In this document: positions 1 through 64,000 of the stretch, piece after piece
Layout of the letters: the number at the start of each line of letters is the position of its first letter
How positions within the stretch are numbered: position 1 is the first letter of the stretch
Source of the DNA: Balneolaceae bacterium
GTDB lineage: Bacteria > Bacteroidota > Rhodothermia > Balneolales > Balneolaceae
Direction of reading: 5' to 3'
Length of the DNA: 64,000 bases
Assembly (NCBI GenBank): GCA_034521495.1
Contig: JAXHMK010000010.1
Location: 434,001-498,000, forward strand
The notes under the pieces: model-generated
What the model was told of the DNA's origin: nothing
The model's input: only the letters and a program-made list of their open reading frames with translations
The model's database searches: none
Translations under genes and position numbers: made by a program

Positions 1-47
1 AAACTGAACTGAAATTTTACAGTGGTATTCTTTAAGGAATTAGAAAC

Positions 48-1127
48 ATGAAGCATATAGGATTTAAAAATGAAAGAAATGTTTTGCTACGGAAAAAGAA
101 AATATTAAGAAAAATATTCTTGGCCCCGATTATAATCATACTTACTGTCGGTTGCGGTGGAAATGCAGAACCCACCACACAGATAACAAAACAAGAACCA
201 CCTAAACTTGTAAAAGTTGCTGAAGCGAAGATTAAAACCCTGCAGGAAGTTCTTGAAATTACCGGTACAATTGAACCTGAAAACACCACGAATATTAAAT
301 CAACGGGTGAGGGTAAAGTTACAAGGCTGCATGTACGCGAAGGCGATCTTGTTCAAGAAGGGCAAGTAGTTGTTCGCCTTAGTCCCAGGCTTAGGGAAGA
401 AGTTATTACCGCAGCAAAAATAAAAGTGGAATCACTTGAAGAAGAATTACAGACTACGCCTGATAATGAGTCATTAAATCAGCTATTAAAAGAAGCCAGA
501 GAGAATTACAATTTTGCATTAGATCAATATAAAGAAATTTCAATTATTTCCCCTTCAAGCGGAATTATATCTAAACGTTTTATTGATGTGGGAGATATGA
601 TTGAAGCTAATACACAAATACTGGAAGTAATAAGCGCTGGTAGCTTCAAAATTAATCTTTCCGTTGCTGAAACGGATTTGAGAAAATTAGAAACCGGCCA
701 GGAAGCCAAGCTGAATCTGGATGCTTGTCCGGATCAACAATTTACCGGTACCATAACAAGAATTTATCCGGAAATTGATGAGCTTACCCGAAACGGTATT
801 GTTGAGGCACATCTTAATAATCCTTGTCAGAATATAAAAAGCGGAATGTTTGTACGGGCATCTTTTATAGCAAGAATATTTAAAGATGTTTTAGCGATTC
901 CTTCGCAAGCAATTATTTCCAATATAGATAAGAAAACCGTTTTTATAGTGGATGAAAATTTACAGGCTACATCGGTTGAGGTGAAAACAGGGTTTGAAAC
1001 GAAAGAGGATGTTGAAATTATAAGCGGATTAAAAGCCGGCAATAAGGTTATTGTGGATGGGTATCAGACATTAAAGAATGGAAGCCCGGTAAATATTATA
1101 CCGGATAAAGAGGATGGATTAGAATGA
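48..1127 (+). CDS. RND efflux periplasmic adaptor (membrane fusion) lipoprotein
   Basis: Adaptor subunit that would link an inner-membrane RND pump to an outer-membrane channel. The 359-residue product has a basic N-terminus and hydrophobic segment ending in TVGC at about residues 30-37, a loose lipobox that suggests lipid anchoring. A biotinyl-lipoyl-like half motif (TGEGKVTRLHVREGDLV) sits at about residues 84-98, followed by a short coiled hairpin and the beta-barrel and membrane-proximal domains typical of HlyD/AcrA proteins. AAGGAA lies just before the ATG at 48; an in-frame ATG at 69 is an alternative start. The stop overlaps the start of the downstream permease (ATGA), so the two are translationally coupled. 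The substrate cannot be told from sequence. Confidence 0.9.
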   Translation: MKHIGFKNERNVLLRKKKILRKIFLAPIIIILTVGCGGNAEPTTQITKQEPPKLVKVAEAKIKTLQEVLEITGTIEPENTTNIKSTGEGKVTRLHVREGDLVQEGQVVVRLSPRLREEVITAAKIKVESLEEELQTTPDNESLNQLLKEARENYNFALDQYKEISIISPSSGIISKRFIDVGDMIEANTQILEVISAGSFKINLSVAETDLRKLETGQEAKLNLDACPDQQFTGTITRIYPEIDELTRNGIVEAHLNNPCQNIKSGMFVRASFIARIFKDVLAIPSQAIISNIDKKTVFIVDENLQATSVEVKTGFETKEDVEIISGLKAGNKVIVDGYQTLKNGSPVNIIPDKEDGLE

Positions 1128-4100
1128 ATCTCACCAAAATTGCTATAAAAAAACCTGTTGCCACCATAGTTCTCACTCTTTCGGCTGTTGTGCTGGGCTT
1201 CTTCGGATATGTGAATTTACCAACCGATTTTCTGCCCGAAATAACCTATCCGATGGTGAAGGTTTATGTGTACTGGCCTGGTGCTACCCCTGAGGAAATT
1301 AACGACAATATCGCCGACCCGGTTGAGCGAGTGATGAGCACGGTTGATGATCTTGATTATCTGGAGTCATCGAGTATTGAAGGAATGTATCAGCTGCTGG
1401 TGAATTTTGAATATGGAACCGATGTGGATGTGGCATACCAGGATGTGGTAGCAAAAATGGGGTTGGCAACCCGGCAACTCCCCCGGGATATTGAACCGCC
1501 GGTAATGTTCAAAGCCGATCCTTCTCAGCTTCCGGTGGTGCAGTTGATAGTTGAATCGGACAGGCGTGATCTTGTTGATTTAAGACTGTGGATAGAAAAT
1601 ATTTTGCAAGATCAGTTTCTAACCATTAAAGGGGTGGCTGGAACCGAAATAGTGGGTGGTTTAAAAAGAGAAATCCAGATTCTTATAGATAAAGAAAGAC
1701 TTTCGGCTTATAACCTAACGCTTGAAGAAATTATCAAACGAGTTAAAGATGAAAACGTAGAGCGCCTTGCCGGAAGGGTTACTGATACCAATCGTGAGTT
1801 TTCGTTAAGAACCATCGCTGAATACCATACAATAGATGATATTGAAAACACCATTATAAAATATTCTAACAGCGGAGCGATAAAAGTAAAAGACTTTGCC
1901 AAAGTTAGTGATACCCATGAGGAACAGCGGGTGGTTACAAGATTCAATGGTCATCCCGCCATAAAATTAAACATATTAAAACAAGCTGATGCAAACACCG
2001 TGGAAGTGTCGGACGCGGTCAATGAACTTATTTCAAAGCTTAAAAATACGTCCCCGCCCGATATCACCTTTAATACGGTAGAAAATCAATCCGATTATAT
2101 TAAAGGAGCAATTGCTGGCGTTCGGGATTCTGCTATTGCTGCAATTATTTTGGTAATACTTGTCATCTACCTTTTCCTTGGCCAATTCCGGCAGGTGATG
2201 GTGATGCTCATTGCACTGCCTGTTACGATTCTGTTTAACTTTTTTCTGATGCAGCTTCTCGGGTTCTCGATCAATATTTTTTCGCTCGGGGGATTGGTTG
2301 TTGCTATGGGGGTTGTGCTGGATAATTCGATTGTCGTAATCGAGAACATCACACGTATTCATAAAGTAAAAGGCAAGACAGATGAAGAAACGTCTCTTAC
2401 CGGAACCATGGATGTTGCACTCGCCATACTTGCTTCCACACTTACGTTTCTTGCGTTGTTTATGCCGTTTTTGATGATACCGGGATTGACCTCACTGCTT
2501 TTCCGGGAATTGATTTTAACCATTGCCGGTATTGTCATTGTCTCATTACTTGTGGCGCTTACCGTTACCCCGATGCTCACACACTATCTTGTGATAGTGA
2601 AAGGAACAAAAACACCGAAGAAATCCGGCCTCGAAAAGGTAATTGATCGATTAAATGATATGTATCAAAAGCTACTCAACATATTGTTACGGTTTAGATG
2701 GGCCGTGCTTGCCGCATTTGTGATTCTTCTGGCTGGGAATTATTTCATATTTCAAAAAATCGGTTCTGAATTTTTGCCAAAAGTAGATGATGGCAGAATT
2801 ATGGTAAAAGTAATTTTACCACCGGGTACTTCGGTTGAAAAAACGGATAGGTTTCTACAAGAAATTGAACCTGTAATTAAAGATCAAAAAGAGGTAGATA
2901 AGTATTTTACCCTTTCAGGCGGAAAAGTATGGGGATTGGTGACTTATGAAATCGCAAACGAAGGGCAGATAGATATCGAACTTGTTGGAAAAAGCAACCG
3001 CGATATTTCAACAGAAGAATTTATAGAGAAACTCCGACCGCAGGTGATGAAGAAAATGATTCCGGGTGCTAAGATTATAGTACAGCAGGCAAAAATGAAA
3101 GGGATTAGAAGCGCGGGAGATTCTGATGTTGAAATAAAAGTACGCGGAATTGAACTGGAAAGAATACAGGAAATTGCTCAGCAAGTGGTTCAGCAGATGA
3201 ACGGCGTTAACGGGTTGACAAATATCAGAATTGGCACGCAAATAAATAAGCCGGAATACCAGATTGTAGTTGATAAAGTTCGCCTTGCCGCTCTTGAAAT
3301 GCCGACCGATAAATTTGCCGCTACGGTAAAAACGTATGTTGGCGGCACTGTGGCTACACAATTACGGGACGAGGGAGAATATTATGATATTCGCGTACTC
3401 GCCCCGAAAGAAAAAATTGCCTCCAGGCAGGATATCGAAAATTTAGAGGTAGATATTTCAGCCCGGAATAAAGTGCCCCTTCGCACAGTTGCGAACGTAA
3501 CTGAACGGCTGGGCCCGGTGGAAATAGTAAGAGAAGATCAAATTAAACAAATAGTTGTTTCAAGCGATGTAATGAAAGGCGCAGATGTGGGTAGCACTGC
3601 ACAAAGTCTGCAAAGCAAACTTGCCGGATTACAGTTACCCGAAGGATATTCTTTTGCCTTTGGTGGGCAGGTCTATCTGCTTGAGGAAAGCCAAAATGTA
3701 ATGCTGCGAATCATATTGTTTGCCTTGTTTTTTGCATACGTAATCCTGGCAATACAATTTAATTCGTTTAAACAGCCACTTATGATTTTACTTGGGGTCC
3801 CGTTTGCACTCATCGGTTCAACAGCAGCGCTTTATCTAACCGACATGGTTATGGGCACAACGGTTCTAATCGGCATTATCATTATGTCGGGCGGTATTGC
3901 CACGCAAGGGGTGGTGTTGATAACAGTTATAAACGATTTTGTTAAACAAGGCTTGCCGGTCAAAAAAGCAATTCTTACCGCAGCACCTTTACGCGTGAGG
4001 CCCATATTAATGACACAGGCCACCACCATATTAGGCTTGACTCCCTTAGCTATCAATTGGGGAGAAGGAGGCGATATGCTTCAACCGATGGCAATTGCTG

Positions 4101-4183
4101 TAATTGGCGGATTAGGTTTCTCTTTATTCGTTACGCTGTTGCTGCTGCCGAATTTGTACATGATTTTTGCGAAAAACCAATAA
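1124..4183 (+). CDS. RND family efflux permease (AcrB/MMPL superfamily)
   Basis: Proton-driven inner-membrane exporter, 1019 residues, the normal length for the HAE/heavy-metal RND family. It opens with the usual first helix (IAIKKPVATIVLTLSAVVLGF) and the conserved PEITYPMV loop, and has two halves each made of one helix, a large periplasmic domain and a five-helix bundle. The motif GLVVAMGVVLDNSIVVIENI, carrying the transmembrane Asp used for proton relay, is at about residues 387-406. It overlaps the adaptor gene by four bases. No outer-membrane TolC-like gene is next to it, so the channel must be encoded elsewhere or upstream of the window. Confidence 0.93.
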   Translation: MNLTKIAIKKPVATIVLTLSAVVLGFFGYVNLPTDFLPEITYPMVKVYVYWPGATPEEINDNIADPVERVMSTVDDLDYLESSSIEGMYQLLVNFEYGTDVDVAYQDVVAKMGLATRQLPRDIEPPVMFKADPSQLPVVQLIVESDRRDLVDLRLWIENILQDQFLTIKGVAGTEIVGGLKREIQILIDKERLSAYNLTLEEIIKRVKDENVERLAGRVTDTNREFSLRTIAEYHTIDDIENTIIKYSNSGAIKVKDFAKVSDTHEEQRVVTRFNGHPAIKLNILKQADANTVEVSDAVNELISKLKNTSPPDITFNTVENQSDYIKGAIAGVRDSAIAAIILVILVIYLFLGQFRQVMVMLIALPVTILFNFFLMQLLGFSINIFSLGGLVVAMGVVLDNSIVVIENITRIHKVKGKTDEETSLTGTMDVALAILASTLTFLALFMPFLMIPGLTSLLFRELILTIAGIVIVSLLVALTVTPMLTHYLVIVKGTKTPKKSGLEKVIDRLNDMYQKLLNILLRFRWAVLAAFVILLAGNYFIFQKIGSEFLPKVDDGRIMVKVILPPGTSVEKTDRFLQEIEPVIKDQKEVDKYFTLSGGKVWGLVTYEIANEGQIDIELVGKSNRDISTEEFIEKLRPQVMKKMIPGAKIIVQQAKMKGIRSAGDSDVEIKVRGIELERIQEIAQQVVQQMNGVNGLTNIRIGTQINKPEYQIVVDKVRLAALEMPTDKFAATVKTYVGGTVATQLRDEGEYYDIRVLAPKEKIASRQDIENLEVDISARNKVPLRTVANVTERLGPVEIVREDQIKQIVVSSDVMKGADVGSTAQSLQSKLAGLQLPEGYSFAFGGQVYLLEESQNVMLRIILFALFFAYVILAIQFNSFKQPLMILLGVPFALIGSTAALYLTDMVMGTTVLIGIIIMSGGIATQGVVLITVINDFVKQGLPVKKAILTAAPLRVRPILMTQATTILGLTPLAINWGEGGDMLQPMAIAVIGGLGFSLFVTLLLLPNLYMIFAKNQ

Positions 4184-4205
4184 TAAAAAAACAGAGGAGA
4201 CTGAA

Positions 4206-4526
4206 ATGAAGAATAAAACACCCATGGAATTACTCAAACAATTCGCACCTGAATTTGCTGAAAATCAAATGCAGGAAAAATCTCTTGTTTTTGAAAACGA
4301 GAAATATCAAAAAGTCCCGAATAAGTATAAAATGCTTGTTGGGATAGGAGTTGCAGCGGCTTTAGGCAGCGATACCTGTACACAAATGTGGACTAAAATG
4401 GCTAAAAAAAATGGAGTTACGACCGATGAAATTGTTGAAGCCATGCAGGTAGCGCGATATATGAAACAGGCAACGGTTAATGATACCATTGCTAATTCTT
4501 TAAAAATATTAGAAACAGAGGAATAA
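4206..4526 (+). CDS. Carboxymuconolactone decarboxylase/AhpD-like small protein
   Basis: A 106-residue all-helical protein of the CMD/AhpD-like fold. I place the start at ATG 4206 because GAGGAGA ends about five bases upstream; an in-frame TTG at 4167 would overlap the permease gene and lacks a site. The family core is visible as VGIGVAAALGSDTCTQMWTKMAKKNGVTTDEIVEA. Only one cysteine is present where redox-active AhpD proteins have CxxC, and no following histidine is seen, so a peroxidase-reducing role is doubtful. It follows the RND pump by 22 bases and could be co-transcribed. Function unknown. Confidence 0.75.
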   Translation: MKNKTPMELLKQFAPEFAENQMQEKSLVFENEKYQKVPNKYKMLVGIGVAAALGSDTCTQMWTKMAKKNGVTTDEIVEAMQVARYMKQATVNDTIANSLKILETEE

Positions 4527-4620
4527 ATGATTTCAATAAACACCATTAAGAAACCACTATATTTATTTGACAAATTAAGGGTGCTAAAATAGAGGCTTGA
4601 TGTCAGGAATTAGTGTTCTC

Positions 4621-4857
4621 CTATTTTTCCTCGACCCATTTCAGCTCAAACTCAGCATTTGTCGAGATTATATCTTCTTTGTGTTTCTCGTCAACGTCAA
4701 TATCGAGAGTGAGGGTATCCGGGAGTTTAATGCTCGTACCATCATCAAACGTAATGTGTCCGTTTCTCAGATCAGAAGCCAGTTTTTCAAAATAATCGGC
4801 AATCTGTTCGAGGCTTTTTTCTTCTTCCAGGCGATAGAGATCTTTTTTCTCAGACAT
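4621..4857 (-). CDS. Amphi-Trp domain-containing protein
   Basis: A 78-residue acidic protein that fits the small amphi-Trp domain family: an N-terminal charged helix (YRLEEEKSLEQIADYFEKLA), a strand pair around ITFDDGTSIKLPD, and the terminal ELKWVEEK with the conserved tryptophan. The family has no firmly assigned function; members are often found singly or beside stress genes. It is convergent with the preceding gene and followed upstream by a short gap. The assignment is by pattern of the whole sequence, without a catalytic motif. Confidence 0.75.
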   Translation of the reverse strand: MSEKKDLYRLEEEKSLEQIADYFEKLASDLRNGHITFDDGTSIKLPDTLTLDIDVDEKHKEDIISTNAEFELKWVEEK

Positions 4858-5019
4858 GATTCAGTGATTTAATTATTAGCATTTTATTTTAGCAAAATAT
4901 AGTTTTTTGAGATAAACATTTCTGCTTATCCTTTCATATGTTGAAGTATCTTTTAATTAGCCTTATTTCATTACAGCTGAGAACTTATTCGCCGGTTGAA
5001 CTGCGATTTATGATCTGTA

Positions 5020-5487
5020 CTACTGATTGTCTAATTCTTTAATAAACTCACGGGCCCGATCACCTCTTAAATATTCAGCCAGCCCGAGTAGTCCTTCATT
5101 TAAATATTTTGCATCAAAACCTTTGCTTTTCAAATACATCATCGCGATGATAGCCCGATCTCTGTGCGGACATGCCGCCACGATGGTTTTACTATTGTCT
5201 AATTCATCAATTCGATCGGGAATTTCCGGCAGTGGCATCGCTACGGCATAAGGCATCGCCCACGATTGCTGCTCCTCTTCAAAGCGGATATCAAGAAGAA
5301 TGGCATCGCCTGAAATGAGCAGGTTTGCAATCTCTTCACTGCTTACCTTCATCTCTTTTCTGGCCTCATAATCAAAAGAGGTAATGTAGTTGTCCAGTGT
5401 GGATTGAGCTGAAAGAGGTGTTGTTGATATACCCATAATGAAGGTGACTATAGTTAAATTGAGGATTAGCTTTGTAAGCTTTTTCAT
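5020..5487 (-). CDS. Exported rhodanese-like domain protein
   Basis: 155 residues with a signal peptide (two Lys, a hydrophobic run, then PLSAQS, cleavage near residue 28) followed by a single rhodanese domain. The predicted active-site loop is CPHRDR with Cys106, so the persulfide-forming cysteine is kept; the CH2A/CH2B-type elements LLDIRF and GFDAKYLNEGL are visible. It probably works in the periplasm in sulfur transfer or as a single-domain binding protein. It is divergent from the ZIP transporter gene, with about 180 bases between their starts that must hold both promoters. Confidence 0.85.
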   Translation of the reverse strand: MKKLTKLILNLTIVTFIMGISTTPLSAQSTLDNYITSFDYEARKEMKVSSEEIANLLISGDAILLDIRFEEEQQSWAMPYAVAMPLPEIPDRIDELDNSKTIVAACPHRDRAIIAMMYLKSKGFDAKYLNEGLLGLAEYLRGDRAREFIKELDNQ

Positions 5488-5667
5488 GGCAGAGATTTTG
5501 TTAAATAGTGAATTTAAGGGATTACGAACTCATGAAATTATTTTAAATTAACAATTATTAATGAAGATTTGCTGTATCTCTTTAAAAAAAGAAATTATAC
5601 CCTTTTGATGCTATAATAAACAAATGGGCACCTGCAACTATATTGTTATTGACAATTATTTACTGTT

Positions 5668-6417
5668 ATGGAAATACTATCATTACCAATTACAAAAGTC
5701 TTTTTATATGCTCTTTTAACCGCGGTAACAACCGGTTTAGGAGCTGTGCCCTTTTTCTTTATTAAAGATATATCACCATCACTTTTAGGCAGATCAAACG
5801 CTGCTGCTGCCGGTTTAATGCTTGCTGCAAGTTTTAGCCTGATCAGAGAAGGTTACAATGCCAGTGAATGGATGACTATTGGTGGTATGCTTGCCGGTTT
5901 AATACTTGTAGCGGTATCACAAAAATGGATGGAAAGCCGCGGTGATACTGATGTAAAAGATTTGATTAGCGGGAGCCGGAAACAAATGCTCATGTTTCTT
6001 GGAATTATGACGGTTCATTCCTTTGCAGAGGGCATTAGTGTCGGGGTTTCTTTTGCCAGCACCATGGAATTTGGTGTTTTCATAGCCATTGCCATTGCCG
6101 TTCATAACATTCCTGAAGGACTTGCCATCAGTTTGGTAATGGTTCCACAGGGCACATCTCCGATTAAAGCTGTTTGGTGGAGTATTTTTTCGAGTCTACC
6201 CCAGCCGTTGATGGCTATACCTGCCTTTCTTTTCGTTGAAACCTTTAAACAATATCTTCCACTCGGTCTTGGTTTAGCCGCCGGTGCTATGATCTGGATG
6301 GTATTTGCTGATTTAGTACCGGAAGCTCTTGAACAATGTAAAGCTAAATCAGTAGGCGTTTGGGTTACCTTAGCTGTACTTGCTATGAGTGCTTTTCAGG
6401 TTTTGCTTGGCCATTAA
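5668..6417 (+). CDS. ZIP family divalent metal transporter
   Basis: 249-residue integral membrane protein with the helix IV and V signatures of ZIP proteins: HSFAEGISVG at residues 117-126 and HNIPEGLAISL at 146-156, which form the binuclear metal site. The length and eight-helix pattern fit bacterial ZupT-like members that import Zn, Fe or Mn. No clear Shine-Dalgarno is present. The last 480 bases (5938-6417) recur at 8919-9398 as a truncated second copy. A sequence ATATTGTTAT at 5640-5649, just upstream of the start, matches the core of the shared element found upstream of the SDR and peroxiredoxin genes; this may be chance in AT-rich DNA. Confidence 0.92.
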   Translation: MEILSLPITKVFLYALLTAVTTGLGAVPFFFIKDISPSLLGRSNAAAAGLMLAASFSLIREGYNASEWMTIGGMLAGLILVAVSQKWMESRGDTDVKDLISGSRKQMLMFLGIMTVHSFAEGISVGVSFASTMEFGVFIAIAIAVHNIPEGLAISLVMVPQGTSPIKAVWWSIFSSLPQPLMAIPAFLFVETFKQYLPLGLGLAAGAMIWMVFADLVPEALEQCKAKSVGVWVTLAVLAMSAFQVLLGH

Positions 6418-6680
6418 TACGGTTAACGGGCGTGTAAACGTGAATCGACTTTATCTCTTCTTCCTTTCATCTGTAAGAGATATGTTTACCTATTGAAAAT
6501 TTCAAAGTCGGCACTATTTAAACCACCTCGACAAAAACAACTATGCGCTACACTATTCACTTGAACATAGCAATCACTAGAGTTCGCACCGAGTTTTCGC
6601 AGAGGAGTTTATGGAAATGTACAGCGAAATATACTTACAGTGAATTACTTACAGACTTTCCGATAGAACCGTTTTTATTA

Positions 6681-7763
6681 TCATAAACCGAAGGAATCTA
6701 CGTGAATAAATTCCGATTGAATACCTTTATCATTCAGTGTTTGCATGATACCGGGCATCATTACAGGGGGACCTGCCACATAAGCATCTGCTTCCTGAAA
6801 ACCGGTACTATTTCTGGAAATCACGTCATCCAATCTCCCGGAAAGAACTGCAATGCCATCTGGCAATACTGGTAAATCACCATGATCAATTGCCAGGGTG
6901 CAGTTAAGATTGGGTGCTGTATCTTTCCAATTAACCAACGTTTCTATTTCAAATACATCTTCAGCGCTTCCAACCCCCCAATACAATTCCATTTTACGCT
7001 CACTGTTCATTTGAATTTGTTGTTCAATCATAGCTTTGATGGGAGCAAACCCTGTACCTCCAGCTACAAAAACCAATGATTTTTCAGGCGGAGATTTCAA
7101 TGTAAAATTTCCTCTTGGTCCTCGAACCTGTAATACATCATGCTCTTTTAATTCTTCAAAAAACCAGCTACTCAATCTTCCGTTTTCTACCAACCTTATT
7201 TGAAGTTCAATAGCACCTCCAACTTGTGGTGGATTTCCAATAGAGTATGCCCTTGGCAACCATTGCCCATTCGGAGGTATAATTTCTACATATTGTCCTG
7301 GCATAAACTGGCAAAAACAATCTCCCTCCACAGTAGGCGTAAGTGTTATTAACAGCGTTTTATTATTAATTTTTTTTAGCTCTGTTACTTTCATATCCAT
7401 CACACGGTCGGGGTGAGGGATATTTCCTTTATATTCCAGCTGTTCTTTTCTTTCTATTAAATCATCTTCTATAGCATGATGAACCTCTGTCTGACTTTCT
7501 AACGCAAAGACAGTTGATAATGGGGGAAAGTTAATGGCGTGAGTAGGGCAGGTATTGGCACAGGTAGTGCATCCCACCATGCAATTCAAAGGCTCAACCA
7601 CAACAGGTTTTCGTAAATAATAGTCATAACGATATACCATCCTGCTGCATCCCGTAACACAGGTGCCACAGCCGATGCAGGCATCAGTATCTACTGTTGG
7701 ATTCCATTTAATTTCTTCGCGGGGAATTCCGTGCCACGGTTTTGAAAATTTTGAATCTGGCAT
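6681..7763 (-). CDS. Fe-S/FAD/NAD(P)-binding oxidoreductase (ferredoxin fused to FNR-type reductase)
   Basis: 360 residues in two parts. The N-terminal 85 residues hold two 4Fe-4S motifs, CIGCGTCVTGC and CMVGCTTCANTCP, i.e. a bacterial ferredoxin domain. The C-terminal part is a ferredoxin-NADP reductase module with RAYSIGNP for FAD binding and GGTGFAPI for the nicotinamide nucleotide. It would move electrons between NAD(P)H and an unknown acceptor in the cytoplasm; similar layouts occur in sulfite-reductase B subunits and hydroxylase reductases, but no partner oxygenase or reductase is adjacent. The gene is transcribed leftward after the SDR gene but about 200 bases separate them. Confidence 0.88.
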   Translation of the reverse strand: MPDSKFSKPWHGIPREEIKWNPTVDTDACIGCGTCVTGCSRMVYRYDYYLRKPVVVEPLNCMVGCTTCANTCPTHAINFPPLSTVFALESQTEVHHAIEDDLIERKEQLEYKGNIPHPDRVMDMKVTELKKINNKTLLITLTPTVEGDCFCQFMPGQYVEIIPPNGQWLPRAYSIGNPPQVGGAIELQIRLVENGRLSSWFFEELKEHDVLQVRGPRGNFTLKSPPEKSLVFVAGGTGFAPIKAMIEQQIQMNSERKMELYWGVGSAEDVFEIETLVNWKDTAPNLNCTLAIDHGDLPVLPDGIAVLSGRLDDVISRNSTGFQEADAYVAGPPVMMPGIMQTLNDKGIQSEFIHVDSFGL

Positions 7764-7839
7764 TGGTCTATTTTTAGATGTTAATTTTTTTTTGATCTAC
7801 AGTAAAAGTTTGAATCAAATTAACGACCATAATAAATAT

Positions 7840-7864
7840 CCTCCCCTGTCTGCATACGGGGAGG
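7840..7864. terminator. Hairpin between SDR and flavoreductase genes
   Basis: CCTCCCC at 7840-7846 pairs with GGGGAGG at 7858-7864 around a 10-base loop, in otherwise AT-rich DNA. On the leftward strand it is followed by an AT-rich tract, not a clean T-run, so it may be a weak terminator or an mRNA-stabilising hairpin after the SDR gene. Confidence 0.4.
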
Positions 7865-7961
7865 AATATATACATATGAAACTTAGAACCTGTTAACTAA
7901 TCAATCGCGAAAGTTATGACCATGCCCTCTTAGTTTCAGATGCAGATTGCGGAATACAGGT

Positions 7962-8732
7962 TTATTTCGCCGTATATCCGCCATCAATAACCAGTTCGCT
8001 ACCGGTTACGAATTTGGATTCGTCTGATGCGAGATATAAGATTCCATATGCGATATCTTCAGGCTCACCTACATGACCGATAGGATGCAGACTGTCCAGT
8101 TCTTTTCGGAATTCTTCTACTCCGCCCGGAGATTTTTTACCAAGCTCTTCTACAAGCGGTGTCCAAATAAATCCCGGATGAACTGAATTCACCCTTATGT
8201 TATCTTCTGCATATAAAAGAGCGTCCGTTTTACTCATTACACGTACAGCCCCTTTTGAAGCATGATAAGGAGGAAGATCCGGTGCACCAACAATTCCATA
8301 AATTGAGGAAAGATTGATGATACTTCCGCCACCTGATTCTTTCATGGAAATCACAGCGTGTTTTAAACAGTAAAAAACACCATTTAAATTTACATCAATT
8401 ACCTTCTGCCACTCCTCCTTTGTTATCTTGTGAGTCGGTTTGTCAACTCCTGAAATTCCCGCATTATTAACCAGAACATCCAGAGAACCAAATTCTTTTT
8501 CTATCTCACCAAAAACCTGCTCTACACGATCTTCATCTGTTGTATCCAGGTTCCAGTACATCGCTGTTCCACCGGATTTTTCTATTTCTTCTACAACTTT
8601 TTTCCCTTTTTCATCATCGATATCAGTTACGGCAACTTTTGCCCCTTCCTTTGCAAGTATTTGACAACTTGCCTTTCCAATACCTGATGAACCACCTGTT
8701 ACGACTGCTACTTTTCCTTCTACTCTTTTCAT
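7962..8732 (-). CDS. Short-chain dehydrogenase/reductase (glucose 1-dehydrogenase-like)
   Basis: 256-residue classical SDR, the normal family length. Visible are the dinucleotide motif TGGSSGIGKAS (residues about 12-22), NNAGIS, the catalytic Ser in INLSSIYG, and Tyr/Lys in YHASKGA. AGGAGA precedes the ATG by about five bases. The D-D motif after the first beta strand (VTDIDDEK) favours NAD over NADP. The substrate is unknown. Upstream it carries a 140-bp region related to the one ahead of the peroxiredoxin gene at 12465, so both may answer to the same stress regulator. Confidence 0.92.
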   Translation of the reverse strand: MKRVEGKVAVVTGGSSGIGKASCQILAKEGAKVAVTDIDDEKGKKVVEEIEKSGGTAMYWNLDTTDEDRVEQVFGEIEKEFGSLDVLVNNAGISGVDKPTHKITKEEWQKVIDVNLNGVFYCLKHAVISMKESGGGSIINLSSIYGIVGAPDLPPYHASKGAVRVMSKTDALLYAEDNIRVNSVHPGFIWTPLVEELGKKSPGGVEEFRKELDSLHPIGHVGEPEDIAYGILYLASDESKFVTGSELVIDGGYTAK

Positions 8733-8768
8733 AATGTTCTCCTGCGATATTTAATTTAAATTACCAGT

Positions 8769-8909
8769 TAATTGGATAACAATATCTAAAACTATTTAAT
8801 TCAATGATTTTTTTTGTGATACGCAATTATAAAAGAGATGAGTGTGTATAGTGTAACTTGTATATATCGGCAGAATGTAGAGCACAGCATCAGGCCATTA
8901 ATGAAATAA
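8769..8909 (-). promoter_or_regulatory. Shared upstream block, copy A (ahead of SDR gene)
   Basis: This region is clearly related to 12489-12629, which lies at the same distance upstream of the peroxiredoxin gene. A 31-base stretch (8775-8805 against 12496-12526) is identical by eye, and further matches follow, including AGCACAGCATCAGG at 8881-8894. The identical part begins with GATAACAATATC (8775-8786), a GATA-N4-TATC inverted repeat that could be an operator. It lies about 43 bases from the SDR start codon. Whether this is a conserved regulatory region or a duplicated fragment cannot be decided from one window. Confidence 0.6.
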
Positions 8910-8918
8910 TACAGCGGT

Positions 8919-9398
8919 CGCGGTGATACTGATGTAAAAGTTTTGATTAGCGGGAGCCGGAAACAAATGCTCATGTTTCTTGGAATTATGACGGTTCATT
9001 CCTTTGCAGAGGGGATTAGTGTCGGGGTTTCTTTCGCCAGCACCATGGAATTTGGTGCTTTCATAGCCATTGCCATAGCCGTTCATAACATTCCGGAAGG
9101 ACTTGCTATCAGTTTGGTTATGGTTCCACAGGGCACATCTCCTATTAAAGCTGCTTGGTGGAGTATTTTTTCGAGTCTACCCCAGCCGTTGATGGCTATA
9201 CCTGCCTTTCTTTTTGTTGAAACCTTTAAACAATATCTCCCACTCGGTCTTGGTTTAGCCGCCGGTGCCATGATCTGGATGGTATTTGCTGATTTAGTAC
9301 CGGAAGCTCTTGAACAATGTAAAGCTAAATCAGTAGGCGTTTGGGTTACCTTAGCTGTACTTGCTATGAGTGCTTTTCAGGTTATGCTTGGCCACTGA
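8919..9398 (+). pseudogene. Truncated ZIP transporter copy lacking the N-terminal third
   Basis: These 480 bases match 5938-6417, the last 160 codons of the intact ZIP gene, with roughly 16 substitutions by eye and no indel. The frame is open and both metal-site motifs HSFAEG and HNIPEGL are kept, but the first 90 residues and any start region are missing; an internal TTG or ATG would give a protein without its first helices. Most differences look synonymous (only about four change a residue), so the copy seems to have diverged under selection, perhaps as part of a homologous gene, before it was truncated here. Confidence 0.85.
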
Positions 9399-9724
9399 TA
9401 CCTACAATATCTACTGGGGTATAGTTTGAGTGATATTAAATAGAAGGAAAAGCTAGGCGTATTCGAGGAATGGCACTATCAGTTAAGTATAAATTTGCGT
9501 GTCGTAAATTTATATGGTAAAGTAAGTTAGTGCGAAAGATAAATACTCCAACTTAAAACTTTGTTATTCATACTTCTGGTTATTCATGCAATCATGTTTT
9601 ACATGTTGAATTGTACTAAAATATGGGTGAATTAAATCGAGCCCTCTTAGCACTTCGATCCGTCGATGCAAATAAGGTTGCGATACCATTAATCGGAAAT
9701 CAGAGAAATAAAAAATAAAAGATT
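9399..9724. other. Intergenic region with a 27-bp inverted repeat
   Basis: No gene seen. TATAAATTT at 9488-9496 and AAATTTATA at 9506-9514 form a perfect 9-bp inverted repeat with a 9-base spacer, about 210 bases upstream of the following flavoprotein gene. It may be an operator or simply AT-rich symmetry. Confidence 0.5.
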
Positions 9725-10990
9725 ATGTCAAAACCACATATCGTTATCCTCGGATGCAATTTTGCAGGACTCACAACCGCAAGATATATTCATGATGCGG
9801 TGAAAGACAAAGCAGAAATTACCATTATTGACCGTAAATCACTGCTTACGTTCGTGCCAAATATTCCCATGCAGGTATTGGAAAATAAAAATCCCGGCAT
9901 AGATATGAATTATCAATTCATATCATTTCTGGAGGATGATGGCAGTACTTTTATTCAGGCTGAAGTACAAGATATTGATCCTGAAACCAATACCGTCTTT
10001 TATAAGCCTAATGAACGACCGGGACATCCGGGTCGTAAAATACAATACGATTATTTAATTGTAGCATTGGGTAACCGCTTGGCCTATGATGCTGTTGATG
10101 GATTTAGTGAACACGGCCATAGTCTTACAGATATTTTTCTGGGTAATCGCTTAAGAAATTATTTACATAAAGAATATAAGGGCGGACCTATCGGCATCAC
10201 TTCAGATCTGTTCCACCAGGGCAAAGAGTGATAAGCTTCCCGAAGGATTGCCTGTGGCAGAAACCGCCTGCGAAGGCCCGCCTGTAGAATTAGCCTTCTC
10301 CATGGCTCATTGGTTAAAAGAAAATAAAAAAGGCGATGAGTCCACCATTTATTTGTCAACTCCTGCTGAGGTTATTGCAGAAGATGCGGGTGAAAGCATA
10401 CTCGATGAGTTACTGCCTATGATGGATAAAGAGGGATATAATTACCAGGCAAATACCCGCGGAATAAAGAAGATTCATAAAGACGGAATTGAATTCAATG
10501 ATGGTTCATCACAGGAAACTGAAGTAGCCATTATTTTCCCCGATTGGCAGGCCCATGATTTTCTGAAAGAGTTACCTTTCACAGATGATAAAGGTTTTGT
10601 GATTACTGATTTGTATATGCGTAATCCGGACTATCAAAATATCTTTGCGGTAGGTGATGCTGCTTCAATTACCGTACCCAAAATTGGTTCGTTAGGCCAT
10701 AAGGAAGCTGAAGTACTGACCAATACCATATCGAAGGAACTGGGGGTGTTTGAGGGAGAAGTTGACCCGATGGAATTTGAACTGCTGTGCATGGGTGATA
10801 TGGGGGGTATGAAGGGCTTTTATATGCGCACAGATGAATGGTGGGGAGGAAAGGAATCGCACCTGGAAATGGGCGTTACACCTTATGCTCTTAAAATGGG
10901 CTTCAAAAAATGTATTATACGTTAGGTGGCAAAGTTCCCCACTGGGGTGTTGGTTTAAGTAAAGTAATTGGTGATCATACCTTTTTGTAA
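9725..10990 (+). pseudogene. Sulfide:quinone reductase-like FAD oxidoreductase, two frameshifts
   Basis: Three frames join into one protein of about 420 residues. Frame one (9725-10231) begins MSKPHIVILGCNFAGLTTARYIHD, a Rossmann FAD motif. Frame two carries ETACEGPPVELA and the second nucleotide-binding part with IFAVGDAASI. The last 26 residues (10910-10990, MYYTLGGKVPHWG onward) lie in a third frame and match the usual C-terminus of SQR-like proteins. The first break is near 10224-10230, where one extra base separates GGCAAA from AGTGAT. The second is at the A-tract 10905-10910, where one more A restores the frame. The gene is either inactivated or carries two sequence errors. Family members oxidise sulfide or act as type II NADH dehydrogenase-like enzymes at the membrane. 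Confidence 0.8.
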
Positions 10991-11030
10991 CGTGCTATTG
11001 AAACAATGGACATTTAACTCCAACATTTTC

Positions 11031-11071
11031 AAAAAAAACCACGCACACGTTACAACGTGTGCGTGGTTTTT
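11031..11071. terminator. Bidirectional rho-independent terminator
   Basis: A 13-bp perfect stem, CCACGCACACGTT at 11039-11051 and AACGTGTGCGTGG at 11054-11066, is flanked by eight A on the left and five T on the right. It therefore works as a terminator in both directions, serving the convergent flavoprotein gene and the ferritin gene. Confidence 0.92.
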
Positions 11072-11099
11072 ACGCTTATTTAATATGAGATGATTCGTT

Positions 11100-11630
11100 T
11101 TATTCAGCCTGGCCACTATCATTGCCGGCATTGTTTTGAGGTGCCTGACGTTGTCCCATCTCCTTATCCAGCATAAACAATCCGGTACGATCATCACCAA
11201 CCATTTCAAGCTGCTGCCTGATTCGATCCGTGTTTTCTTCTTCCTCTACTTGTTCATCGATAAACCAGTGCAGCAATGTTTGAAATGGATTGTCCTTTTC
11301 TTCCTGAGCCAATTCGTAGAGGTCGTTAATTCTGCCCGTTATATACTGCTCGTGTTCAAGTGCTTGTTCAAAAGCATGTTTCGGACTTTTTATATCCAGT
11401 TTTGGTGGATCTATATTGAGCAGTTCAACATGGCCGCCTCGCCGTAGTACATGATCGTAAAAGTACATGGCGTGCTGAATTTCTTCCTCCCACTGAACTT
11501 TCATCCAGTTTGCAAAACCTTCTAAATTATTTTCTTCAAAATATGCCGACATTCCTAAATAGATGTATGCAGATTGGAGTTCTGCTTGTATTTGTTCATT
11601 TATTGCTTTTTGGACTTTTTCTTTAATCAT
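11100..11630 (-). CDS. ftnA: Non-heme ferritin
   Basis: 176-residue iron-storage protein that assembles into a 24-mer shell and oxidises Fe(II). The four-helix ferritin pattern is intact with ferroxidase residues visible as NEQIQAELQSAYIYL (Glu), WMKVQWEEEIQHAMYF (Glu and His), and HWFIDEQVEEEEN (Gln and Glu). A C-terminal tail rich in Gln, Asn and Gly (after about residue 160) is longer than in E. coli FtnA. It lies between the SQR-like gene and the peroxiredoxin, consistent with an iron and oxidative-stress neighbourhood. The gene symbol is by family, not by proven orthology. Confidence 0.93.
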   Translation of the reverse strand: MIKEKVQKAINEQIQAELQSAYIYLGMSAYFEENNLEGFANWMKVQWEEEIQHAMYFYDHVLRRGGHVELLNIDPPKLDIKSPKHAFEQALEHEQYITGRINDLYELAQEEKDNPFQTLLHWFIDEQVEEEENTDRIRQQLEMVGDDRTGLFMLDKEMGQRQAPQNNAGNDSGQAE

Positions 11631-11814
11631 AATAAAATCTGTGTTTTAAAATTTTTTTATAAATTTCACATGACAATCCGATATACTGTCAAGCCTGCTA
11701 ATTCTCAAGGTTCGTAGCAGTTTTACTTTGCCAATGACGATTGATTTGCCAAAATATAGAATAAATGCCAGACTGCGGATAGCAATCCGGCTTTATTCTT
11801 TTTGGGTTTTCCCT

Positions 11815-12465
11815 CTACTTCATCTCCTTGTGGCAAAACCACCAATCGTAGCAATCCTTTTTTCCCCGACGTTCTGCAGCTTCTTTTTCGGTTGCTGCAG
11901 GTGGTATGATCACGCGATCTTTTATGAGTTCGTTATTAGGCCAGTTTTCAGGCAGTGCAACGTTTTCTTTCTCATGCATCTGTAATGCTTTGAGTGCCCG
12001 CAGTACTTCATCTACCTGTCGCCCTATTTCTTGTGGATAGTAGATAGAGAGCCTGATGCGTCCTTCCGGATCAATAATAAAAACCGCTCGAACAGTATTT
12101 GTACCTTTCTCGGGAGCAATCATTCCAAAACGCTTGGCAACTCGCCCCATCTCATCGCCTATAATAGGAAATGGAATCTCAACATCGAGATTTTCCTTAA
12201 TCCACTCTGTCCATTTAATGTGAGAGAAGACCTGATCAACAGAAAGTCCCAATAACTCTGTATTCAGCTCTTTAAATTGTTCTGCTCTATTTGCAAAAGC
12301 CACAAATTCAGTAGTACATACCGGGGTAAAGTCACCGGGATGGCTGAAAAGCACCAACCATTTTCCCTTATAGTCATCGGGTAATTTTTTTGGTCCGTGC
12401 GTCGTGCTTACTTCCATTTCAGGAAACATATCGCCTAATAATGGCATTCCTTCTTGTTCTTCCAT
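11815..12465 (-). CDS. Peroxiredoxin, archaeal-type Prx6-like with C-terminal cysteines
   Basis: 216-residue thiol peroxidase that reduces hydrogen peroxide and organic peroxides. The peroxidatic cysteine is in the PVCTTEF motif (about residue 50), preceded by SHPGDFTP. The C-terminus has the paired cysteines [10 protein letters not shown] at about 204-213, the arrangement of Aeropyrum-type peroxiredoxins where these residues resolve the sulfenic acid. Length fits that group. Upstream lies copy B of the regulatory block also found before the SDR gene. Confidence 0.93.
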
Positions 12466-12488
12466 AATATTTAATTTTTGATTATTAG

Positions 12489-12629
12489 CTTATTAGATAA
12501 CAATATCTAAAACTATTTAATTCAATTTTACTCTTGTAATACACAATTTTAAAAAGGATGCATGTGTATGACACAAAATGTATATACCGATAGAAAGTTG
12601 AGCACAGCATCAGGTTATCAATGAAATAA
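12489..12629 (-). promoter_or_regulatory. Shared upstream block, copy B (ahead of peroxiredoxin gene)
   Basis: Partner of 8769-8909. It contains the same GATAACAATATC inverted repeat at 12496-12507 and the same AGCACAGCATCAGG near its far end at 12601-12614. The offset between copies is constant to within one base, so the whole block aligns. In gene orientation the symmetric element sits about 31 bases before the peroxiredoxin start codon. Confidence 0.6.
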
Positions 12630-13156
12630 CGTAACGGATGGATTTGTCGGGAGGCTACTCCGGGGGGATAATTAGATAAAATTATTATCAAGTACGGCCA
12701 CGCATTTTATTTGAAAGCGTTGTCAGTGAGATGAAACTTTTTAATTACTCTATTGGAAGTAAATATAAACCGTCCCTGACTTCTCATTACATCCAGAAAA
12801 ACATCAAGATATAGATGCTCTGAGTCACCCATAATAAGTTTTTACCTGGAAAAGGGATTGGATTTCCGACCGTTTTGCAGTTAAGAACTAAAAAAGGCGG
12901 ATTAAAAAACAAACAAATAGTGAAACATTAGCGGCTATACTTATAATTGCTGAGTCTTGAAAAAAGAGAGACCTATTAATAGGTGAGATCCCGGCAAACA
13001 AATCTTTCATTTCCCTTCTGTTTACCCGCTTAATCGGAAATAAAATCTACGCCCAATGATCAATAAAGTGTATTTAAACGCAACAGAGTGAACAATTCTG
13101 CTTTCTTCCTGATAACAAATTATTATTTACGATATGCTGATTGGTATTGATTGATT
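12630..13156. other. Intergenic region, no gene recognised
   Basis: No convincing coding sequence on either strand. It contains a perfect 14-base palindrome ACCTATTAATAGGT at 12971-12984 that could be an operator or short hairpin. The rest is AT-rich with no other structure I can support. Confidence 0.6.
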
Positions 13157-15190
13157 CTACTCTTTGGCAGCCGAAAAAACTTTATGCGCTTTTCCTATAG
13201 CTCCTTCCGACCCCACAACAACAATGTGATCATTTTTTTGGATGATCGTGTTTCCCCTCGGTACTACAAATTCATCGTCCCGTATAATTGCAGCAACCAC
13301 ACACTGTTCGGGAATATCAATCTCCTGAATCTCCAGGCTAACCACATTTCCATTTTCAGGTACTTCTACATCAATAAGATTCGCTACTCCACCTTCTATT
13401 TCAAAGAGATCTGCCATGACCGGACGATCCAGGTAGTTTTCAACCATTGCAGAAGTAGCATAAGGAGCGCTGATACATACAATTCCGCTGTCTTCAAGAA
13501 GAGATACATAATCGGGATCTCTTGCAATTGCAATCACCCGTTTTATGCCCAGGCGTTTCGCCTGAAGAGCTATAATAGAGTTCCGTTCATCGTTATTGGT
13601 AGCCGCAATGGCTACATCCATTTTTTGAGGTTCTACCTGTTCCAGGAGCTCCTGTTTGGTACCGTCTCCCTGGAAAATGGGCACGTTATATCTCTTTTCA
13701 AGTCTTTCACAGTGTTCATCATCCTGTTCAATAAATGTAATCTGATACTCGGCCGACCGAAATACCATTCGGAACTCATCCTGTTTTAACAGGCGATCAG
13801 CAATATTTGTACCGAGGTTACCACCGCCAATAATTAATATGTTCATATGAGGCCTCCAATAAGCTTGAAATTTAATTTTTAAAGTTCGTAAATACGAGGG
13901 GATTTGAGAAAATTCTTCACGGTTTTGTGGCTGAAACAGGTAAAGAATTCCGCCAATCACCGTTAAAACGCCGCCCAATGCCAGGCTCTGTGGATCGAGC
14001 GTAGGCACAAAAAACCAGCATGAAATAATACCTATAATTGGAACCACGGGGTATAAAATAACTTTAAACGGCTTCCGAAGATTGGGCATTTTTTGGTGAA
14101 GGGCGATAACGGCATAATTAACAATACCGATCGCTATGAGATATCCAAAACTACTTGCCGATGCCAGTAAACGTACAATTCCCGAAGCTCCAAGGATAGC
14201 AACCAAACCTGCACAAACGAACAGCGAAATATGAGGGGTTTTATATTTTTTATGTAATCTTGCAAATATGGATGGGAAATGTCCGTCTCGTCCCAGTGCA
14301 AAGAGTACCCTGGAACTTGCACCCAACGTTACACTAAAAGCCGATAAACTTGCCATAATCGTAGCCAGGATACCTGCCCAGCGCCCCCACGTTCCGAATA
14401 GATAATCCGAGATAAAAATAAAGGGAGTGCTCGTTTCAGCAAGCTCCGAGTAGTTAACAACACCCATCATCACCCACAAAAGCAGTACATAGATAGCAAT
14501 TCCGCTTCCAAGTGTAATGAAAATAGCCCGCGGAATGTTTTTTGCAGGTTCAATAATCTCTTCGGCAGCAACCGTAATCAAGTCAAATCCAACGTACGAT
14601 ATGTATATCAAACCCATCGTAGGGATTAATGGCCCATAACCCATCGGGGCAAATGGTTCAAGGTTTGCCGGTTCAACCTGGAAGGCACCAAGAATACCGA
14701 CACCGATCAGGATAATCAACTCAATGATATTCATTATAGTAATGAACTTGAGAGCCTCTGCCTGCCCAAAAAGGTTTGAAACGGTAAAAACAGCAGTTGT
14801 GGCTATAACCACAGCAATAACGCTGATTTCGGGAAAGAAATAAGTTTTTATCGTCAGTGCAAAAATAACGGCATACAACGCACATGCAAGTGTGTTGCCA
14901 ATCCAGAAAAACCAACCGGTAAGAAAGGCAACAGGACGCGGGAGTGTACGGCTTGTAAATGAGTAACCGCCACCGGCAATTGGAATGGCCGCACCAAGTT
15001 CGCTGTAGCTGAATGCTGTGAAGAGAGTTAAGCCACCCATGAACAGATAAGCCAAAATACCCAGTGGACCGGCAGAACCGGCTACCTCGCTGGGAAGTGC
15101 AAAAATACCCGGTCCCATCATGGCACCGATGCCGATCATCACCGCCATAAAAAGACCAACATTGCGTTTGAATCCGGACTGTTCTGCCAT
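13157..15190 (-). CDS. APC-superfamily amino acid permease fused to an RCK (TrkA_N/TrkA_C) domain
   Basis: 677 residues. Residues 1 to about 425 form an APC transporter of about 12 helices, opening with MIGIGAMMGPGIFALPSEVAG, the consensus helix I unwound region. From Met449 a complete RCK unit begins: MNILIIGGGNLGTNIADRLL (Rossmann nucleotide-binding motif), then ITFIEQDDE, FQGDGT and IAATNNDERN. A TrkA_C-like domain completes the C-terminus. RCK domains normally gate K+ channels and transporters through NAD(H) or ATP/ADP binding, so I infer nucleotide-controlled uptake of an amino acid or K+. The two parts are in one uninterrupted frame, so the fusion is genuine in this sequence. Confidence 0.9.
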   Translation of the reverse strand: MAEQSGFKRNVGLFMAVMIGIGAMMGPGIFALPSEVAGSAGPLGILAYLFMGGLTLFTAFSYSELGAAIPIAGGGYSFTSRTLPRPVAFLTGWFFWIGNTLACALYAVIFALTIKTYFFPEISVIAVVIATTAVFTVSNLFGQAEALKFITIMNIIELIILIGVGILGAFQVEPANLEPFAPMGYGPLIPTMGLIYISYVGFDLITVAAEEIIEPAKNIPRAIFITLGSGIAIYVLLLWVMMGVVNYSELAETSTPFIFISDYLFGTWGRWAGILATIMASLSAFSVTLGASSRVLFALGRDGHFPSIFARLHKKYKTPHISLFVCAGLVAILGASGIVRLLASASSFGYLIAIGIVNYAVIALHQKMPNLRKPFKVILYPVVPIIGIISCWFFVPTLDPQSLALGGVLTVIGGILYLFQPQNREEFSQIPSYLRTLKIKFQAYWRPHMNILIIGGGNLGTNIADRLLKQDEFRMVFRSAEYQITFIEQDDEHCERLEKRYNVPIFQGDGTKQELLEQVEPQKMDVAIAATNNDERNSIIALQAKRLGIKRVIAIARDPDYVSLLEDSGIVCISAPYATSAMVENYLDRPVMADLFEIEGGVANLIDVEVPENGNVVSLEIQEIDIPEQCVVAAIIRDDEFVVPRGNTIIQKNDHIVVVGSEGAIGKAHKVFSAAKE

Positions 15191-15497
15191 GAAAATCCCC
15201 TAAAATTTCATATAACTAGACTCAATCAATATTATGAAGTCATTCAAATCTATAAAAAAACTCAATAAACAACTTTCAGAAGATGTAACCAAATATATTA
15301 CCGGTAATGGATACTAATCATCAACATGTCTACAAATAATTAAGGTCCACTGGATTTCTATTTTTGGGTTTTGACGAAAGGACAATAAAGATCAATTAAA
15401 TAGGAATGACAAATCTATCTTTGTGCTTTTGTGATTTAGTGGCTTTCGAATAAGTTTTTAAAACTTCATTGTGAAGTCGGGCAAGCTGTCCGATATA
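15191..15497. other. Intergenic region, nothing recognised
   Basis: About 300 bases between the leuS stop and the permease start, both leftward. AT-rich; presumably holds the promoter of the permease gene's downstream neighbour or the leuS terminator, but I see no clear hairpin or promoter. Confidence 0.4.
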
Positions 15498-18086
15498 CTA
15501 TTTAACAACCAAATTCACAATCCTCCCCGGAACAAAAATCTCTTTCACGATTGTAGAACCGTCCAAGTAGCGCTCCACATTTTCTTGCTGTTTTGCCAGT
15601 CCTAAAACAAAGTCTTTGTCCTTCGCTTTATCTGCCGGAACCGTAATGTTGGCGCGCACTTTTCCGTTCACCTGAACGGGCATATCAATGGATTCTGCTT
15701 TCAGATATTCTTCCACAAGTTCAGGCCACGGTTCATAAGCTAAACTTTCATCATGACCAAATTTGCTCCAAATCTCCTCAGCAATGTGGGGTGCAAACGG
15801 TGAGAGCAGTTTCACAAACGGTTCAGCTACGGATCGAGGCACGCCTCCCTCCCACTGATTCGCCTCATTCACGAAGATCATCAATGCAGAAATTGCCGTA
15901 TTAAACCGCAGTTCCTCAATATCTTCTGAGACTTTTTGGATAGCCTCATGAAGTACTTTCAGTTGCTCTTTAGATGGGTCGTTGTCAGTAACGTTAAATA
16001 CATCTTCTTCATGTTCTTCCCCAAAGAAGAGGCGCCAGGCACGGTTTAAAAATCGGTTGACACCCTCCACACCTTTTGTACTCCAGGGCTTCACCTGTTC
16101 CAGCGGTCCCATAAACATCTCGTACAACCGAAGGGAATCGGCACCGTAATTATCCACTACATCATCGGGATTAATTACATTCCCGCGGGATTTTGACATT
16201 TTGTGAGCCTTGGCATCCACCGTGATTTCAGTTCCCTTCATCACATGGCGATCTCCTTTCTTCTCAACATCGGCTTCATCCAGTGGTTTTCGGGTTACAT
16301 CATCTCCATCTTCAACCTCATCGGCACTTATGATTTTTCCGTCTTTCTCGTAAGCCGTGTATTCCATTTCACCCAAAATCATACCCTGATGCACCAACCG
16401 CTGAAAAGGCTCTTCCGTTGAAACAATCCCGCAATCGTACAACACCTTATGCCAGAATCTGGCATACAGTAAATGCAATACGGAGTGTTCAGAACCGCCT
16501 ACATACAGATCCACCGGCATCCAGTAATTTTCCTCATCCTGCTCTACCGGTCCTCCATCAAATTCCGGGCTGATATATCTCAGGTAGTACCAGCATGACC
16601 CTGCCCATTGAGGCATAGTATTGGTCTCCCGTAACGCTTTTTTGCCGGTTTCCGGATCCGTGGTTTCAACCCAGTCGGTAGCTTTCGCCAATGGTGGTTC
16701 GCCATCTTTTGTGGGTTGATAATCATCTACTTCCGGGAGCTCAACAGGAAGCTTATCATCGGAGACCGCTTTTGGTTCGCCGTCAACATGAATAATTGGA
16801 AATGGTTCACCCCAGTAACGCTGGCGCGAAAACAGCCAATCGCGCAATTTATAGTTCACACTCTTTTTGCCGACGCCATTTTCCTCCATCCAATCAATAA
16901 TTTTGGTTTTTGCATCGGTTATTTCCAGCCCGTTCAGAAAGTCACTGTTTATTGCAGGACCTTCGCCGGTATATGCTTTTCCGTCAAAATCTTCAGGCGG
17001 TTCAACAGTTCTTATGATCGGCAGATCAAATTTCTCAGCAAATTCCCAGTCCCGTTCATCCTGACCCGGTACAGCCATAATAGCCCCGGTTCCGTAATGA
17101 GCCAACACGTAATCGGCAATCCAAATCGGGATCTCTTTATTATTGACCGGATTGATGGCATACGCTCCCGTAAATACGCCGGTTTTTTCTTTGTTAAGTT
17201 CCTGGCGTTCCAGGTCAGATTTTTGAGCAGCTTCAACCTTGTACTCTTCAACCGTTTCCTCTTGTTCAGATGTTGTAATTTCATCTACTAAATGATGCTC
17301 AGGTGCAAGTACCATGTAAGTTGCGCCAAACAGAGTGTCAGGGCGTGTTGTAAAAACACGTAACTTTTCATCATGTTCGTGAATCGGGAAATCGATCTCT
17401 GCCCCGATGGACTTACCAATCCAATTGCGCTGCATCTCTTTAGTTGATTCTGGCCAGTCGAGATCGTCCAGATCATTTAAAAGCCTTTCAGCATATTCTG
17501 TAATCTTTAATACCCACTGTCGCATCGGCCGTCTGACGACCGGATATCCGCCCACTTCGCTTTTGCCGTCAATCACCTCTTCGTTTGCCAGTACCGTACC
17601 GAGTTCCGGACACCAATTGACCGGTTTCTCATCTTCGTACGCTAATCCTTTTTCAAACAGTTTCAGGAATATCCATTGTGTCCATTTATAGTAATCCGGA
17701 TCTGTAGTATTCACTTCGCGATCCCAATCATACGAAAAGCCCAGCATCTGCAACTGTTCGCGAAATCGGTTGATATTCTTTTCAGTTGTCTTTCTTGGAT
17801 GTGTACCGGTTTTAACAGCGTACTGCTCCGCCGGAAGTCCAAATGCATCCCAGCCAATTGGATGAAGCACATTAAACCCCTTCATTCGTTTGTAACGCGC
17901 CAAAATATCTGTAGCCGTATATCCTTCCGGATGACCTACATGGAGTCCCGATCCACTCGGGTATGGGAACATATCCAAAACGTAATACTTTGGCTTTTCA
18001 TGATCGCTGCCCGTTTTAAATGTCTTATTCTCTTGCCAATACTGTTGCCACTTTTTTTCAATTGTTGATGGATCGTACGAACTCAT
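15498..18086 (-). CDS. leuS: Leucyl-tRNA synthetase
   Basis: Class Ia synthetase of 862 residues that charges tRNA-Leu in the cytoplasm. The HIGH-type signature is [16 protein letters not shown] near residues 42-57 and the KMSKS signature is [11 protein letters not shown] near residue 630. The CP1 editing domain is present between them (for example the threonine-rich [15 protein letters not shown]), and the C-terminus has the usual anticodon-binding and tRNA-contact domain ending in NLVVK. The length is normal for bacterial LeuRS. It is a single-gene unit here. Confidence 0.97.
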
Positions 18087-18476
18087 TAATATCGGTTGCT
18101 AATAGGGTTTATAATTGTTCATTTTTGTTACTGAATAGCACATTAATATAATGAAAATAGAAGTGAGTACCCACATATGATGCTGGAGGACTTACCCCAT
18201 TTATTGAGAAATAAAATACTACGTATTAAGCAGCCAGTAGGAGCATTCTGTTTGTAGAAAAGAAGGTAAATCTTTGTTCGATTGATTACATTTATTTTAC
18301 AGAACAAAAACAGAAATTTCGGTATATCTTCTCATAATACTGCTACCTAAAAGAGCCCTTCAAAATATTATTGGATGGTCCTTTGCTTGTAGTATCAGAA
18401 GTATTCTGTAACAGCATCATTAGCTTATTCTTGGATTGTATTCATCCATTAAAAGAATTTTTGCAACACAACATGA
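18087..18476. other. Intergenic region, nothing recognised
   Basis: 390 bases upstream of leuS and downstream of the lipoprotein gene. No supported gene, hairpin or repeat; a short rightward open frame inside it has no family features. Confidence 0.4.
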
Positions 18477-19898
18477 TTATTGTTCCTCAATCAATGCCCA
18501 ATCAGGTGGGCCTATTTGAAAAATATTTCTATCGGGATTGTTTGTTATCTGAGTTGCTGATCCTGAACCATCGGAGTTGATGATATGCAGATCTCTAAAC
18601 TTCATAAAAACAATTTTTGAACCGTCGGGTGAAGGATGTGGAAATGTTGCCCCTTCATCTTTGTAGGTTATTCTTCTAACATTTGATCCATCCGCATTCA
18701 TCCGGTAAATATCCCCATAAGGTCCGTTTCTCTCACTGGAAAATACAATCTCCGTTCCATTTGGCATCCACGCAGCGGAATCATTTTGAATATTATCATC
18801 CGTTAGCTGTTGTACATTACTGCCATCTGGATCTATTGTGCATATCTCAGACTCATTTTCTTCTCCACAGGTAAATAGTATTTTTGAACCATCCGGAGAC
18901 CACTTGGGAGAGCGATTAAAAGCTGCATCGTCTGTAATCTGAGTCAACCCTGTACCATCGACATTCATTAAGTAAATTTCAGCATCATCTTCGGTACCGC
19001 TGCTAAATGTAATTTGGGAATCATCCGGTGAAAAAGACCCCGTAAAAACAAAATCAGGAAGATCCGTAAGCTTCTTCAATTCTGTTCCATCGGTATTAGA
19101 TATGTGTAGTTCATTATCATAACTATCAGAAGAAACTGCTGTTCTGAAAAGTATTTTTGTACCACTATGTGAAACAGTTGGAAAGGCTTCATCTTCAGGT
19201 GTATCAAATAGTTTTTGTTGATTTGTACCGTCAGGGTTTATAGTGTAAATATCATGATCATCATCTACCTCAGAAGAATATGATTTTATAACAAAGATTA
19301 TTTTCTCTTCTAAAGGGGGTGTTACATCAAAATCAGGCCCGGGAGCCGTTTTGCCTGCCACTGTTACCTCTACCGATACAGGCCCATCGCTTACCCCTGC
19401 GGGAACTTCGGTTAATAGCTCCGTTTCACTATGCCCTAAAACAGGAGCCTGAACACCATTGAAGGTGATGATATTTTCCGACCTGACAGTACTAAAGTTC
19501 ATTCCTTTGATCAATACTTCTGTTCCCACACTACCGCTTTCAGGTTCGATTGAAGTGATGACAGGAGCTTTTGGCTCAACAGTAAAATTAGGGCCGTCTG
19601 CCGTCACCTCACCAACAGTTACACTTATGGGGCCTGTTTCAGCTCCTTCGGGTACTGTTGCCTGAATCTCGCTCTCCGTTGCACTCGAAATATCAGCATC
19701 CATTTCATTGAATGTGACTGTAATGGATGATATGTCTGACGTAAACCCATTTCCAGAAATTGTAACCATCGTTCCGGGAGGGCCGCTTTCTGGCTGGATT
19801 TCTGAAATGTTGGGATCAGGAGTGCTGTTATTATTTTCACAAGATATTGCCAGAATCAACAATATTATAGAAAGAAAAAAGTATATTCGATTATTCAT
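18477..19898 (-). CDS. Lipoprotein with two IPT/TIG domains and a TolB-like beta-propeller
   Basis: 473 residues. The N-terminus is a lipoprotein signal ending LLILAISC (lipobox, Cys about 20). Two IPT/TIG immunoglobulin-like repeats follow, each starting with the typical phrase IxxIxPESGPPGT or SVGT (about residues 33-110 and 113-190). The remainder is a PD40/TolB-type propeller with repeated TNPDG/NADGS and SPDGSKIVF blades. It is probably a surface or periplasmic binding protein. It is divergent from the sigma factor and kinase pair across 370 bases, so it may be regulated by or with them, but that is inference. Confidence 0.88.
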   Translation of the reverse strand: MNNRIYFFLSIILLILAISCENNNSTPDPNISEIQPESGPPGTMVTISGNGFTSDISSITVTFNEMDADISSATESEIQATVPEGAETGPISVTVGEVTADGPNFTVEPKAPVITSIEPESGSVGTEVLIKGMNFSTVRSENIITFNGVQAPVLGHSETELLTEVPAGVSDGPVSVEVTVAGKTAPGPDFDVTPPLEEKIIFVIKSYSSEVDDDHDIYTINPDGTNQQKLFDTPEDEAFPTVSHSGTKILFRTAVSSDSYDNELHISNTDGTELKKLTDLPDFVFTGSFSPDDSQITFSSGTEDDAEIYLMNVDGTGLTQITDDAAFNRSPKWSPDGSKILFTCGEENESEICTIDPDGSNVQQLTDDNIQNDSAAWMPNGTEIVFSSERNGPYGDIYRMNADGSNVRRITYKDEGATFPHPSPDGSKIVFMKFRDLHIINSDGSGSATQITNNPDRNIFQIGPPDWALIEEQ

Positions 19899-20268
19899 AG
19901 ACAGATGATTTTTAGCTTCTTTTTACTATGAACTACGAAGACTTCTTTAAAAAGAGGTCAAACGGAATGAATGATTGTTATTCTGTACTTGTGCCGGGTC
20001 AACTTTAACATACCGGTTGTGTGAAGAAAATTCATCAGATGAGGTTTTTCAATCAAACAAACAGGTTAGAATTCTTGCGTTATTTCAGAGTTAACTCATC
20101 CGATGATTGTTCACCAACATTCTATTGTTGGCAGAACACAAGAATTAAAATCATCCGCAGATTGAATTGAAACTTTTATTTATATAGGAATAGAAAAAAA
20201 TTATCTTAAAAAAACGCTCGCAGGCTGCACAACACTTTCATCTATAGCAACAACAGGATTTTTTACTG
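19899..20268. other. Divergent intergenic region with nested inverted repeats
   Basis: Between the lipoprotein gene and the sigma factor gene. CCAACA at 20114-20119 pairs with TGTTGG at 20126-20131, and an outer AATTCTTG (around 20069-20076) is complementary to CAAGAATT (around 20139-20146). These could form a structured leader or an operator for the sigma factor gene. Confidence 0.4.
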
Positions 20269-20844
20269 ATGAACAAAACAGGTGCAACGGAACTTTTAAT
20301 CCGCCTTAAAAAAGGAGAAGAGGGTATTTATGATAAACTCTATCCGGTAATTTATGAGGAACTAAGGCAACTGGCCTATGCCCAAATGGCGCGTCAATCA
20401 CCGGATCATACACTGTCAAAAACCGAGCTGGTGCATGAAGCTTATCTGAAAATGATTGATCAAACTCAGATCGATTTCAAGGATAAAAGTCATTTTCTGG
20501 CCATCGCATCCCGCTGTATGAGGCAAATACTTATCGACTATGCCAGGAAAAAACATGCCAAAAAGCGGGGCGGAAAAGAGAAAGACAAAACCTATATCGA
20601 TGAACTTTTTAATGATCCAAAACATAAAGCCGAGGAGTTGATTAACATCGACTCCGCACTCAGCAAACTTGAAAAGCTCAACGAACGGCTGGCAAAAGTA
20701 ATTGAAATGAGATTTTTTGGTGAGATGACCATTTATGAAACGGCTAAAGCACTGGATATATCAGAAAGTACAGTGAAACGGGATTGGATGAAGGCCCGTG
20801 GATGGCTTTATAAAGAATTGAAAGGTCGATTTGAAGTTGAATGA
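20269..20844 (+). CDS. ECF-type RNA polymerase sigma factor (Acidobacteria/Planctomycete-type subfamily)
   Basis: 191 residues. Region 2 is visible as YEELRQLAYAQMARQSPDHTLSKTELVHEAYLKM with FLAIASRCMRQILIDYARKKHAKKRGG, a signature of the ECF subfamily usually found beside TPR-containing Ser/Thr kinases. Region 4 contains VIEMRFFGEMTIYETAKALDISESTVKRDWMKARGWL, a helix-turn-helix for the -35 element. No anti-sigma factor is adjacent; instead a protein kinase follows 69 bases downstream, which fits phosphorylation-based control known for this ECF group. Confidence 0.92.
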   Translation: MNKTGATELLIRLKKGEEGIYDKLYPVIYEELRQLAYAQMARQSPDHTLSKTELVHEAYLKMIDQTQIDFKDKSHFLAIASRCMRQILIDYARKKHAKKRGGKEKDKTYIDELFNDPKHKAEELINIDSALSKLEKLNERLAKVIEMRFFGEMTIYETAKALDISESTVKRDWMKARGWLYKELKGRFEVE

Positions 20845-20913
20845 GATGAGCTGTTTTACCTCTATTATCACGTATTTAAGAATGAATAACTGTAAATCCT
20901 GACTTGTCGAATT

Positions 20914-23646
20914 ATGGACAAACTGAAATGGGAGGAAGTAGAAACAATTGTAGATGATGTACTGCAACTCCCGGAAGATCAGCGACAGACATTCATCGAA
21001 GAACGCTGTAAAGATGATAATAAATTAAAGTGTGAGGTTACTGAGCTACTCGAATCCATTACTGAATCTGAGGGATGGTTGGAAAATCCAGAAGAATACA
21101 AAAGCGGGCTCTATGAAGAGATTACAAATGATACCGAAATTAGCGGCCCTGATCTGTCTCTGATTGATAAAAAGATTGGTTCGTACACTATCAAAAAGAA
21201 AATTGGCGAAGGCGGAATGGGTTCGGTTTATATGGCAGAGCGCACCGATGATGAGTTTGACCATCGGGTAGCCATTAAGATTATTCGCAAAGGATTTGCA
21301 AGCCGGGAAAATATTCTCCGCTTTAAACGCGAACAGCAGATTCTGGCCGGTATGAACCATCCGGGGATTGCCCGCCTTTTTGATGGCGGCGTTACGGAGG
21401 AGGGATATCCCTATATTATCATGGAGTATATTAACGGAACTCCAATTACGGAATACTGCAATCGAAACAGATGTACCGTTGATGAAAAAATATCACTTTT
21501 TATACAGGTGTTGGAAGCCGTCAGGCATGCCCACGAAAACCTGGTGATTCATCGCGATTTGAAGCCCGGAAATATCCTGGTTACCGATTCGGGTGATGTG
21601 AAAATTCTGGATTTTGGCATCTCAAAACTTCTTGAAGAAGATGAATCGCCGGTAATTACCCGAACCGGGGCTCGTTTACTCACCCTTAAATATGCAGCAC
21701 CCGAGCAAATTCGGCAGACAAATATCACAACCGCTACAGATCTTTATGCTCTCGGTATCATTTTTTATGAGTTATTTTCGGGGGAGATACCCTTCAATCT
21801 GGAAGACAAAACGCGTTATGAGAGCGAACAAATCATCCTGAATGAGAGCCCCCCCAAACCGAGCAGTAAAGCTACGTCAAATCATCAAAAAAATATCTTG
21901 TCCGGCGACTTGGATGCCATCGCACTAAAGGCCATTCGAAAAGAACCTGAAGAGCGATACCGCGTGGCAAATGAGTTTCTGAATGAGCTAAAAAATTATC
22001 AAAACGGCCTTCCTGTTTCAGCAAGAAATGACACGCTTCGATACAGGTCCCAGAAATTTTTAAAACGAAACCGCCGGGCCATAGCTGTTGCTGTTGGAAT
22101 TATACTTTTGATAATCGGCTTTGCTGGTTTTTACACATGGAATATTACCCAAGAAAGAAACCTGGCCAGGCTTGAAGCCGAAAAAGCGGAAAACGTAAAA
22201 AATTTACTTGTTGAACTATTCCAGGGAAACGATCCAATTACCGGAGATGGAGAATCAATAACGCTTGAAGAGTTGCTGGCAAGCGGTACTGATGAGATTA
22301 TAAACAGGGAGCTGGAGCCTCCAGTTAAAATTGAACTGCTTTTAACGCTTGCCACCATCTATCAAAATATTACAGAGTTTGAAAAAGCTCAGCAGTTAGC
22401 TGCCGAAAGCCTGAATTTAGCTCAAAAACATTTTGGAGAAAACTCAATACTCGTGGCCGATAGTTACATCAAACTCGGAGGATTGGAGCACGATCTCGGC
22501 AATTACGAGGAAGGCAGGGAATTTTTTTTAAAAGCTAAAAAGATATTAGACGAACAAGCATCAGAATCACATCCGCTGTATGCAACTCTTTATAACCACC
22601 TGGGCCATGCTGAAGAGCAATTAGGTAATTATGATTCATCGCACTCCTTTTTCAGGAAATCCATAGATGTTCTGAAAAATCAAGCTGCGGTCGACTCCTC
22701 TCTCTTCATTAGAGATATAAAAAGTTTGGCCCGGGGCTATTATCGAATCGACAATTATCAAAAAGGAGATTCACTTCTTTTAGAAGCTTTAGAGGCCAGT
22801 AAGAGTTTTCACGGGGAAGATGATGTAATTACCTCAAGTATTTTAGGGGATTTGGGCATGTATAAAATGACCCAAGCCGAATACGATGAAGCTCGAAACT
22901 ACTACAATCAATCTTTGCAAATTAAGGAGAAAGTATATGGCGAAGATGGTCATCCAAATTACACGGCTACCCTTACAAATCTGGGCACACTGGAAAACCA
23001 ACTTGGGAATTATGCAGTAGCCGAATCCTTGTTTATAAAAACTATGAATATTGATGAAAAGCTGTTTGGGAGAGATCATCCGTATGTAGCGATGTCGAAA
23101 AGTCATCTTGCAAGCATCTATTTTGAGTGGGAGGATTACGAAAAAGCAAAACGATATCGTGAAGATGCGATGGATATTTACCTGGATGCGTATGGCGACG
23201 ATCATTATTACTTGGCAGCGATGTATAAGAATTATGGCAAACTGCTCTCGGCGATGGGTGATTACCGACAGGCTGAATTGTATTTCGAAAAATCACAGAA
23301 GATATATGAAAATTACCAGACCACTCCGGATGACTCATTTGCAAAGTTGCATTATGAACGAGGAAAAAACTATTTAAAAAGAGAAGAATATCAATCAGCT
23401 GCACAGCAATTTGAATTAGCTGCAGAAAATTTCAAAAAGTCGGGATATGATGAATACATTCCTGTTGAAGTCAAATCGCTTCTTTACCTGGCAGTTAGCC
23501 ATACTGAGATTGGAAACCTTGAATACGCAAACATTCTGATGGACAACATTCGTACCAGAATGGATACGACCAAAGCATTAGCAGAAAGCCCTGAAATTGA
23601 TCAGTTGTTTTCAGAAACATATCAGAATGTAAGCAGCCAGTTCTAA
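20914..23646 (+). CDS. Transmembrane Ser/Thr protein kinase with TPR sensor domain
   Basis: 910 residues. A short N-terminal helical region is followed by a Hanks-type kinase domain: glycine loop GEGGMGSV at 98-105, Lys122 in VAIKII, catalytic loop HRDLKPGN at 213-220 and DFG at 233-235, all intact. One transmembrane helix lies at about 389-411. The remainder has at least seven tetratricopeptide units (kinesin-light-chain style, e.g. YATLYNHLGHAEEQLGNYDSSHSFF) that should lie outside the cytoplasm. It follows the ECF sigma gene and probably controls that sigma factor, based on the conserved pairing of the two families. Confidence 0.93.
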   Translation: MDKLKWEEVETIVDDVLQLPEDQRQTFIEERCKDDNKLKCEVTELLESITESEGWLENPEEYKSGLYEEITNDTEISGPDLSLIDKKIGSYTIKKKIGEGGMGSVYMAERTDDEFDHRVAIKIIRKGFASRENILRFKREQQILAGMNHPGIARLFDGGVTEEGYPYIIMEYINGTPITEYCNRNRCTVDEKISLFIQVLEAVRHAHENLVIHRDLKPGNILVTDSGDVKILDFGISKLLEEDESPVITRTGARLLTLKYAAPEQIRQTNITTATDLYALGIIFYELFSGEIPFNLEDKTRYESEQIILNESPPKPSSKATSNHQKNILSGDLDAIALKAIRKEPEERYRVANEFLNELKNYQNGLPVSARNDTLRYRSQKFLKRNRRAIAVAVGIILLIIGFAGFYTWNITQERNLARLEAEKAENVKNLLVELFQGNDPITGDGESITLEELLASGTDEIINRELEPPVKIELLLTLATIYQNITEFEKAQQLAAESLNLAQKHFGENSILVADSYIKLGGLEHDLGNYEEGREFFLKAKKILDEQASESHPLYATLYNHLGHAEEQLGNYDSSHSFFRKSIDVLKNQAAVDSSLFIRDIKSLARGYYRIDNYQKGDSLLLEALEASKSFHGEDDVITSSILGDLGMYKMTQAEYDEARNYYNQSLQIKEKVYGEDGHPNYTATLTNLGTLENQLGNYAVAESLFIKTMNIDEKLFGRDHPYVAMSKSHLASIYFEWEDYEKAKRYREDAMDIYLDAYGDDHYYLAAMYKNYGKLLSAMGDYRQAELYFEKSQKIYENYQTTPDDSFAKLHYERGKNYLKREEYQSAAQQFELAAENFKKSGYDEYIPVEVKSLLYLAVSHTEIGNLEYANILMDNIRTRMDTTKALAESPEIDQLFSETYQNVSSQF

Positions 23647-23747
23647 ATAGTTTTTATATTCTACGCCCAAAGATGGTGGCATGAACTTTTCACATATCTT
23701 GTAATTCACTCAGTTAATCAACCCGATCTCCTGCTTGTTAACACGCA

Positions 23748-24233
23748 TCATTGAACATCATCGGGAATCATGAAAAGTCGTTCGTCAATTAGCTTCTCTT
23801 TGTACTGTTTTATCCGGATGTTTTCAAAATCGGGATGATTCGAATTCAGAACATAATTGTACTCCACAGGAACCACCACACTCGGTACTCGCAATACGGG
23901 ATTGGTTTTAGATTCAATCCATCGATCCCCATATTTCTGGGACACATGCCCATAAGGTATTTTGTTCCACCCTTCCGGCAAATCAGTCAAGGCCGGTGAA
24001 TCAACAAGAGACTCTGGAACTTCTGCCTGGAATACAATACAATGGCGCAGGTAAGAACGGTCGTTTGTCTGAACCAACATTTCCAAGAGGGACAATGACA
24101 GGCTCCCTGATGTATAAACGGCGGCGACTCCCTCGCTGTTAAACCGTGCCCCGAATAGCCTCGCTCCCTCGCCCGTAAAAGCAGAATCCTTATACTTTCG
24201 ATGACAAACACGCCATACCTTAACTCCACCCAT
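23748..24233 (-). CDS. RES-domain toxin (NAD+ phosphorylase family)
   Basis: 161-residue RES protein, normal for the family. The R-E-S residues are visible as Arg in GARFNSEG (preceded by the WRV start), Glu in SLLEMLV, and Ser in VPSVVVP. Characterised members deplete NAD+ by phosphorolysis or hydrolysis and arrest growth when the antitoxin is lost. The gene starts three bases after the stop of the upstream antitoxin gene, the standard order for RES/Xre modules. Confidence 0.9.
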   Translation of the reverse strand: MGGVKVWRVCHRKYKDSAFTGEGARLFGARFNSEGVAAVYTSGSLSLSLLEMLVQTNDRSYLRHCIVFQAEVPESLVDSPALTDLPEGWNKIPYGHVSQKYGDRWIESKTNPVLRVPSVVVPVEYNYVLNSNHPDFENIRIKQYKEKLIDERLFMIPDDVQ

Positions 24234-24235
24234 AT

Positions 24236-24670
24236 TTAAACGGTAATTCCGTGATCAATCTGATGAAGTGTACGTTCTACAAGCCGTGCCCCGGGTTCGG
24301 TTTTCATAAGCTCGATAGGCTTTTGATTGCCAAGCGCATAGTTTGGTTCTTTGAACCACTTGGATGCTTTTTCCATATTCCCGAAAACCCCGGCGGCCAA
24401 ATCGGTAAGGCGGGCAATGCGATAACTCCGTTCGGACTCATCGGCGGGGAGAACGGCTTCTTTTCGGCGACGATCTATCGTTCTTGGAGAAATAGTGAGT
24501 AATTGTGAAAGTTCTTTTTTTGATATGTTTAACCGGGTTTGGATAGTTTTCAGGATATCGGTAGCCAGCCCGTTCCGGATATTTGCCGCTGCCGTTGAAA
24601 GATCCCAGGCAACATAAGGTTCTTCCACTTTGTTGCTTTTGTTTTTATTGGCTTGATTCTCTTTTTCCAT
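24236..24670 (-). CDS. Xre/MbcA/ParS-type antitoxin
   Basis: 144 residues with an N-terminal charged tail, a helix-turn-helix (LNISKKELSQLLTISPRTIDRRRKE at about 48-72) and a C-terminal toxin-binding domain of DUF2384 type (about 85-140, VFGNMEKASKWFKEPNYALGNQKPIELM with terminal LHQIDHGI). It would neutralise the RES toxin directly and autoregulate the operon from the short AT-rich region at 24671-24854, which also has to hold the promoter of the divergent deoC gene. Confidence 0.9.
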   Translation of the reverse strand: MEKENQANKNKSNKVEEPYVAWDLSTAAANIRNGLATDILKTIQTRLNISKKELSQLLTISPRTIDRRRKEAVLPADESERSYRIARLTDLAAGVFGNMEKASKWFKEPNYALGNQKPIELMKTEPGARLVERTLHQIDHGITV

Positions 24671-24854
24671 TGGTTTCTGTTTAAAAAGATATAAATTACG
24701 CCATATTGCTTATATAACTACGCCAAATTACTCAATCTCTAAAATTTTTCCAAGCTTTTTCGCGAAATTGATTATCCGTACCTTGAATTAGTATATATAA
24801 TTGAAGTCGAAAATGATTTTATTCGTCTCAATAAATTGAAACTTCACAATATCG

Positions 24855-25763
24855 ATGAGTACAAATACTATTCCCGATTTCAATCAAACCATTCCGATTG
24901 ACCAGATTGGCGTGGAAGAACGTGTTGCCCGCCTGAACTCAAGAAGCATCAAAAAAGAATCGAAAGTCCAGGGGCTAAAACTTGCTCTGAGCATGATTGA
25001 CCTCACAACTCTCGAGGGAAAAGACTCCGAAGGGAAAGTAATTCAACTCTGCAGCAAGGCAAAGAAACCCCATGCCAGCATGCCCGATCTGCCAACAGTT
25101 GCAGCGGTTTGTGTCTATCCGAATATGGTGGCAACGGCCAAAAAAGCTCTCAAAGGTTCAAATATCAATGTTGCCAGTGTTGCTACGGCATTTCCAAGTG
25201 GTATGGCCCAACTTCAGGTAAAGTTGGATGAAACAAAATTTGCTGTGGACCAGGGAGCCGATGAAGTGGATATGGTAATCTCTCGCGGTGAGTTTTTAAA
25301 AGGAAATTACAATTTTGTGTTTGATGAAATAGCAGCCGTCAAAGAAGCTTGTGGCAATGCTCACCTGAAGGTCATTTTAGAAACAGGAGAACTCGAAACC
25401 TACGAAAATGTTCGAAAAGCCAGTGATATTGCGATGCATGCGGGTGCTGATTTTATTAAAACTTCAACTGGAAAAGTTTCTCCAGCGGCCACCCAACCTG
25501 TTACACTCGTGATGTTGGAAGCGATCCGTGATTTTTATCGGGAGACAGGGAATATGATCGGGATGAAACCGGCAGGTGGTATTCGCAAAGCAAAGCAAGC
25601 ATTGCAATATCTGGTTCTGGTGAAAGAAACACTTGGTGCCAATTGGCTTACGTCCGATTATTTCCGTTTTGGGGCCAGTTCCCTGGCAAATGACTTGCTG
25701 ATGCAAATTGTTAAACAGGAAACAGGTGTGTATCAAAGCAGTAACTATTTTTCAAATGATTAA
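24855..25763 (+). CDS. deoC: Deoxyribose-phosphate aldolase
   Basis: 302 residues; class I aldolase that splits 2-deoxyribose-5-phosphate into acetaldehyde and glyceraldehyde-3-phosphate. The Schiff-base lysine is in ADFIKTSTGK near residue 202, and DEVDMVISRGEF carries the conserved Asp pair. The protein is longer than E. coli DeoC (259) because of an N-terminal extension, typical of the form encoded beside aldehyde dehydrogenases. The two downstream ALDH-like genes would remove the acetaldehyde product, consistent with deoxynucleoside catabolism. Confidence 0.94.
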   Translation: MSTNTIPDFNQTIPIDQIGVEERVARLNSRSIKKESKVQGLKLALSMIDLTTLEGKDSEGKVIQLCSKAKKPHASMPDLPTVAAVCVYPNMVATAKKALKGSNINVASVATAFPSGMAQLQVKLDETKFAVDQGADEVDMVISRGEFLKGNYNFVFDEIAAVKEACGNAHLKVILETGELETYENVRKASDIAMHAGADFIKTSTGKVSPAATQPVTLVMLEAIRDFYRETGNMIGMKPAGGIRKAKQALQYLVLVKETLGANWLTSDYFRFGASSLANDLLMQIVKQETGVYQSSNYFSND

Positions 25764-26022
25764 ATTGCGTGGTGCAAAGACCTGTCAGAGTGCGATTGCT
25801 CCTGACAGAGTCTGTAGTTTGAATTGACGAACTCTGCGAGGACTAATCTCCAAAAAAAATGAAATAACTAAATAATATGGATGGATGGCGCAAGCGTCTC
25901 GCTTGTGCCTAACATTGGCAAAACAACAAATTAGATGCCTGGCTATGAGTATCTAATTGCAGTATGGTTGAATCTTTGCTACAATCAACAAACAACTGAC
26001 TACTCACAACTAACAAAGTTCT
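25764..26022. repeat. Intergenic hairpins between deoC and the ALDH gene
   Basis: Two inverted repeats. One has CTGTCAG pairing with CTGACAG across a short loop just after deoC. The other has GGCGCAAGCG at 25887-25896 against CGCTTGTGCC at 25900-25909, a 10-bp stem with one wobble and a 3-base loop. They may lower expression downstream of deoC or be REP-like dispersed elements. Confidence 0.5.
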
Positions 26023-27553
26023 ATGTCTGAGTCAACGAAAGAAAAATCAATTGATACAACAAACGGAGCACCAAAACCAACCTCTCCCAATGCTGATTTA
26101 AAGTTGGATTTTGCTTCTTTTTGGGAGTACAGTTCAGCACCCGAGAGCAGTGATTTCGTTGAGATCAGCGAGAAGTACAATCACTACATCAACGGAGAGT
26201 TTGTGGAGCCGGAGAAGGGTCGATACATGAAATCGATCAATCCGGCCAATGAAGAGATTTTAACAGAATTTGCCGAGGGAACCTCAGAAGATATTGATAA
26301 AGCCGTTCAGGCTGCCCGAAAAGCGTATGACAAAACATGGTCGAAGCTAAGCGGACGAGAACGCGGAAAATATATCTATCGAATTGCGCGGATGATACAG
26401 GAGCGATCTCGTGAACTGGCCATTACCGAAACCATGGATGGCGGGAAACCGATTCGCGAATCCCGCGATGTAGATATACCTCTCGCTGCAGCACACTTTT
26501 TCTATTATGCCGGATGGGCTGATAAACTGAAATATGCTTTCCCCGGAAGAAAACCAGAACCGCTTGGTGTCTGCGGACAGATCATCCCATGGAATTTTCC
26601 TCTGTTGATGTTGGCCTGGAAAATTGCCCCTGCCCTTGCGACCGGGAACACGGTTGTTCTCAAACCGGCCGAAACAACTCCAATCACTGCATTGAAATTT
26701 GCCCAAATTTGCAGTGACGCAGGTCTGCCGGACGGAGTTGTGAATATTGTAACAGGAGCGGGTCAAACCGGTTCGGCCATTGTTAATCATCCTGATGTGG
26801 ATAAAATTGCGTTTACCGGCTCAACCGAAGTTGGCAAAATCATTCAGAAATCTTTAGCCGGTACGGACAAGAAGTACACGCTTGAGTTGGGTGGAAAAGG
26901 CCCAAATATTGTTTTTGAAGATGCCCCGCTCGATCAAACCGTCGAAGGAATTGTCAACGCCATTTTCTTTAACCAGGGGCATGTTTGCTGTGCCGGATCT
27001 CGTCTGTTGGTTCAGGAAGGAATTTCCGAGCGTTTGATTCAAAAACTCAAAGACCGAATGGAAACCTTGATTGTCGGTGATCCGTTGGACAAAAATACGG
27101 ATATCGGTGCGATCAATTCCAAAGCACAATTCGACAAAATTAATGAATACCTTGAAATCGGAGTAAATGAAGGTGCCGAGATCTATCAAAGTACATGCGA
27201 ACTTCCGGAAAATGGATACTTCTGCCGCCCCACAATTTTTACCGGTGTTGGGACAGAGTAACCGAATTGTCCAGGAAGAAATTTTTGGCCCTGTTTTAAC
27301 GATCCAAACATTCCGAACTCCGGATGAAGCGATCGAAAAAGCCAACAATACACCATATGGTCTGGCAAGCGGAATCTGGACGGATAAAGGCTCAAAAATC
27401 TTTCAAGTTGGCCAGAAAGTTCGCTCCGGTGTGATGTGGTCCAACACCTACAACAAGTTTGATCCAACATCACCATTCGGCGGCTACAAAGAAAGCGGAA
27501 TCGGACGAGAAGGCGGTCTGCATGGATTGTATCCATACGTAAAATTGAATTGA
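26023..27553 (+). pseudogene. Aldehyde dehydrogenase with one frameshift
   Basis: The N-terminal 412 codons run in one frame to a stop at 27261, and the normal C-terminus (NRIVQEEIFGPVLTIQTF onward, ending HGLYPYVKLN) continues in another frame to 27553. At 27253-27264 the sequence GGGACAGAGTAACCGAAT needs two more bases, most simply a second AG, to give GTESNRIVQEE. The rest is a complete NAD(P)+-dependent ALDH: PWNFPLLM, TGSTEVG, ELGGKGP with the general-base Glu, and the nucleophile Cys in NQGHVCCAGS near residue 322. A dinucleotide slip or a sequence error are both possible. Confidence 0.85.
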
Positions 27554-27564
27554 ATGAGGAAAAA

Positions 27565-27637
27565 GTCATTCTGAACTTGATTCAGAATCACCGAACGATA
27601 TTTAAGTTTGGAGATTTTGGCTCAAGTCCGAAATGAC
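27565..27637. repeat. Long imperfect hairpin, dispersed-repeat type (copy 1)
   Basis: GTCATTCTGAACTTGA at 27565-27580 pairs imperfectly with TCAAGTCCGAAATGAC at 27622-27637. It contains the TTCTGA/TTCAGAA symmetry also seen twice at 30425-30539. It resembles small intergenic palindromic elements that recur in Bacteroidota genomes. Confidence 0.6.
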
Positions 27638-27672
27638 CAAAGAATTAATAACTGTTAACTGATCACTGAAAA

Positions 27673-28536
27673 ATGTCTGACAGACTCGAAGTTTTAAAAA
27701 CATATAAAACATACATCGGCGGGAAATTTCCGCGAAGTGAATCCGACCGAACCTATCGTGTTGAGAATTCAAAAGGAAAACAGATCGCAAATGCTTGTCG
27801 GTGTACTCGCAAAGATGTGCGGGATGCCGTTGTTGCAGCTCGATCAGCTTTTGGCGGCTGGAGTGGACGATCTGCCTACAACCGCGGACAGATTCTCTAC
27901 CGGATTGCCGAAATGCTGGAAGGAAGAAAAGATCAGTTTGTGAAGGAGCTTGAACTTCTCGGAACAAAGAGAAAAAATGCACAGAAACAGGTTGAACAAT
28001 CTATCGACCGGCTAATCTACTACGCCGGGTGGACGGATAAAATCAGCCAGGTTTTCGGAACGGTAAATCCTGTTGCCAGCTCTCATTTCAATTTCAGCAT
28101 GCCGGAGCCAACGGGCGTGGTCGGTATTATCGGGCCGGATGAAGCTCCCCTCCTGTCTATCGTTTCCCTGATTGCTCCGGTCGTTGCAGGAGGAAATACA
28201 TGTATCATTTTAGCATCCACTGAGAATCCGCTATCTGCCGTAAGTTTTGGCGAAGTACTGCATGCTTCTGATGTACCCGGAGGAGTTGTAAATATTCTCA
28301 CCGGCTTTCGGGATGAGATGGTTGAGCATCTTACCACTCATATGGATGTGAATGCTGTATTCAATGCAATTGACAATCCCGAAACAAAGAAACAATTTGA
28401 TGAAAATGCTTCTATCAGTGTTAAACGGGTAAAACATTATGCCCAACAAGACTGGAGTGAAGAGACCCACGAAAATCCATACCTGATTCTTGATTTTATG
28501 GAGACCAAAACCACCTGGCATCCCGTTGGAGCTTAA
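27673..28536 (+). CDS. Short aldehyde dehydrogenase-like protein lacking the catalytic domain
   Basis: 287 residues covering only the N-terminal half of an ALDH: oligomerisation strands and coenzyme-binding region (YYAGWTDKI, GIIGPDEAPLLS, APVVAGGNTCII, GVVNILTG). It ends before the region that would carry the nucleophilic Cys and general-base Glu. The frame ends cleanly with WHPVGA, so it looks like a bona fide short protein. Together with the catalytic ALDH just upstream and deoC, it looks like a split version of ALDH16, in which a second degenerate ALDH domain follows the active one. Probably a structural partner subunit. Confidence 0.8.
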   Translation: MSDRLEVLKTYKTYIGGKFPRSESDRTYRVENSKGKQIANACRCTRKDVRDAVVAARSAFGGWSGRSAYNRGQILYRIAEMLEGRKDQFVKELELLGTKRKNAQKQVEQSIDRLIYYAGWTDKISQVFGTVNPVASSHFNFSMPEPTGVVGIIGPDEAPLLSIVSLIAPVVAGGNTCIILASTENPLSAVSFGEVLHASDVPGGVVNILTGFRDEMVEHLTTHMDVNAVFNAIDNPETKKQFDENASISVKRVKHYAQQDWSEETHENPYLILDFMETKTTWHPVGA

Positions 28537-28553
28537 AAGTTAGAACTGTTTTA

Positions 28554-29147
28554 ATGAATCGACTCCTTACTATATTCATAACTCTTTTTATAATTACCGG
28601 TTGCAGCACAACCGAGAAAACCACTACTGACTCAACAGAGCCGTCATCCGAAGAATCTCCAAGCGAACCAATTTTTAACGTCGATCCCGAAGTTGTTGAA
28701 GCATACCTTGTCGAAGAGATGGATGAATTTGATCGGTTACTATTTGAAAACCGAAGTCAGCTGTCAGATCAATTTGCTTCCGTTGATCAGGAGATACCAG
28801 ATGTTTTTATGAAAGATATAGTACAGGAAGAGCGAGTTGTGGATCAATATGCCGGATTTCGTGTTCAGTTACTTTCTACAAGAAGCGTTGCAGAAGCAGA
28901 TTCAACAAAAGACAATTTTCGTGCCTGGGCTGATGAACATATCAAAGGATACTCGCCCGAAGCATATGTTACTTTTCGTCAGCCGTACTATAAAGTAAGG
29001 GTTGGGGATTTCCGGGATCAGCAAAAAGCCAATAATTTTTCAAGACAGGTAAAGGATAAATACCCGAGTGCATGGGTCGTTCACGATCGTATTGAACCGG
29101 ATTTAATTCCCGCTGATACGACGAATATTCAAAGAGTAGATTTATAA
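28554..29147 (+). CDS. SPOR domain lipoprotein
   Basis: 197 residues: signal peptide with lipobox FIITGC (Cys about 17), an acidic low-complexity linker, and a C-terminal SPOR domain (FRVQLLSTRSVAEADSTKDNFRAWADEH, then YYKVRVGDFRDQQKANNFSRQVKDKYPSAWVV). SPOR domains bind denuded peptidoglycan strands at the division septum or are used generally for cell-wall attachment. It follows the ALDH-like gene by 17 bases but a functional connection is not evident. Confidence 0.9.
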   Translation: MNRLLTIFITLFIITGCSTTEKTTTDSTEPSSEESPSEPIFNVDPEVVEAYLVEEMDEFDRLLFENRSQLSDQFASVDQEIPDVFMKDIVQEERVVDQYAGFRVQLLSTRSVAEADSTKDNFRAWADEHIKGYSPEAYVTFRQPYYKVRVGDFRDQQKANNFSRQVKDKYPSAWVVHDRIEPDLIPADTTNIQRVDL

Positions 29148-29295
29148 AATCTATAGACTGGCGGTCTTCATAGGCAGACATTGTATTTTTCTTACCAATT
29201 CAAAACGTTTTATCTAATACAACATAATTCGACAACATCTAATGTTGCATCAGCAATTAAAAATACAATGTCTCTGTGTTTAAACGTGGCTCTTT

Positions 29296-30390
29296 CTAAA
29301 CATTAAATCGAAATAGCATCACATCGCCATCTTTCACAACATAATCTTTTCCTTCCTGGCGCATTTTTCCGGCTTCCCTGGCTGCTTTTTCTGAACCCAG
29401 TGATACATAGTCTTCATAGGCAATTGTTTCTGCACGAATAAATCCTTTTTCAAAATCTGTGTGAATCACTCCTGCAGCCTGGGGTGCTTTTGTTCCTTTT
29501 TTGATAGTCCAGGCACGTGCTTCTTTAGGACCGGCAGTGAAATAGGTAATCAAACCAAGATTTTCATACGCGGAACGGATCAGCCTGTCTAAACCGGAAC
29601 GCTCAACTCCCAATTCTTCCAGGAACATCTCTTTTTCTTCAGGCTCCAGTTCAGCGATTTCTGCTTCAATTTTCGCACAGAACATTACAACGGTATCATC
29701 AAACTCACTGGCAATCTCTTTTACTGTTTCCACCCATTCATTGCCATCATTCACATCTTCTTCTGAAACATTGCACGCATACAAAATGGGTTTTTCTGTC
29801 AGTAAATGAAGATCTTTGTAAGTTTCTCTCTCATCCTGATCGGCATCAAACGTCCTGGCCATATTTCCATCACTTAAATGGTCGGCAAGATTTTTCACTG
29901 TATCATATTGAGCAATGATCTTCTTATCCCCACTTTTAGATTCTTTTTCAAGCTTCTCAACTCGCTTTTCAACAGATTCAAGATCCTTCAGTATCAGCTC
30001 ATCCTCAATGATTCTGATATCTCGTTCAGGGTCTACAGATCCTTCTACGTGGATAATATCGTCATCATCAAAACACCGAACAACGTGGACAATCAGATCA
30101 ACTTCACGAATATGTGAAAGAAAAGCGTTCCCTTTCCCCTTTCCTTCTGATGCACCTTTCACCAATCCGGCAATATCAACAAATTCAATGGTTGCCGGTA
30201 TTGTTTGTTTCGGTTCAACAATTTCGGAAAGCTTATCTAACCGTTCATCCGGCACCGGAACAATTCCAATGTTTGGATCGATGGTACAAAAAGGGAAATT
30301 TGCAGATTCTGCTCCTGCATTACTTAACGCATTAAAAAGTGTTGACTTCCCGACATTTGGAAGGCCAACAATGCCACACTTTAAACTCAT
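29296..30390 (-). CDS. ychF: Redox-regulated ATPase YchF
   Basis: 364 residues, Obg-related universally conserved ATPase. G1 loop GLPNVGKSTLFNAL at residues 8-21, G3 DIAGLVKGAS, and the non-canonical G4 NVSEED that makes YchF prefer ATP over GTP. The coiled-coil insertion (residues about 125-165) and the C-terminal TGS domain (KGTKAPQAAGVIHTDFEKGFIRAETIAYEDYV) are complete. It binds ribosomes and responds to oxidative stress. Convergent with the SPOR gene. Confidence 0.97.
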   Translation of the reverse strand: MSLKCGIVGLPNVGKSTLFNALSNAGAESANFPFCTIDPNIGIVPVPDERLDKLSEIVEPKQTIPATIEFVDIAGLVKGASEGKGKGNAFLSHIREVDLIVHVVRCFDDDDIIHVEGSVDPERDIRIIEDELILKDLESVEKRVEKLEKESKSGDKKIIAQYDTVKNLADHLSDGNMARTFDADQDERETYKDLHLLTEKPILYACNVSEEDVNDGNEWVETVKEIASEFDDTVVMFCAKIEAEIAELEPEEKEMFLEELGVERSGLDRLIRSAYENLGLITYFTAGPKEARAWTIKKGTKAPQAAGVIHTDFEKGFIRAETIAYEDYVSLGSEKAAREAGKMRQEGKDYVVKDGDVMLFRFNV

Positions 30391-30424
30391 ATTTTTTTCT
30401 AAAACTTAATCATTTCTTATTGAA

Positions 30425-30539
30425 GGCATTCTGAGCCCCGATGTTTCGGGACAGGCTTGACTCAGAATCTCCATATTATATTTATGTTTGGGTATTCTGA
30501 ATTCCCCGTTGGGATACCCAGGACAAAATTCAGAATGGC
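30425..30539. repeat. Nested hairpin elements (copies 2 and 3 of the dispersed repeat)
   Basis: Between ychF and the phosphatase gene. ATTCTGAG at 30429-30436 pairs with CTCAGAAT at 30461-30468. A second unit has ATTCTGAATT at 30494-30503 pairing with AATTCAGAAT at 30528-30537. The outer arms GGCATTCTGA and TTCAGAATGGC can also pair, enclosing both. The same TTCTGA...TCAGAA core occurs at 27565-27637. Confidence 0.6.
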
Positions 30540-30553
30540 TTTATTAATTTTCT

Positions 30554-31216
30554 TTAATCCAACGACTTCTGTTGAATAAACTCCTTCTCCGGCAGTACAA
30601 CAGCGGTCAATTTACCATATCCTAATTCACTGTACACGCAGCCGGTATCAATCCCAATCATACCTTTTTTTTGGATTGGATAGGGACGCGGCGTATGCCC
30701 AAAAATCACGGTTTTTTCCCATGGAACTTCAAAAACATTCAGGTGATCTCGTCCCCATAAAAAGTATTGATTAGACTTCGGATCATTCTTGCTTTCCTCC
30801 AAATTTTGATGAGGCGGTGCACCGGCGTGGACGAAGAAGAAATCATCCGATTCGAAGTATTGACGTGTATTCTCATAGAATTCCAGATGCTTATCCGAAA
30901 TATCTGAGATTCTTTTGGGATTTTTATATGATTTTAGTGTCGTCTCTCCCCCGTTATACATCCACAGTTCAGAATCTCCCGAATGTAGTGCATCCAGGAG
31001 CATCTGTTCATGGTTACCCCTTAAAAAAATACACTCACGATCGAACTGTACATCAAGCAGAAAGTCGATCACCCCTTTTGAATCAGGCCCCCTGTCAATA
31101 TAATCACCAACAAAAACATGTAAGGCGTCTTTATGGGGTTTTAAATTATTCCATAAGGTTTTTAGTGATCGAACACAGCCGTGAATATCTCCAATAGCTA
31201 CAATTTTTTCACTCAT
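30554..31216 (-). CDS. Calcineurin-like PPP-family phosphatase
   Basis: 220 residues with all metal-site motifs of the PPP family: GDIHG at residues 8-12, GDYIDRG at 38-44 and RGNHE at 67-71, plus later histidines (HAGAPP, GHTPRP). This matches bacterial Ser/Thr or Tyr phosphatases of the PrpA type and ApaH-like diadenosine tetraphosphatases; the sequence does not tell the two apart. The ATG overlaps the nusB stop codon by one base, so the two genes are translationally coupled. Confidence 0.9.
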   Translation of the reverse strand: MSEKIVAIGDIHGCVRSLKTLWNNLKPHKDALHVFVGDYIDRGPDSKGVIDFLLDVQFDRECIFLRGNHEQMLLDALHSGDSELWMYNGGETTLKSYKNPKRISDISDKHLEFYENTRQYFESDDFFFVHAGAPPHQNLEESKNDPKSNQYFLWGRDHLNVFEVPWEKTVIFGHTPRPYPIQKKGMIGIDTGCVYSELGYGKLTAVVLPEKEFIQQKSLD

Positions 31217-31677
31217 TAATGATTCGATTCTTCGATTAGACCTCTGCCTTCCTTATTAATTTTATTCTCTTCCTTTAAATGCGTAAGTGCAGCATCTAAT
31301 ATGCCATTTACAAAGTTACCGCTGTTGCGAGTAGAGAATTTCTTAGCAAGCTCAATAGCCTCGTTTATAGATACTTTTGTAGGGATCTCTTTAAACCGTA
31401 ACAGTTCTGAGAGTGCCATTCTTAAAATTAGTTTGTCAATAACTGCCAACCGATCAACCTCCCAGTTTTTTATGTGGTTATCAATGATTAAATCGTATTC
31501 TGAGGCATAATCAACGGTTACCATCATTAACTTCTCAGCGAATCTAATTGAATCGTGGTCGTCCCTGAGTGACCTTTTTATAATTTGTTTGACGGCATCC
31601 TGCGGAGTGTTTTTTCCCACTTCCACTGCGTATAACGACTTTAGTGCTGCTTCTCTGGCTGCTCTTCTGTTTTGCAT
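31216..31677 (-). CDS. nusB: Transcription antitermination factor NusB
   Basis: 153 residues, all helical, the normal NusB size. The N-terminal Arg-rich helix (NRRAAREAALKSLYAVEVG) binds boxA RNA and the C-terminal part has the family signature IDKLILRMALSELLRFKEIPTKVSINEAIELAKKFSTRNSGNFVNGILD. NusB works with NusE/S10 in rRNA antitermination. First gene of a leftward operon with the phosphatase. Confidence 0.96.
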   Translation of the reverse strand: MQNRRAAREAALKSLYAVEVGKNTPQDAVKQIIKRSLRDDHDSIRFAEKLMMVTVDYASEYDLIIDNHIKNWEVDRLAVIDKLILRMALSELLRFKEIPTKVSINEAIELAKKFSTRNSGNFVNGILDAALTHLKEENKINKEGRGLIEESNH

Positions 31678-31871
31678 ATATTTTCAAATCTTTCAAAGAA
31701 TAGCTAAGATACAAAGCTTACTCATTAGCTGAAAGAAACATCCGGTATTTCTATTGCATTTCAGTCGTAGTGATTGGTATATTCGTTTACTCGTTTATGG
31801 AGTAATTGTATAATCGTTGAATAGTAATTTGTTGATTCATATTTTTTATCCAATTAACGAAGAACAAATAA

Positions 31872-31945
31872 GGGTTCATAGCTCAGTTGGTTAGAGCGCA
31901 TCGTTGACATCGATGAGGTCGGCAGTTCGAATCTGCCTGAACCCA
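31872..31945 (+). tRNA. tRNA-Val (anticodon GAC)
   Basis: A complete cloverleaf: acceptor GGGTTCA/TGAACCC, D-arm GCTC/GAGC, anticodon arm CATCG-TTGACAT-CGATG giving anticodon GAC, and T-arm GGCAG/CTGCC around TTCGAAT. The discriminator base is A; CCA is not encoded. Accessory DNA begins directly after it. Confidence 0.97.
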
Positions 31946-31992
31946 CAAATATCTGACCCACATCATTCATATAATTTCGGGGAGTAGGAGCA

Positions 31993-33138
31993 TTGTATTG
32001 GCTAAAGAAGAAAATCGAGTTAGCTTTGTTTACTATATGCAAGTACATGCTAAACAATCCATCAAACATTACTGTAAAGATTTTTGAACCTTTACAGTCT
32101 TATATTTTAAAAAATAAACTTCATCGAAGTTACAAATCGCTTCCTTTAAAATCTGATATAAATCAAGCCTATTCTAAAGAGGTTAAGTTATACTGGAGAA
32201 ATAAACTGGATATTTATATAAATCCTGTTTGGCATCATATCTTTTCTACTCTCAGTCAAAATTTTGACCCCAGATATATTACTCACGGTATCTGGTGGAA
32301 ATATTTTCAAAAATCATTAAATCCATCTGTTTATCAGGAACCACTCATTAGCGATAAAAATTTCCTCGATTCTTATATTGGTAAGCAGTATCTGCCACAA
32401 ACAGTTTTTAAAGTTGTGAACGGAAGGTTTTTTAATAAAAAAAATCAATTGATTGATAAAAATACTGCCAAGGCAATGTTATTTGATGATCAAACCAAAA
32501 AATTTGCAAAGCCGAGTACATTATTTCAAGGTAAGGGGGCGTGTAAACTAACTCTTAGAGATGATAACGTAATCATTCAGGATAAGCCGTACTCATTCGA
32601 TGAGTTTATCTCAAGAATGGGAATTAATTTCATTGTCCAGTACACAATAGAACAGCATCCAAAAATTGCAGAGGTACATCCGAACTCAGTAAATACATTG
32701 AGAATATTTACAGTTAGACTTTATGATGAAGTGCATTTTATAAACGGTGCTATCAAATTCGGAGCTGATAATAATGATGCCGACAATACTGGAAATGGTG
32801 TGCTTTGTAGTATTGATCGACATAGTTTTGAGCTATGTGATATTGCTTTTAACAGAAGACTTGAAACATTCACCAGGCATATGAATACAGGCATTGAATT
32901 CAAAAATTTCGGAAAAGTACCTCATTACCAGGAAGCGATTGCTCTCTGCAAGGAAGCCCATAAAAACCTGTTTTATCATGATTTTGCCGCCTGGGATATA
33001 GCTATTACTAAAAACGGAACTCCGCTGATTGTTGAGCTAAATACCAAACCAAGTGTTTTTATGTGGCAGATTCAATTTAGAGAACCGTTTTTTAATGATC
33101 TTACTGATGAAGTAATTGCCTATATTTCAAGGAAGTAG
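31993..33138 (+). CDS. Sugar-transfer-associated ATP-grasp protein
   Basis: 381 residues if the TTG at 31993 is used (GGAG at 31981-31984 sits well for it); an ATG at 32047 is the alternative. The C-terminal 250 residues fit the ATP-grasp family associated with polysaccharide and capsule loci: nucleotide-binding strands around FAKPSTLFQGKGACKL, the family motif VHPNSVNTLRIFTV, and the metal-ligand region FAAWDIAITKNGTPLIVELNTKPSVF. Substrate unknown. It is flanked by tRNA-Val and a decayed tRNA-Val copy, and its base composition is more AT-rich than the housekeeping genes to the left, suggesting acquisition. Confidence 0.85.
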   Translation: MYWLKKKIELALFTICKYMLNNPSNITVKIFEPLQSYILKNKLHRSYKSLPLKSDINQAYSKEVKLYWRNKLDIYINPVWHHIFSTLSQNFDPRYITHGIWWKYFQKSLNPSVYQEPLISDKNFLDSYIGKQYLPQTVFKVVNGRFFNKKNQLIDKNTAKAMLFDDQTKKFAKPSTLFQGKGACKLTLRDDNVIIQDKPYSFDEFISRMGINFIVQYTIEQHPKIAEVHPNSVNTLRIFTVRLYDEVHFINGAIKFGADNNDADNTGNGVLCSIDRHSFELCDIAFNRRLETFTRHMNTGIEFKNFGKVPHYQEAIALCKEAHKNLFYHDFAAWDIAITKNGTPLIVELNTKPSVFMWQIQFREPFFNDLTDEVIAYISRK

Positions 33139-33233
33139 ATAAGACTTGCTTGTGAAATATCTTCAACCCGACATATATATTGCTATTTTACTATCAGTTA
33201 AACTTATTCTATTGGAATATTTAAAATCAGCAA

Positions 33234-33298
33234 AATTTCATAGCGTAGTTTCTTAGAACACATCGATGAGGTCGGCAGTTCGAATCTTCCTGAACCCA
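33234..33298 (+). pseudogene. Decayed tRNA-Val copy missing the anticodon loop
   Basis: Aligns end to end with the tRNA at 31872-31945. The 3' 40 bases differ at one position. The 5' half has several substitutions, and nine bases are missing exactly between the two CATCG repeats of the anticodon stem, so half the stem and the whole loop are gone. 65 bases against 74. It cannot work as a tRNA. Confidence 0.85.
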
Positions 33299-33526
33299 CC
33301 TTCCTTCTGTTAATCCGTTGCACCGCAATGACTTATTTTTTTTGTACAAACAAATCTTCGTTTAACGCTAACACAAATCAAAAACGGAGACACAATGTAT
33401 ACTTACACTCAAACATTATCACATTATGATAATTAAGACTTATTGAATGTTATTCGTTCAAATTAAGAGAAAATAAAGGAAAGCGATACTGACCGATATT
33501 ATGAAAATTGAATTGACTAAACCATC

Positions 33527-34090
33527 CTGCACTAAAAGTACAGAGGTTTGGGATGAGGACTAAAAGTCCTACTCCAATATAAAATCTGAGTCATCATTGC
33601 CGTCTTTCCTTCTATGATGCTCCAGTTACTCCTGTAACATCTCATCAGTTATGTTTCCTGTACTCCAGCTCCATAGCCAGTTGCCCAAAAATGCTTTCCT
33701 CAATATCGATGCTTTAAGTCAGGAAATTCTTTCTGAAGCAAACGAGATGCCCGACCCTTCATGCGCTTGATCAACTCGGCAATCGATGTCCTCGGTGGAT
33801 ATTCAATATGAATGTGTACATGATCTTTACTCCCTACTCCTTTCAATATCTGAATCTCTTCCACATTACATACCTATATGATTAACTCACGACACCAATG
33901 TTGAATGTCTCCTTTCAGTACATGGTATCGATATTTGGTTACCCAAACGATGTGACACGTCAAACGACTTACCGTATGGCTGCCTTTGCGCAATGGTTTC
34001 TCCATAACACAAAATACCATTCTTTACATTTTTCGAAACACTAAAGTTCTGCACTGAAAGTGCAGGGTTTTAAACCCTGGATTGGGACCA
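33527..34090 (-). mobile_element. Remnant IS200-type insertion sequence
   Basis: A dead tnpA (33569-34005) is bracketed by similar hairpins in the same orientation: CTGCACT-AAA-AGTACAG at 33527-33543 and CTGCACT-GAA-AGTGCAG at 34049-34065. A further hairpin AGGACT-AAA-AGTCCT overlaps the end of the gene. Subterminal hairpins without terminal inverted repeats are the expected structure of this family. Confidence 0.8.
33569..34005 (-). pseudogene. IS200/IS605 TnpA (Y1 HUH transposase), inactivated
   Basis: Reading leftward from ATG 34005 gives MEKPLRKGSHTVSRLTCHIV, then VWVTKYRYHVLKGDIQ, then the HUH motif in KDHVHIHIEYPPRTS and KRMKGRASRLLQKEFP, a clear TnpA. It is broken by an in-frame TAG after RELII (Gln in active relatives), by TGA in HRY-stop-GKHFWATGY (Trp expected), by a one-base shift after GYGA or GYW, and by another stop where the terminal EYLEHH is expected. 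Complete inactivation. The total length of about 140 codons is normal for the family. Confidence 0.88.
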
Positions 34091-34529
34091 ATAAAATAGA
34101 TCGATTATCAATAGTTAATAAAAACCGACAGCCTGAAAAAGCGTTTGGTAATTTTATTGAGTCGTCAAATATTGCTATTTCTCATGTAGGAAAATTGGCT
34201 GAAAATGATAAATATGAGGCCTTCAAATGTTAGCCAGTTCGTTTGCATGGTATACTATTTGCAACTCAACACCATCTAAACACATTTGTGGGAGTAAAAA
34301 AATGATTCCCATTGGTCAGTTCATTCAATAGTCACTCCTGATTAATATTCTCTTTATAGTATTAATCAGAATCGCTATCTATCTGACTTGAGTCTTGTAG
34401 CATTCATAAACGCATGGAAGAAACAAAAACAAATTACTTTTTTTAAAATACCCGGTTGAATTGAATCAGACTTTGGAATAGGGATAGTTTCACGTTATTT
34501 TTCTATTATTCCATACAGTTTCGAGGGGT
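34086..34529. other. Non-coding region with an unidentified open fragment
   Basis: A stretch of about 50 rightward codons ending near 34230 (..EKAFGNFIESSNIAISHVGK..) reads like protein but has no start codon of its own and no family I recognise; it may be a gene remnant. The rest holds nothing I can support. Confidence 0.35.
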
Positions 34530-35264
34530 TTAACAATCCTGTTTTGATTTCTTTGGATGAAGGAAGTTGCTCCTGGAGGAAAACAGGCCAATTTTCTGGA
34601 CTCCAGAAAATAATATGTCCCAATAAGCGGTGCCGTCAGCCCTGATTTTTATGGCTGGCAAAGTATCTTTTCTGCCATCCGGTATGGTGTTAATCAGTGT
34701 ACCTCCTGGATTAAGCATGCCAAATAGCTTTTTTACAGCTCTACAGGGATGAACCAGGTGTTCGATTACCTCGGTACAAAATATAATATCATAGGTTGCT
34801 TCCATTTCGAAAAGACCGGTGGGCTGAAAGGTTGCTTCCTTACAGAATTTTCGGGAAAGTGGAAGCATTTGCTCGAAGGTATCATAACCCGTTAGAGATT
34901 CTGGGGTGTATTCATTTTTTATACATCTCAATATATAACCCATACCCGAGCCTATGTCAGCCACCGATTGGTCATCCATTTCAATTTCGTACTCCCTGCA
35001 TAATGCCATTAGTTCAAAAAAAAAGTAAACTCTGTCATCTGAAAGATAATTTTTTAAGGCTTTAAATCGGAAAGTAGGGTCACGAGCCATTTCTTCACTG
35101 AATTCCAGCAATATTTTGCCTATCTGTTTTGACTCCACCGCGGGAATATTGATCAGGCTATACCTTGGTCGATATCGGGAAGGATCGACACTTATTATTT
35201 CATATTCGAAATGATAAAAAAGCCTGGATAATTGTTTTTTTATGTAAATATTCAAATACGACAT
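34530..35264 (-). CDS. Class I SAM-dependent methyltransferase
   Basis: 244 residues. Motif I is VADIGSGMGYILRCI at about 96-110, the acidic loop follows at GYDTFEQM, and motif IV/post-II is YDIIFCTEVIEHL with the EVIEH signature of methyltransferase type 11/23 proteins; MLNPGGTLINTIPDG completes the fold. The N-terminus (about 90 residues) is an additional helical region. Substrate unknown; the gene sits alone between two transposase regions, so its former neighbours may have been lost. Confidence 0.82.
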   Translation of the reverse strand: MSYLNIYIKKQLSRLFYHFEYEIISVDPSRYRPRYSLINIPAVESKQIGKILLEFSEEMARDPTFRFKALKNYLSDDRVYFFFELMALCREYEIEMDDQSVADIGSGMGYILRCIKNEYTPESLTGYDTFEQMLPLSRKFCKEATFQPTGLFEMEATYDIIFCTEVIEHLVHPCRAVKKLFGMLNPGGTLINTIPDGRKDTLPAIKIRADGTAYWDILFSGVQKIGLFSSRSNFLHPKKSKQDC

Positions 35265-35392
35265 AACGTTTTTACCGGTTAGATTTTAATTAAAAAAGTG
35301 TGGATTTAGCATTAATTAGTTTACGGCTTTGGTTTAAGAAATATTTTTGAAAAGCTAAATTTTTGATCATTACATAGTTTAGCCTACTTCGA

Positions 35393-37000
35393 TCAGGCTA
35401 TTTGAACAGTTTTCGGGGTATTGTACCCAGTTTGTTCGTCTGATTCATCCAATTGGCTTATGTATCGCTGAATACGCCTCATATTCACCCATATGGCCCG
35501 ACACCATGCCCATAATTTATGTTTGATTAATCCCCGATAGCACGTTTTATCGGAACGCAAAGTGTGGGTCAGGTGCCAGATACTCGCCTCCACATTATTA
35601 CGTTTGTTGCGTTCGCTCGCCGGGCGCTCGGCTATTGCCTGCCGCCGGGCTGAGGCCCGAATGGCCGACGACCCGAAATACCGGTACTGTTGCCCCTCGT
35701 CCAGCCGGATTCTCCATCGCTGTTCGGCGGTGTTTTTCTGCCGGCGAGCCGGCTCCGCCTGATAAGTTGCTCCGGTTTTCGTGTCATACACGGTTACCCC
35801 CTGCTCGGTTTCGGTAAGTTCAAAGCGGGAGGGGGCGCCCTGAATTCCACTCAATACCATCTCCACATGCTGCTGGCCGGCCTGCTGGTCTTTGTCCAGG
35901 CTTCGGTTGTAGGCCCCATCGGCATAGCAGGTGTCCACGTGGCGGCCGGTACGCTGCTCGGTGGCCTCAATGGCCGGGCCCAGCAGGTCCGCATCGCTGC
36001 AATCGGCCGGGGCAAGGTGCACATCGGTAATCAACTGTAACTCCTGTTCCTCGTCAATTGTCTCGGTCAGGTTCACGGTGTAGCCTTTGACCGCCTGGCC
36101 GCCTTTACGCCGGTAGCTACACTCCGGATCATCAGGCGACTGGATGCTGTCGGCGGTGATCTGCTGGGTATCCCGTGCGCTCACCTGCCCTGAATCATCA
36201 TCATCCTCATCGACCGTATATTGTTCGGTAAAAACCTGCTTCAAAAGATCGTATTTAGAACTGTCCTCGCAGCTGTACGTATCCAGAAGACTGACCACCA
36301 GGCCTCCAAGGTCTTCCAGCCGTTGTTGAATCTCCTGGTGGGTGGAGCGGTAAACGGTGCTCTGAGCGTCCTCGGCGGCCAGCTCTTGCATCGCCTGGTA
36401 CACTGATTGGGAGGCAATTTCCTGAGCCTGTTCGGAAAGACTTCGCCAAAACACCTTCAGCGTCCGGAAGACCAGCTCAAAGCGGGAAAAACTGGCGATA
36501 TTGCTGCCGATCAGTTTGCTGTCCATACGAATCTGCTGCCCGCCAACATCAAACTCAAGAATCTGATCACTGGTCATGGCCCCAAACACCCGGCCAAGCA
36601 GGTCCGTGCCGTACTCGCGGTCATACTCATAGATACGCTTTCGAAACAGATAATAGGTAGATTCGGTGGGAGATGGGTCATTGAGATTGACAAGTCCCAG
36701 GGCTTGGCGGAACAGCAGGTGGAACCGGCAGGCTTCAAAGAGCTGCTCGTCGCTGAATCCAAATCCGTCTTTAAGGATCATCATCCCCACCAGCTGCCGG
36801 GCCGGGGCGTTGGGTGCGCCCATCTGCTGGTCAAACAGAACATGGAAGATCGATTCATCGATTTGACTGAATACGTGTTCGTAAAAGGAGTTATGCCATC
36901 GATGGGGATCGCGAAGCTGACGCTGGCGGCGCTCATCGAGATGCTGGCCAGCCGAGGATAACAGGTCAATCTGGGGGTGTTTTGGAGACTTTTTAAACAT
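35393..37000 (-). mobile_element. IS1182-like DDE transposase, intact
   Basis: 535 residues with the N-terminal part typical of IS1182/IS5-like proteins (LVGMMILKDGFGFSDEQLFEACRFHLLFRQALGL and PSPTESTYYLFRKRI) and a DDE domain: first Asp in RMDSKLIGSN, second around VDTCYADGAYNRS, Glu region near ASERNKRNNVEASIWHLTH. The gene is visibly GC-richer than its surroundings, indicating recent arrival from another background. I could not identify terminal inverted repeats with confidence, so the element's ends are left at the gene. A small hairpin TAGCCT/AGGCTA at 35380-35400 overlaps the stop. Confidence 0.85.
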
Positions 37001-37394
37001 ATTATCTAACTGTTATTTATGAAGTTAGAATATACAAAATAGGGCTTGGAATATCTAAAAATACACCGCTTTAATTCTTGAATACTCACCTAATTTAAAC
37101 GACTTTTCGGACAATAATTTTATAAATATGATTCAAGATTGCTTGTATTGGCTTTCATCGTATTCCTTGAAACAACAGCTGGCCGCGCAGCGAATTTGAT
37201 CATGTTGTTTAACAGGGATAATGATCATGGGCACTTTAAAATGAGTATTTCGGAGATTATAGTGCTACTTGGACTAATATAGAATCACTTAATCATCGTG
37301 ATATAAAAAGATTTTATGTTAAGTTATAGAAGAAAGAAGCATATAAGGCATTCGCTGCAAGCGAACACCGTCGAGGGTTTTAGATTTCCTGACA
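37001..37394. other. Intergenic region beside the transposase
   Basis: About 390 bases with no gene I can support. One end presumably contains the right terminus of the insertion element. A short symmetry TTCGC-TGCAA-GCGAA lies near 37350. Confidence 0.35.
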
Positions 37395-38195
37395 TCATTT
37401 TATTGCTTTAATTACCACAATTGAATCTGCCCACCAAGTATCTTTAACATTTTCCGGCAAATTTAAAGGCAATACGCTCACATTAAATGAAGAAAAATGC
37501 TTCAATAATAAATGTTGATGCTCTCTGCCTACTGACTGTATTTCGTTTGAAAAATATGTAAATGCCCCACCAGGTTTTAAATGTTCTGATGCATAACTAA
37601 AAAAATGTTCAGCAAATGTTATACTGGCATGAACGTATTCCATGTACTCATCTTCATTTAATGGATAGGTATGGAAAAAAATGCCGTCAAAACTTCCCAA
37701 ATCGTCAATGGTATTTTGCCATAACCCTTCAACTAATCGTATGTCTTTATCCGGATACGTAGCTTTCCACGGGTTAAAATATTCTTCAATAACATTAGCG
37801 TTACATTCAATGATAGTGTGTGACTCAATGGGATATTTTTGAATGATTTCAGCTGAAACCCCGCGACCAAACCCGATTTCAAGAATGTCACCTCCCCGAT
37901 TTGTTATGGCTTTTGCCATAGCCTCCATCAAGGGGATTTGCCAATCTTCCATAATCTCTTGATCAGATAGCTGAGCTTGTTCACGTTCTGCAAAACCAAC
38001 AAAGTCATTAGCAGATGTTTCGCCGGGAACAAAATTTTTAGTTTGCTCATTAAGCGCATTGAGATCTGCACAAAATTCCTTAAGAGCTCTGTTAATCACA
38101 GCATTACGTTGCGCAAGTTTTGGTGGGTTAATAAACTGATCATCCTTAATGACTAATGAAATTTCATAAGCTTCTGTTCTTTTTATTCTTTTCAT
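37395..38195 (-). CDS. Guanidinoacetate methyltransferase-like (GAMT/RMT2-type) methyltransferase
   Basis: 266 residues. The SAM motif DILEIGFGRGVSAEIIQKY and the following SHTIIECN are the hallmarks of GAMT and RMT2, and the downstream GIFFHTYPLNEDEY matches the DGIFFDTYPL motif whose acidic and aromatic residues hold a guanidino or amidino group; GGAFTYFSNE completes it. Here His replaces the usual Asp of FDTYP. It lies 300 bases after the NRPS gene on the same strand, so co-expression is plausible. I infer N-methylation of an amidino, guanidino or related nitrogen in the peptide product. Confidence 0.78.
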   Translation of the reverse strand: MKRIKRTEAYEISLVIKDDQFINPPKLAQRNAVINRALKEFCADLNALNEQTKNFVPGETSANDFVGFAEREQAQLSDQEIMEDWQIPLMEAMAKAITNRGGDILEIGFGRGVSAEIIQKYPIESHTIIECNANVIEEYFNPWKATYPDKDIRLVEGLWQNTIDDLGSFDGIFFHTYPLNEDEYMEYVHASITFAEHFFSYASEHLKPGGAFTYFSNEIQSVGREHQHLLLKHFSSFNVSVLPLNLPENVKDTWWADSIVVIKAIK

Positions 38196-38495
38196 GGTTT
38201 TTTTACTTAGTCAATTTAGCTCATCAATCTTCTTTTTCTTTTGAACTTAATGATTCTACAGATACGAGAAGAGAAATAACGGACAATTAATTCCTGTGTA
38301 CTATTTAATTGAATGTTACCTGTAAAAAGTTTGGGAGTTGAATAAATGGAATGTCATTAACCTCAGTCTGATCTTACACATTTATAGGTGAAACAAATAG
38401 AATTTGGTCTCCGTCATCTTCTAATCATCACAAGACTTAAAAACCGGTAAAGAGCATACCTTTTAAAAACATAACCACTACGAATACTCTTGTCT
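38196..38495. other. Gap between NRPS and methyltransferase genes
   Basis: 300 bases, AT-rich. No gene, hairpin or repeat that I can support; the methyltransferase may have its own promoter here. Confidence 0.35.
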
Positions 38496-41400
38496 TTAAT
38501 TGAGCTTGGATTGTATGATATTGGCTATGGAGTCGCTGTAACCGGCTATGGTTGGATGCTCAAAAAGCTCCCGAAGCGGAATTTCCAAACCTAGCTTTTC
38601 CTCCATTCGCGATGTGATACGAATAGCGGCCAGAGAATTGCCGCCGAGCGCCAGGAAACTATCAAATACGCCAATTTCATTCACTTGAAGGACTTCTTGC
38701 CAAGTAAGGGAAATCATTGCTTCTAAATCATTCCTGGGAGCCTGGTAAGTGCTTGTATTGGTAAATTGCGAGTTAGGGTCGGGAAATTTTGCTTTATCTA
38801 CTTTTCCATTAGCTGTTACGGGAATCTCTTCAACATGAATAAACCGGTTTGGAATCATATATCCTGGCAAAAAATTGGAGAGTTCATTTTGCAGTTTCTC
38901 GTCATCAAAACGTTTTCCTGTATAGTAAACAACGATCCCCTTCGTCAAATGAGACGGGTCAAAATCATAGCCAATTTCGTCCATCATTTTAAAAACTTCT
39001 GCCTCGTCAATCTCTTCATTAATTTCATCGATCGATTCCTTCCTTGTTTTATGACCAATTCTAACATCCCAGCTGTATGGGAATGCATAGTTGCTGTATC
39101 CTTCCTTCTTCTTATGGACATAAATTCCCAATTGATTGATTAGACAATTTGTGCTCCTGCCGGTATCGGTGGGTCGCTTCCAGCCCAATGTTTCATCCAA
39201 ATACTTATACATTTCAGCCAAACTGCTGTCGCAAAAACGATAAAAGTCTACAAATTCAACCTTCTCAAACACTTCATCATTCTCAAAAATAGAGACATCC
39301 AGGTGCTCTGATACAGCATCGTCGATGCGATGATACTCTTTGCGAGCTTCTAAAATAATTTCATCAATATTTTTTATACTCGTATTACTTTTAAAGAGTT
39401 CTTCACTGAGCCTGGTTTCAAAAAACTGTCCCCTGGATAAACCCGTTACAATGATGGGGATATTTTTTTCCAAAGCTACATGCGTGCTCAATGTATAAAT
39501 GGCCTTGAAGCATCCGTTGCAAACATTGCTGTGTCGCTGTAAACTATCCACAAAAATCTCGTTCATAGCATCTGTGGAATCGATCAGCAGATCCACGCCA
39601 AGATCATTGCAAATTTTACGAGCGTTATCGAGAGCTTCTTCAGAGATAAAACCATTATCGAAATTGTAGGCTAATACACGAAAACCAAGTTCTTTCAGCT
39701 TCGCGAGTGCATACGTACTGTCCTTTCCTCCGCTCAGAAGCATGATGCAATCATACTCGCTGTAACTTCTTTTTCGTCTGTTGATCAACTCTCTCAGATC
39801 ATCCATGGTTCGAAAGTAATGGGATACCTGAGACTGGTAATTATCAAAATTTTGGCACAGGGAACAGACACCTTCCGAATTGTAACTTATCGAGGGATAA
39901 TTGGAGGGCAGGCCACATGAGGTACAATAAAACAGGTTTTCAGCTTTGTTTCGAATATCGTTATCCCAAACCATAGCTACTGTTTGAGTCGATTCTGTGA
40001 CCTTAGCAACTGCAGTTTCTATCTCCCCGAGTTCTATTCTATACCCATTGAGTTTAACCTGGTCATCTTTTCTGCCCAAAAACTCAAAATAACCCTCTTC
40101 ACTGATGCGTGCGTAATCACCGGTTTTATATAATCGTTGGTTTGGAAACAGTTCATGTTCAATGAATTTTTCTTCTGTAAGGGAGTCATTTCCCAAATAT
40201 CCTTTTGCGACGCCATGGCCCATCAGGTAGATTTCGCCGGTGGTATTTGGCAATACAGGTTTCAATTCTTCATTAAATAAAACTGCGTGCATATTCCTGA
40301 TCGGTTTACCGATAGGCACTTCAGAACTGGTATCTGTTTCCGGATCAAATTTGTGAAATATGCATCCCACGGTAGCTTCTGTAGGCCCATATTCGTTATA
40401 AATGCTGAGTTGATTGCCATATGATTCTTGAAAGCGACCGGCCAGGGCTGTGGAGAACGATTCTCCGCCAACGATAAGAGCTTGTAGGTTGGAATGGTAG
40501 GGAAGATTATTTTTCACTAACTCCAGGTGAGTTGGAGTAGCTTTAATAAGGTTAAAATTTTGATGATTAAAAACCGATTTTAGATCAACGATCTCTTCTT
40601 TTTCATTTTCAGGATAAACGGTACTAACTCCACCTGAGATCAGGGGCAAAAACAATGAAGTGAGTGTTAAATCAAAACCGATAGAGGTAAACAATGGTGA
40701 GTGAACAGGCGCTTTGTTCAAATAGAAATCGTTAGCCCAAAATATATAATTTGCAAACGAATGATGACGAACCTCCACGCCTTTAGGATTGCCTGTACTG
40801 CCTGATGTATAGATCACATACATGGGATCGCTTGGATCTATTTTTTGAATCGTGCATTCTGATAATTCCTGTTCTTCGATCTCCTGTATTATGGCTAAAT
40901 CTATTGTCAGTGCTGCATTTGTATCCTCTTTGATATACTCAGCTCTTGATACAGGGGTCGAAATTGGGATCGGAACCGCACAGTTATTATTGAACAATAC
41001 ACCAAACAGGGCTTCAACATACTCTATACTTCTGGGAAGATGGAGGTTAACTTTTTCCTGTGTTTGAACTCCTTTGGACTGTAAATATGCCGCGATACTC
41101 GATGCTTTTTGAAACAAGTCCTGATAGGAAAGTTCTGTTTCGCTCTGCACAAGTGCAATCCCATTTGGGTTGGTATCCACGTGGTGAAGAAAATGCTCCA
41201 ACACATTTCCTTCAGTTTCTGTGAAGGAGTAGGAAAGTAGTTTTTCGATCTCAGGAGTTAACCGGATTTCATTCAGAACTTGTTCAGGATTTAACGAGAG
41301 CTTATCTAAAGTAGCCTTTAGGTAAGTAATGAAATCCTTTCGGTTTTTAGGAGTGAAGTACTGATCATTAAAATCGATACAGAGATGAAAATTTCCCGTT

Positions 41401-42515
41401 CCGTCAAAATCATGAACCTGTACACGCAGTTGATCGGTTTGATCAATAAATCCATTACTCAACCATTTTGATTGAAATTCTATGCCGTTAAAAGAGCCGA
41501 AAGACTGATTGGCATAGTTGAGGACTATATTGAAACCACTCCGTATTTTTGCATTGGTTGCACCTGGTTTTGCAAATTTCAGCAGTTCAAAGACCTGATT
41601 TTGTACTTTTTTATAGAGAGTTTGAAAACTCTCATTTTCTTCGATCTTGATGTTTACCGGAAAGAAATCCAGAAATAAACCTGTTGTGTTCTTGTACTCC
41701 GGCTTAACTCTGCTGTGCAAAGGTGTACCGATTCTTAGATCCCGTGTGGAAGAAATTTTATAAACCACGGAAAAAATTGCGGTCATAAAAAGCTGATACA
41801 GTGATAGCTCTTTCGTTAAGCTTTTGAAGTCTTGATGATCTGCCAGTGCAGAGAGTTTTTTTGTCAGGTTTTCACCTAAATCGATATGTTCGCGGGTGCT
41901 GGTGCTTTCTTTGCCAGCTTGTAAGGGAAATAACTCAATTCGTTTGGACGGTTCTGATTTTTCCTCCCAGTATGATATGGATGTTTTATTATCTGCATGT
42001 TGCTCAAATGAGATATAGTCTTCGTATTGATGAGAGCTTACTTCTGACTTTTCATGAAAGTAAAAAGACTTTAAGTCCTTAAAGTAAAGCGTAAAGGACC
42101 AGGCATCGGTGATGATATGATGCAAGTTAAAAAACCAAAAACTTTTATTTTTCCCCTGCAATAAAACTGAATCAAAACATTTTTTTTCCAGGTTAAATTT
42201 ATTCTGGACACGATTATCCAGCCAGGTTTTAATTTCAGTGTCAGAAAAATCCTCGATATCAATCACTTCCAGTTTTTCAGGCTGGTAATCATTTACATAT
42301 TGAACAGGCTTATCCCGTTGCTCAATAAATACAGTTCGCAGGGATTGATGCGTTTGCAAAAGTTTATTGAATGCGTCATTGAATCGATCGGCATCGAGTC
42401 TCTGATGGAATGTAAACGTAAAAGCTACATTATAGATTGGAAGATCAGGCTGTAATTTTTGTCCTAGCCAGATCAATAGCTGCTGAGAAGTGAGTGTATA
42501 TCTTCTGTCCATCAA
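38496..42515 (-). CDS. NRPS module C-A-[PP-loop insertion]-PCP, predicted Asn-type
   Basis: 1339 residues. Condensation domain about 1-425 with active site HHIITDAW at 132-139. Adenylation domain from about 440: A3 YTSGSTGNPKG 569-579, A5 NEYGPTE 707-713, A7 YKTGD 796-800, A8 GRKDDQVKLNGYRIELGEIE 814-833. It resumes at about 1191 with A9 FLPGYMIP and A10 TANGK (Lys1238). Between lies a foreign domain of some 335 residues (described separately). Carrier domain with Ser1294 in LGGNSL. The ten pocket residues, read by eye, are DLTKIGEVGK, one residue from the Asn code DLTKLGEVGK as I recall it. It begins one base after the upstream carrier-protein gene ends. As the first condensing module it should accept the acyl group from that free carrier. 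Confidence 0.92.
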   Translation of the reverse strand: MMDRRYTLTSQQLLIWLGQKLQPDLPIYNVAFTFTFHQRLDADRFNDAFNKLLQTHQSLRTVFIEQRDKPVQYVNDYQPEKLEVIDIEDFSDTEIKTWLDNRVQNKFNLEKKCFDSVLLQGKNKSFWFFNLHHIITDAWSFTLYFKDLKSFYFHEKSEVSSHQYEDYISFEQHADNKTSISYWEEKSEPSKRIELFPLQAGKESTSTREHIDLGENLTKKLSALADHQDFKSLTKELSLYQLFMTAIFSVVYKISSTRDLRIGTPLHSRVKPEYKNTTGLFLDFFPVNIKIEENESFQTLYKKVQNQVFELLKFAKPGATNAKIRSGFNIVLNYANQSFGSFNGIEFQSKWLSNGFIDQTDQLRVQVHDFDGTGNFHLCIDFNDQYFTPKNRKDFITYLKATLDKLSLNPEQVLNEIRLTPEIEKLLSYSFTETEGNVLEHFLHHVDTNPNGIALVQSETELSYQDLFQKASSIAAYLQSKGVQTQEKVNLHLPRSIEYVEALFGVLFNNNCAVPIPISTPVSRAEYIKEDTNAALTIDLAIIQEIEEQELSECTIQKIDPSDPMYVIYTSGSTGNPKGVEVRHHSFANYIFWANDFYLNKAPVHSPLFTSIGFDLTLTSLFLPLISGGVSTVYPENEKEEIVDLKSVFNHQNFNLIKATPTHLELVKNNLPYHSNLQALIVGGESFSTALAGRFQESYGNQLSIYNEYGPTEATVGCIFHKFDPETDTSSEVPIGKPIRNMHAVLFNEELKPVLPNTTGEIYLMGHGVAKGYLGNDSLTEEKFIEHELFPNQRLYKTGDYARISEEGYFEFLGRKDDQVKLNGYRIELGEIETAVAKVTESTQTVAMVWDNDIRNKAENLFYCTSCGLPSNYPSISYNSEGVCSLCQNFDNYQSQVSHYFRTMDDLRELINRRKRSYSEYDCIMLLSGGKDSTYALAKLKELGFRVLAYNFDNGFISEEALDNARKICNDLGVDLLIDSTDAMNEIFVDSLQRHSNVCNGCFKAIYTLSTHVALEKNIPIIVTGLSRGQFFETRLSEELFKSNTSIKNIDEIILEARKEYHRIDDAVSEHLDVSIFENDEVFEKVEFVDFYRFCDSSLAEMYKYLDETLGWKRPTDTGRSTNCLINQLGIYVHKKKEGYSNYAFPYSWDVRIGHKTRKESIDEINEEIDEAEVFKMMDEIGYDFDPSHLTKGIVVYYTGKRFDDEKLQNELSNFLPGYMIPNRFIHVEEIPVTANGKVDKAKFPDPNSQFTNTSTYQAPRNDLEAMISLTWQEVLQVNEIGVFDSFLALGGNSLAAIRITSRMEEKLGLEIPLRELFEHPTIAGYSDSIANIIQSKLN
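38946..39953 (-). other. PP-loop ATP pyrophosphatase domain embedded in the adenylation domain
   Basis: Residues about 855-1190 of the NRPS. A zinc-ribbon-like start has C864xxC867 and C884xxC887. It is followed by the PP-loop LLSGGKDST at 926-934, which binds ATP in the adenine nucleotide alpha-hydrolase superfamily, then FDNGFISEEA. A further CxxC is at 999-1002 (NVCNGCF) and a Cys at 1124. Three such cysteines recall TtuA-type sulfur transferases that bind an Fe-S cluster; the start resembles N-acetyl sugar amidotransferases (WbpG/WbuX). The insertion site, between A8 and A9, is the one used by methyltransferase domains embedded in other A domains. Confidence 0.88.
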
Positions 42516-42764
42516 TTAATCTTGTTTTTTCTCTAAATATTGTTCAATTGCGTTTAAGTTCATAAAATTTTCAATGACAATTTCGCCAGGAGGGATCTTC
42601 ACACCTGCCTCATTTTCAATGAAAGCTACCAACTTCATAATTCCCATAGAATCGATAATGCCTGAACCAAGCAGATCATCATCATCCGAAATGGAGAGAT
42701 TTGGATCATTTGCAATATCAGTTAGGATGAATGCTTTAATTTTTTGAATCATAAATGGTTTCAA
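42516..42764 (-). CDS. Free-standing peptidyl/acyl carrier protein
   Basis: 82 residues, four-helix carrier with the 4'-phosphopantetheine attachment Ser in SGIIDSMGIMKL (about residue 39). The acidic surface and DSMG sequence resemble the discrete carrier proteins of pyrrole-2-carboxylate pathways and DltC-type carriers. The gene overlaps the end of the adenylation gene by 29 bases, so the two are coupled, and it would be loaded by that enzyme. Confidence 0.88.
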   Translation of the reverse strand: MKPFMIQKIKAFILTDIANDPNLSISDDDDLLGSGIIDSMGIMKLVAFIENEAGVKIPPGEIVIENFMNLNAIEQYLEKKQD

Positions 42765-44307
42765 TGTTATGTATAAGAGCCTTGTAGTTTACTTTTCCTG
42801 CCGACGTCCTGGGAATCTCATCAGTTTCCAAAATTAACTTTGGTATCGAATATTTCGGTAATGATTTATGAATATTTTGTTGTAATTCATCTAATGATGC
42901 ATCCTTCTCTAAGACAACAGTAGCAAATATTTCATTAATTTCATCGAGTTTACAACTATAACATGCTACATGTTTTATCTCAGCATACCTGGCGATGGTT
43001 TCCTCAACCTCATTTAATTCTACCCGGTGACCTCTTGTTTTAATTTGCCTGTCTTTTCGCCCGATAAAATGCAACAGACCATCTTGATCCTCCTTAACAA
43101 GGTCTCCGGTTTTATAGAACTTTTTTTTCAAACCTGAGGCGCTTTCAAGTTCAAGAATTGACTTTTGGGTACGTTCCTGGTTATTCCAGTATCCACGCAT
43201 CATGGTTGATGAATGGATGAGCAATTCACCGATCTCTCCCTGTTTTACGGCTGCATTATTTTTATCCAGTATTAGATGTTCAGTGTCGTCCCATACCTTA
43301 CCCAGTGGTACAGAATCGTAGTTTTCAACTTTTTGGTTTTGATTATAGAAGGTGCATTGATTGACTTCTGCAGGCCCATACACGTTTGAAAAAAAAGCAT
43401 TCGGACAGTGATCCAGGAATTGATTGAGTTGATAAACCGAAAAGGGTTCACCCCCAAATAAAATCCAGCGCAAAGATGACAGGTCTCGGCTTTGCAGATC
43501 TCCCCGTTCCAACAGCTGTTGCAGGACCAATGGAACAGAATACCAAACCGTGACTTTCTCTTGCTCTATCAACTGGCTCAAACTAGCGGGAAATATAGAA
43601 TACTGTTTTCCCAGAATGATACACGTTGCACCTGCCAGAGGGGCTGTGAAATAACCAAGCGTACTCATGTCAAAATGGAGCGGAGAATGGTTGGCTACAG
43701 TATCACTGTCTGAAATATCATACAATGCCTTACTTAGCTTTGCATAACTCAGGCCGCTATAATGAGTATGCATAATTCCTTTTGGAAATCCGGTCGTACC
43801 GGAGGTATACATGATATAAGCCAGGTCACTACTGAGGATTTTTAAATCAGGGAGTTGCGACGGATAGGTGTTCAAGATGTCCCAGGAAAAAGAAGAATGA
43901 GTTGGGTGAGTTGTATCTAAACCAAGGAGAGTAAGTTTTTCGGAAATGGATTGTATGGCAGATGTACAAATCTCTGCAAATGTCTGTTCGCTGATGATAA
44001 TTTTAATGTTGCAGTCGTCCAGGATGTATTGAATTCGTTTAACGGGTGCGTCTGTATCAATAGGTACAAATACACCACCAGCCTTTAAGATCCCATGAAC
44101 AGCAAGTGCACTTTTCACATTTCGGTTCAGCAAAACACCCACACGGTCTCCCTTTTTTAAACCTTTGTCTATTAAGAAATTTGCTATCTGATTTGTCTTT
44201 TGATCGACCTCGGAATACCTAACCGACTCATTTCCAGATTTGAAAGCCGTTTTGCCAGGGACTTTGCGGGCCGATTGCGGGAATATTTGACTAATCGTAT
44301 AAATCAC
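42736..44307 (-). CDS. Stand-alone amino acid adenylation enzyme (proline-adenylase-like)
   Basis: 523 residues, an A domain without carrier. A3 YTSGTTGFPKG at 167-177, A5 NVYGPAE, A7 YKTGD 398-402, A8 GRKDRQIKTRGHRVELNEVE, A10 with Lys505 in TSAGKV. Pocket residues read by eye: D-M-L-Y-L-G-V-Q-C-K, which shares D, L-Y-L, C and K with what I recall for free proline adenylases of the PltF/PigI type. It would form an aminoacyl adenylate and load the next-encoded carrier. Its start abuts the dehydrogenase stop with no gap. Confidence 0.87.
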   Translation of the reverse strand: MIYTISQIFPQSARKVPGKTAFKSGNESVRYSEVDQKTNQIANFLIDKGLKKGDRVGVLLNRNVKSALAVHGILKAGGVFVPIDTDAPVKRIQYILDDCNIKIIISEQTFAEICTSAIQSISEKLTLLGLDTTHPTHSSFSWDILNTYPSQLPDLKILSSDLAYIMYTSGTTGFPKGIMHTHYSGLSYAKLSKALYDISDSDTVANHSPLHFDMSTLGYFTAPLAGATCIILGKQYSIFPASLSQLIEQEKVTVWYSVPLVLQQLLERGDLQSRDLSSLRWILFGGEPFSVYQLNQFLDHCPNAFFSNVYGPAEVNQCTFYNQNQKVENYDSVPLGKVWDDTEHLILDKNNAAVKQGEIGELLIHSSTMMRGYWNNQERTQKSILELESASGLKKKFYKTGDLVKEDQDGLLHFIGRKDRQIKTRGHRVELNEVEETIARYAEIKHVACYSCKLDEINEIFATVVLEKDASLDELQQNIHKSLPKYSIPKLILETDEIPRTSAGKVNYKALIHNIETIYDSKN

Positions 44308-45459
44308 TTAAAACATTAACATTTTTGCAATAATGTTTTTTTGAATATCAGAAGTACCTGCTAAAATTAAAGATCCGACGACATCTCTGAGGTTTCTTTC
44401 AATACCAAACTCGCTTACATAGCCTTTGGCTCCAAAAATACGGATAAAATCCAGGCTATTGGACACAGCAGATTCACTCAACTGTAGTTTTAAAAGTGCA
44501 GAATCCATGGGGACACTTTCTCCATTATCCTTAAGCCAGGCTAGTTTAAAGAGTAATAATTTTGATGTTTCAAGGCGCAGCTTCATATCTGCAATTCGAT
44601 GACTCACTGCTTGAAACTCACCAATGGGTTTACCAAATTGTTTACGTTTTTTAGCATAGTCAACAGCCTCTTCAATTTGTCGCTCCATCGCTCCAATGAC
44701 AGAAGCCAAGATAAAACATCGGTCGTATTCGAGAGAGTAATTGGAAATGCTCATACCTGCGCCTTCTTCTCCAATTCTATTTTCCACAGGTACTTTACAA
44801 TCATTGAAAGTGATAGACCCGAAGGGAGCAGTGCGCATTCCCATTTTTCCCTGGTTTGATGTGGGATTATATCCTTCCGTGTCACTCTCGATAATGAAGG
44901 CCGAAACACCCCATTTCCCAACCTTTGGATTGGTAAGGGCAAATACAATGGCGATATCAGCATTTGGGGATAGGGTGACCCAAACTTTCTTGCCATTTAA
45001 CACATAATAATCTCCCTCACGAATGGCAGTGGTTTGCATGTTAAACACATCAGAACCGGAGTCTTCTTCGGACAAAGCGTGACACCCAATCCAGGTACCA
45101 TCGCTCATTTTTGGTAAATATTTTTCTTTTTGTGTTTCGGTTCCAAATTCTGTGATTGTCATCATCACAGACCACATATGAGCATTCAGGGTTAAACCCA
45201 GGCCATTGTCTTTACAACCATAGCCAATACCGCTCATGGCTAACGTTGCTCTTTGAAGGTTAACGTCTTCAAAGCTACCTCCATATTTAGCAGGTGCAGC
45301 TAAACCTTGAATCCCAAAATCAGCACATTTCTGCCATAAATCTTCAGCAAAAATACTTTGTCGATCACGTTGTTGCACATTGTCATTCAGATGATTTTGT
45401 GCAAATTCCTTTACTTTTTTTTGATATTCTAAATAGTCTGAGGGGAAATCAAAATTCAT
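44308..45459 (-). CDS. Acyl-CoA dehydrogenase family; L-prolyl-carrier dehydrogenase-like
   Basis: 383 residues, FAD flavoenzyme. The N-terminal signature IGYGCKDNGLGLTLNAHMW and the central SEEDSGSDVFNMQTTA are close to the prolyl-S-PCP dehydrogenases (PigA, RedW, PltE group). The acid of the IYEGT motif used by fatty acyl-CoA dehydrogenases is replaced (LILAGTSDIQ), as is usual in enzymes with the base elsewhere (compare LEYDRC). In those pathways the enzyme oxidises carrier-bound proline to pyrrole-2-carboxyl thioester. The start overlaps the upstream gene by four bases. Confidence 0.85.
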   Translation of the reverse strand: MNFDFPSDYLEYQKKVKEFAQNHLNDNVQQRDRQSIFAEDLWQKCADFGIQGLAAPAKYGGSFEDVNLQRATLAMSGIGYGCKDNGLGLTLNAHMWSVMMTITEFGTETQKEKYLPKMSDGTWIGCHALSEEDSGSDVFNMQTTAIREGDYYVLNGKKVWVTLSPNADIAIVFALTNPKVGKWGVSAFIIESDTEGYNPTSNQGKMGMRTAPFGSITFNDCKVPVENRIGEEGAGMSISNYSLEYDRCFILASVIGAMERQIEEAVDYAKKRKQFGKPIGEFQAVSHRIADMKLRLETSKLLLFKLAWLKDNGESVPMDSALLKLQLSESAVSNSLDFIRIFGAKGYVSEFGIERNLRDVVGSLILAGTSDIQKNIIAKMLMF

Positions 45460-46514
45460 CCCTGTACCTCAACTTTTAGAAATTCATAGGGATTTTTGGC
45501 ATCATCGGGTACATACTCAATCTGCATAAACTCTCCGACGTTGTGTTTCTTTGCTAAATCCATAAACAGGTTAAAGACCACCATATCTTCCAATGCCCAA
45601 CCTGTGGAGTCAAAAACTGATACCTGGTTTCTGTAAGTTTCGTGTTGTAGTGGATATTGTACTACCTGGTATAACTCGGGTCCAATGTAGCCTTTAAGGA
45701 GTTGTTGACATTCTCCTTCTTGTAGTGCCTGTTCTAAAAAGTCGGGACAAACAAACGCATCTTTTAGGAGTTCTACAGGCAACTCCACTTTGCCTGGAAA
45801 ATCGGAACCTACAGCGTTGATATGTACATGGCGTTTTGTTGAAATATCCTGGAATAAGGGACCCTCCCCAATTCCAATAGAGGTTTGACTGCAAATCACG
45901 TCACTTTCTTGAACAACCTCTTGAACCGATGAATCGATGATTGGACACTTTATATCCAAAAAATCGACCCGAGTTTTAAAACTCTGTTGGGAATTCGGAT
46001 CGACATCATAAATCAAGACCTTTTCAATTTGCATGATTCTGGAAATCGCGTGCAATTGTGTAACAGATTGTGCTCCGCAACCAATAAGGCCTAAAACACC
46101 ACTCGAAGAATGGGCTAAATACTTCGTAGCTACTGCAGATGCGGCCCCCGTCCGTAGAGCGGTCGGTAAAACTCCATCCATTAAACCTTGCAGATGACCT
46201 TTGGACGTGTTGTAGGAGGAGATGGTAGAAGCAATGGTTGGGATTTGATATTTCCTTGGATTGTTTGGATGGTATCCTACCAGTTTAATAACAATGTCGG
46301 AACCCGATTGATAGATTGGCATCCACTCAACCAAACCCGGCTCTGGTAGTTTATAGTTAAAGCCTGATCGAACCGGAATTTTTAACTGTACGTGATCATA
46401 ATTTCGTACTTCTTCTTCCAACCTGGAAATGAGCAGGTCCATAATTGTATTAATTCCTACAGTATATATCAGCTCCTGAAGATCTTTTTCCTTCAGTAAT
46501 AAAGTTCGATGCAT
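45456..46514 (-). CDS. Ornithine cyclodeaminase/mu-crystallin family protein
   Basis: 352 residues. Family motifs: MPIYQ and IVIKLVGYHPNNP in the substrate domain, TALRTGAASAVATKYLA, the dinucleotide fold LGLIGCGAQSVTQLHA, and NAVGSDFPGKVELP with the catalytic Asp region, ending in FDSTGWALEDMV. Members make L-proline from ornithine, or act as SbnB-like amino acid dehydrogenases or pyrroline reductases. No SbnA partner is present, so 2,3-diaminopropionate is less likely. As first gene of the leftward operon it could supply proline to the adenylase. Its promoter region contains a long inverted repeat. Confidence 0.85.
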   Translation of the reverse strand: MHRTLLLKEKDLQELIYTVGINTIMDLLISRLEEEVRNYDHVQLKIPVRSGFNYKLPEPGLVEWMPIYQSGSDIVIKLVGYHPNNPRKYQIPTIASTISSYNTSKGHLQGLMDGVLPTALRTGAASAVATKYLAHSSSGVLGLIGCGAQSVTQLHAISRIMQIEKVLIYDVDPNSQQSFKTRVDFLDIKCPIIDSSVQEVVQESDVICSQTSIGIGEGPLFQDISTKRHVHINAVGSDFPGKVELPVELLKDAFVCPDFLEQALQEGECQQLLKGYIGPELYQVVQYPLQHETYRNQVSVFDSTGWALEDMVVFNLFMDLAKKHNVGEFMQIEYVPDDAKNPYEFLKVEVQG

Positions 46515-47100
46515 CGTAAATAGTGTCTAAAAATTAAAAACAAAAAATTAGTCCATACACGTAAAGGCTTTGATATTATACTCAAATAATATCAAAAATC
46601 CGCGGAATTAGATCGCTCTGGGTTTTAATATCAGAATCACAAAAAAACAAAATTAATAATTTTTTAATAAAAAGAGCATTCATCTGATTGATACTATGAA
46701 TGTAAAGCTGTTATTTAATCCGAGAATAAAATAATCTGTAAACACTAATTATTTTAAACAGTAAAATCTTTCTGAAAAGAAGCAAATGAATAACCTATGA
46801 AGAGAAGAGTTCCGCGTAAGAATGACAAATCCAGATTATTACGCTATATTTTTTGCGGTAAACCAACATCATATATTCATTCATTAAGGTTTTTTCAGAA
46901 TTATGACCTAATTTAGGAACTGTATTCCTGCAATTTAACGTTCCATTATTTTTATAGGAAAAAATAAAGACTCATTACATCCTTACTTATGCAGTTGTTA
47001 AGAATAGAGTAAATGAGTTAATTTCTTGACCTCAAAAACCACAGATAACATAACCCTGAATAAGCTGTAGTTTGGCTTCAAAGCAAAACTTCTCACACCT
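46515..47100. promoter_or_regulatory. Divergent promoter region of the peptide cluster
   Basis: 586 bases between the two arms, very AT-rich, with no gene. It should contain both divergent promoters. The only strong structured element is the inverted repeat at 46571-46594. A possible -35-like TTGACC lies near 47026 but no convincing -10 follows. Confidence 0.55.
46571..46594. promoter_or_regulatory. Perfect 9-bp inverted repeat, candidate operator
   Basis: TGATATTAT at 46571-46579 and ATAATATCA at 46586-46594 are exact reverse complements with a 6-base spacer. It lies 57 to 80 bases upstream of the first leftward gene. The symmetry and size fit a dimeric repressor site; the half site is reminiscent of Fur/Zur-type boxes but is not a consensus match to any I know. 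Confidence 0.6.
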
Positions 47101-49437
47101 ATGAATAGGCTTAAATTGACATTTGGGAACATCAAAATATTAAAGAATATTAAAACTCTGATATTCACAGGAGTTTTTCTATTGGGCATATCTGAACTGG
47201 TTCGCAGTCAAAATTCGGGTACCATTACGGGAACGGTTTTATCAGATTTAAATGATTCACCATTGATAGGCGTCAATATTTTACTTGATAGAACTCGATT
47301 TGGTACGACAACCCTCGGTGACGGTGCCTTTACAATAGCAAATGTTCCTGCCGGGAGTTACCAGATACAATTTAGCATCATAGGATACCGGGAAGAGATA
47401 CGAACGGTGGATGTGAGTGCAGGTGAGGTGACGAGGGTAGAGATTGCTCTTACGGGTCAATCCACTGAATTGCAGGAGATCATCGTTGATGGGCGTGCTG
47501 TAAATCTGGTGGGTGTTTCGGAATCGGCTTCTCAGGGAAAAGTTGGCATGGCTGAATTAGCCTCTCGCCCTCTGTTGAGGACAGGCGAAGTGATGGAAAC
47601 AGTTCCTGGTTTAATTGCCACACAACACAGTGGGTCAGGGAAAGCAAACCAGTTTTTTCTGAGGGGTTTCAACCTGGATCATGGTACCGATTTTGCTGCG
47701 TCTCTAGAGGGTGTGCCTTTGAATCTGCGAACCCATGGCCATGGCCAGGGGTACTTGGATCTTAACCTGCTCATTCCAGAATTAATCAATACTGTAGAAT
47801 TCAGAAAAGGCCCCTATTACTCAGAAGTTGGCGATTTTGCTACATCCGGTAGTGCCGACATCGATTTAGTTAGTTCCCTGAATGGTCCCATGCTGAAAAC
47901 AGAAGCAGGTGTGGATGAGTTTTATCGCGGACTCTATGCCAACTCTTCAAGCATTGGAAATTCTGAAATCTTATATGCGTTAAATACACAATATTTTAAT
48001 GGACCATTTGACGTTCCCGAGAATGCCATTCAATACAGCGGTGTCGTTAAACTCTCCGGGGGAACTTCCTCGAATGGATATGCTGTGACAGCGCTTGGGT
48101 ACAAAAGTGACTGGAAAGCGAGTGATCAGATCCCATTTGAAGCGGTTGATACCGGGTATATTTCAAGATTTGGAGTGATAGATTCTACCGATGGAGGCGA
48201 GACAGATCGGTATACACTGATTGGTAATTGGTGGAATTCATCTGAATCTTATGCGAACACAGAAGCAACGGTTTATGCCAGCTATTATCGCCTTAATCTA
48301 TTTTCAAACTTTACCTATTTCTTAGAGAATCCAGAACGAGGAGATCAGTTTGAGCAGGCCGATCGCAGGTTTTACAGTGGAGCTCGTATTTCACACGAGT
48401 GGTTTACAAACTGGTTTGGAAGACGCACAATTAATACTGTGGGAGCAGATTTTCGCCACGATCAAATTTTTGAAATCGGTCTGTATAACACGGTAGGTCG
48501 AGATCGATGGAATACTGTACGCGATGACATTATTGGAGAGAGTAGTCTTGGCGTACATTTTAAAAACGAGACGCAATGGACGGACAAATTTCAAACGAAC
48601 CTAGGGTTGAGAGCCGATCTTTTTTACTTCAATGTGAATAGCAATATAAATGTGAACTCTGGGAATGAATTTGATACAATATTTAGTCCCAAATTCAACA
48701 TAATATTGGGCCCCTGGAACGATACAGAATTCTATATCAATACCGGTATGGGATATCATAGCAATGATGCACGCGGGACCACAATACAGGTTGATCCTGT
48801 TACGAGAGAGCCTGTTGATACAGTAGATCCCCTGGTACGGACACATGGTGCTGAAGTGGGTGTCCGGACGGCAGCGATTAGCGGGCTTCAAACCAGTCTT
48901 ACTTTCTTCTATCTTGGTTTAGATTCTGAACTCGTATTTGTGGGGGATGCCGGTGGAACGGAAGCCAGTGATGCAAGTGAACATATTGGATTTGAATGGG
49001 CCAACTATTATCGACCTGCAGAATGGCTCAAATTCAACCTTGATATTGCATTAACAGAGTCTCGATACCGGGAACTGGACTCCGATAGCAACCAAATTCC
49101 GAACTCTATCGGGCGAATTATAACAGGGGGATTAACTGTAAATCCTGTAGGCGGATGGTTGAATACATTTCGTTTGCGACATTTTGGCCCGAGGCCGTTG
49201 GTTGAAACGGGAGATATCAAATCGGATGCAACAACACTGCTGAATATTAAGACCGGTTATGATTTTGGAAGTGTACAAGTAGATCTGAATCTGCTGAATG
49301 TATTTGATACGACAAATACGGATATCAGTTACTACTATACATCTCGCTTTCGAAGCGGGGGGCCAGAAGTAGGCGACATACATTTTCATCCGGTGATTCC
49401 AAGATCTGTGCGACTCTCACTTACCTGGAGGATTTAA
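47101..49437 (+). CDS. TonB-dependent outer-membrane receptor
   Basis: 778 residues. Signal peptide through about residue 36 (ELVRSQ), then a carboxypeptidase-regulatory-like beta-sandwich (about 38-125, GTITGTVLSDLNDSPLIGVNI), then the plug domain (about 140-255) and a 22-strand barrel finishing in SVRLSLTWRI. The plug contains the His-rich THGHGQGYLDLNLLIPE at about 211-227, which may relate to metal binding. It would import a chelated metal or other ligand using TonB energy. First gene of the rightward arm, and separated from the next by a terminator. Confidence 0.93.
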   Translation: MNRLKLTFGNIKILKNIKTLIFTGVFLLGISELVRSQNSGTITGTVLSDLNDSPLIGVNILLDRTRFGTTTLGDGAFTIANVPAGSYQIQFSIIGYREEIRTVDVSAGEVTRVEIALTGQSTELQEIIVDGRAVNLVGVSESASQGKVGMAELASRPLLRTGEVMETVPGLIATQHSGSGKANQFFLRGFNLDHGTDFAASLEGVPLNLRTHGHGQGYLDLNLLIPELINTVEFRKGPYYSEVGDFATSGSADIDLVSSLNGPMLKTEAGVDEFYRGLYANSSSIGNSEILYALNTQYFNGPFDVPENAIQYSGVVKLSGGTSSNGYAVTALGYKSDWKASDQIPFEAVDTGYISRFGVIDSTDGGETDRYTLIGNWWNSSESYANTEATVYASYYRLNLFSNFTYFLENPERGDQFEQADRRFYSGARISHEWFTNWFGRRTINTVGADFRHDQIFEIGLYNTVGRDRWNTVRDDIIGESSLGVHFKNETQWTDKFQTNLGLRADLFYFNVNSNINVNSGNEFDTIFSPKFNIILGPWNDTEFYINTGMGYHSNDARGTTIQVDPVTREPVDTVDPLVRTHGAEVGVRTAAISGLQTSLTFFYLGLDSELVFVGDAGGTEASDASEHIGFEWANYYRPAEWLKFNLDIALTESRYRELDSDSNQIPNSIGRIITGGLTVNPVGGWLNTFRLRHFGPRPLVETGDIKSDATTLLNIKTGYDFGSVQVDLNLLNVFDTTNTDISYYYTSRFRSGGPEVGDIHFHPVIPRSVRLSLTWRI

Positions 49438-49502
49438 TCTAAAGAATCCATGGAAAAGTGCATAAAGTGAAAGTGATGAAATTAATTAGATGAGATAACA
49501 AT

Positions 49503-49553
49503 GGGCTCTGTAAATATGGAAATAACAATTCATATTCGCATGAGCCCTTTTTC
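49503..49553 (+). terminator. Terminator after the TonB receptor gene
   Basis: GGGCTC at 49503-49508 pairs with GAGCCC at 49542-49547, followed by TTTTT. An inner AATATG/CATATT stem extends the hairpin. It implies that the following genes use a separate promoter or read-through. Confidence 0.8.
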
Positions 49554-49592
49554 TATAGGATATGCTGTTTGCATGGTATCGTCGATGACTTG

Positions 49593-49715
49593 ATGCACGA
49601 TGATGAGAATAAGAAAAAAATAAGCTGTGACGACTTTATTAAATCAATTGAAAGTATTGATGATATCACATACTATGAAGGCTGCAAAAATATTCACAGA
49701 TCATTGTATACCTGA
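49593..49715 (+). CDS. Possible 40-residue small protein (doubtful)
   Basis: ATG at 49593 opens a 40-codon frame, acidic and lysine-rich with two cysteines (MHDDENKKKISCDD..). The same frame is open further upstream, so it may be the tail of a decayed gene. No ribosome binding site is seen. It lies in the 366-base gap between the receptor and the HupE-like gene, otherwise empty. Not matched to any family. Confidence 0.2.
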   Translation: MHDDENKKKISCDDFIKSIESIDDITYYEGCKNIHRSLYT

Positions 49716-49804
49716 AGGGTATTGCAATGTCAATTGAATGGATGATTGTTTAACATCATCATTAAAATAATTAATCGGTACACAAACGATCACAACATCG
49801 AAAT

Positions 49805-50995
49805 ATGAAAAAGATATTACTCACCCTAAGTCTGTTTTTAATAGTTAATCTGGCAGAGGCGCATAACCCGGATCAAAGTTATCTGTACCTTTCAACATAC
49901 CAGGACGGTATTGAAGGTGATGTGCAAGCCAAAGCCCAGGAGTGGAATGCAGCATTGGGGACAAACCTTCCTAAAAACTTTACAAAAGAGGACCTCGCAG
50001 CTATACTTCCTCAAATCCATGAGTATATCCTTGAAAATATTTCTATCCGTTCTGAACTGGGTGATCACTCCATCACGTTCGTGGATTATGATGTATTGAA
50101 CGAAGGCGGATCACTGGGAACTTTTTCCCGAATCCTCTTCAGATTAAATAATGTGACAACAACTCCAGAAAATTTAGAGATCACTTACGATCTCTTTTTC
50201 GAGATCGACGATGAACATCGCGCACTCCTTTTACAAGCGTACAACTGGAAAGCAGGGATTATAGACAATGAGAGTATTCATTCAGCGATCTTTACTCCCC
50301 AAAATACAACTGTAAATTTAGATGTATCTGAAGGGAATACCTGGAACGGCTTTATAGCCATGATTCAGTTAGGCATTTGGCACATCTGGATCGGTATCGA
50401 TCATATCTTTTTCATAATGGCCCTGGCATTGCCGGCTGTGGTTTATCGATTGCCAAATCGTACCTCGATCACAGAATTATTCTCTCAGTGGGAAGGTGTG
50501 GATAAATTTAAACCTGCTTTTTGGTACATCGTAAAGGTGATCACATTTTTTACGATTGCGCATTCTATTACACTGAGCCTCGCAGCACTTGGGGTTTTTG
50601 ACCTGAATGCACGAATTGTAGAGTCCATTATTGCACTCTCCATTGCCTTGGCAGCACTTCATAATATCCTACCGGTCTTTAATCATAAAGAGTGGTTAAT
50701 TGCACTTGGATTTGGGCTTTTTCATGGTTTTGGTTTTGCCGGAGTTTTAGCTGAAAAAGGGTTAAGTGGTGAGTATATGGCTCTGTCTCTATTTGGCTTT
50801 AATTTGGGTGTCGAAATTGGCCAATTACTGATCATACTCGTTATATTTCCAGTATTATTCTTTATGAGAAAAACAAACTTCTACTCCTATTTTGTGATTC
50901 TATCATCATCAGCGTTGATCATATTGTCACTGATTTGGACTTATGAAAGATTTTTTGATGTGAATATTCCCGTACGGGCGATTGTCGGTTTATAA
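49805..50995 (+). CDS. HupE/UreJ-like membrane protein
   Basis: 396 residues: signal peptide (cleaved after about residue 19, LAEA), a periplasmic beta-rich domain (about 20-185), and six or so C-terminal transmembrane helices. The membrane part has HupE/UreJ-like signatures rich in His: WHIWIGIDHIFFIMALA (about 192-208), IAHSITLSLAALG, ALGFGLFHGFGFAGVL and FNLGVEIGQL. HupE and UreJ are nickel or cobalt permeases, but members with this extra periplasmic domain are uncharacterised. Directly upstream of the NRPS genes (16-base gap), so very likely in one operon with them. Confidence 0.85.
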   Translation: MKKILLTLSLFLIVNLAEAHNPDQSYLYLSTYQDGIEGDVQAKAQEWNAALGTNLPKNFTKEDLAAILPQIHEYILENISIRSELGDHSITFVDYDVLNEGGSLGTFSRILFRLNNVTTTPENLEITYDLFFEIDDEHRALLLQAYNWKAGIIDNESIHSAIFTPQNTTVNLDVSEGNTWNGFIAMIQLGIWHIWIGIDHIFFIMALALPAVVYRLPNRTSITELFSQWEGVDKFKPAFWYIVKVITFFTIAHSITLSLAALGVFDLNARIVESIIALSIALAALHNILPVFNHKEWLIALGFGLFHGFGFAGVLAEKGLSGEYMALSLFGFNLGVEIGQLLIILVIFPVLFFMRKTNFYSYFVILSSSALIILSLIWTYERFFDVNIPVRAIVGL

Positions 50996-51010
50996 TAAGA
51001 CCTTGATTTT

Positions 51011-54000
51011 ATGGATAAGTCGAAACTCTTAGCAGAATGGCTGGAACAAAAAGCGTCCGACTCTGATGAGCTGCAAAAAAAACCGGCTAGTCGTCCTAAC
51101 CGATTATCAAATGGACAAAAGAGGTTATTTTTTTTACAACAATTAAATCCATCAAGTCCATTTTACAATTATTCAGAATTGTACACACTTCGTGGGAATT
51201 GGGATATTGAAAAATTTAAAAATTGTATTTATGAGGTCTGTCAAAACCATGAAATTTTTTCTTTTAACTTTAAACTGAACAGTGAACATGAACCTGAAGT
51301 AGTCATTAATAAGGATGGAGATCAGGTTCAAATCGAGCATGTTGATCTATCAGAAATATCAAATCAAAAGAGCTTAAATGAGTATTTCCTCGCAAAAGGG
51401 AGATACTCTTTCGATCTTGCCCAGGATAGTTTATTTCGAGTAACCATTGTTTCAATATCTGAAACTGAACATAAGATATTGCTGACCTTACATCACATCA
51501 TCACTGATGAGTGGTCAATGAGAATTTTTAGAAAGCAATTGTTAGAGAAATATAAAAACCAGAATGGTTCAGAAGGTGGGAAAGATACTTTGGGAGATGA
51601 GTATAATTATTTAGACTATAGTTATCACCAGAGTAAGATAGACATTCCTGAACAGGAAATTAATTATTGGAAAGAAAAGCTTTCTAATGCATCTGATGAA
51701 ACGGTACTGCCTGTGGATAAAAAACCTGCAGAGATTACTCATAATGGGCAGATAAACACTATTGTTCTTCCTCTTGAACTCACAAAAAAAATTAAAGAAT
51801 CATCGAGAGAGCAAGAAACTACGTTATTCACCTTTTTCTTAGCAGTCTATAATATTCTATTACATCGATATAGTGGAGCAGATACAATAAATATTGGCAC
51901 ACCTATCAGCAATCGCAACCGAAAAGAATGGGAATCGCTGTTTGGTTTTTTTATTGAGACTGTACTATTGCAGACTCATATTCAATCAGATGCAACCTTT
52001 AAAGAATATCTACAAGAAGTTAAACGTGATGTTTTAGAGGCTTTTGATTACAAGAAGGTCCCTTACGAAACGATCGTCAGTCAGTTATCCACACAGAGGA
52101 AGGTGCACAAAAATCCTCTGTTTCGCACCATGTTTCTCTTCCATCACAAAGAAGAAGAAAAGCAACCTTTGCCTGGTTTACAATTTGATTATGAGACATT
52201 TGATATTGGTGTGGCAAAGTTTGATTTGACAATGTTTGTAGAAGATGACAATAAGAATTTGAGTATAACTTTTGAATATGCAACCGATTATTTTGAAGAG
52301 GAGACGATTGAACGAATGCAAGGTCATTTTCAAACATTATTGGAAGATGTTGTCAAAGATTTAGATCAAGAGATCGATGAGCTGGATATACTGACGGAGG
52401 AGGAACAATCTCAATTTGAAAACTGGAATGAAACTGACGTTGAGATCGATCCCATTCCTATCGATCGTGCGTTCGAAAATATTGCAATTGAACATTCAAA
52501 CGCAGTGGCAGTGACCGACTCGAACGGCAAAATGAGTTATCAAGAGCTGAATGATCGATCTACTGCACTAGCCAATAAAATAAACGAGTATTCGCAAAAC
52601 GGAGGAAGGGTAGGGCTTTTCCTTGGCAGAAATGCTGATATGATAATCGCCATGCTGGGTTCACTGAAAAGCGGCTGCAGCTATGTACCGCTCGATCCAT
52701 CTTATCCCGGAGATCGTATTCAATACATTATAAAGGATGCAAATATTGAACTCGTCATCACATCATCTGATTTGATTGAAGATCTAGATTCAGATATAGA
52801 CATTAAAAAAATTGAGATTGACATAATAGAGAGGGTGTACACTTCTGAATCCGGTTTTATTAAATCCCATACCATAGACGATGAAGCTTACGTAATTTAT
52901 ACTTCCGGAAGCACAGGGAAGCCAAAAGGAGTGAGCATCTCGCACAAAAATTTATTCTATTCCACATTTTCACGCCCCATTTTTTATGAGAATGTAAATC
53001 CATCCTGTTTTCTGCTGTTCTCTTCCTTCTCCTTTGACAGTTCCGTTGCAGGAATCTACTGGACACTGTTAACAGGAGGTAATTTACTGATTTCCCGGGA
53101 AAGAGCAGAGCAGGATATCAAGCAGGTTGCCAAAGTGATTCACAATGAAAAAGTAAGTCACACGTTGCTTTTGCCAAGCTTGTATGAAGTGCTGCTTCTC
53201 GAAACGGAAGTAAATCTTTTGAAGAGCCTGGAGGTTGTAATGGTTGCCGGGGAGGCATGTTCAACCCGTACGGTTGAACAGCATTTTAGCAGCCTGCCAA
53301 CGACGAATCTCTATAATGAATATGGCCCTACCGAAGCAACGGTTTGGTGCATTGCCCATAAATTATCCTTGGATGACTCGGTCACTCGAGTACCCATTGG
53401 TCATCCCATCCCCGGATCTACGGCGTATATTTTAGACAAAAACAACCGCCGGCTACCCGTTGGGGTGACCGGAAATCTGTACATTGGCGGAGAAGGAGTG
53501 TCTAGTGGATACATTGGGAATGCAGCTGAAGATAATGATCAGTGGGTCAATAACCCGTTTGGGAATGGAAAACTCTATAAAACCGGTGATCAGGCTTCCT
53601 TCAGAAAAGATGGAAATATTGACTTTTGGGGGAGAGCCGACAACCAGGTTAAAATCAGGGGGCACCGGGTAGAGTTAAAAGAGATAGAAGAGGCCCTATC
53701 CTCAATCGATGAGATCACGAGGGCAATTGTAATTTTTGACGATAGCCGACAAAAATTAGTCGCATTTGTCACGCAACATCAAACACCCGGCATTTCAGAA
53801 AAAGAGTTACAACAAAGGCTGAAACAGTTACTGCCGGTTTACATGATTCCTTCTGCCATACGGTTGATTGAAGAATTTCCCCGACTGCCCAATGGAAAAA
53901 TTGATCAGAAGAAACTGATGGAAACAGCTTCTCAAACAGATCGGGAGGAAGATAAATTGCAAAACGAAGAACTATCGACGATAGAAAAGGACCTGATCGA

Positions 54001-55528
54001 GATTTGGGAAGAGGTATTAGGCCAATCAAATATAGGAGTAAACGACAATTACTTTGCCCTGGGCGGAGATTCAATTAGCAGCATTCGAGTCGTTTCAAAG
54101 GCAAAGGCAAAAGGGATCAACCTTTCTCCAACTCAAATTTTTGAGACTCAAACTATAAAAGAGATCTCTACTTATTTAAAGAATAAAAGGAATACGAAAG
54201 ACCTTCCAGAAGCTACATCAACTTCATCAAAAAGTCCGATTCAGCATTGGTTTTTTGATTTTATGACGACTCATCCCAATCATTGGCATCAAATTTTAGA
54301 GTTTGAAACAAATATAAACAAAACAGAAGATGAGTGGAAGCAACTGTTTCATTCAATAATGCAGCGACATCAGGCTTTACGATCCTATTTCAATGATGAT
54401 GAACAAATATTTACTGAAAAGAGATCTGTGAATAGTTCCCATCAATTTTTACACTTTTTTCAACAGGGGGACAAACATGAACTCACCCAAAACTTGATCC
54501 GGCAAACAGATATAACAGCAGATAATCTTTTTCAAGTGCTTGTACTATCTGGAAAGCAGACTACTACTGTTCGCTTGATTGCCCATCACCTTATAATGGA
54601 TCTTTTTTCTTTCAATCAAATATTACAAGAAATCAGTGCGGAACTTTCTAATAAAGCGGTTCTGCAACCAACGTATCAGTATAGCCAGTTCGCCAACTAT
54701 CTTGAACAATTGAATGAAGATGGATTTTTTGATGATGAATTGTCTTTTTGGGAAGATCAATATTGTCAACTGGAATTTTGGGAATCATTTTATGAATCGG
54801 ATATCAGAGAGCATAAATTAGAACAAGAAACCATTGAGCTAACCGAAGAGAATACCAAAGAATTAATCCGGTTTAGTCAAGATTCATCTTATAAAATGGA
54901 AGAGATTGTTTTGGCTTCTCTTTTATTGGCAATAAATAAAAAATTAGAGATCTCAGAGATCATGATGGGTTTGGAACACAACGGTCGGGAACTGCCCAAT
55001 CAAATATCATTATCAGATTCTGTGGGTTGGTTCACCTCTTCCTATCCCAGAAAGTTCACAATTCAAAAAGGAGATAAGAATGCCTCTCAATTGATCGAAA
55101 CTCTAAGAGAAACACCAAACTTTGGAATTGGGTTTGGTGTACTGAAGTACCTGAAACAAGTGGAAAGCCTGAAAATGTTCAGTCAATTTCCGATTAGTTA
55201 CAATTACATTGGCAAATTAGTAACGCAAAATTTTAACCACATCGATTCCTACCGATACATTGCTGAAGAAGCGAGAAATGTAAAGTGCAAAGTGTTTAGT
55301 CCGTTTGATTTTTCAGCAGGTATCGCAGAAGGTCAATTACAGATTAAGTTTCTGCACCCTCAAGAACTCTATTCTTCAAAAAATGCAAAAGATCTATTGA
55401 ATGATGTAAAACAACAACTGTTTGCTGTTACAGAGCAATTAAAAGAGCGCAATAACGTGTCTAATGACAATGTTGATGATTTAAGTGATACCGACCTCAA
55501 CGAATTATCAAAACTGTTTGATTTGTAA
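51011..55528 (+). CDS. NRPS module C-A-PCP-E
   Basis: 1505 residues. Condensation domain about 25-440 with HHIITDEWS at 161-169. Adenylation domain: A3 YTSGSTGKPKG 630-640, A5 NEYGPTE 769-775, A7 YKTGD 856-860, A10 LPNGKIDQ 959-966. Carrier Ser1021 in LGGDSI. Epimerisation domain from about 1070: PIQHWFFDF, HHLIMDLFS 1192-1200, EHNGREL 1322-1328, SVGWFTSSYP 1337-1346, ISYNYIGKL. All E-domain motifs are present, so it should deliver a D-residue. Pocket residues by eye: DSALMAEVWK, no substrate I can name. The first C domain means it extends a chain begun by the leftward arm's enzymes. Confidence 0.94.
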   Translation: MDKSKLLAEWLEQKASDSDELQKKPASRPNRLSNGQKRLFFLQQLNPSSPFYNYSELYTLRGNWDIEKFKNCIYEVCQNHEIFSFNFKLNSEHEPEVVINKDGDQVQIEHVDLSEISNQKSLNEYFLAKGRYSFDLAQDSLFRVTIVSISETEHKILLTLHHIITDEWSMRIFRKQLLEKYKNQNGSEGGKDTLGDEYNYLDYSYHQSKIDIPEQEINYWKEKLSNASDETVLPVDKKPAEITHNGQINTIVLPLELTKKIKESSREQETTLFTFFLAVYNILLHRYSGADTINIGTPISNRNRKEWESLFGFFIETVLLQTHIQSDATFKEYLQEVKRDVLEAFDYKKVPYETIVSQLSTQRKVHKNPLFRTMFLFHHKEEEKQPLPGLQFDYETFDIGVAKFDLTMFVEDDNKNLSITFEYATDYFEEETIERMQGHFQTLLEDVVKDLDQEIDELDILTEEEQSQFENWNETDVEIDPIPIDRAFENIAIEHSNAVAVTDSNGKMSYQELNDRSTALANKINEYSQNGGRVGLFLGRNADMIIAMLGSLKSGCSYVPLDPSYPGDRIQYIIKDANIELVITSSDLIEDLDSDIDIKKIEIDIIERVYTSESGFIKSHTIDDEAYVIYTSGSTGKPKGVSISHKNLFYSTFSRPIFYENVNPSCFLLFSSFSFDSSVAGIYWTLLTGGNLLISRERAEQDIKQVAKVIHNEKVSHTLLLPSLYEVLLLETEVNLLKSLEVVMVAGEACSTRTVEQHFSSLPTTNLYNEYGPTEATVWCIAHKLSLDDSVTRVPIGHPIPGSTAYILDKNNRRLPVGVTGNLYIGGEGVSSGYIGNAAEDNDQWVNNPFGNGKLYKTGDQASFRKDGNIDFWGRADNQVKIRGHRVELKEIEEALSSIDEITRAIVIFDDSRQKLVAFVTQHQTPGISEKELQQRLKQLLPVYMIPSAIRLIEEFPRLPNGKIDQKKLMETASQTDREEDKLQNEELSTIEKDLIEIWEEVLGQSNIGVNDNYFALGGDSISSIRVVSKAKAKGINLSPTQIFETQTIKEISTYLKNKRNTKDLPEATSTSSKSPIQHWFFDFMTTHPNHWHQILEFETNINKTEDEWKQLFHSIMQRHQALRSYFNDDEQIFTEKRSVNSSHQFLHFFQQGDKHELTQNLIRQTDITADNLFQVLVLSGKQTTTVRLIAHHLIMDLFSFNQILQEISAELSNKAVLQPTYQYSQFANYLEQLNEDGFFDDELSFWEDQYCQLEFWESFYESDIREHKLEQETIELTEENTKELIRFSQDSSYKMEEIVLASLLLAINKKLEISEIMMGLEHNGRELPNQISLSDSVGWFTSSYPRKFTIQKGDKNASQLIETLRETPNFGIGFGVLKYLKQVESLKMFSQFPISYNYIGKLVTQNFNHIDSYRYIAEEARNVKCKVFSPFDFSAGIAEGQLQIKFLHPQELYSSKNAKDLLNDVKQQLFAVTEQLKERNNVSNDNVDDLSDTDLNELSKLFDL

Positions 55529-55536
55529 TTCACATT

Positions 55537-57945
55537 ATGACTAAAGCCAAAGTACAGAACGTATTTCCATTAACTTACAATCAAAAAATTCTACTTTTTC
55601 ATCACTTATCAGCGACTGATGACAGTGGAATTATTCAAGTAAGATGTACAATTGAAGGAAAGATCAACCAATCGGTATTTGGAAAGGCTTGGGATGCAGT
55701 CGTCAAACAACATGATGTATTGCGCACCTCCATTCAATGGAGAAACCTAAGCAAGGAGTTACAGGTTGTACAACAAGATGCAAACCTGGAAGTTAATTGG
55801 ATAGAATTAGAGGGCGATCATCATCCAGATGAATCCGCAAAGAATTATAGGTTAAACGATTTAAGAAAACCATTACCTCTCCATGAAGCCCCAGTCTCGC
55901 AAGTTACTGTTCTGAAGCAGAATGACCATCATTATCAGCTCTTGTGGACTTGTCACCACATTTTATTAGATGGCTGGTCAAGCAGACTGATCTTAGAAGA
56001 TGTTTTTCGATACTATGATCAATTGATGGACGGGGACGAACTGGACTTTGCTCCATCGAATCCCACAATAATAGATTATTATAAAGCAGTTGAGAAAAAT
56101 TCAAAGCATAATGAAGCCAAACAGTTTTGGAAAGATCTGATTGATGGTCAACTATTTCCAAACAGGATTTCTAGTTTTAACATAGATCATCCATCAGAAC
56201 AGAATTTTAAATCTCATGAGGTGTTTATACCTGGCAATGAACTTCAGGACATTGCAAGAAAAAACCACTTAACGCTCACTTCACTTTTGCAAACCGCTTG
56301 GTTGCTCACTCTTCTATGGTTTCATCAGAAAAACCGGGTTGCCACTGGCACTGTGGTTTCAGGCAGAGCATATGATTTTCCGGGCATCGAAAATATCGCT
56401 GGGCTATTGTCTAATGTATTGCCCGTTATACATCATTTTCAACCGGATCAAAGCTTTGTAGAAGCAGCAAAGCAGGTTCAAAAACATCATGCAAAGGCAA
56501 GAAATTTTGAGAGCACCAATATTGACCAAATCAAAGAGTGGTATAACTGGGAGGGCAATCCAAATCTTTTTGATACACTCTTAGTTGTTGAAAATTTTGT
56601 TCAGGATGATATTGAAAGTCAGCATTTAGATGTTAAGAATTATGAAAGTGGTTTAACGACAACCTATCCAATTACAATTGCAGTAGTTCCGGGAGAAACG
56701 ATCAAACTGTATTGCGTTTGGAATGAAAATAAAGTAGATGGTGATTTAGCCAAACAGTTGCTCTTCACCTTTCATAAACTTTTAAGAGATAATAATGAAC
56801 AAAGTATCGATCAAATATCGACTACATTAGGTAAACCGCCAACTGTAAATATTAAAGAGGATACTCAGCAAGAAACAACCCGTAATTTTGAAAGCGCAAC
56901 GACAACTACTGAACTAGAACTTACGAAAATATGGGAAAGAGTATTGGGCATCCATCCAATTGGAATAAAGGACAATTTTTTTGCACTCGGGGGTAATTCA
57001 ATACAAGCTTTACAATTATTTCGTGAAATTGAACAAAATATTCATAAAACGTTATTGCCGTCTGTTCTCATTAATCATCCAACGATTCATCAATTAAGTA
57101 AATTAGTGAGTGATGATGCAGAAGAGGAGTTTAGCAGTATCGTTCCTTTAAAAGTAAGTGGTGAAAAACCTCCTTTATTCTGTATTCATGCAGGGGGAGC
57201 ACATGTTTTTTTGTATAAAAAATTAGCGGAATCATTTGGTAAAGATTATCCAGTTTACGGTATTCAGCCCAAAGGACTTGATGGTGGTGAAATGCACCAA
57301 AGCATAGAAGAAATGGCACACGACTATTTTAAAGAAATACTGAACATTACCAAGAAACAAAAATTTTATGTACTAGGATATTGCTTTAGTAATGTTGTTT
57401 GTCTAGAAATTGCAAGAATAGCGAAAGAACAAAACTTAGATGTTGAAATAGTCATCGTTGACTCAGCTGCTTTGCCTTGGTTTCAAAGGCAAAAGCTTAT
57501 TAACGAAAATAAAAGAGATCTAATATTAAGATTTGGGAAAAAAATATTAAAGAACGATTGGCAAGCAATTACAAAAACTTTTCAAAGAAATTTAGAGCGA
57601 ATAAGTGTAAAATTTGGTGGCAGCACAAACAACCATTCAGAGGAAGTCATTATGGAATCTGAAAGTGACACAGAAAATCACTTAGAAAGAATTAGTTTGA
57701 ATCTGGGCAGAATCAAGTATAAATACCATTGGAATCCTCTTCAAACAAATATTCATTTGATTCGTTCAAGTGAATTTACAAATCGTCAAGATAAAAATTA
57801 TCATATTGATGTTTGGGAAACTTTAAGTAAACATGAATTAAAAACCTATCAAGTTAGTAGTGACCACAAAAACATTTTTGAGGGTAATTCTGTTACAGAA
57901 ATGGCTCAAATCATCGAAAAAATTATTGGTGATGAAATTAAATAG
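55537..57945 (+). CDS. Terminal NRPS module C-PCP-TE without adenylation domain, Cys thioesterase
   Basis: 802 residues. Condensation domain about 1-430 with HHILLDGWS at 140-148. It passes directly to a carrier domain (Ser488 in LGGNSI, about 455-525) and a thioesterase (about 535-802). No A domain lies between, so its carrier must be loaded in trans or the C domain works with another acceptor. The TE nucleophile elbow is GYCFS (Cys616) instead of GxSxG, with Asp642 (VIVDSA) and His777 (SSDHKN) placed for a triad. Cys-TEs are known to favour amide, thioester and strained-ring chemistry. The gene starts nine bases after the previous stop. Confidence 0.92.
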   Translation: MTKAKVQNVFPLTYNQKILLFHHLSATDDSGIIQVRCTIEGKINQSVFGKAWDAVVKQHDVLRTSIQWRNLSKELQVVQQDANLEVNWIELEGDHHPDESAKNYRLNDLRKPLPLHEAPVSQVTVLKQNDHHYQLLWTCHHILLDGWSSRLILEDVFRYYDQLMDGDELDFAPSNPTIIDYYKAVEKNSKHNEAKQFWKDLIDGQLFPNRISSFNIDHPSEQNFKSHEVFIPGNELQDIARKNHLTLTSLLQTAWLLTLLWFHQKNRVATGTVVSGRAYDFPGIENIAGLLSNVLPVIHHFQPDQSFVEAAKQVQKHHAKARNFESTNIDQIKEWYNWEGNPNLFDTLLVVENFVQDDIESQHLDVKNYESGLTTTYPITIAVVPGETIKLYCVWNENKVDGDLAKQLLFTFHKLLRDNNEQSIDQISTTLGKPPTVNIKEDTQQETTRNFESATTTTELELTKIWERVLGIHPIGIKDNFFALGGNSIQALQLFREIEQNIHKTLLPSVLINHPTIHQLSKLVSDDAEEEFSSIVPLKVSGEKPPLFCIHAGGAHVFLYKKLAESFGKDYPVYGIQPKGLDGGEMHQSIEEMAHDYFKEILNITKKQKFYVLGYCFSNVVCLEIARIAKEQNLDVEIVIVDSAALPWFQRQKLINENKRDLILRFGKKILKNDWQAITKTFQRNLERISVKFGGSTNNHSEEVIMESESDTENHLERISLNLGRIKYKYHWNPLQTNIHLIRSSEFTNRQDKNYHIDVWETLSKHELKTYQVSSDHKNIFEGNSVTEMAQIIEKIIGDEIK

Positions 57946-58624
57946 AAACACTGTTCATATTTGGGTAGTGGAAACAAACTACAATTCATTACCGAATTTT
58001 CTTTCTGCTGCAGAGAGAAAGAGATGGAATGGTTTCTACTTTTCACAAGACAAGCAAACATTTTACCAGTCGCATAATGCTTTAAGACTCATTTTATCCC
58101 GCTACCTTTCTGAAAAACCAAGTGAGATAGAGTATGAATTAACTTCATTTGGCAAACCCTTTTTAAAAAACAAGAAGTTACAATTTAATCTAAGTCATAC
58201 GAATACAATGGCTGTTATTGCTGTAACTGAAGACTCGGAAATTGGTGTAGATATTGAAAACTTAAATCGAAAAGTGGAGTATGATGATCTAGCAAAACGA
58301 TTTTTTTGTGAGACAGAATATCAGAAATTAGTACAAGTCTACCCTGAAAAAAAAAGAAATGTCTTCTTCAATTGCTGGACACGCAAAGAAGCGTTTATCA
58401 AAGCCGTTGGCGAAGGTTTGAGTTATCCACTGAACGATTTTGAAGTGACCTTACTATCCAATGAGCCTGTTCAAATTAATCATATTCAACAAAATTTTGA
58501 AACTCCAAAACAATGGACACTTGATAGTAAAAACTTAGATGAATACACCATTGCAACTGCTGTAAAACGTGAAAATTCTAATTTTGAATCTCGAGAGTTC
58601 AACCAGCTAATTCAATCATTATGA
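57932..58624 (+). CDS. 4'-phosphopantetheinyl transferase (Sfp type)
   Basis: Activates the carrier domains by attaching phosphopantetheine from CoA. I choose ATG 57932, which overlaps the NRPS stop by 14 bases, giving 230 residues; an earlier start at 57860 would overlap by 86. The motifs are FGKPFLKNKKLQFNLSHTNT, IGVDIENLNRKV with the Mg-binding Asp/Glu, and WTRKEAFIKAVGEGLSYPL. All three carriers of the cluster depend on such an enzyme, supporting the cluster being self-contained. Confidence 0.93.
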   Translation: MKLNRNTVHIWVVETNYNSLPNFLSAAERKRWNGFYFSQDKQTFYQSHNALRLILSRYLSEKPSEIEYELTSFGKPFLKNKKLQFNLSHTNTMAVIAVTEDSEIGVDIENLNRKVEYDDLAKRFFCETEYQKLVQVYPEKKRNVFFNCWTRKEAFIKAVGEGLSYPLNDFEVTLLSNEPVQINHIQQNFETPKQWTLDSKNLDEYTIATAVKRENSNFESREFNQLIQSL

Positions 58625-58677
58625 ATTGGTTTAACATAAAAAAAATGAGCAACATGTGGATAATTCGGTTATTTCGG

Positions 58678-58800
58678 TAAAACCAGCTTTTTAATTGTTG
58701 GTGTTCAAAAAGCTTGTACAACAGCACTATTCGCTATGCTGAAAGACTTGAATATGTTCTTCCAGCATTTCGAAAAGAACTGCATTTTTTTGATTGATGA
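58678..58800 (+). pseudogene. Sulfotransferase relic
   Basis: One frame reads KTSFLIVGVQKACTTALFAM, then LKDLNM, the N-terminal phosphosulfate-binding segment of PAPS sulfotransferases (normally GVQKAGTTAL; here Cys replaces Gly). After a frame change near 58755 it continues VLPAFRKELHFFD, the next conserved segment. Stops follow immediately and no C-terminal part is found. It is a decayed gene in the otherwise empty 310-base gap (58625-58934) after the NRPS arm. Confidence 0.7.
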
Positions 58801-58934
58801 TGAAGAATAGGCAGATTTACATGATCTTCCCGGTTTTTTACAGTTTCATGAAATGAATAAGCAGTATAACTCGTGCCAAAATGTCGTTCTGAAATTAAGC
58901 TCACCGAAGTTTTTTTAAAGATCAAATTGAGAAA

Positions 58935-60062
58935 TCAACCAGCCGTCTTCTTATACCGGTTAATCGCCACTCCATAAAACAGTACGCCCATTCCAATCAG
59001 CAGGAACACCATATGCTGGATCTCCTGCCAGCCGGATCCCTTCAGCAGAACCATTCTCATCATTTTTATAAACCAGGCTACGGGATTTGCAAGCGTTAAG
59101 TTCTGTGCCCATATTGGCATACTTTCAATTGGAGTGAAGAGTCCGCCCATCAGGATGAACACAACCATGATGAACCAGGCAATGAACATTGCTTGTTGTT
59201 GAGTGCTCGTTACAGTTGAGATGAATAGCCCAAGTGCCTGTATAACAATCAGATAAATACCTGATACAATCAGAATAAGAACCAGGCTTCCAAGAAATGG
59301 AATCTGGAAACCATATCTTGCAAGGGCAAGGCCAATGATTAAATCAAACATTCCGATAATCCAGAATGGTATAATTTTGCCGGTTATAAAGTGACTTTTC
59401 TTAATGGGTGTAACATTCAGCTGCTCAATAGTTCCGATCTCCTTCTCACGGACAATGTTCATTCCCGATAAAAACAGGCCAATCATTGATACCAACACAA
59501 CCAAAATTCCAGGTACCATGAAGGTGATGTAATCAAGATCGGGATTATACCAGTTGATTGGAATCAGTCCGATCTGCATGGGTTGAGGCCCCGTTCGTGA
59601 TGAAATGAGTTGCACCTCCCGGGCATGATTTTGGTTAAAGTCACGAATTATAGACGACCCGTACGACTGTATCATGCCGGCTTTCGATCCATCTACCGCA
59701 TCAATTAGCATTTGAATAGACACAGACTCTCCCTGCAGGTATTTTCGGCTGAAATCTTCCGGAATAGTCAAGATCATATTGACGTTTCCGGCTTTCAGTT
59801 TTTCTAAAGCTGCATCAGTATTAAAACTTTTGTTTTCCAGACTGAAATATCCTGTTGCCTGGAATTGGGAACTTAGTTCGCGTGAGAGAGATGATTGGTC
59901 AAAATCCACAAGAGCAAAAGTGGCTTCCTTCAGTTCGTATGTAGCTGCAAATGATAGAATTAAAAGCTGAACAATTGGCATAACAAACAGAATAGGAAGC
60001 ATCGCCTTGTTACGGAAAATCTGAAGAAACTCCTTCTGAAGTATAAATTGAATAGTTTTCAT
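58935..60062 (-). CDS. ABC-2 type transporter permease (YbhR/YbhS-like), distal
   Basis: 375 residues: one N-terminal helix (MLPILFVMPIVQLLILSFA), a large extracytoplasmic domain (about 45-175) and five C-terminal helices with the ABC-2 signature MVPGILVVLVSMIGLFLSGMNIVREKEIGTIEQLNVTPI. Half of a heterodimeric export permease. It overlaps the upstream permease gene by four bases. The operon as a whole matches YbhGFSR-like multidrug exporters. Confidence 0.92.
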   Translation of the reverse strand: MKTIQFILQKEFLQIFRNKAMLPILFVMPIVQLLILSFAATYELKEATFALVDFDQSSLSRELSSQFQATGYFSLENKSFNTDAALEKLKAGNVNMILTIPEDFSRKYLQGESVSIQMLIDAVDGSKAGMIQSYGSSIIRDFNQNHAREVQLISSRTGPQPMQIGLIPINWYNPDLDYITFMVPGILVVLVSMIGLFLSGMNIVREKEIGTIEQLNVTPIKKSHFITGKIIPFWIIGMFDLIIGLALARYGFQIPFLGSLVLILIVSGIYLIVIQALGLFISTVTSTQQQAMFIAWFIMVVFILMGGLFTPIESMPIWAQNLTLANPVAWFIKMMRMVLLKGSGWQEIQHMVFLLIGMGVLFYGVAINRYKKTAG

Positions 60063-61168
60063 TGCAGTCTCACGTTAAATCGCTTCATGCTGAGTCCCAT
60101 AAACAACAGAGTAATGGCCATCAATATCACTGTTTGGAACCAAAGGATTGAGATGCCCCCTCCTTTCAGCATGATGCTTCTGACGATAATTAAAAACCAT
60201 TTTGCTGGAATAATGTGACTAATCAATTGCAGCGGATAGGGCATACTTGAGATCGGGAAAATGAATCCTGACAGAAGAACCGTTGGCAGCAGCAGGCCAG
60301 CCAGGGAAACCATCATTGCCGTTTGTTGATTATTGGCAACGGCGGAGATAAAAACACCCAGCGAAAGTGCTGTAAGAATAAAGAGCAGAGATTCCGCAAA
60401 AAACAGGATATATGATCCCTCAAACGGGACACCGAATACAAAGATCGCAAGCAAAAGGATTGTAATTACGTTGACAAGTGATAAAACCAGGTATGGCAAT
60501 ACTTTACCGATGATGATATGATGAGTTTTTAACGGCGATACCAGCAGAATCTCCATATTTCCCATCTCTTTTTCTCTGGTGATAGAGATGGACGTCATAA
60601 GAGCAGAAATAAGCATGAGAATCACCGCAATTAAACCCGGTACAAAAAGATTTACACTTTTCAGTTCGGGGTTGTACATCATTCTGATTTCAGGGGTAAG
60701 CCCGGCTTGTTTTATTGACCTGTCACGATTCAGTTCGCTGTTAAAATCCTGAACAATTCTCGATGTATATGCCTGCAAAAGTCCCGCAAGGTTTGGGTCG
60801 GTGGCATCTGTGATCATCTGAATTTGTGCATTCAATGTTCGTACTATTTTCTGCTCAAAATCCTTCTCAAGAATAAGTACGGCTTTTACATTTCCCTCCT
60901 GGAAGAGCGGTTCAACTTCACTGTAGGTTTGTAAATAGTTTGTAATCTCGAAAGATGGATTCGATTCAATTTTTTGGATCAACTCTCTCGTCATAGTGTC
61001 TTTCGACAGATCCAGAACAGCAACTTTTGCACTTTGAATCTCATTGCGAATCGCATAGCCAAAAAGGATCATCATGATCACAGGCATCCCAAAAAGTACC
61101 AATATCGTACGCTTATCGCGATAGATCTGCTTGAATTCTTTGGTAACAAATCCTTTAAATGCTTCCAT
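60059..61168 (-). CDS. ABC-2 type transporter permease (YbhR/YbhS-like), proximal
   Basis: 369 residues with the same layout as its neighbour and the core FVPGLIAVILMLISALMTSISITREKEMGNMEILLVSPL. The two permeases are paralogues and would form the membrane pore. An inserted DUF559 unit separates it from the ATPase genes upstream, so expression must pass through that unit. Confidence 0.92.
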   Translation of the reverse strand: MEAFKGFVTKEFKQIYRDKRTILVLFGMPVIMMILFGYAIRNEIQSAKVAVLDLSKDTMTRELIQKIESNPSFEITNYLQTYSEVEPLFQEGNVKAVLILEKDFEQKIVRTLNAQIQMITDATDPNLAGLLQAYTSRIVQDFNSELNRDRSIKQAGLTPEIRMMYNPELKSVNLFVPGLIAVILMLISALMTSISITREKEMGNMEILLVSPLKTHHIIIGKVLPYLVLSLVNVITILLLAIFVFGVPFEGSYILFFAESLLFILTALSLGVFISAVANNQQTAMMVSLAGLLLPTVLLSGFIFPISSMPYPLQLISHIIPAKWFLIIVRSIMLKGGGISILWFQTVILMAITLLFMGLSMKRFNVRLQ

Positions 61169-61180
61169 TGTTTACTTGAT

Positions 61181-61603
61181 TTAATTTCTTTGATTGGGAA
61201 AATCCCCCTTTGAAGGGGGCGCAGGGGGATGGCTCTCTATCCACTGTTCAATCACTCTGCTCACATTCTTCAAGTCTTTAAAAACTTCTTCATCTAAAAA
61301 TCTTAATATGGTAAATCCATAATCTTCCAATTCTTTTTGCCTTGACTTATCCTTATACCATTGATTCTCAGACTCATGGCTCTCCCCATCTACTTCTATA
61401 ATTAGCTTCAACTCTTTGCACATAAAATCTGCAATATAATTCAATACAGGCCTTTGTCTTAAGAATTGATAGCCCTTCATTTTCTTAGCACGCAATAGCT
61501 TTGTCCAAAGTCGTATTTCAGCTGGTGTAGAATTCTTTCTAAGCTTTCGAGCAATTTCTTTTAGCTCTTTATTGTATCCCAAATGTTTGAATTTTTTAGT
61601 CAT
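61181..61603 (-). CDS. DUF559 (Vsr-like) endonuclease-domain protein
   Basis: 140 residues from ATG 61603 (MTKKFKHLGYNKELKEIARK, the usual start of this family); a longer reading from TTG 61666 runs back through the flanking repeat. PD-(D/E)xK-like core: STPAEIRLWTKLL, then GYQFLRQRPVLNYIADFMC, then KLIIEVDGESHE with the catalytic acids, then LEDYGFTILRFLDEEVFKDL. The last residues (PPAPPSKGDFP) are encoded by the right-hand repeat. Role unknown; such genes are often found within GC-rich palindromic repeats in Bacteroidota. It is unrelated to the ABC operon around it. Confidence 0.85.
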   Translation of the reverse strand: MTKKFKHLGYNKELKEIARKLRKNSTPAEIRLWTKLLRAKKMKGYQFLRQRPVLNYIADFMCKELKLIIEVDGESHESENQWYKDKSRQKELEDYGFTILRFLDEEVFKDLKNVSRVIEQWIESHPPAPPSKGDFPNQRN

Positions 61604-61677
61604 AAATTCTTTGGTTGCTTTCGGCCATCCCCCTGAATCAACTTTGTTGATTCTCTCCCCCTTCAAAGGGGGAATTC
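61203..61677. mobile_element. DUF559 gene in inverted GC-rich repeats
   Basis: The left edge (61203-61231) reads TCCCCCTTTGAAGGGGG then CAGGGGGATGG. The right edge (61624-61677), read on the other strand, has the same two parts, separated by a small GAATCAAC-AAA-GTTGATTC hairpin. So the gene is bounded by inverted repeats that each contain their own palindrome. Inserted between the ATPase and permease genes of one operon. A third half-copy is at 63424-63443. Confidence 0.7.
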
Positions 61678-61692
61678 ATTGTTGCCATCATT

Positions 61693-62436
61693 TTATTTAT
61701 CACTATTTTCGGCACCTCTTGCCAGTTCAATAAAAACCTCCTCTATAGAATCAGCAGAAAATGATCTCTTCAACTCAGCGGGAGAATCCAGCGCTTCTAT
61801 ATTTCCATCTACCATGATCGATACACGATCACAATATTCAGCTTCATCCATGTAGTGAGTTGTTATAAATACGGTTACACCCTCCCCGGAGGCTTTATAG
61901 ATCATCTCCCAAAATTGTCGGCGGGTGATGGGATCGACTCCACTTGTCGGTTCATCCAGGAACACAATTTCCGGTTCATGCAATAGCGCAATCGAAAACG
62001 CCAGTTTCTGTTTCCAGCCCAATGGAAGTGAACCAACCCGGCTATTCATGGATCCCTCAAGACCCACTTTTTCCAGGATTTCGACATACTTATCGCGAAG
62101 TGTTTCGCGATTTAAACCATAGACTCCGCCGTAAAACCGGATATTCTCTTTTACAGTCAAATCGTCGTACAGGGAAAAACGCTGACTCATATACCCGATC
62201 TTTTTTTTAATCGCTTCGGATTCAGTATAAATATCTAACCCGGCAACATCTCCTTCTCCGGATGTGGGAGAAAGTATCCCTGTCAGCATTTTAATGGCTG
62301 TGGTTTTTCCAGCTCCGTTAGCTCCCAGAAAACCAAATATCTCCCCTTGTTTTACCTCAAATGAAACCTGATTAACCGCTGTAAAATCACCAAATTTTTT
62401 GGTCAGATTTCGGGTTTGAATGGCAGCTTCATACAT
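61693..62436 (-). CDS. ABC transporter ATP-binding protein
   Basis: 247 residues. Walker A GANGAGKTT near residues 38-46, Walker B VFLDEPT, switch His in FITTHYMDEAE. The signature is LPLGWKQ instead of LSGGQ, a known variant in YbhF-type ATPases, so this site may be the weaker of the two. The start overlaps the end of the upstream ATPase gene by eight bases. Confidence 0.94.
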   Translation of the reverse strand: MYEAAIQTRNLTKKFGDFTAVNQVSFEVKQGEIFGFLGANGAGKTTAIKMLTGILSPTSGEGDVAGLDIYTESEAIKKKIGYMSQRFSLYDDLTVKENIRFYGGVYGLNRETLRDKYVEILEKVGLEGSMNSRVGSLPLGWKQKLAFSIALLHEPEIVFLDEPTSGVDPITRRQFWEMIYKASGEGVTVFITTHYMDEAEYCDRVSIMVDGNIEALDSPAELKRSFSADSIEEVFIELARGAENSDK

Positions 62437-63355
62437 GGCTCTGCTCCTTTTCCATCAATTCCATGAATGTATCTTCAATGTCTGATTCTATTTTCCGAAT
62501 CTCTGCATCTTCAATACCACGGCTATTCAGGTGGTTCAAAATTTCGCTTGTATCTGGATCTTCTCGTTGATCAGAATAATGAACAGAATCACCGAACGGA
62601 TGAACTGATTTTACAAACTCGTAATCGCGTAGTGCCTGGATCAATCGGAACCTCTGTTTTGATTTGATGCCATAAAGATCTGACGAAAATGATTTTGCTA
62701 CATCACCTGGTGTGTTAATTTTCAAAATCTTTCCATTTTGAATAAGGGCTACCCGGTCGCACTGATCAGCTTCATCCATATAGGGAGTAGACGCCATAAT
62801 GGTAATACCCTGCTGTTTTAGGAGGTGAAGCATCTCCCAAAACTCTTTTCGTGAGACCGCATCAACACCGGTTGTAGGTTCATCCAGAATCAGCAGTTCC
62901 GGTTTGTGTATAAGTGCACAACTCAATGCCAGTTTCTGTTTCATTCCACCGGAAAGTGCACCGGCCAATCGGTTTTTAAAGGGCTGCAGTTGTTTGTAGA
63001 TCGGTTTGACAAGATCGTAATTTTGTTCAAGTGTAGTTCCAAATACTGATGCAAAAAATCGAATGTTCTCTTCAACGCTTAAATCCTGGTAGAGTGAGAA
63101 CTTCCCGGGCATATAACCAAGAATCGGCCTGATTTTCCTGTAATCATCAACTACATTCATTCCCAGTACATGAGCTTCTCCGGCGTCCGGCACAAGTAAA
63201 GTAGTAAGAATTCGGAAGAGAGATGTTTTTCCGGCTCCATCCGGTCCTATCAAACCAAACAATTCTCCCCTTTCTACCTCAAAAGAGATCTCCCGCAGGG
63301 CTTGAACATCCTCATAAGATTTACAGATATTTGATATTTCTACTGCGTTCTTCAT
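62429..63355 (-). CDS. ABC transporter ATP-binding protein
   Basis: 308 residues. Walker A GPDGAGKTS near residues 37-45, signature LSGGMKQ, Walker B LLILDEPT, followed by about 85 extra C-terminal residues. Instead of a switch His it has STPYMDEAD, so hydrolysis at this site may be altered. With the next ATPase it replaces the single fused YbhF protein of enterobacteria. Confidence 0.94.
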   Translation of the reverse strand: MKNAVEISNICKSYEDVQALREISFEVERGELFGLIGPDGAGKTSLFRILTTLLVPDAGEAHVLGMNVVDDYRKIRPILGYMPGKFSLYQDLSVEENIRFFASVFGTTLEQNYDLVKPIYKQLQPFKNRLAGALSGGMKQKLALSCALIHKPELLILDEPTTGVDAVSRKEFWEMLHLLKQQGITIMASTPYMDEADQCDRVALIQNGKILKINTPGDVAKSFSSDLYGIKSKQRFRLIQALRDYEFVKSVHPFGDSVHYSDQREDPDTSEILNHLNSRGIEDAEIRKIESDIEDTFMELMEKEQSHV

Positions 63356-63423
63356 GAATCTCTAATTTGAAGCCATGTAGTGTCAGTATTTTGTTTTTGG
63401 CCCTGCAATCACGTTTTGAGGAG

Positions 63424-63443
63424 TTCCCCCTTCGAAGGGGGGA
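63424..63443. repeat. GC-rich palindromic repeat, third copy
   Basis: TTCCCCCTTCGAAGGGGGGAA is a near-perfect palindrome related to the edges of the DUF559 unit (61203 and 61677). It lies in the gap between the small gene at 63461 and the first ATPase gene. Confidence 0.65.
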
Positions 63444-63460
63444 AGCCTTGTTTCAACTTT

Positions 63461-63568
63461 TCACTCACTTTGGTAAGTCTTTTCCAGTTCATCAACTGTT
63501 TTACTGACAAATTCTTCAATTGCCTGATCGACTTCTTGAATGATCCTTTTGAAAGTATTCCAATTCAT
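63461..63568 (-). CDS. Possible 35-residue helical protein within the ABC operon
   Basis: ATG at 63568 is preceded by AGGAGA with about six bases spacing, one of the best ribosome binding sites in the window. It encodes 35 residues (MNWNTFKRIIQEVDQAIEEF.. ending KTYQSE), an amphipathic acidic helix with no signal peptide or cysteine. It lies 24 bases after the adaptor gene in the same direction. No family recognised; it could be a small regulatory subunit or a leader peptide. Confidence 0.5.
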   Translation of the reverse strand: MNWNTFKRIIQEVDQAIEEFVSKTVDELEKTYQSE

Positions 63569-63592
63569 TATTGTCTCCTAAGTGTTTAATTT

Positions 63593-64000
63593 CTATTCAT
63601 TTTCAATTTTATCTGATGCAAATCTGACCTCACCGGGCATGCCTATCTTCAATTTTCCGTCCGGATTATCCACCCGGACTTTTACGGCATACACCTGTGT
63701 AACTCTCTCCTCTTTGGTCTGAATCATTCGGGGAGTAAATTCTGCTTCAGATGCAATCCAGCTTACACGTCCCTCTCTTCGTTGATTCTCTGTTACATTC
63801 TTATCAAACAACACTTCTGCTCTCTCCCCAAGTTGAATCTGCGGCAGCTGTGCCCCAGAGATGTATACACGCAGAATCATCTCATCCAGGTTGGCAATTC
63901 TGTACAAAGGTTTACCTTGCCCAATCAATTCATGCTCCTCTGCAAACTTGTTCAACACCGTTCCGTTCACTGGGTTTGTTATCATAGCCCGATTGATCTG
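63593..64000 (-). CDS. HlyD-family efflux adaptor, 5' end outside the window
   Basis: The visible C-terminal 136 residues contain ITNPVNGTVLNKFAEEHELI, then GKPLYRIANLDEMILRVYISGAQL, the second lipoyl half and beta-barrel of a YbhG-like periplasmic adaptor. The frame is open to base 64000, so the start lies beyond the edge. First known gene of the exporter operon: adaptor, small gene, ATPase, ATPase, DUF559 unit, permease, permease. Confidence 0.9.
   Translation of the reverse strand, partial: QINRAMITNPVNGTVLNKFAEEHELIGQGKPLYRIANLDEMILRVYISGAQLPQIQLGERAEVLFDKNVTENQRREGRVSWIASEAEFTPRMIQTKEERVTQVYAVKVRVDNPDGKLKIGMPGEVRFASDKIENE

Follow-up and report, generated by a model that had tools for sequence, protein, structure and literature searches.

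The window analysed here, a 64,000-nucleotide stretch of a Balneolaceae contig, encodes a single-module nonribosomal peptide synthetase (NRPS1) whose adenylation (A) domain is interrupted by a PP-loop domain of the AANH superfamily, and the sequence indicates that this insert is very probably a working enzyme acting on the cargo of its own module. The reaction proposed for it is the exchange of oxygen for sulfur on the carrier-bound Asn unit, a reading based on sequence conservation, structure prediction and analogy with characterised enzymes, to which a probability of about 0.5 is assigned. Interrupted A domains, AANH thioamide synthetases and pyrrole starters are all known parts, while their combination is new; a search of open-licence papers returned no description of the cluster, its product or its function, although a description elsewhere is possible.

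An adenylation domain interrupted by an AANH domain

NRPS1 comprises the following elements, all of which lie on the minus strand:

38496..42515 (-): NRPS1, a single C-A(PP-loop insert)-T module of 1339 aa with no thioesterase (ORF and domain matches)
41241..42506 (-): condensation (C) domain, residues 4-425, active-site motif HHIITDA (Pfam PF00668, E=1.6e-57)
39954..41213 (-): first part of the A domain, A1-A8, residues 435-854, code DLTKIGEVG(K), read as Asn
38946..39953 (-): embedded PP-loop/AANH domain, residues 855-1190 (TIGR03573 at 863-1179; AF2 pLDDT 93.8; 85-member alignment)
38730..38945 (-): last part of the A domain, A9-A10, residues 1191-1262 (motifs read directly, and alignment)
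38535..38705 (-): carrier (T) domain (PF00550)

The listed start codon is TTG with an ATG immediately after it, so that 42512 is the likely start on the minus strand. In the Pfam search an AMP-binding match covers residues 444-774 and a carrier protein match residues 1271-1327, the latter with the motif GGNSL. The motifs A3 (YTSGSTGNPKG), A5 (NEYGPTE), A7 (YKTGD) and A8 (GRKDDQVKLNGYRIELGEIE) precede the foreign catalytic domain and A9 (LPGYMIP) and A10 (NGKVDK) follow it, which is the arrangement of an interrupted A domain and bears out the sequence-only reading, in which a PP-loop ATP pyrophosphatase had been placed between A8 and A9 of an otherwise complete A domain. The catalytic motifs of the insert are intact. 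A strict core-motif test for such interruption was passed by 58 of 84 loci, the remainder having truncated or variant motifs, and in the relatives 45-60 residues separate A8 from the first Cys of the insert. The structure prediction that the same reading had proposed as a check gave an A-insert-T model (pLDDT 86, pTM 0.58) in which the insert is flanked by two beta strands belonging to the C-terminal subdomain of the A domain. Fourth among the structural matches of the module model was TioS AMA4 (PDB 5wmm), itself an interrupted A domain; it resembles NRPS1 in that a tailoring enzyme is placed inside a working A domain, but its insert is a methyltransferase whereas that of NRPS1 is an AANH domain.

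The A-domain code DLTK(I/V/L)GE(V/I)G, together with the A10 Lys, was found in every readable fusion (DLTKIGEVGK in the window), and we read it, by the general NRPS code, as specifying Asn, the residue already predicted from the sequence alone.

Comparison with the Rhodohalobacter copy (L046:7439-11458) showed a DNA identity of ~70 % up to residue ~800 and of ~93 % over all that follows residue ~850, with the step located at A8, just before the insert, and the methyltransferase downstream of NRPS1 is also near-identical to its counterpart there. This pattern suggests that the NRPS1 gene is a mosaic produced by recombination with a breakpoint near A8.

Conserved residues and relatives of the embedded domain

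Within the insert the following elements were located, in agreement with the motifs that had been described before:

39855..39926 (-): zinc-ribbon-like CxxC-x16-CxxC, Cys864, 867, 884 and 887 (alignment; common to free-standing WbuX relatives)
39717..39734 (-): PP-loop SGGKDS, residues 928-933 (invariant in 85 fusions)
39510..39521 (-): CxxC (Cys999, Cys1002), proposed [4Fe-4S] ligands (85/85 fusions; same column as the LarE CxxC)
39144..39146 (-): Cys1124, proposed third [4Fe-4S] ligand (85/85 fusions)

Across 85 aligned inserts the PP-loop is kept, as are seven Cys positions, of which C884 alone varies, in one row, and dozens of further residues are invariant across 12 phyla. The CxxC and the distant Cys (Cys999, Cys1002, Cys1124) are present in 85/85 fusions versus 8/37 free-standing relatives, and the sulfur-insertase pattern SGGxDS + CxxC + distant Cys is carried by all 85 fusion inserts. 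Conservation of the family in 80 loci led to the rejection of chance or mis-assembly as the origin of the fusion.

An HMM search with the insert alone, another of the checks suggested earlier, gave 151.6 bits for the WbuX model TIGR03573 (147.6 bits with full NRPS1; residues 863-1179), and this model matches 68/68 members of the family. Membership of the WbuX N-acetyl-sugar amidotransferases was rejected because the score lies below the cut-off of 203.2 and the HisH/HisF partners are absent; a search of all loci for these partners located them in L042/L043 alone, next to a canonical WbuX that is separate from the fusion. Two other memberships were likewise rejected, namely QueC (TIGR00364; 35.8 vs 150.3 bits, with the C-x8-C-x2-C-x2-C motif absent from the insert) and LarE (TIGR00268; 24.9 bits vs a cut-off of 150). 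The Pfam match inside the insert is to the PP-loop family (QueC), at residues 923-997, and there are weak matches to QueC, TtuA and LarE.

The insert alone was predicted by AlphaFold with a pLDDT of 93.8, and its closest overall fold is that of the sugar amidotransferase 8wex (Z 20.0 over 305 residues); the nitrile synthetase ArtA ranks third among the structural matches (Z 13.8; sequence E 0.038), and the sulfur insertases LarE, NcsA and TtuA score Z 13.4, 13.3 and 12.6. The WbuX/WbpG enzymes (TIGR03573, 8wex) share with the insert the overall fold, the N-terminal four-Cys ribbon and the PP-loop, but they use a sugar substrate with HisH/HisF partners and lack the CxxC-C, none of the three extra Cys (999/1002/1124) being present at the aligned columns of 8wex. 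By sequence, the family profile has its best PDB match in the [4Fe-4S] LarE 8cnz (E 9e-11), with the CxxC in register. In global hhalign comparisons with four LarE sequences from other genomes the CxxC aligned with the CxxC and the third Cys did not align; the spacing from CxxC to third Cys is longer in the insert than in LarE, and the context of the third Cys resembles that of LarE as judged by eye. The LarE/TtuA/NcsA/TtcA sulfur insertases share PP-loop, CxxC and distant Cys with the insert, but they are free-standing, act on nucleotide or tRNA substrates and have a different C-terminal region.

It has been reported that AANH enzymes in which three Cys, a CxxC plus a distant Cys, hold a [4Fe-4S] cluster insert sulfur (PMC9283937), and that the Fe-S AANH enzyme CtaC thioamidates a carrier-bound nonribosomal peptide in a manner dependent on D77/S78/C154/C157/C284 (PMC6772006). 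CtaC and the insert have in common the AANH superfamily and the [4Fe-4S]-type CxxC plus distant Cys, and the insert, built into a C-A-T module, would like CtaC act on a carrier-bound substrate. By comparison with the published residue positions, the counterparts in the insert, in its own numbering, are D78/S79/C145/C148/C270, which follow in the same order and with similar spacing. CtaC differs in being free-standing, in acting in trans on CtaE and poly-beta-alanine, and in occurring in anaerobes. It also resembles the fusion clusters in that no sulfur-donor gene is encoded alongside it.

Distribution of the fusion

The search for the same A8-A9 insertion elsewhere covered 84,980 public genomes and yielded 213 encoded relatives of the insert, the best 80 of which were kept. 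These best 80 of 213, many of them on short contigs, belong to at least 12 phyla and are nearly all the same single-module fusion, most being single ORFs of ~1340-1870 aa with an A domain before and a T domain after the insert. The earlier impression that similar fusions exist with no function assigned was well founded. A 2026 survey of the QueC family had listed, as subcluster 1 of cluster 5, multidomain proteins of 900-2603 aa, mainly from Flavobacteria, which share SGGxDSxY and YDC with WbpG, were not described as NRPS and were given no function (PMC13329287); the insert also has SGGxDSxY and YDC, so this subcluster and the fusions probably belong together.

A tree of 65 sequences placed the 28 fusions sampled for it and a Streptomyces split form on one side of a single branch (support 100/100), separate from the free-standing WbuX-like proteins, with twelve phyla represented among the tree loci. 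Six entries among the free-standing WbuX-like proteins (L016-L019, L024, L027) carry a CWHC motif (mostly DFCWHC) plus a distant Cys, and such proteins of the wider phylum sample are possibly another Fe-S AANH group, as far as their sequences indicate.

Within the sample of the window's own phylum the fusion was found in a single further genome, which belongs to the same genus and has it at 97 % identity, and 2/28 genomes of that genus carry it. An IS1182-type transposase and a probably truncated methyltransferase adjoin the cluster in the window (34530-37000), which, together with the 2/28 count, suggests recent gain or loss of the cluster. Plasmid-borne fusions of 51-52 % identity occur in two Roseobacter-group bacteria, where a canonical WbuX-HisF-HisH operon adjoins the fused NRPS (L042/L043:1953-5304) and the whole region is common to both plasmids. 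On a Streptomyces plasmid (L044:19932-22112) the protein is split, the AANH domain being fused to a partial C domain, and its neighbours are an A-T protein, AsnB and an Asp/Glu racemase; AsnB, searched for in all loci, was found only there. In cyanobacteria and some others (L071, L074, L075, L079, L086, L087, L102, L117) an additional epimerase-like domain follows at the C-terminus of the fused module, which implies that the modified Asn would be D-configured.

The conserved gene cluster

The other genes of the cluster in the window are these:

37395..38195 (-): guanidinoacetate N-methyltransferase homologue, optional tailoring gene (PDB 1xcj, E=6.5e-25; in 8 loci)
42516..42764 (-): free-standing carrier protein, 82 aa, proposed prolyl/pyrrolyl carrier (homologue adjoins NRPS1 in 40+ loci)
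42736..44307 (-): free-standing adenylation protein, proline-type by context (tblastn, 76/86 loci, a count that includes weak cross-matches to other A domains, the clustering counts being stricter)
44308..45459 (-): PigA/RedW-type L-prolyl-carrier dehydrogenase (NF053553, 394 bits, and NF045652, 349 bits, below the NCBIfam cut-offs of 500 and 650)
45456..46514 (-): ornithine cyclodeaminase-like protein (PF02423, E=9.7e-59)
47101..49437 (+): TonB-dependent receptor (PF07715 and TIGR01783)
49805..50995 (+): HupE/UreJ_2 membrane protein (PF13795, E=9.1e-45)
51011..55528 (+): NRPS2, C-A-T-epimerase-like, code DSALMAEVW
55537..57945 (+): NRPS3, C-T-thioesterase, no A domain
57860..58624 (+): Sfp-type phosphopantetheinyl transferase (PF01648)

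The recurring neighbours of NRPS1 are the proline-type adenylation protein, the PigA/RedW-type dehydrogenase, the free carrier and HupE/UreJ_2, with the TonB receptor in Bacteroidota. A pyrrole-2-carbonyl starter is made by such a set of enzymes in prodigiosin and other pyrrole pathways, and the recurrence of the first three genes makes it the most likely starter here. The NRPS2 code DS(A/V)L(I/M/V)AEVW is conserved across phyla (in the window and about 38 related loci) and matched no residue that could be named, while the carrier of NRPS3, which has no A domain, must be loaded in trans or skipped. In nine Flavobacteriia loci (L066, L067, L082 and six others) a conserved ORF of ~155 aa lies between NRPS1 and the TonB receptor; a Pfam search with it returned no match.

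A HupE/UreJ homologue is present in 47-52/86 loci and a TonB receptor in 27-28/86, and conserved metal-uptake genes of this kind beside an NRPS are a mark of metallophore clusters. The chances of the product being a metallophore can be put at about even. HupE/UreJ proteins have been described as nickel permeases (PMC4771312), and the relationship of the window's HupE_UreJ_2 protein (PF13795) to them makes nickel or cobalt the first guess for the metal.

Proposed chemistry and alternatives

In the proposed scheme, the A domain would charge the T domain with L-Asn, to which the C domain would attach the pyrrole-2-carbonyl formed from proline on the separate carrier. The insert would then bind ATP at SGGKDS and adenylate an amide oxygen of the carrier-bound unit, the target being the amide of the Asn side chain or else the backbone amide newly formed in pyrrolyl-Asn. 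A putative [4Fe-4S] cluster on Cys999/Cys1002/Cys1124 would present sulfide, which would displace AMP to give the thioamide, after which NRPS2 and NRPS3 would extend and release the product. The latter would probably be an exported metal ligand, which the TonB receptor would recover and the HupE/UreJ protein would handle. Sulfur insertion is inferred from the invariant CxxC-C, from the published three-Cys [4Fe-4S] AANH enzymes and from the residue agreement with CtaC, and the position of the insert in a C-A-T module fits action on a carrier-bound substrate. In addition, the Asn code never varies where it is readable, the neighbourhood of pyrrole-starter and HupE/TonB genes is conserved, and the clusters lack a glutaminase partner. 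On the other hand, the predicted fold and family of the insert are nearest overall to an amidotransferase (Z 20.0 vs 13.4 for LarE); no sulfur-donor gene recurs in the clusters, as judged by a search of all loci for cysteine desulfurase-type proteins of the own genome and for ThiS; many fusion carriers are probably aerobes, and such Fe-S clusters are oxygen-labile; and the homologue of guanidinoacetate methyltransferase that 8 loci carry could be a sign that some products contain an amidine or guanidine.

The sequence-only reading had left thioamide and amidine equal; its assignment of the insert to the PP-loop superfamily holds, and the balance has moved toward sulfur. For an amidine, ammonia would attack the adenylated amide as in WbpG/WbuX, giving a beta-amidino residue from Asn or an amidine from the pyrrolyl amide, and the product could cyclise onto the thioester. 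The WbuX amidotransferase is indeed the nearest fold and family, the methyltransferase homologue could methylate an amidine, and an AsnB gene lies beside the Streptomyces split version; this outcome is a real contender but nonetheless unlikely given the sub-threshold WbuX score, the lack of a HisH/HisF partner except where a separate canonical WbuX operon adjoins, and the extra invariant CxxC-C, which is missing in the solved amidotransferase 8wex.

Nitrile formation of the QueC/ArtA type is, like the conserved pyrrole/HupE/TonB cluster, an addition to what had been read from the sequence. Adenylation of the Asn primary amide followed by elimination of AMP would give carrier-bound beta-cyanoalanine without any donor, in keeping with the lack of a conserved donor gene, and this amide is the right type of substrate for QueC-like dehydration; QueC is moreover the Pfam match and ArtA the third structural match (Z 13.8). 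It too is a real contender but quite unlikely all the same, as the QueC model score (35.8 bits vs 150.3) and the absent QueC Cys motif speak against it, the ArtA sequence match reaches only E 0.04, and the conserved CxxC-C would be left unexplained. Activation of the amide might instead drive ring closure to an imidazolone, pyrrolidinone or similar, with or without sulfur and with no open thioamide or amidine, since NRPS1 itself lacks a release domain and, to go by its architecture, an adenylated amide would lie near a thioester and other nucleophiles; NRPS2 and NRPS3 with its thioesterase provide a normal release route, however, and cyclisation is very unlikely. Decay of the insert, or a purely structural role as a passenger, is extremely improbable: inserted domains can in principle be inactive, no tool result favours this here, and PP-loop, CxxC-C and dozens of other residues are invariant across 12 phyla.

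Significance

Thioamides in nonribosomal peptides are very rare, and one characterised thioamide synthetase for them, CtaC, was found, which acts in trans. If O-to-S exchange by the insert is true, a cis-acting version embedded in an A domain would be a new class of assembly-line tailoring and a portable part for engineering. It is conceivable, if at somewhat less than even odds, that these clusters specify a widespread and hitherto unrecognised class of metal-binding peptides with a pyrrole-2-carbonyl and a thioamide (or amidine) Asn, made with a built-in AANH thioamide synthetase in at least 12 phyla including marine cyanobacteria and Bacteroidota. That the cluster is nearly fixed across so many phyla, with its pyrrole starter, Asn, a further residue that is conserved, HupE and TonB, points to one conserved small molecule, which would be of ecological importance and whose metal may be nickel, cobalt or copper.
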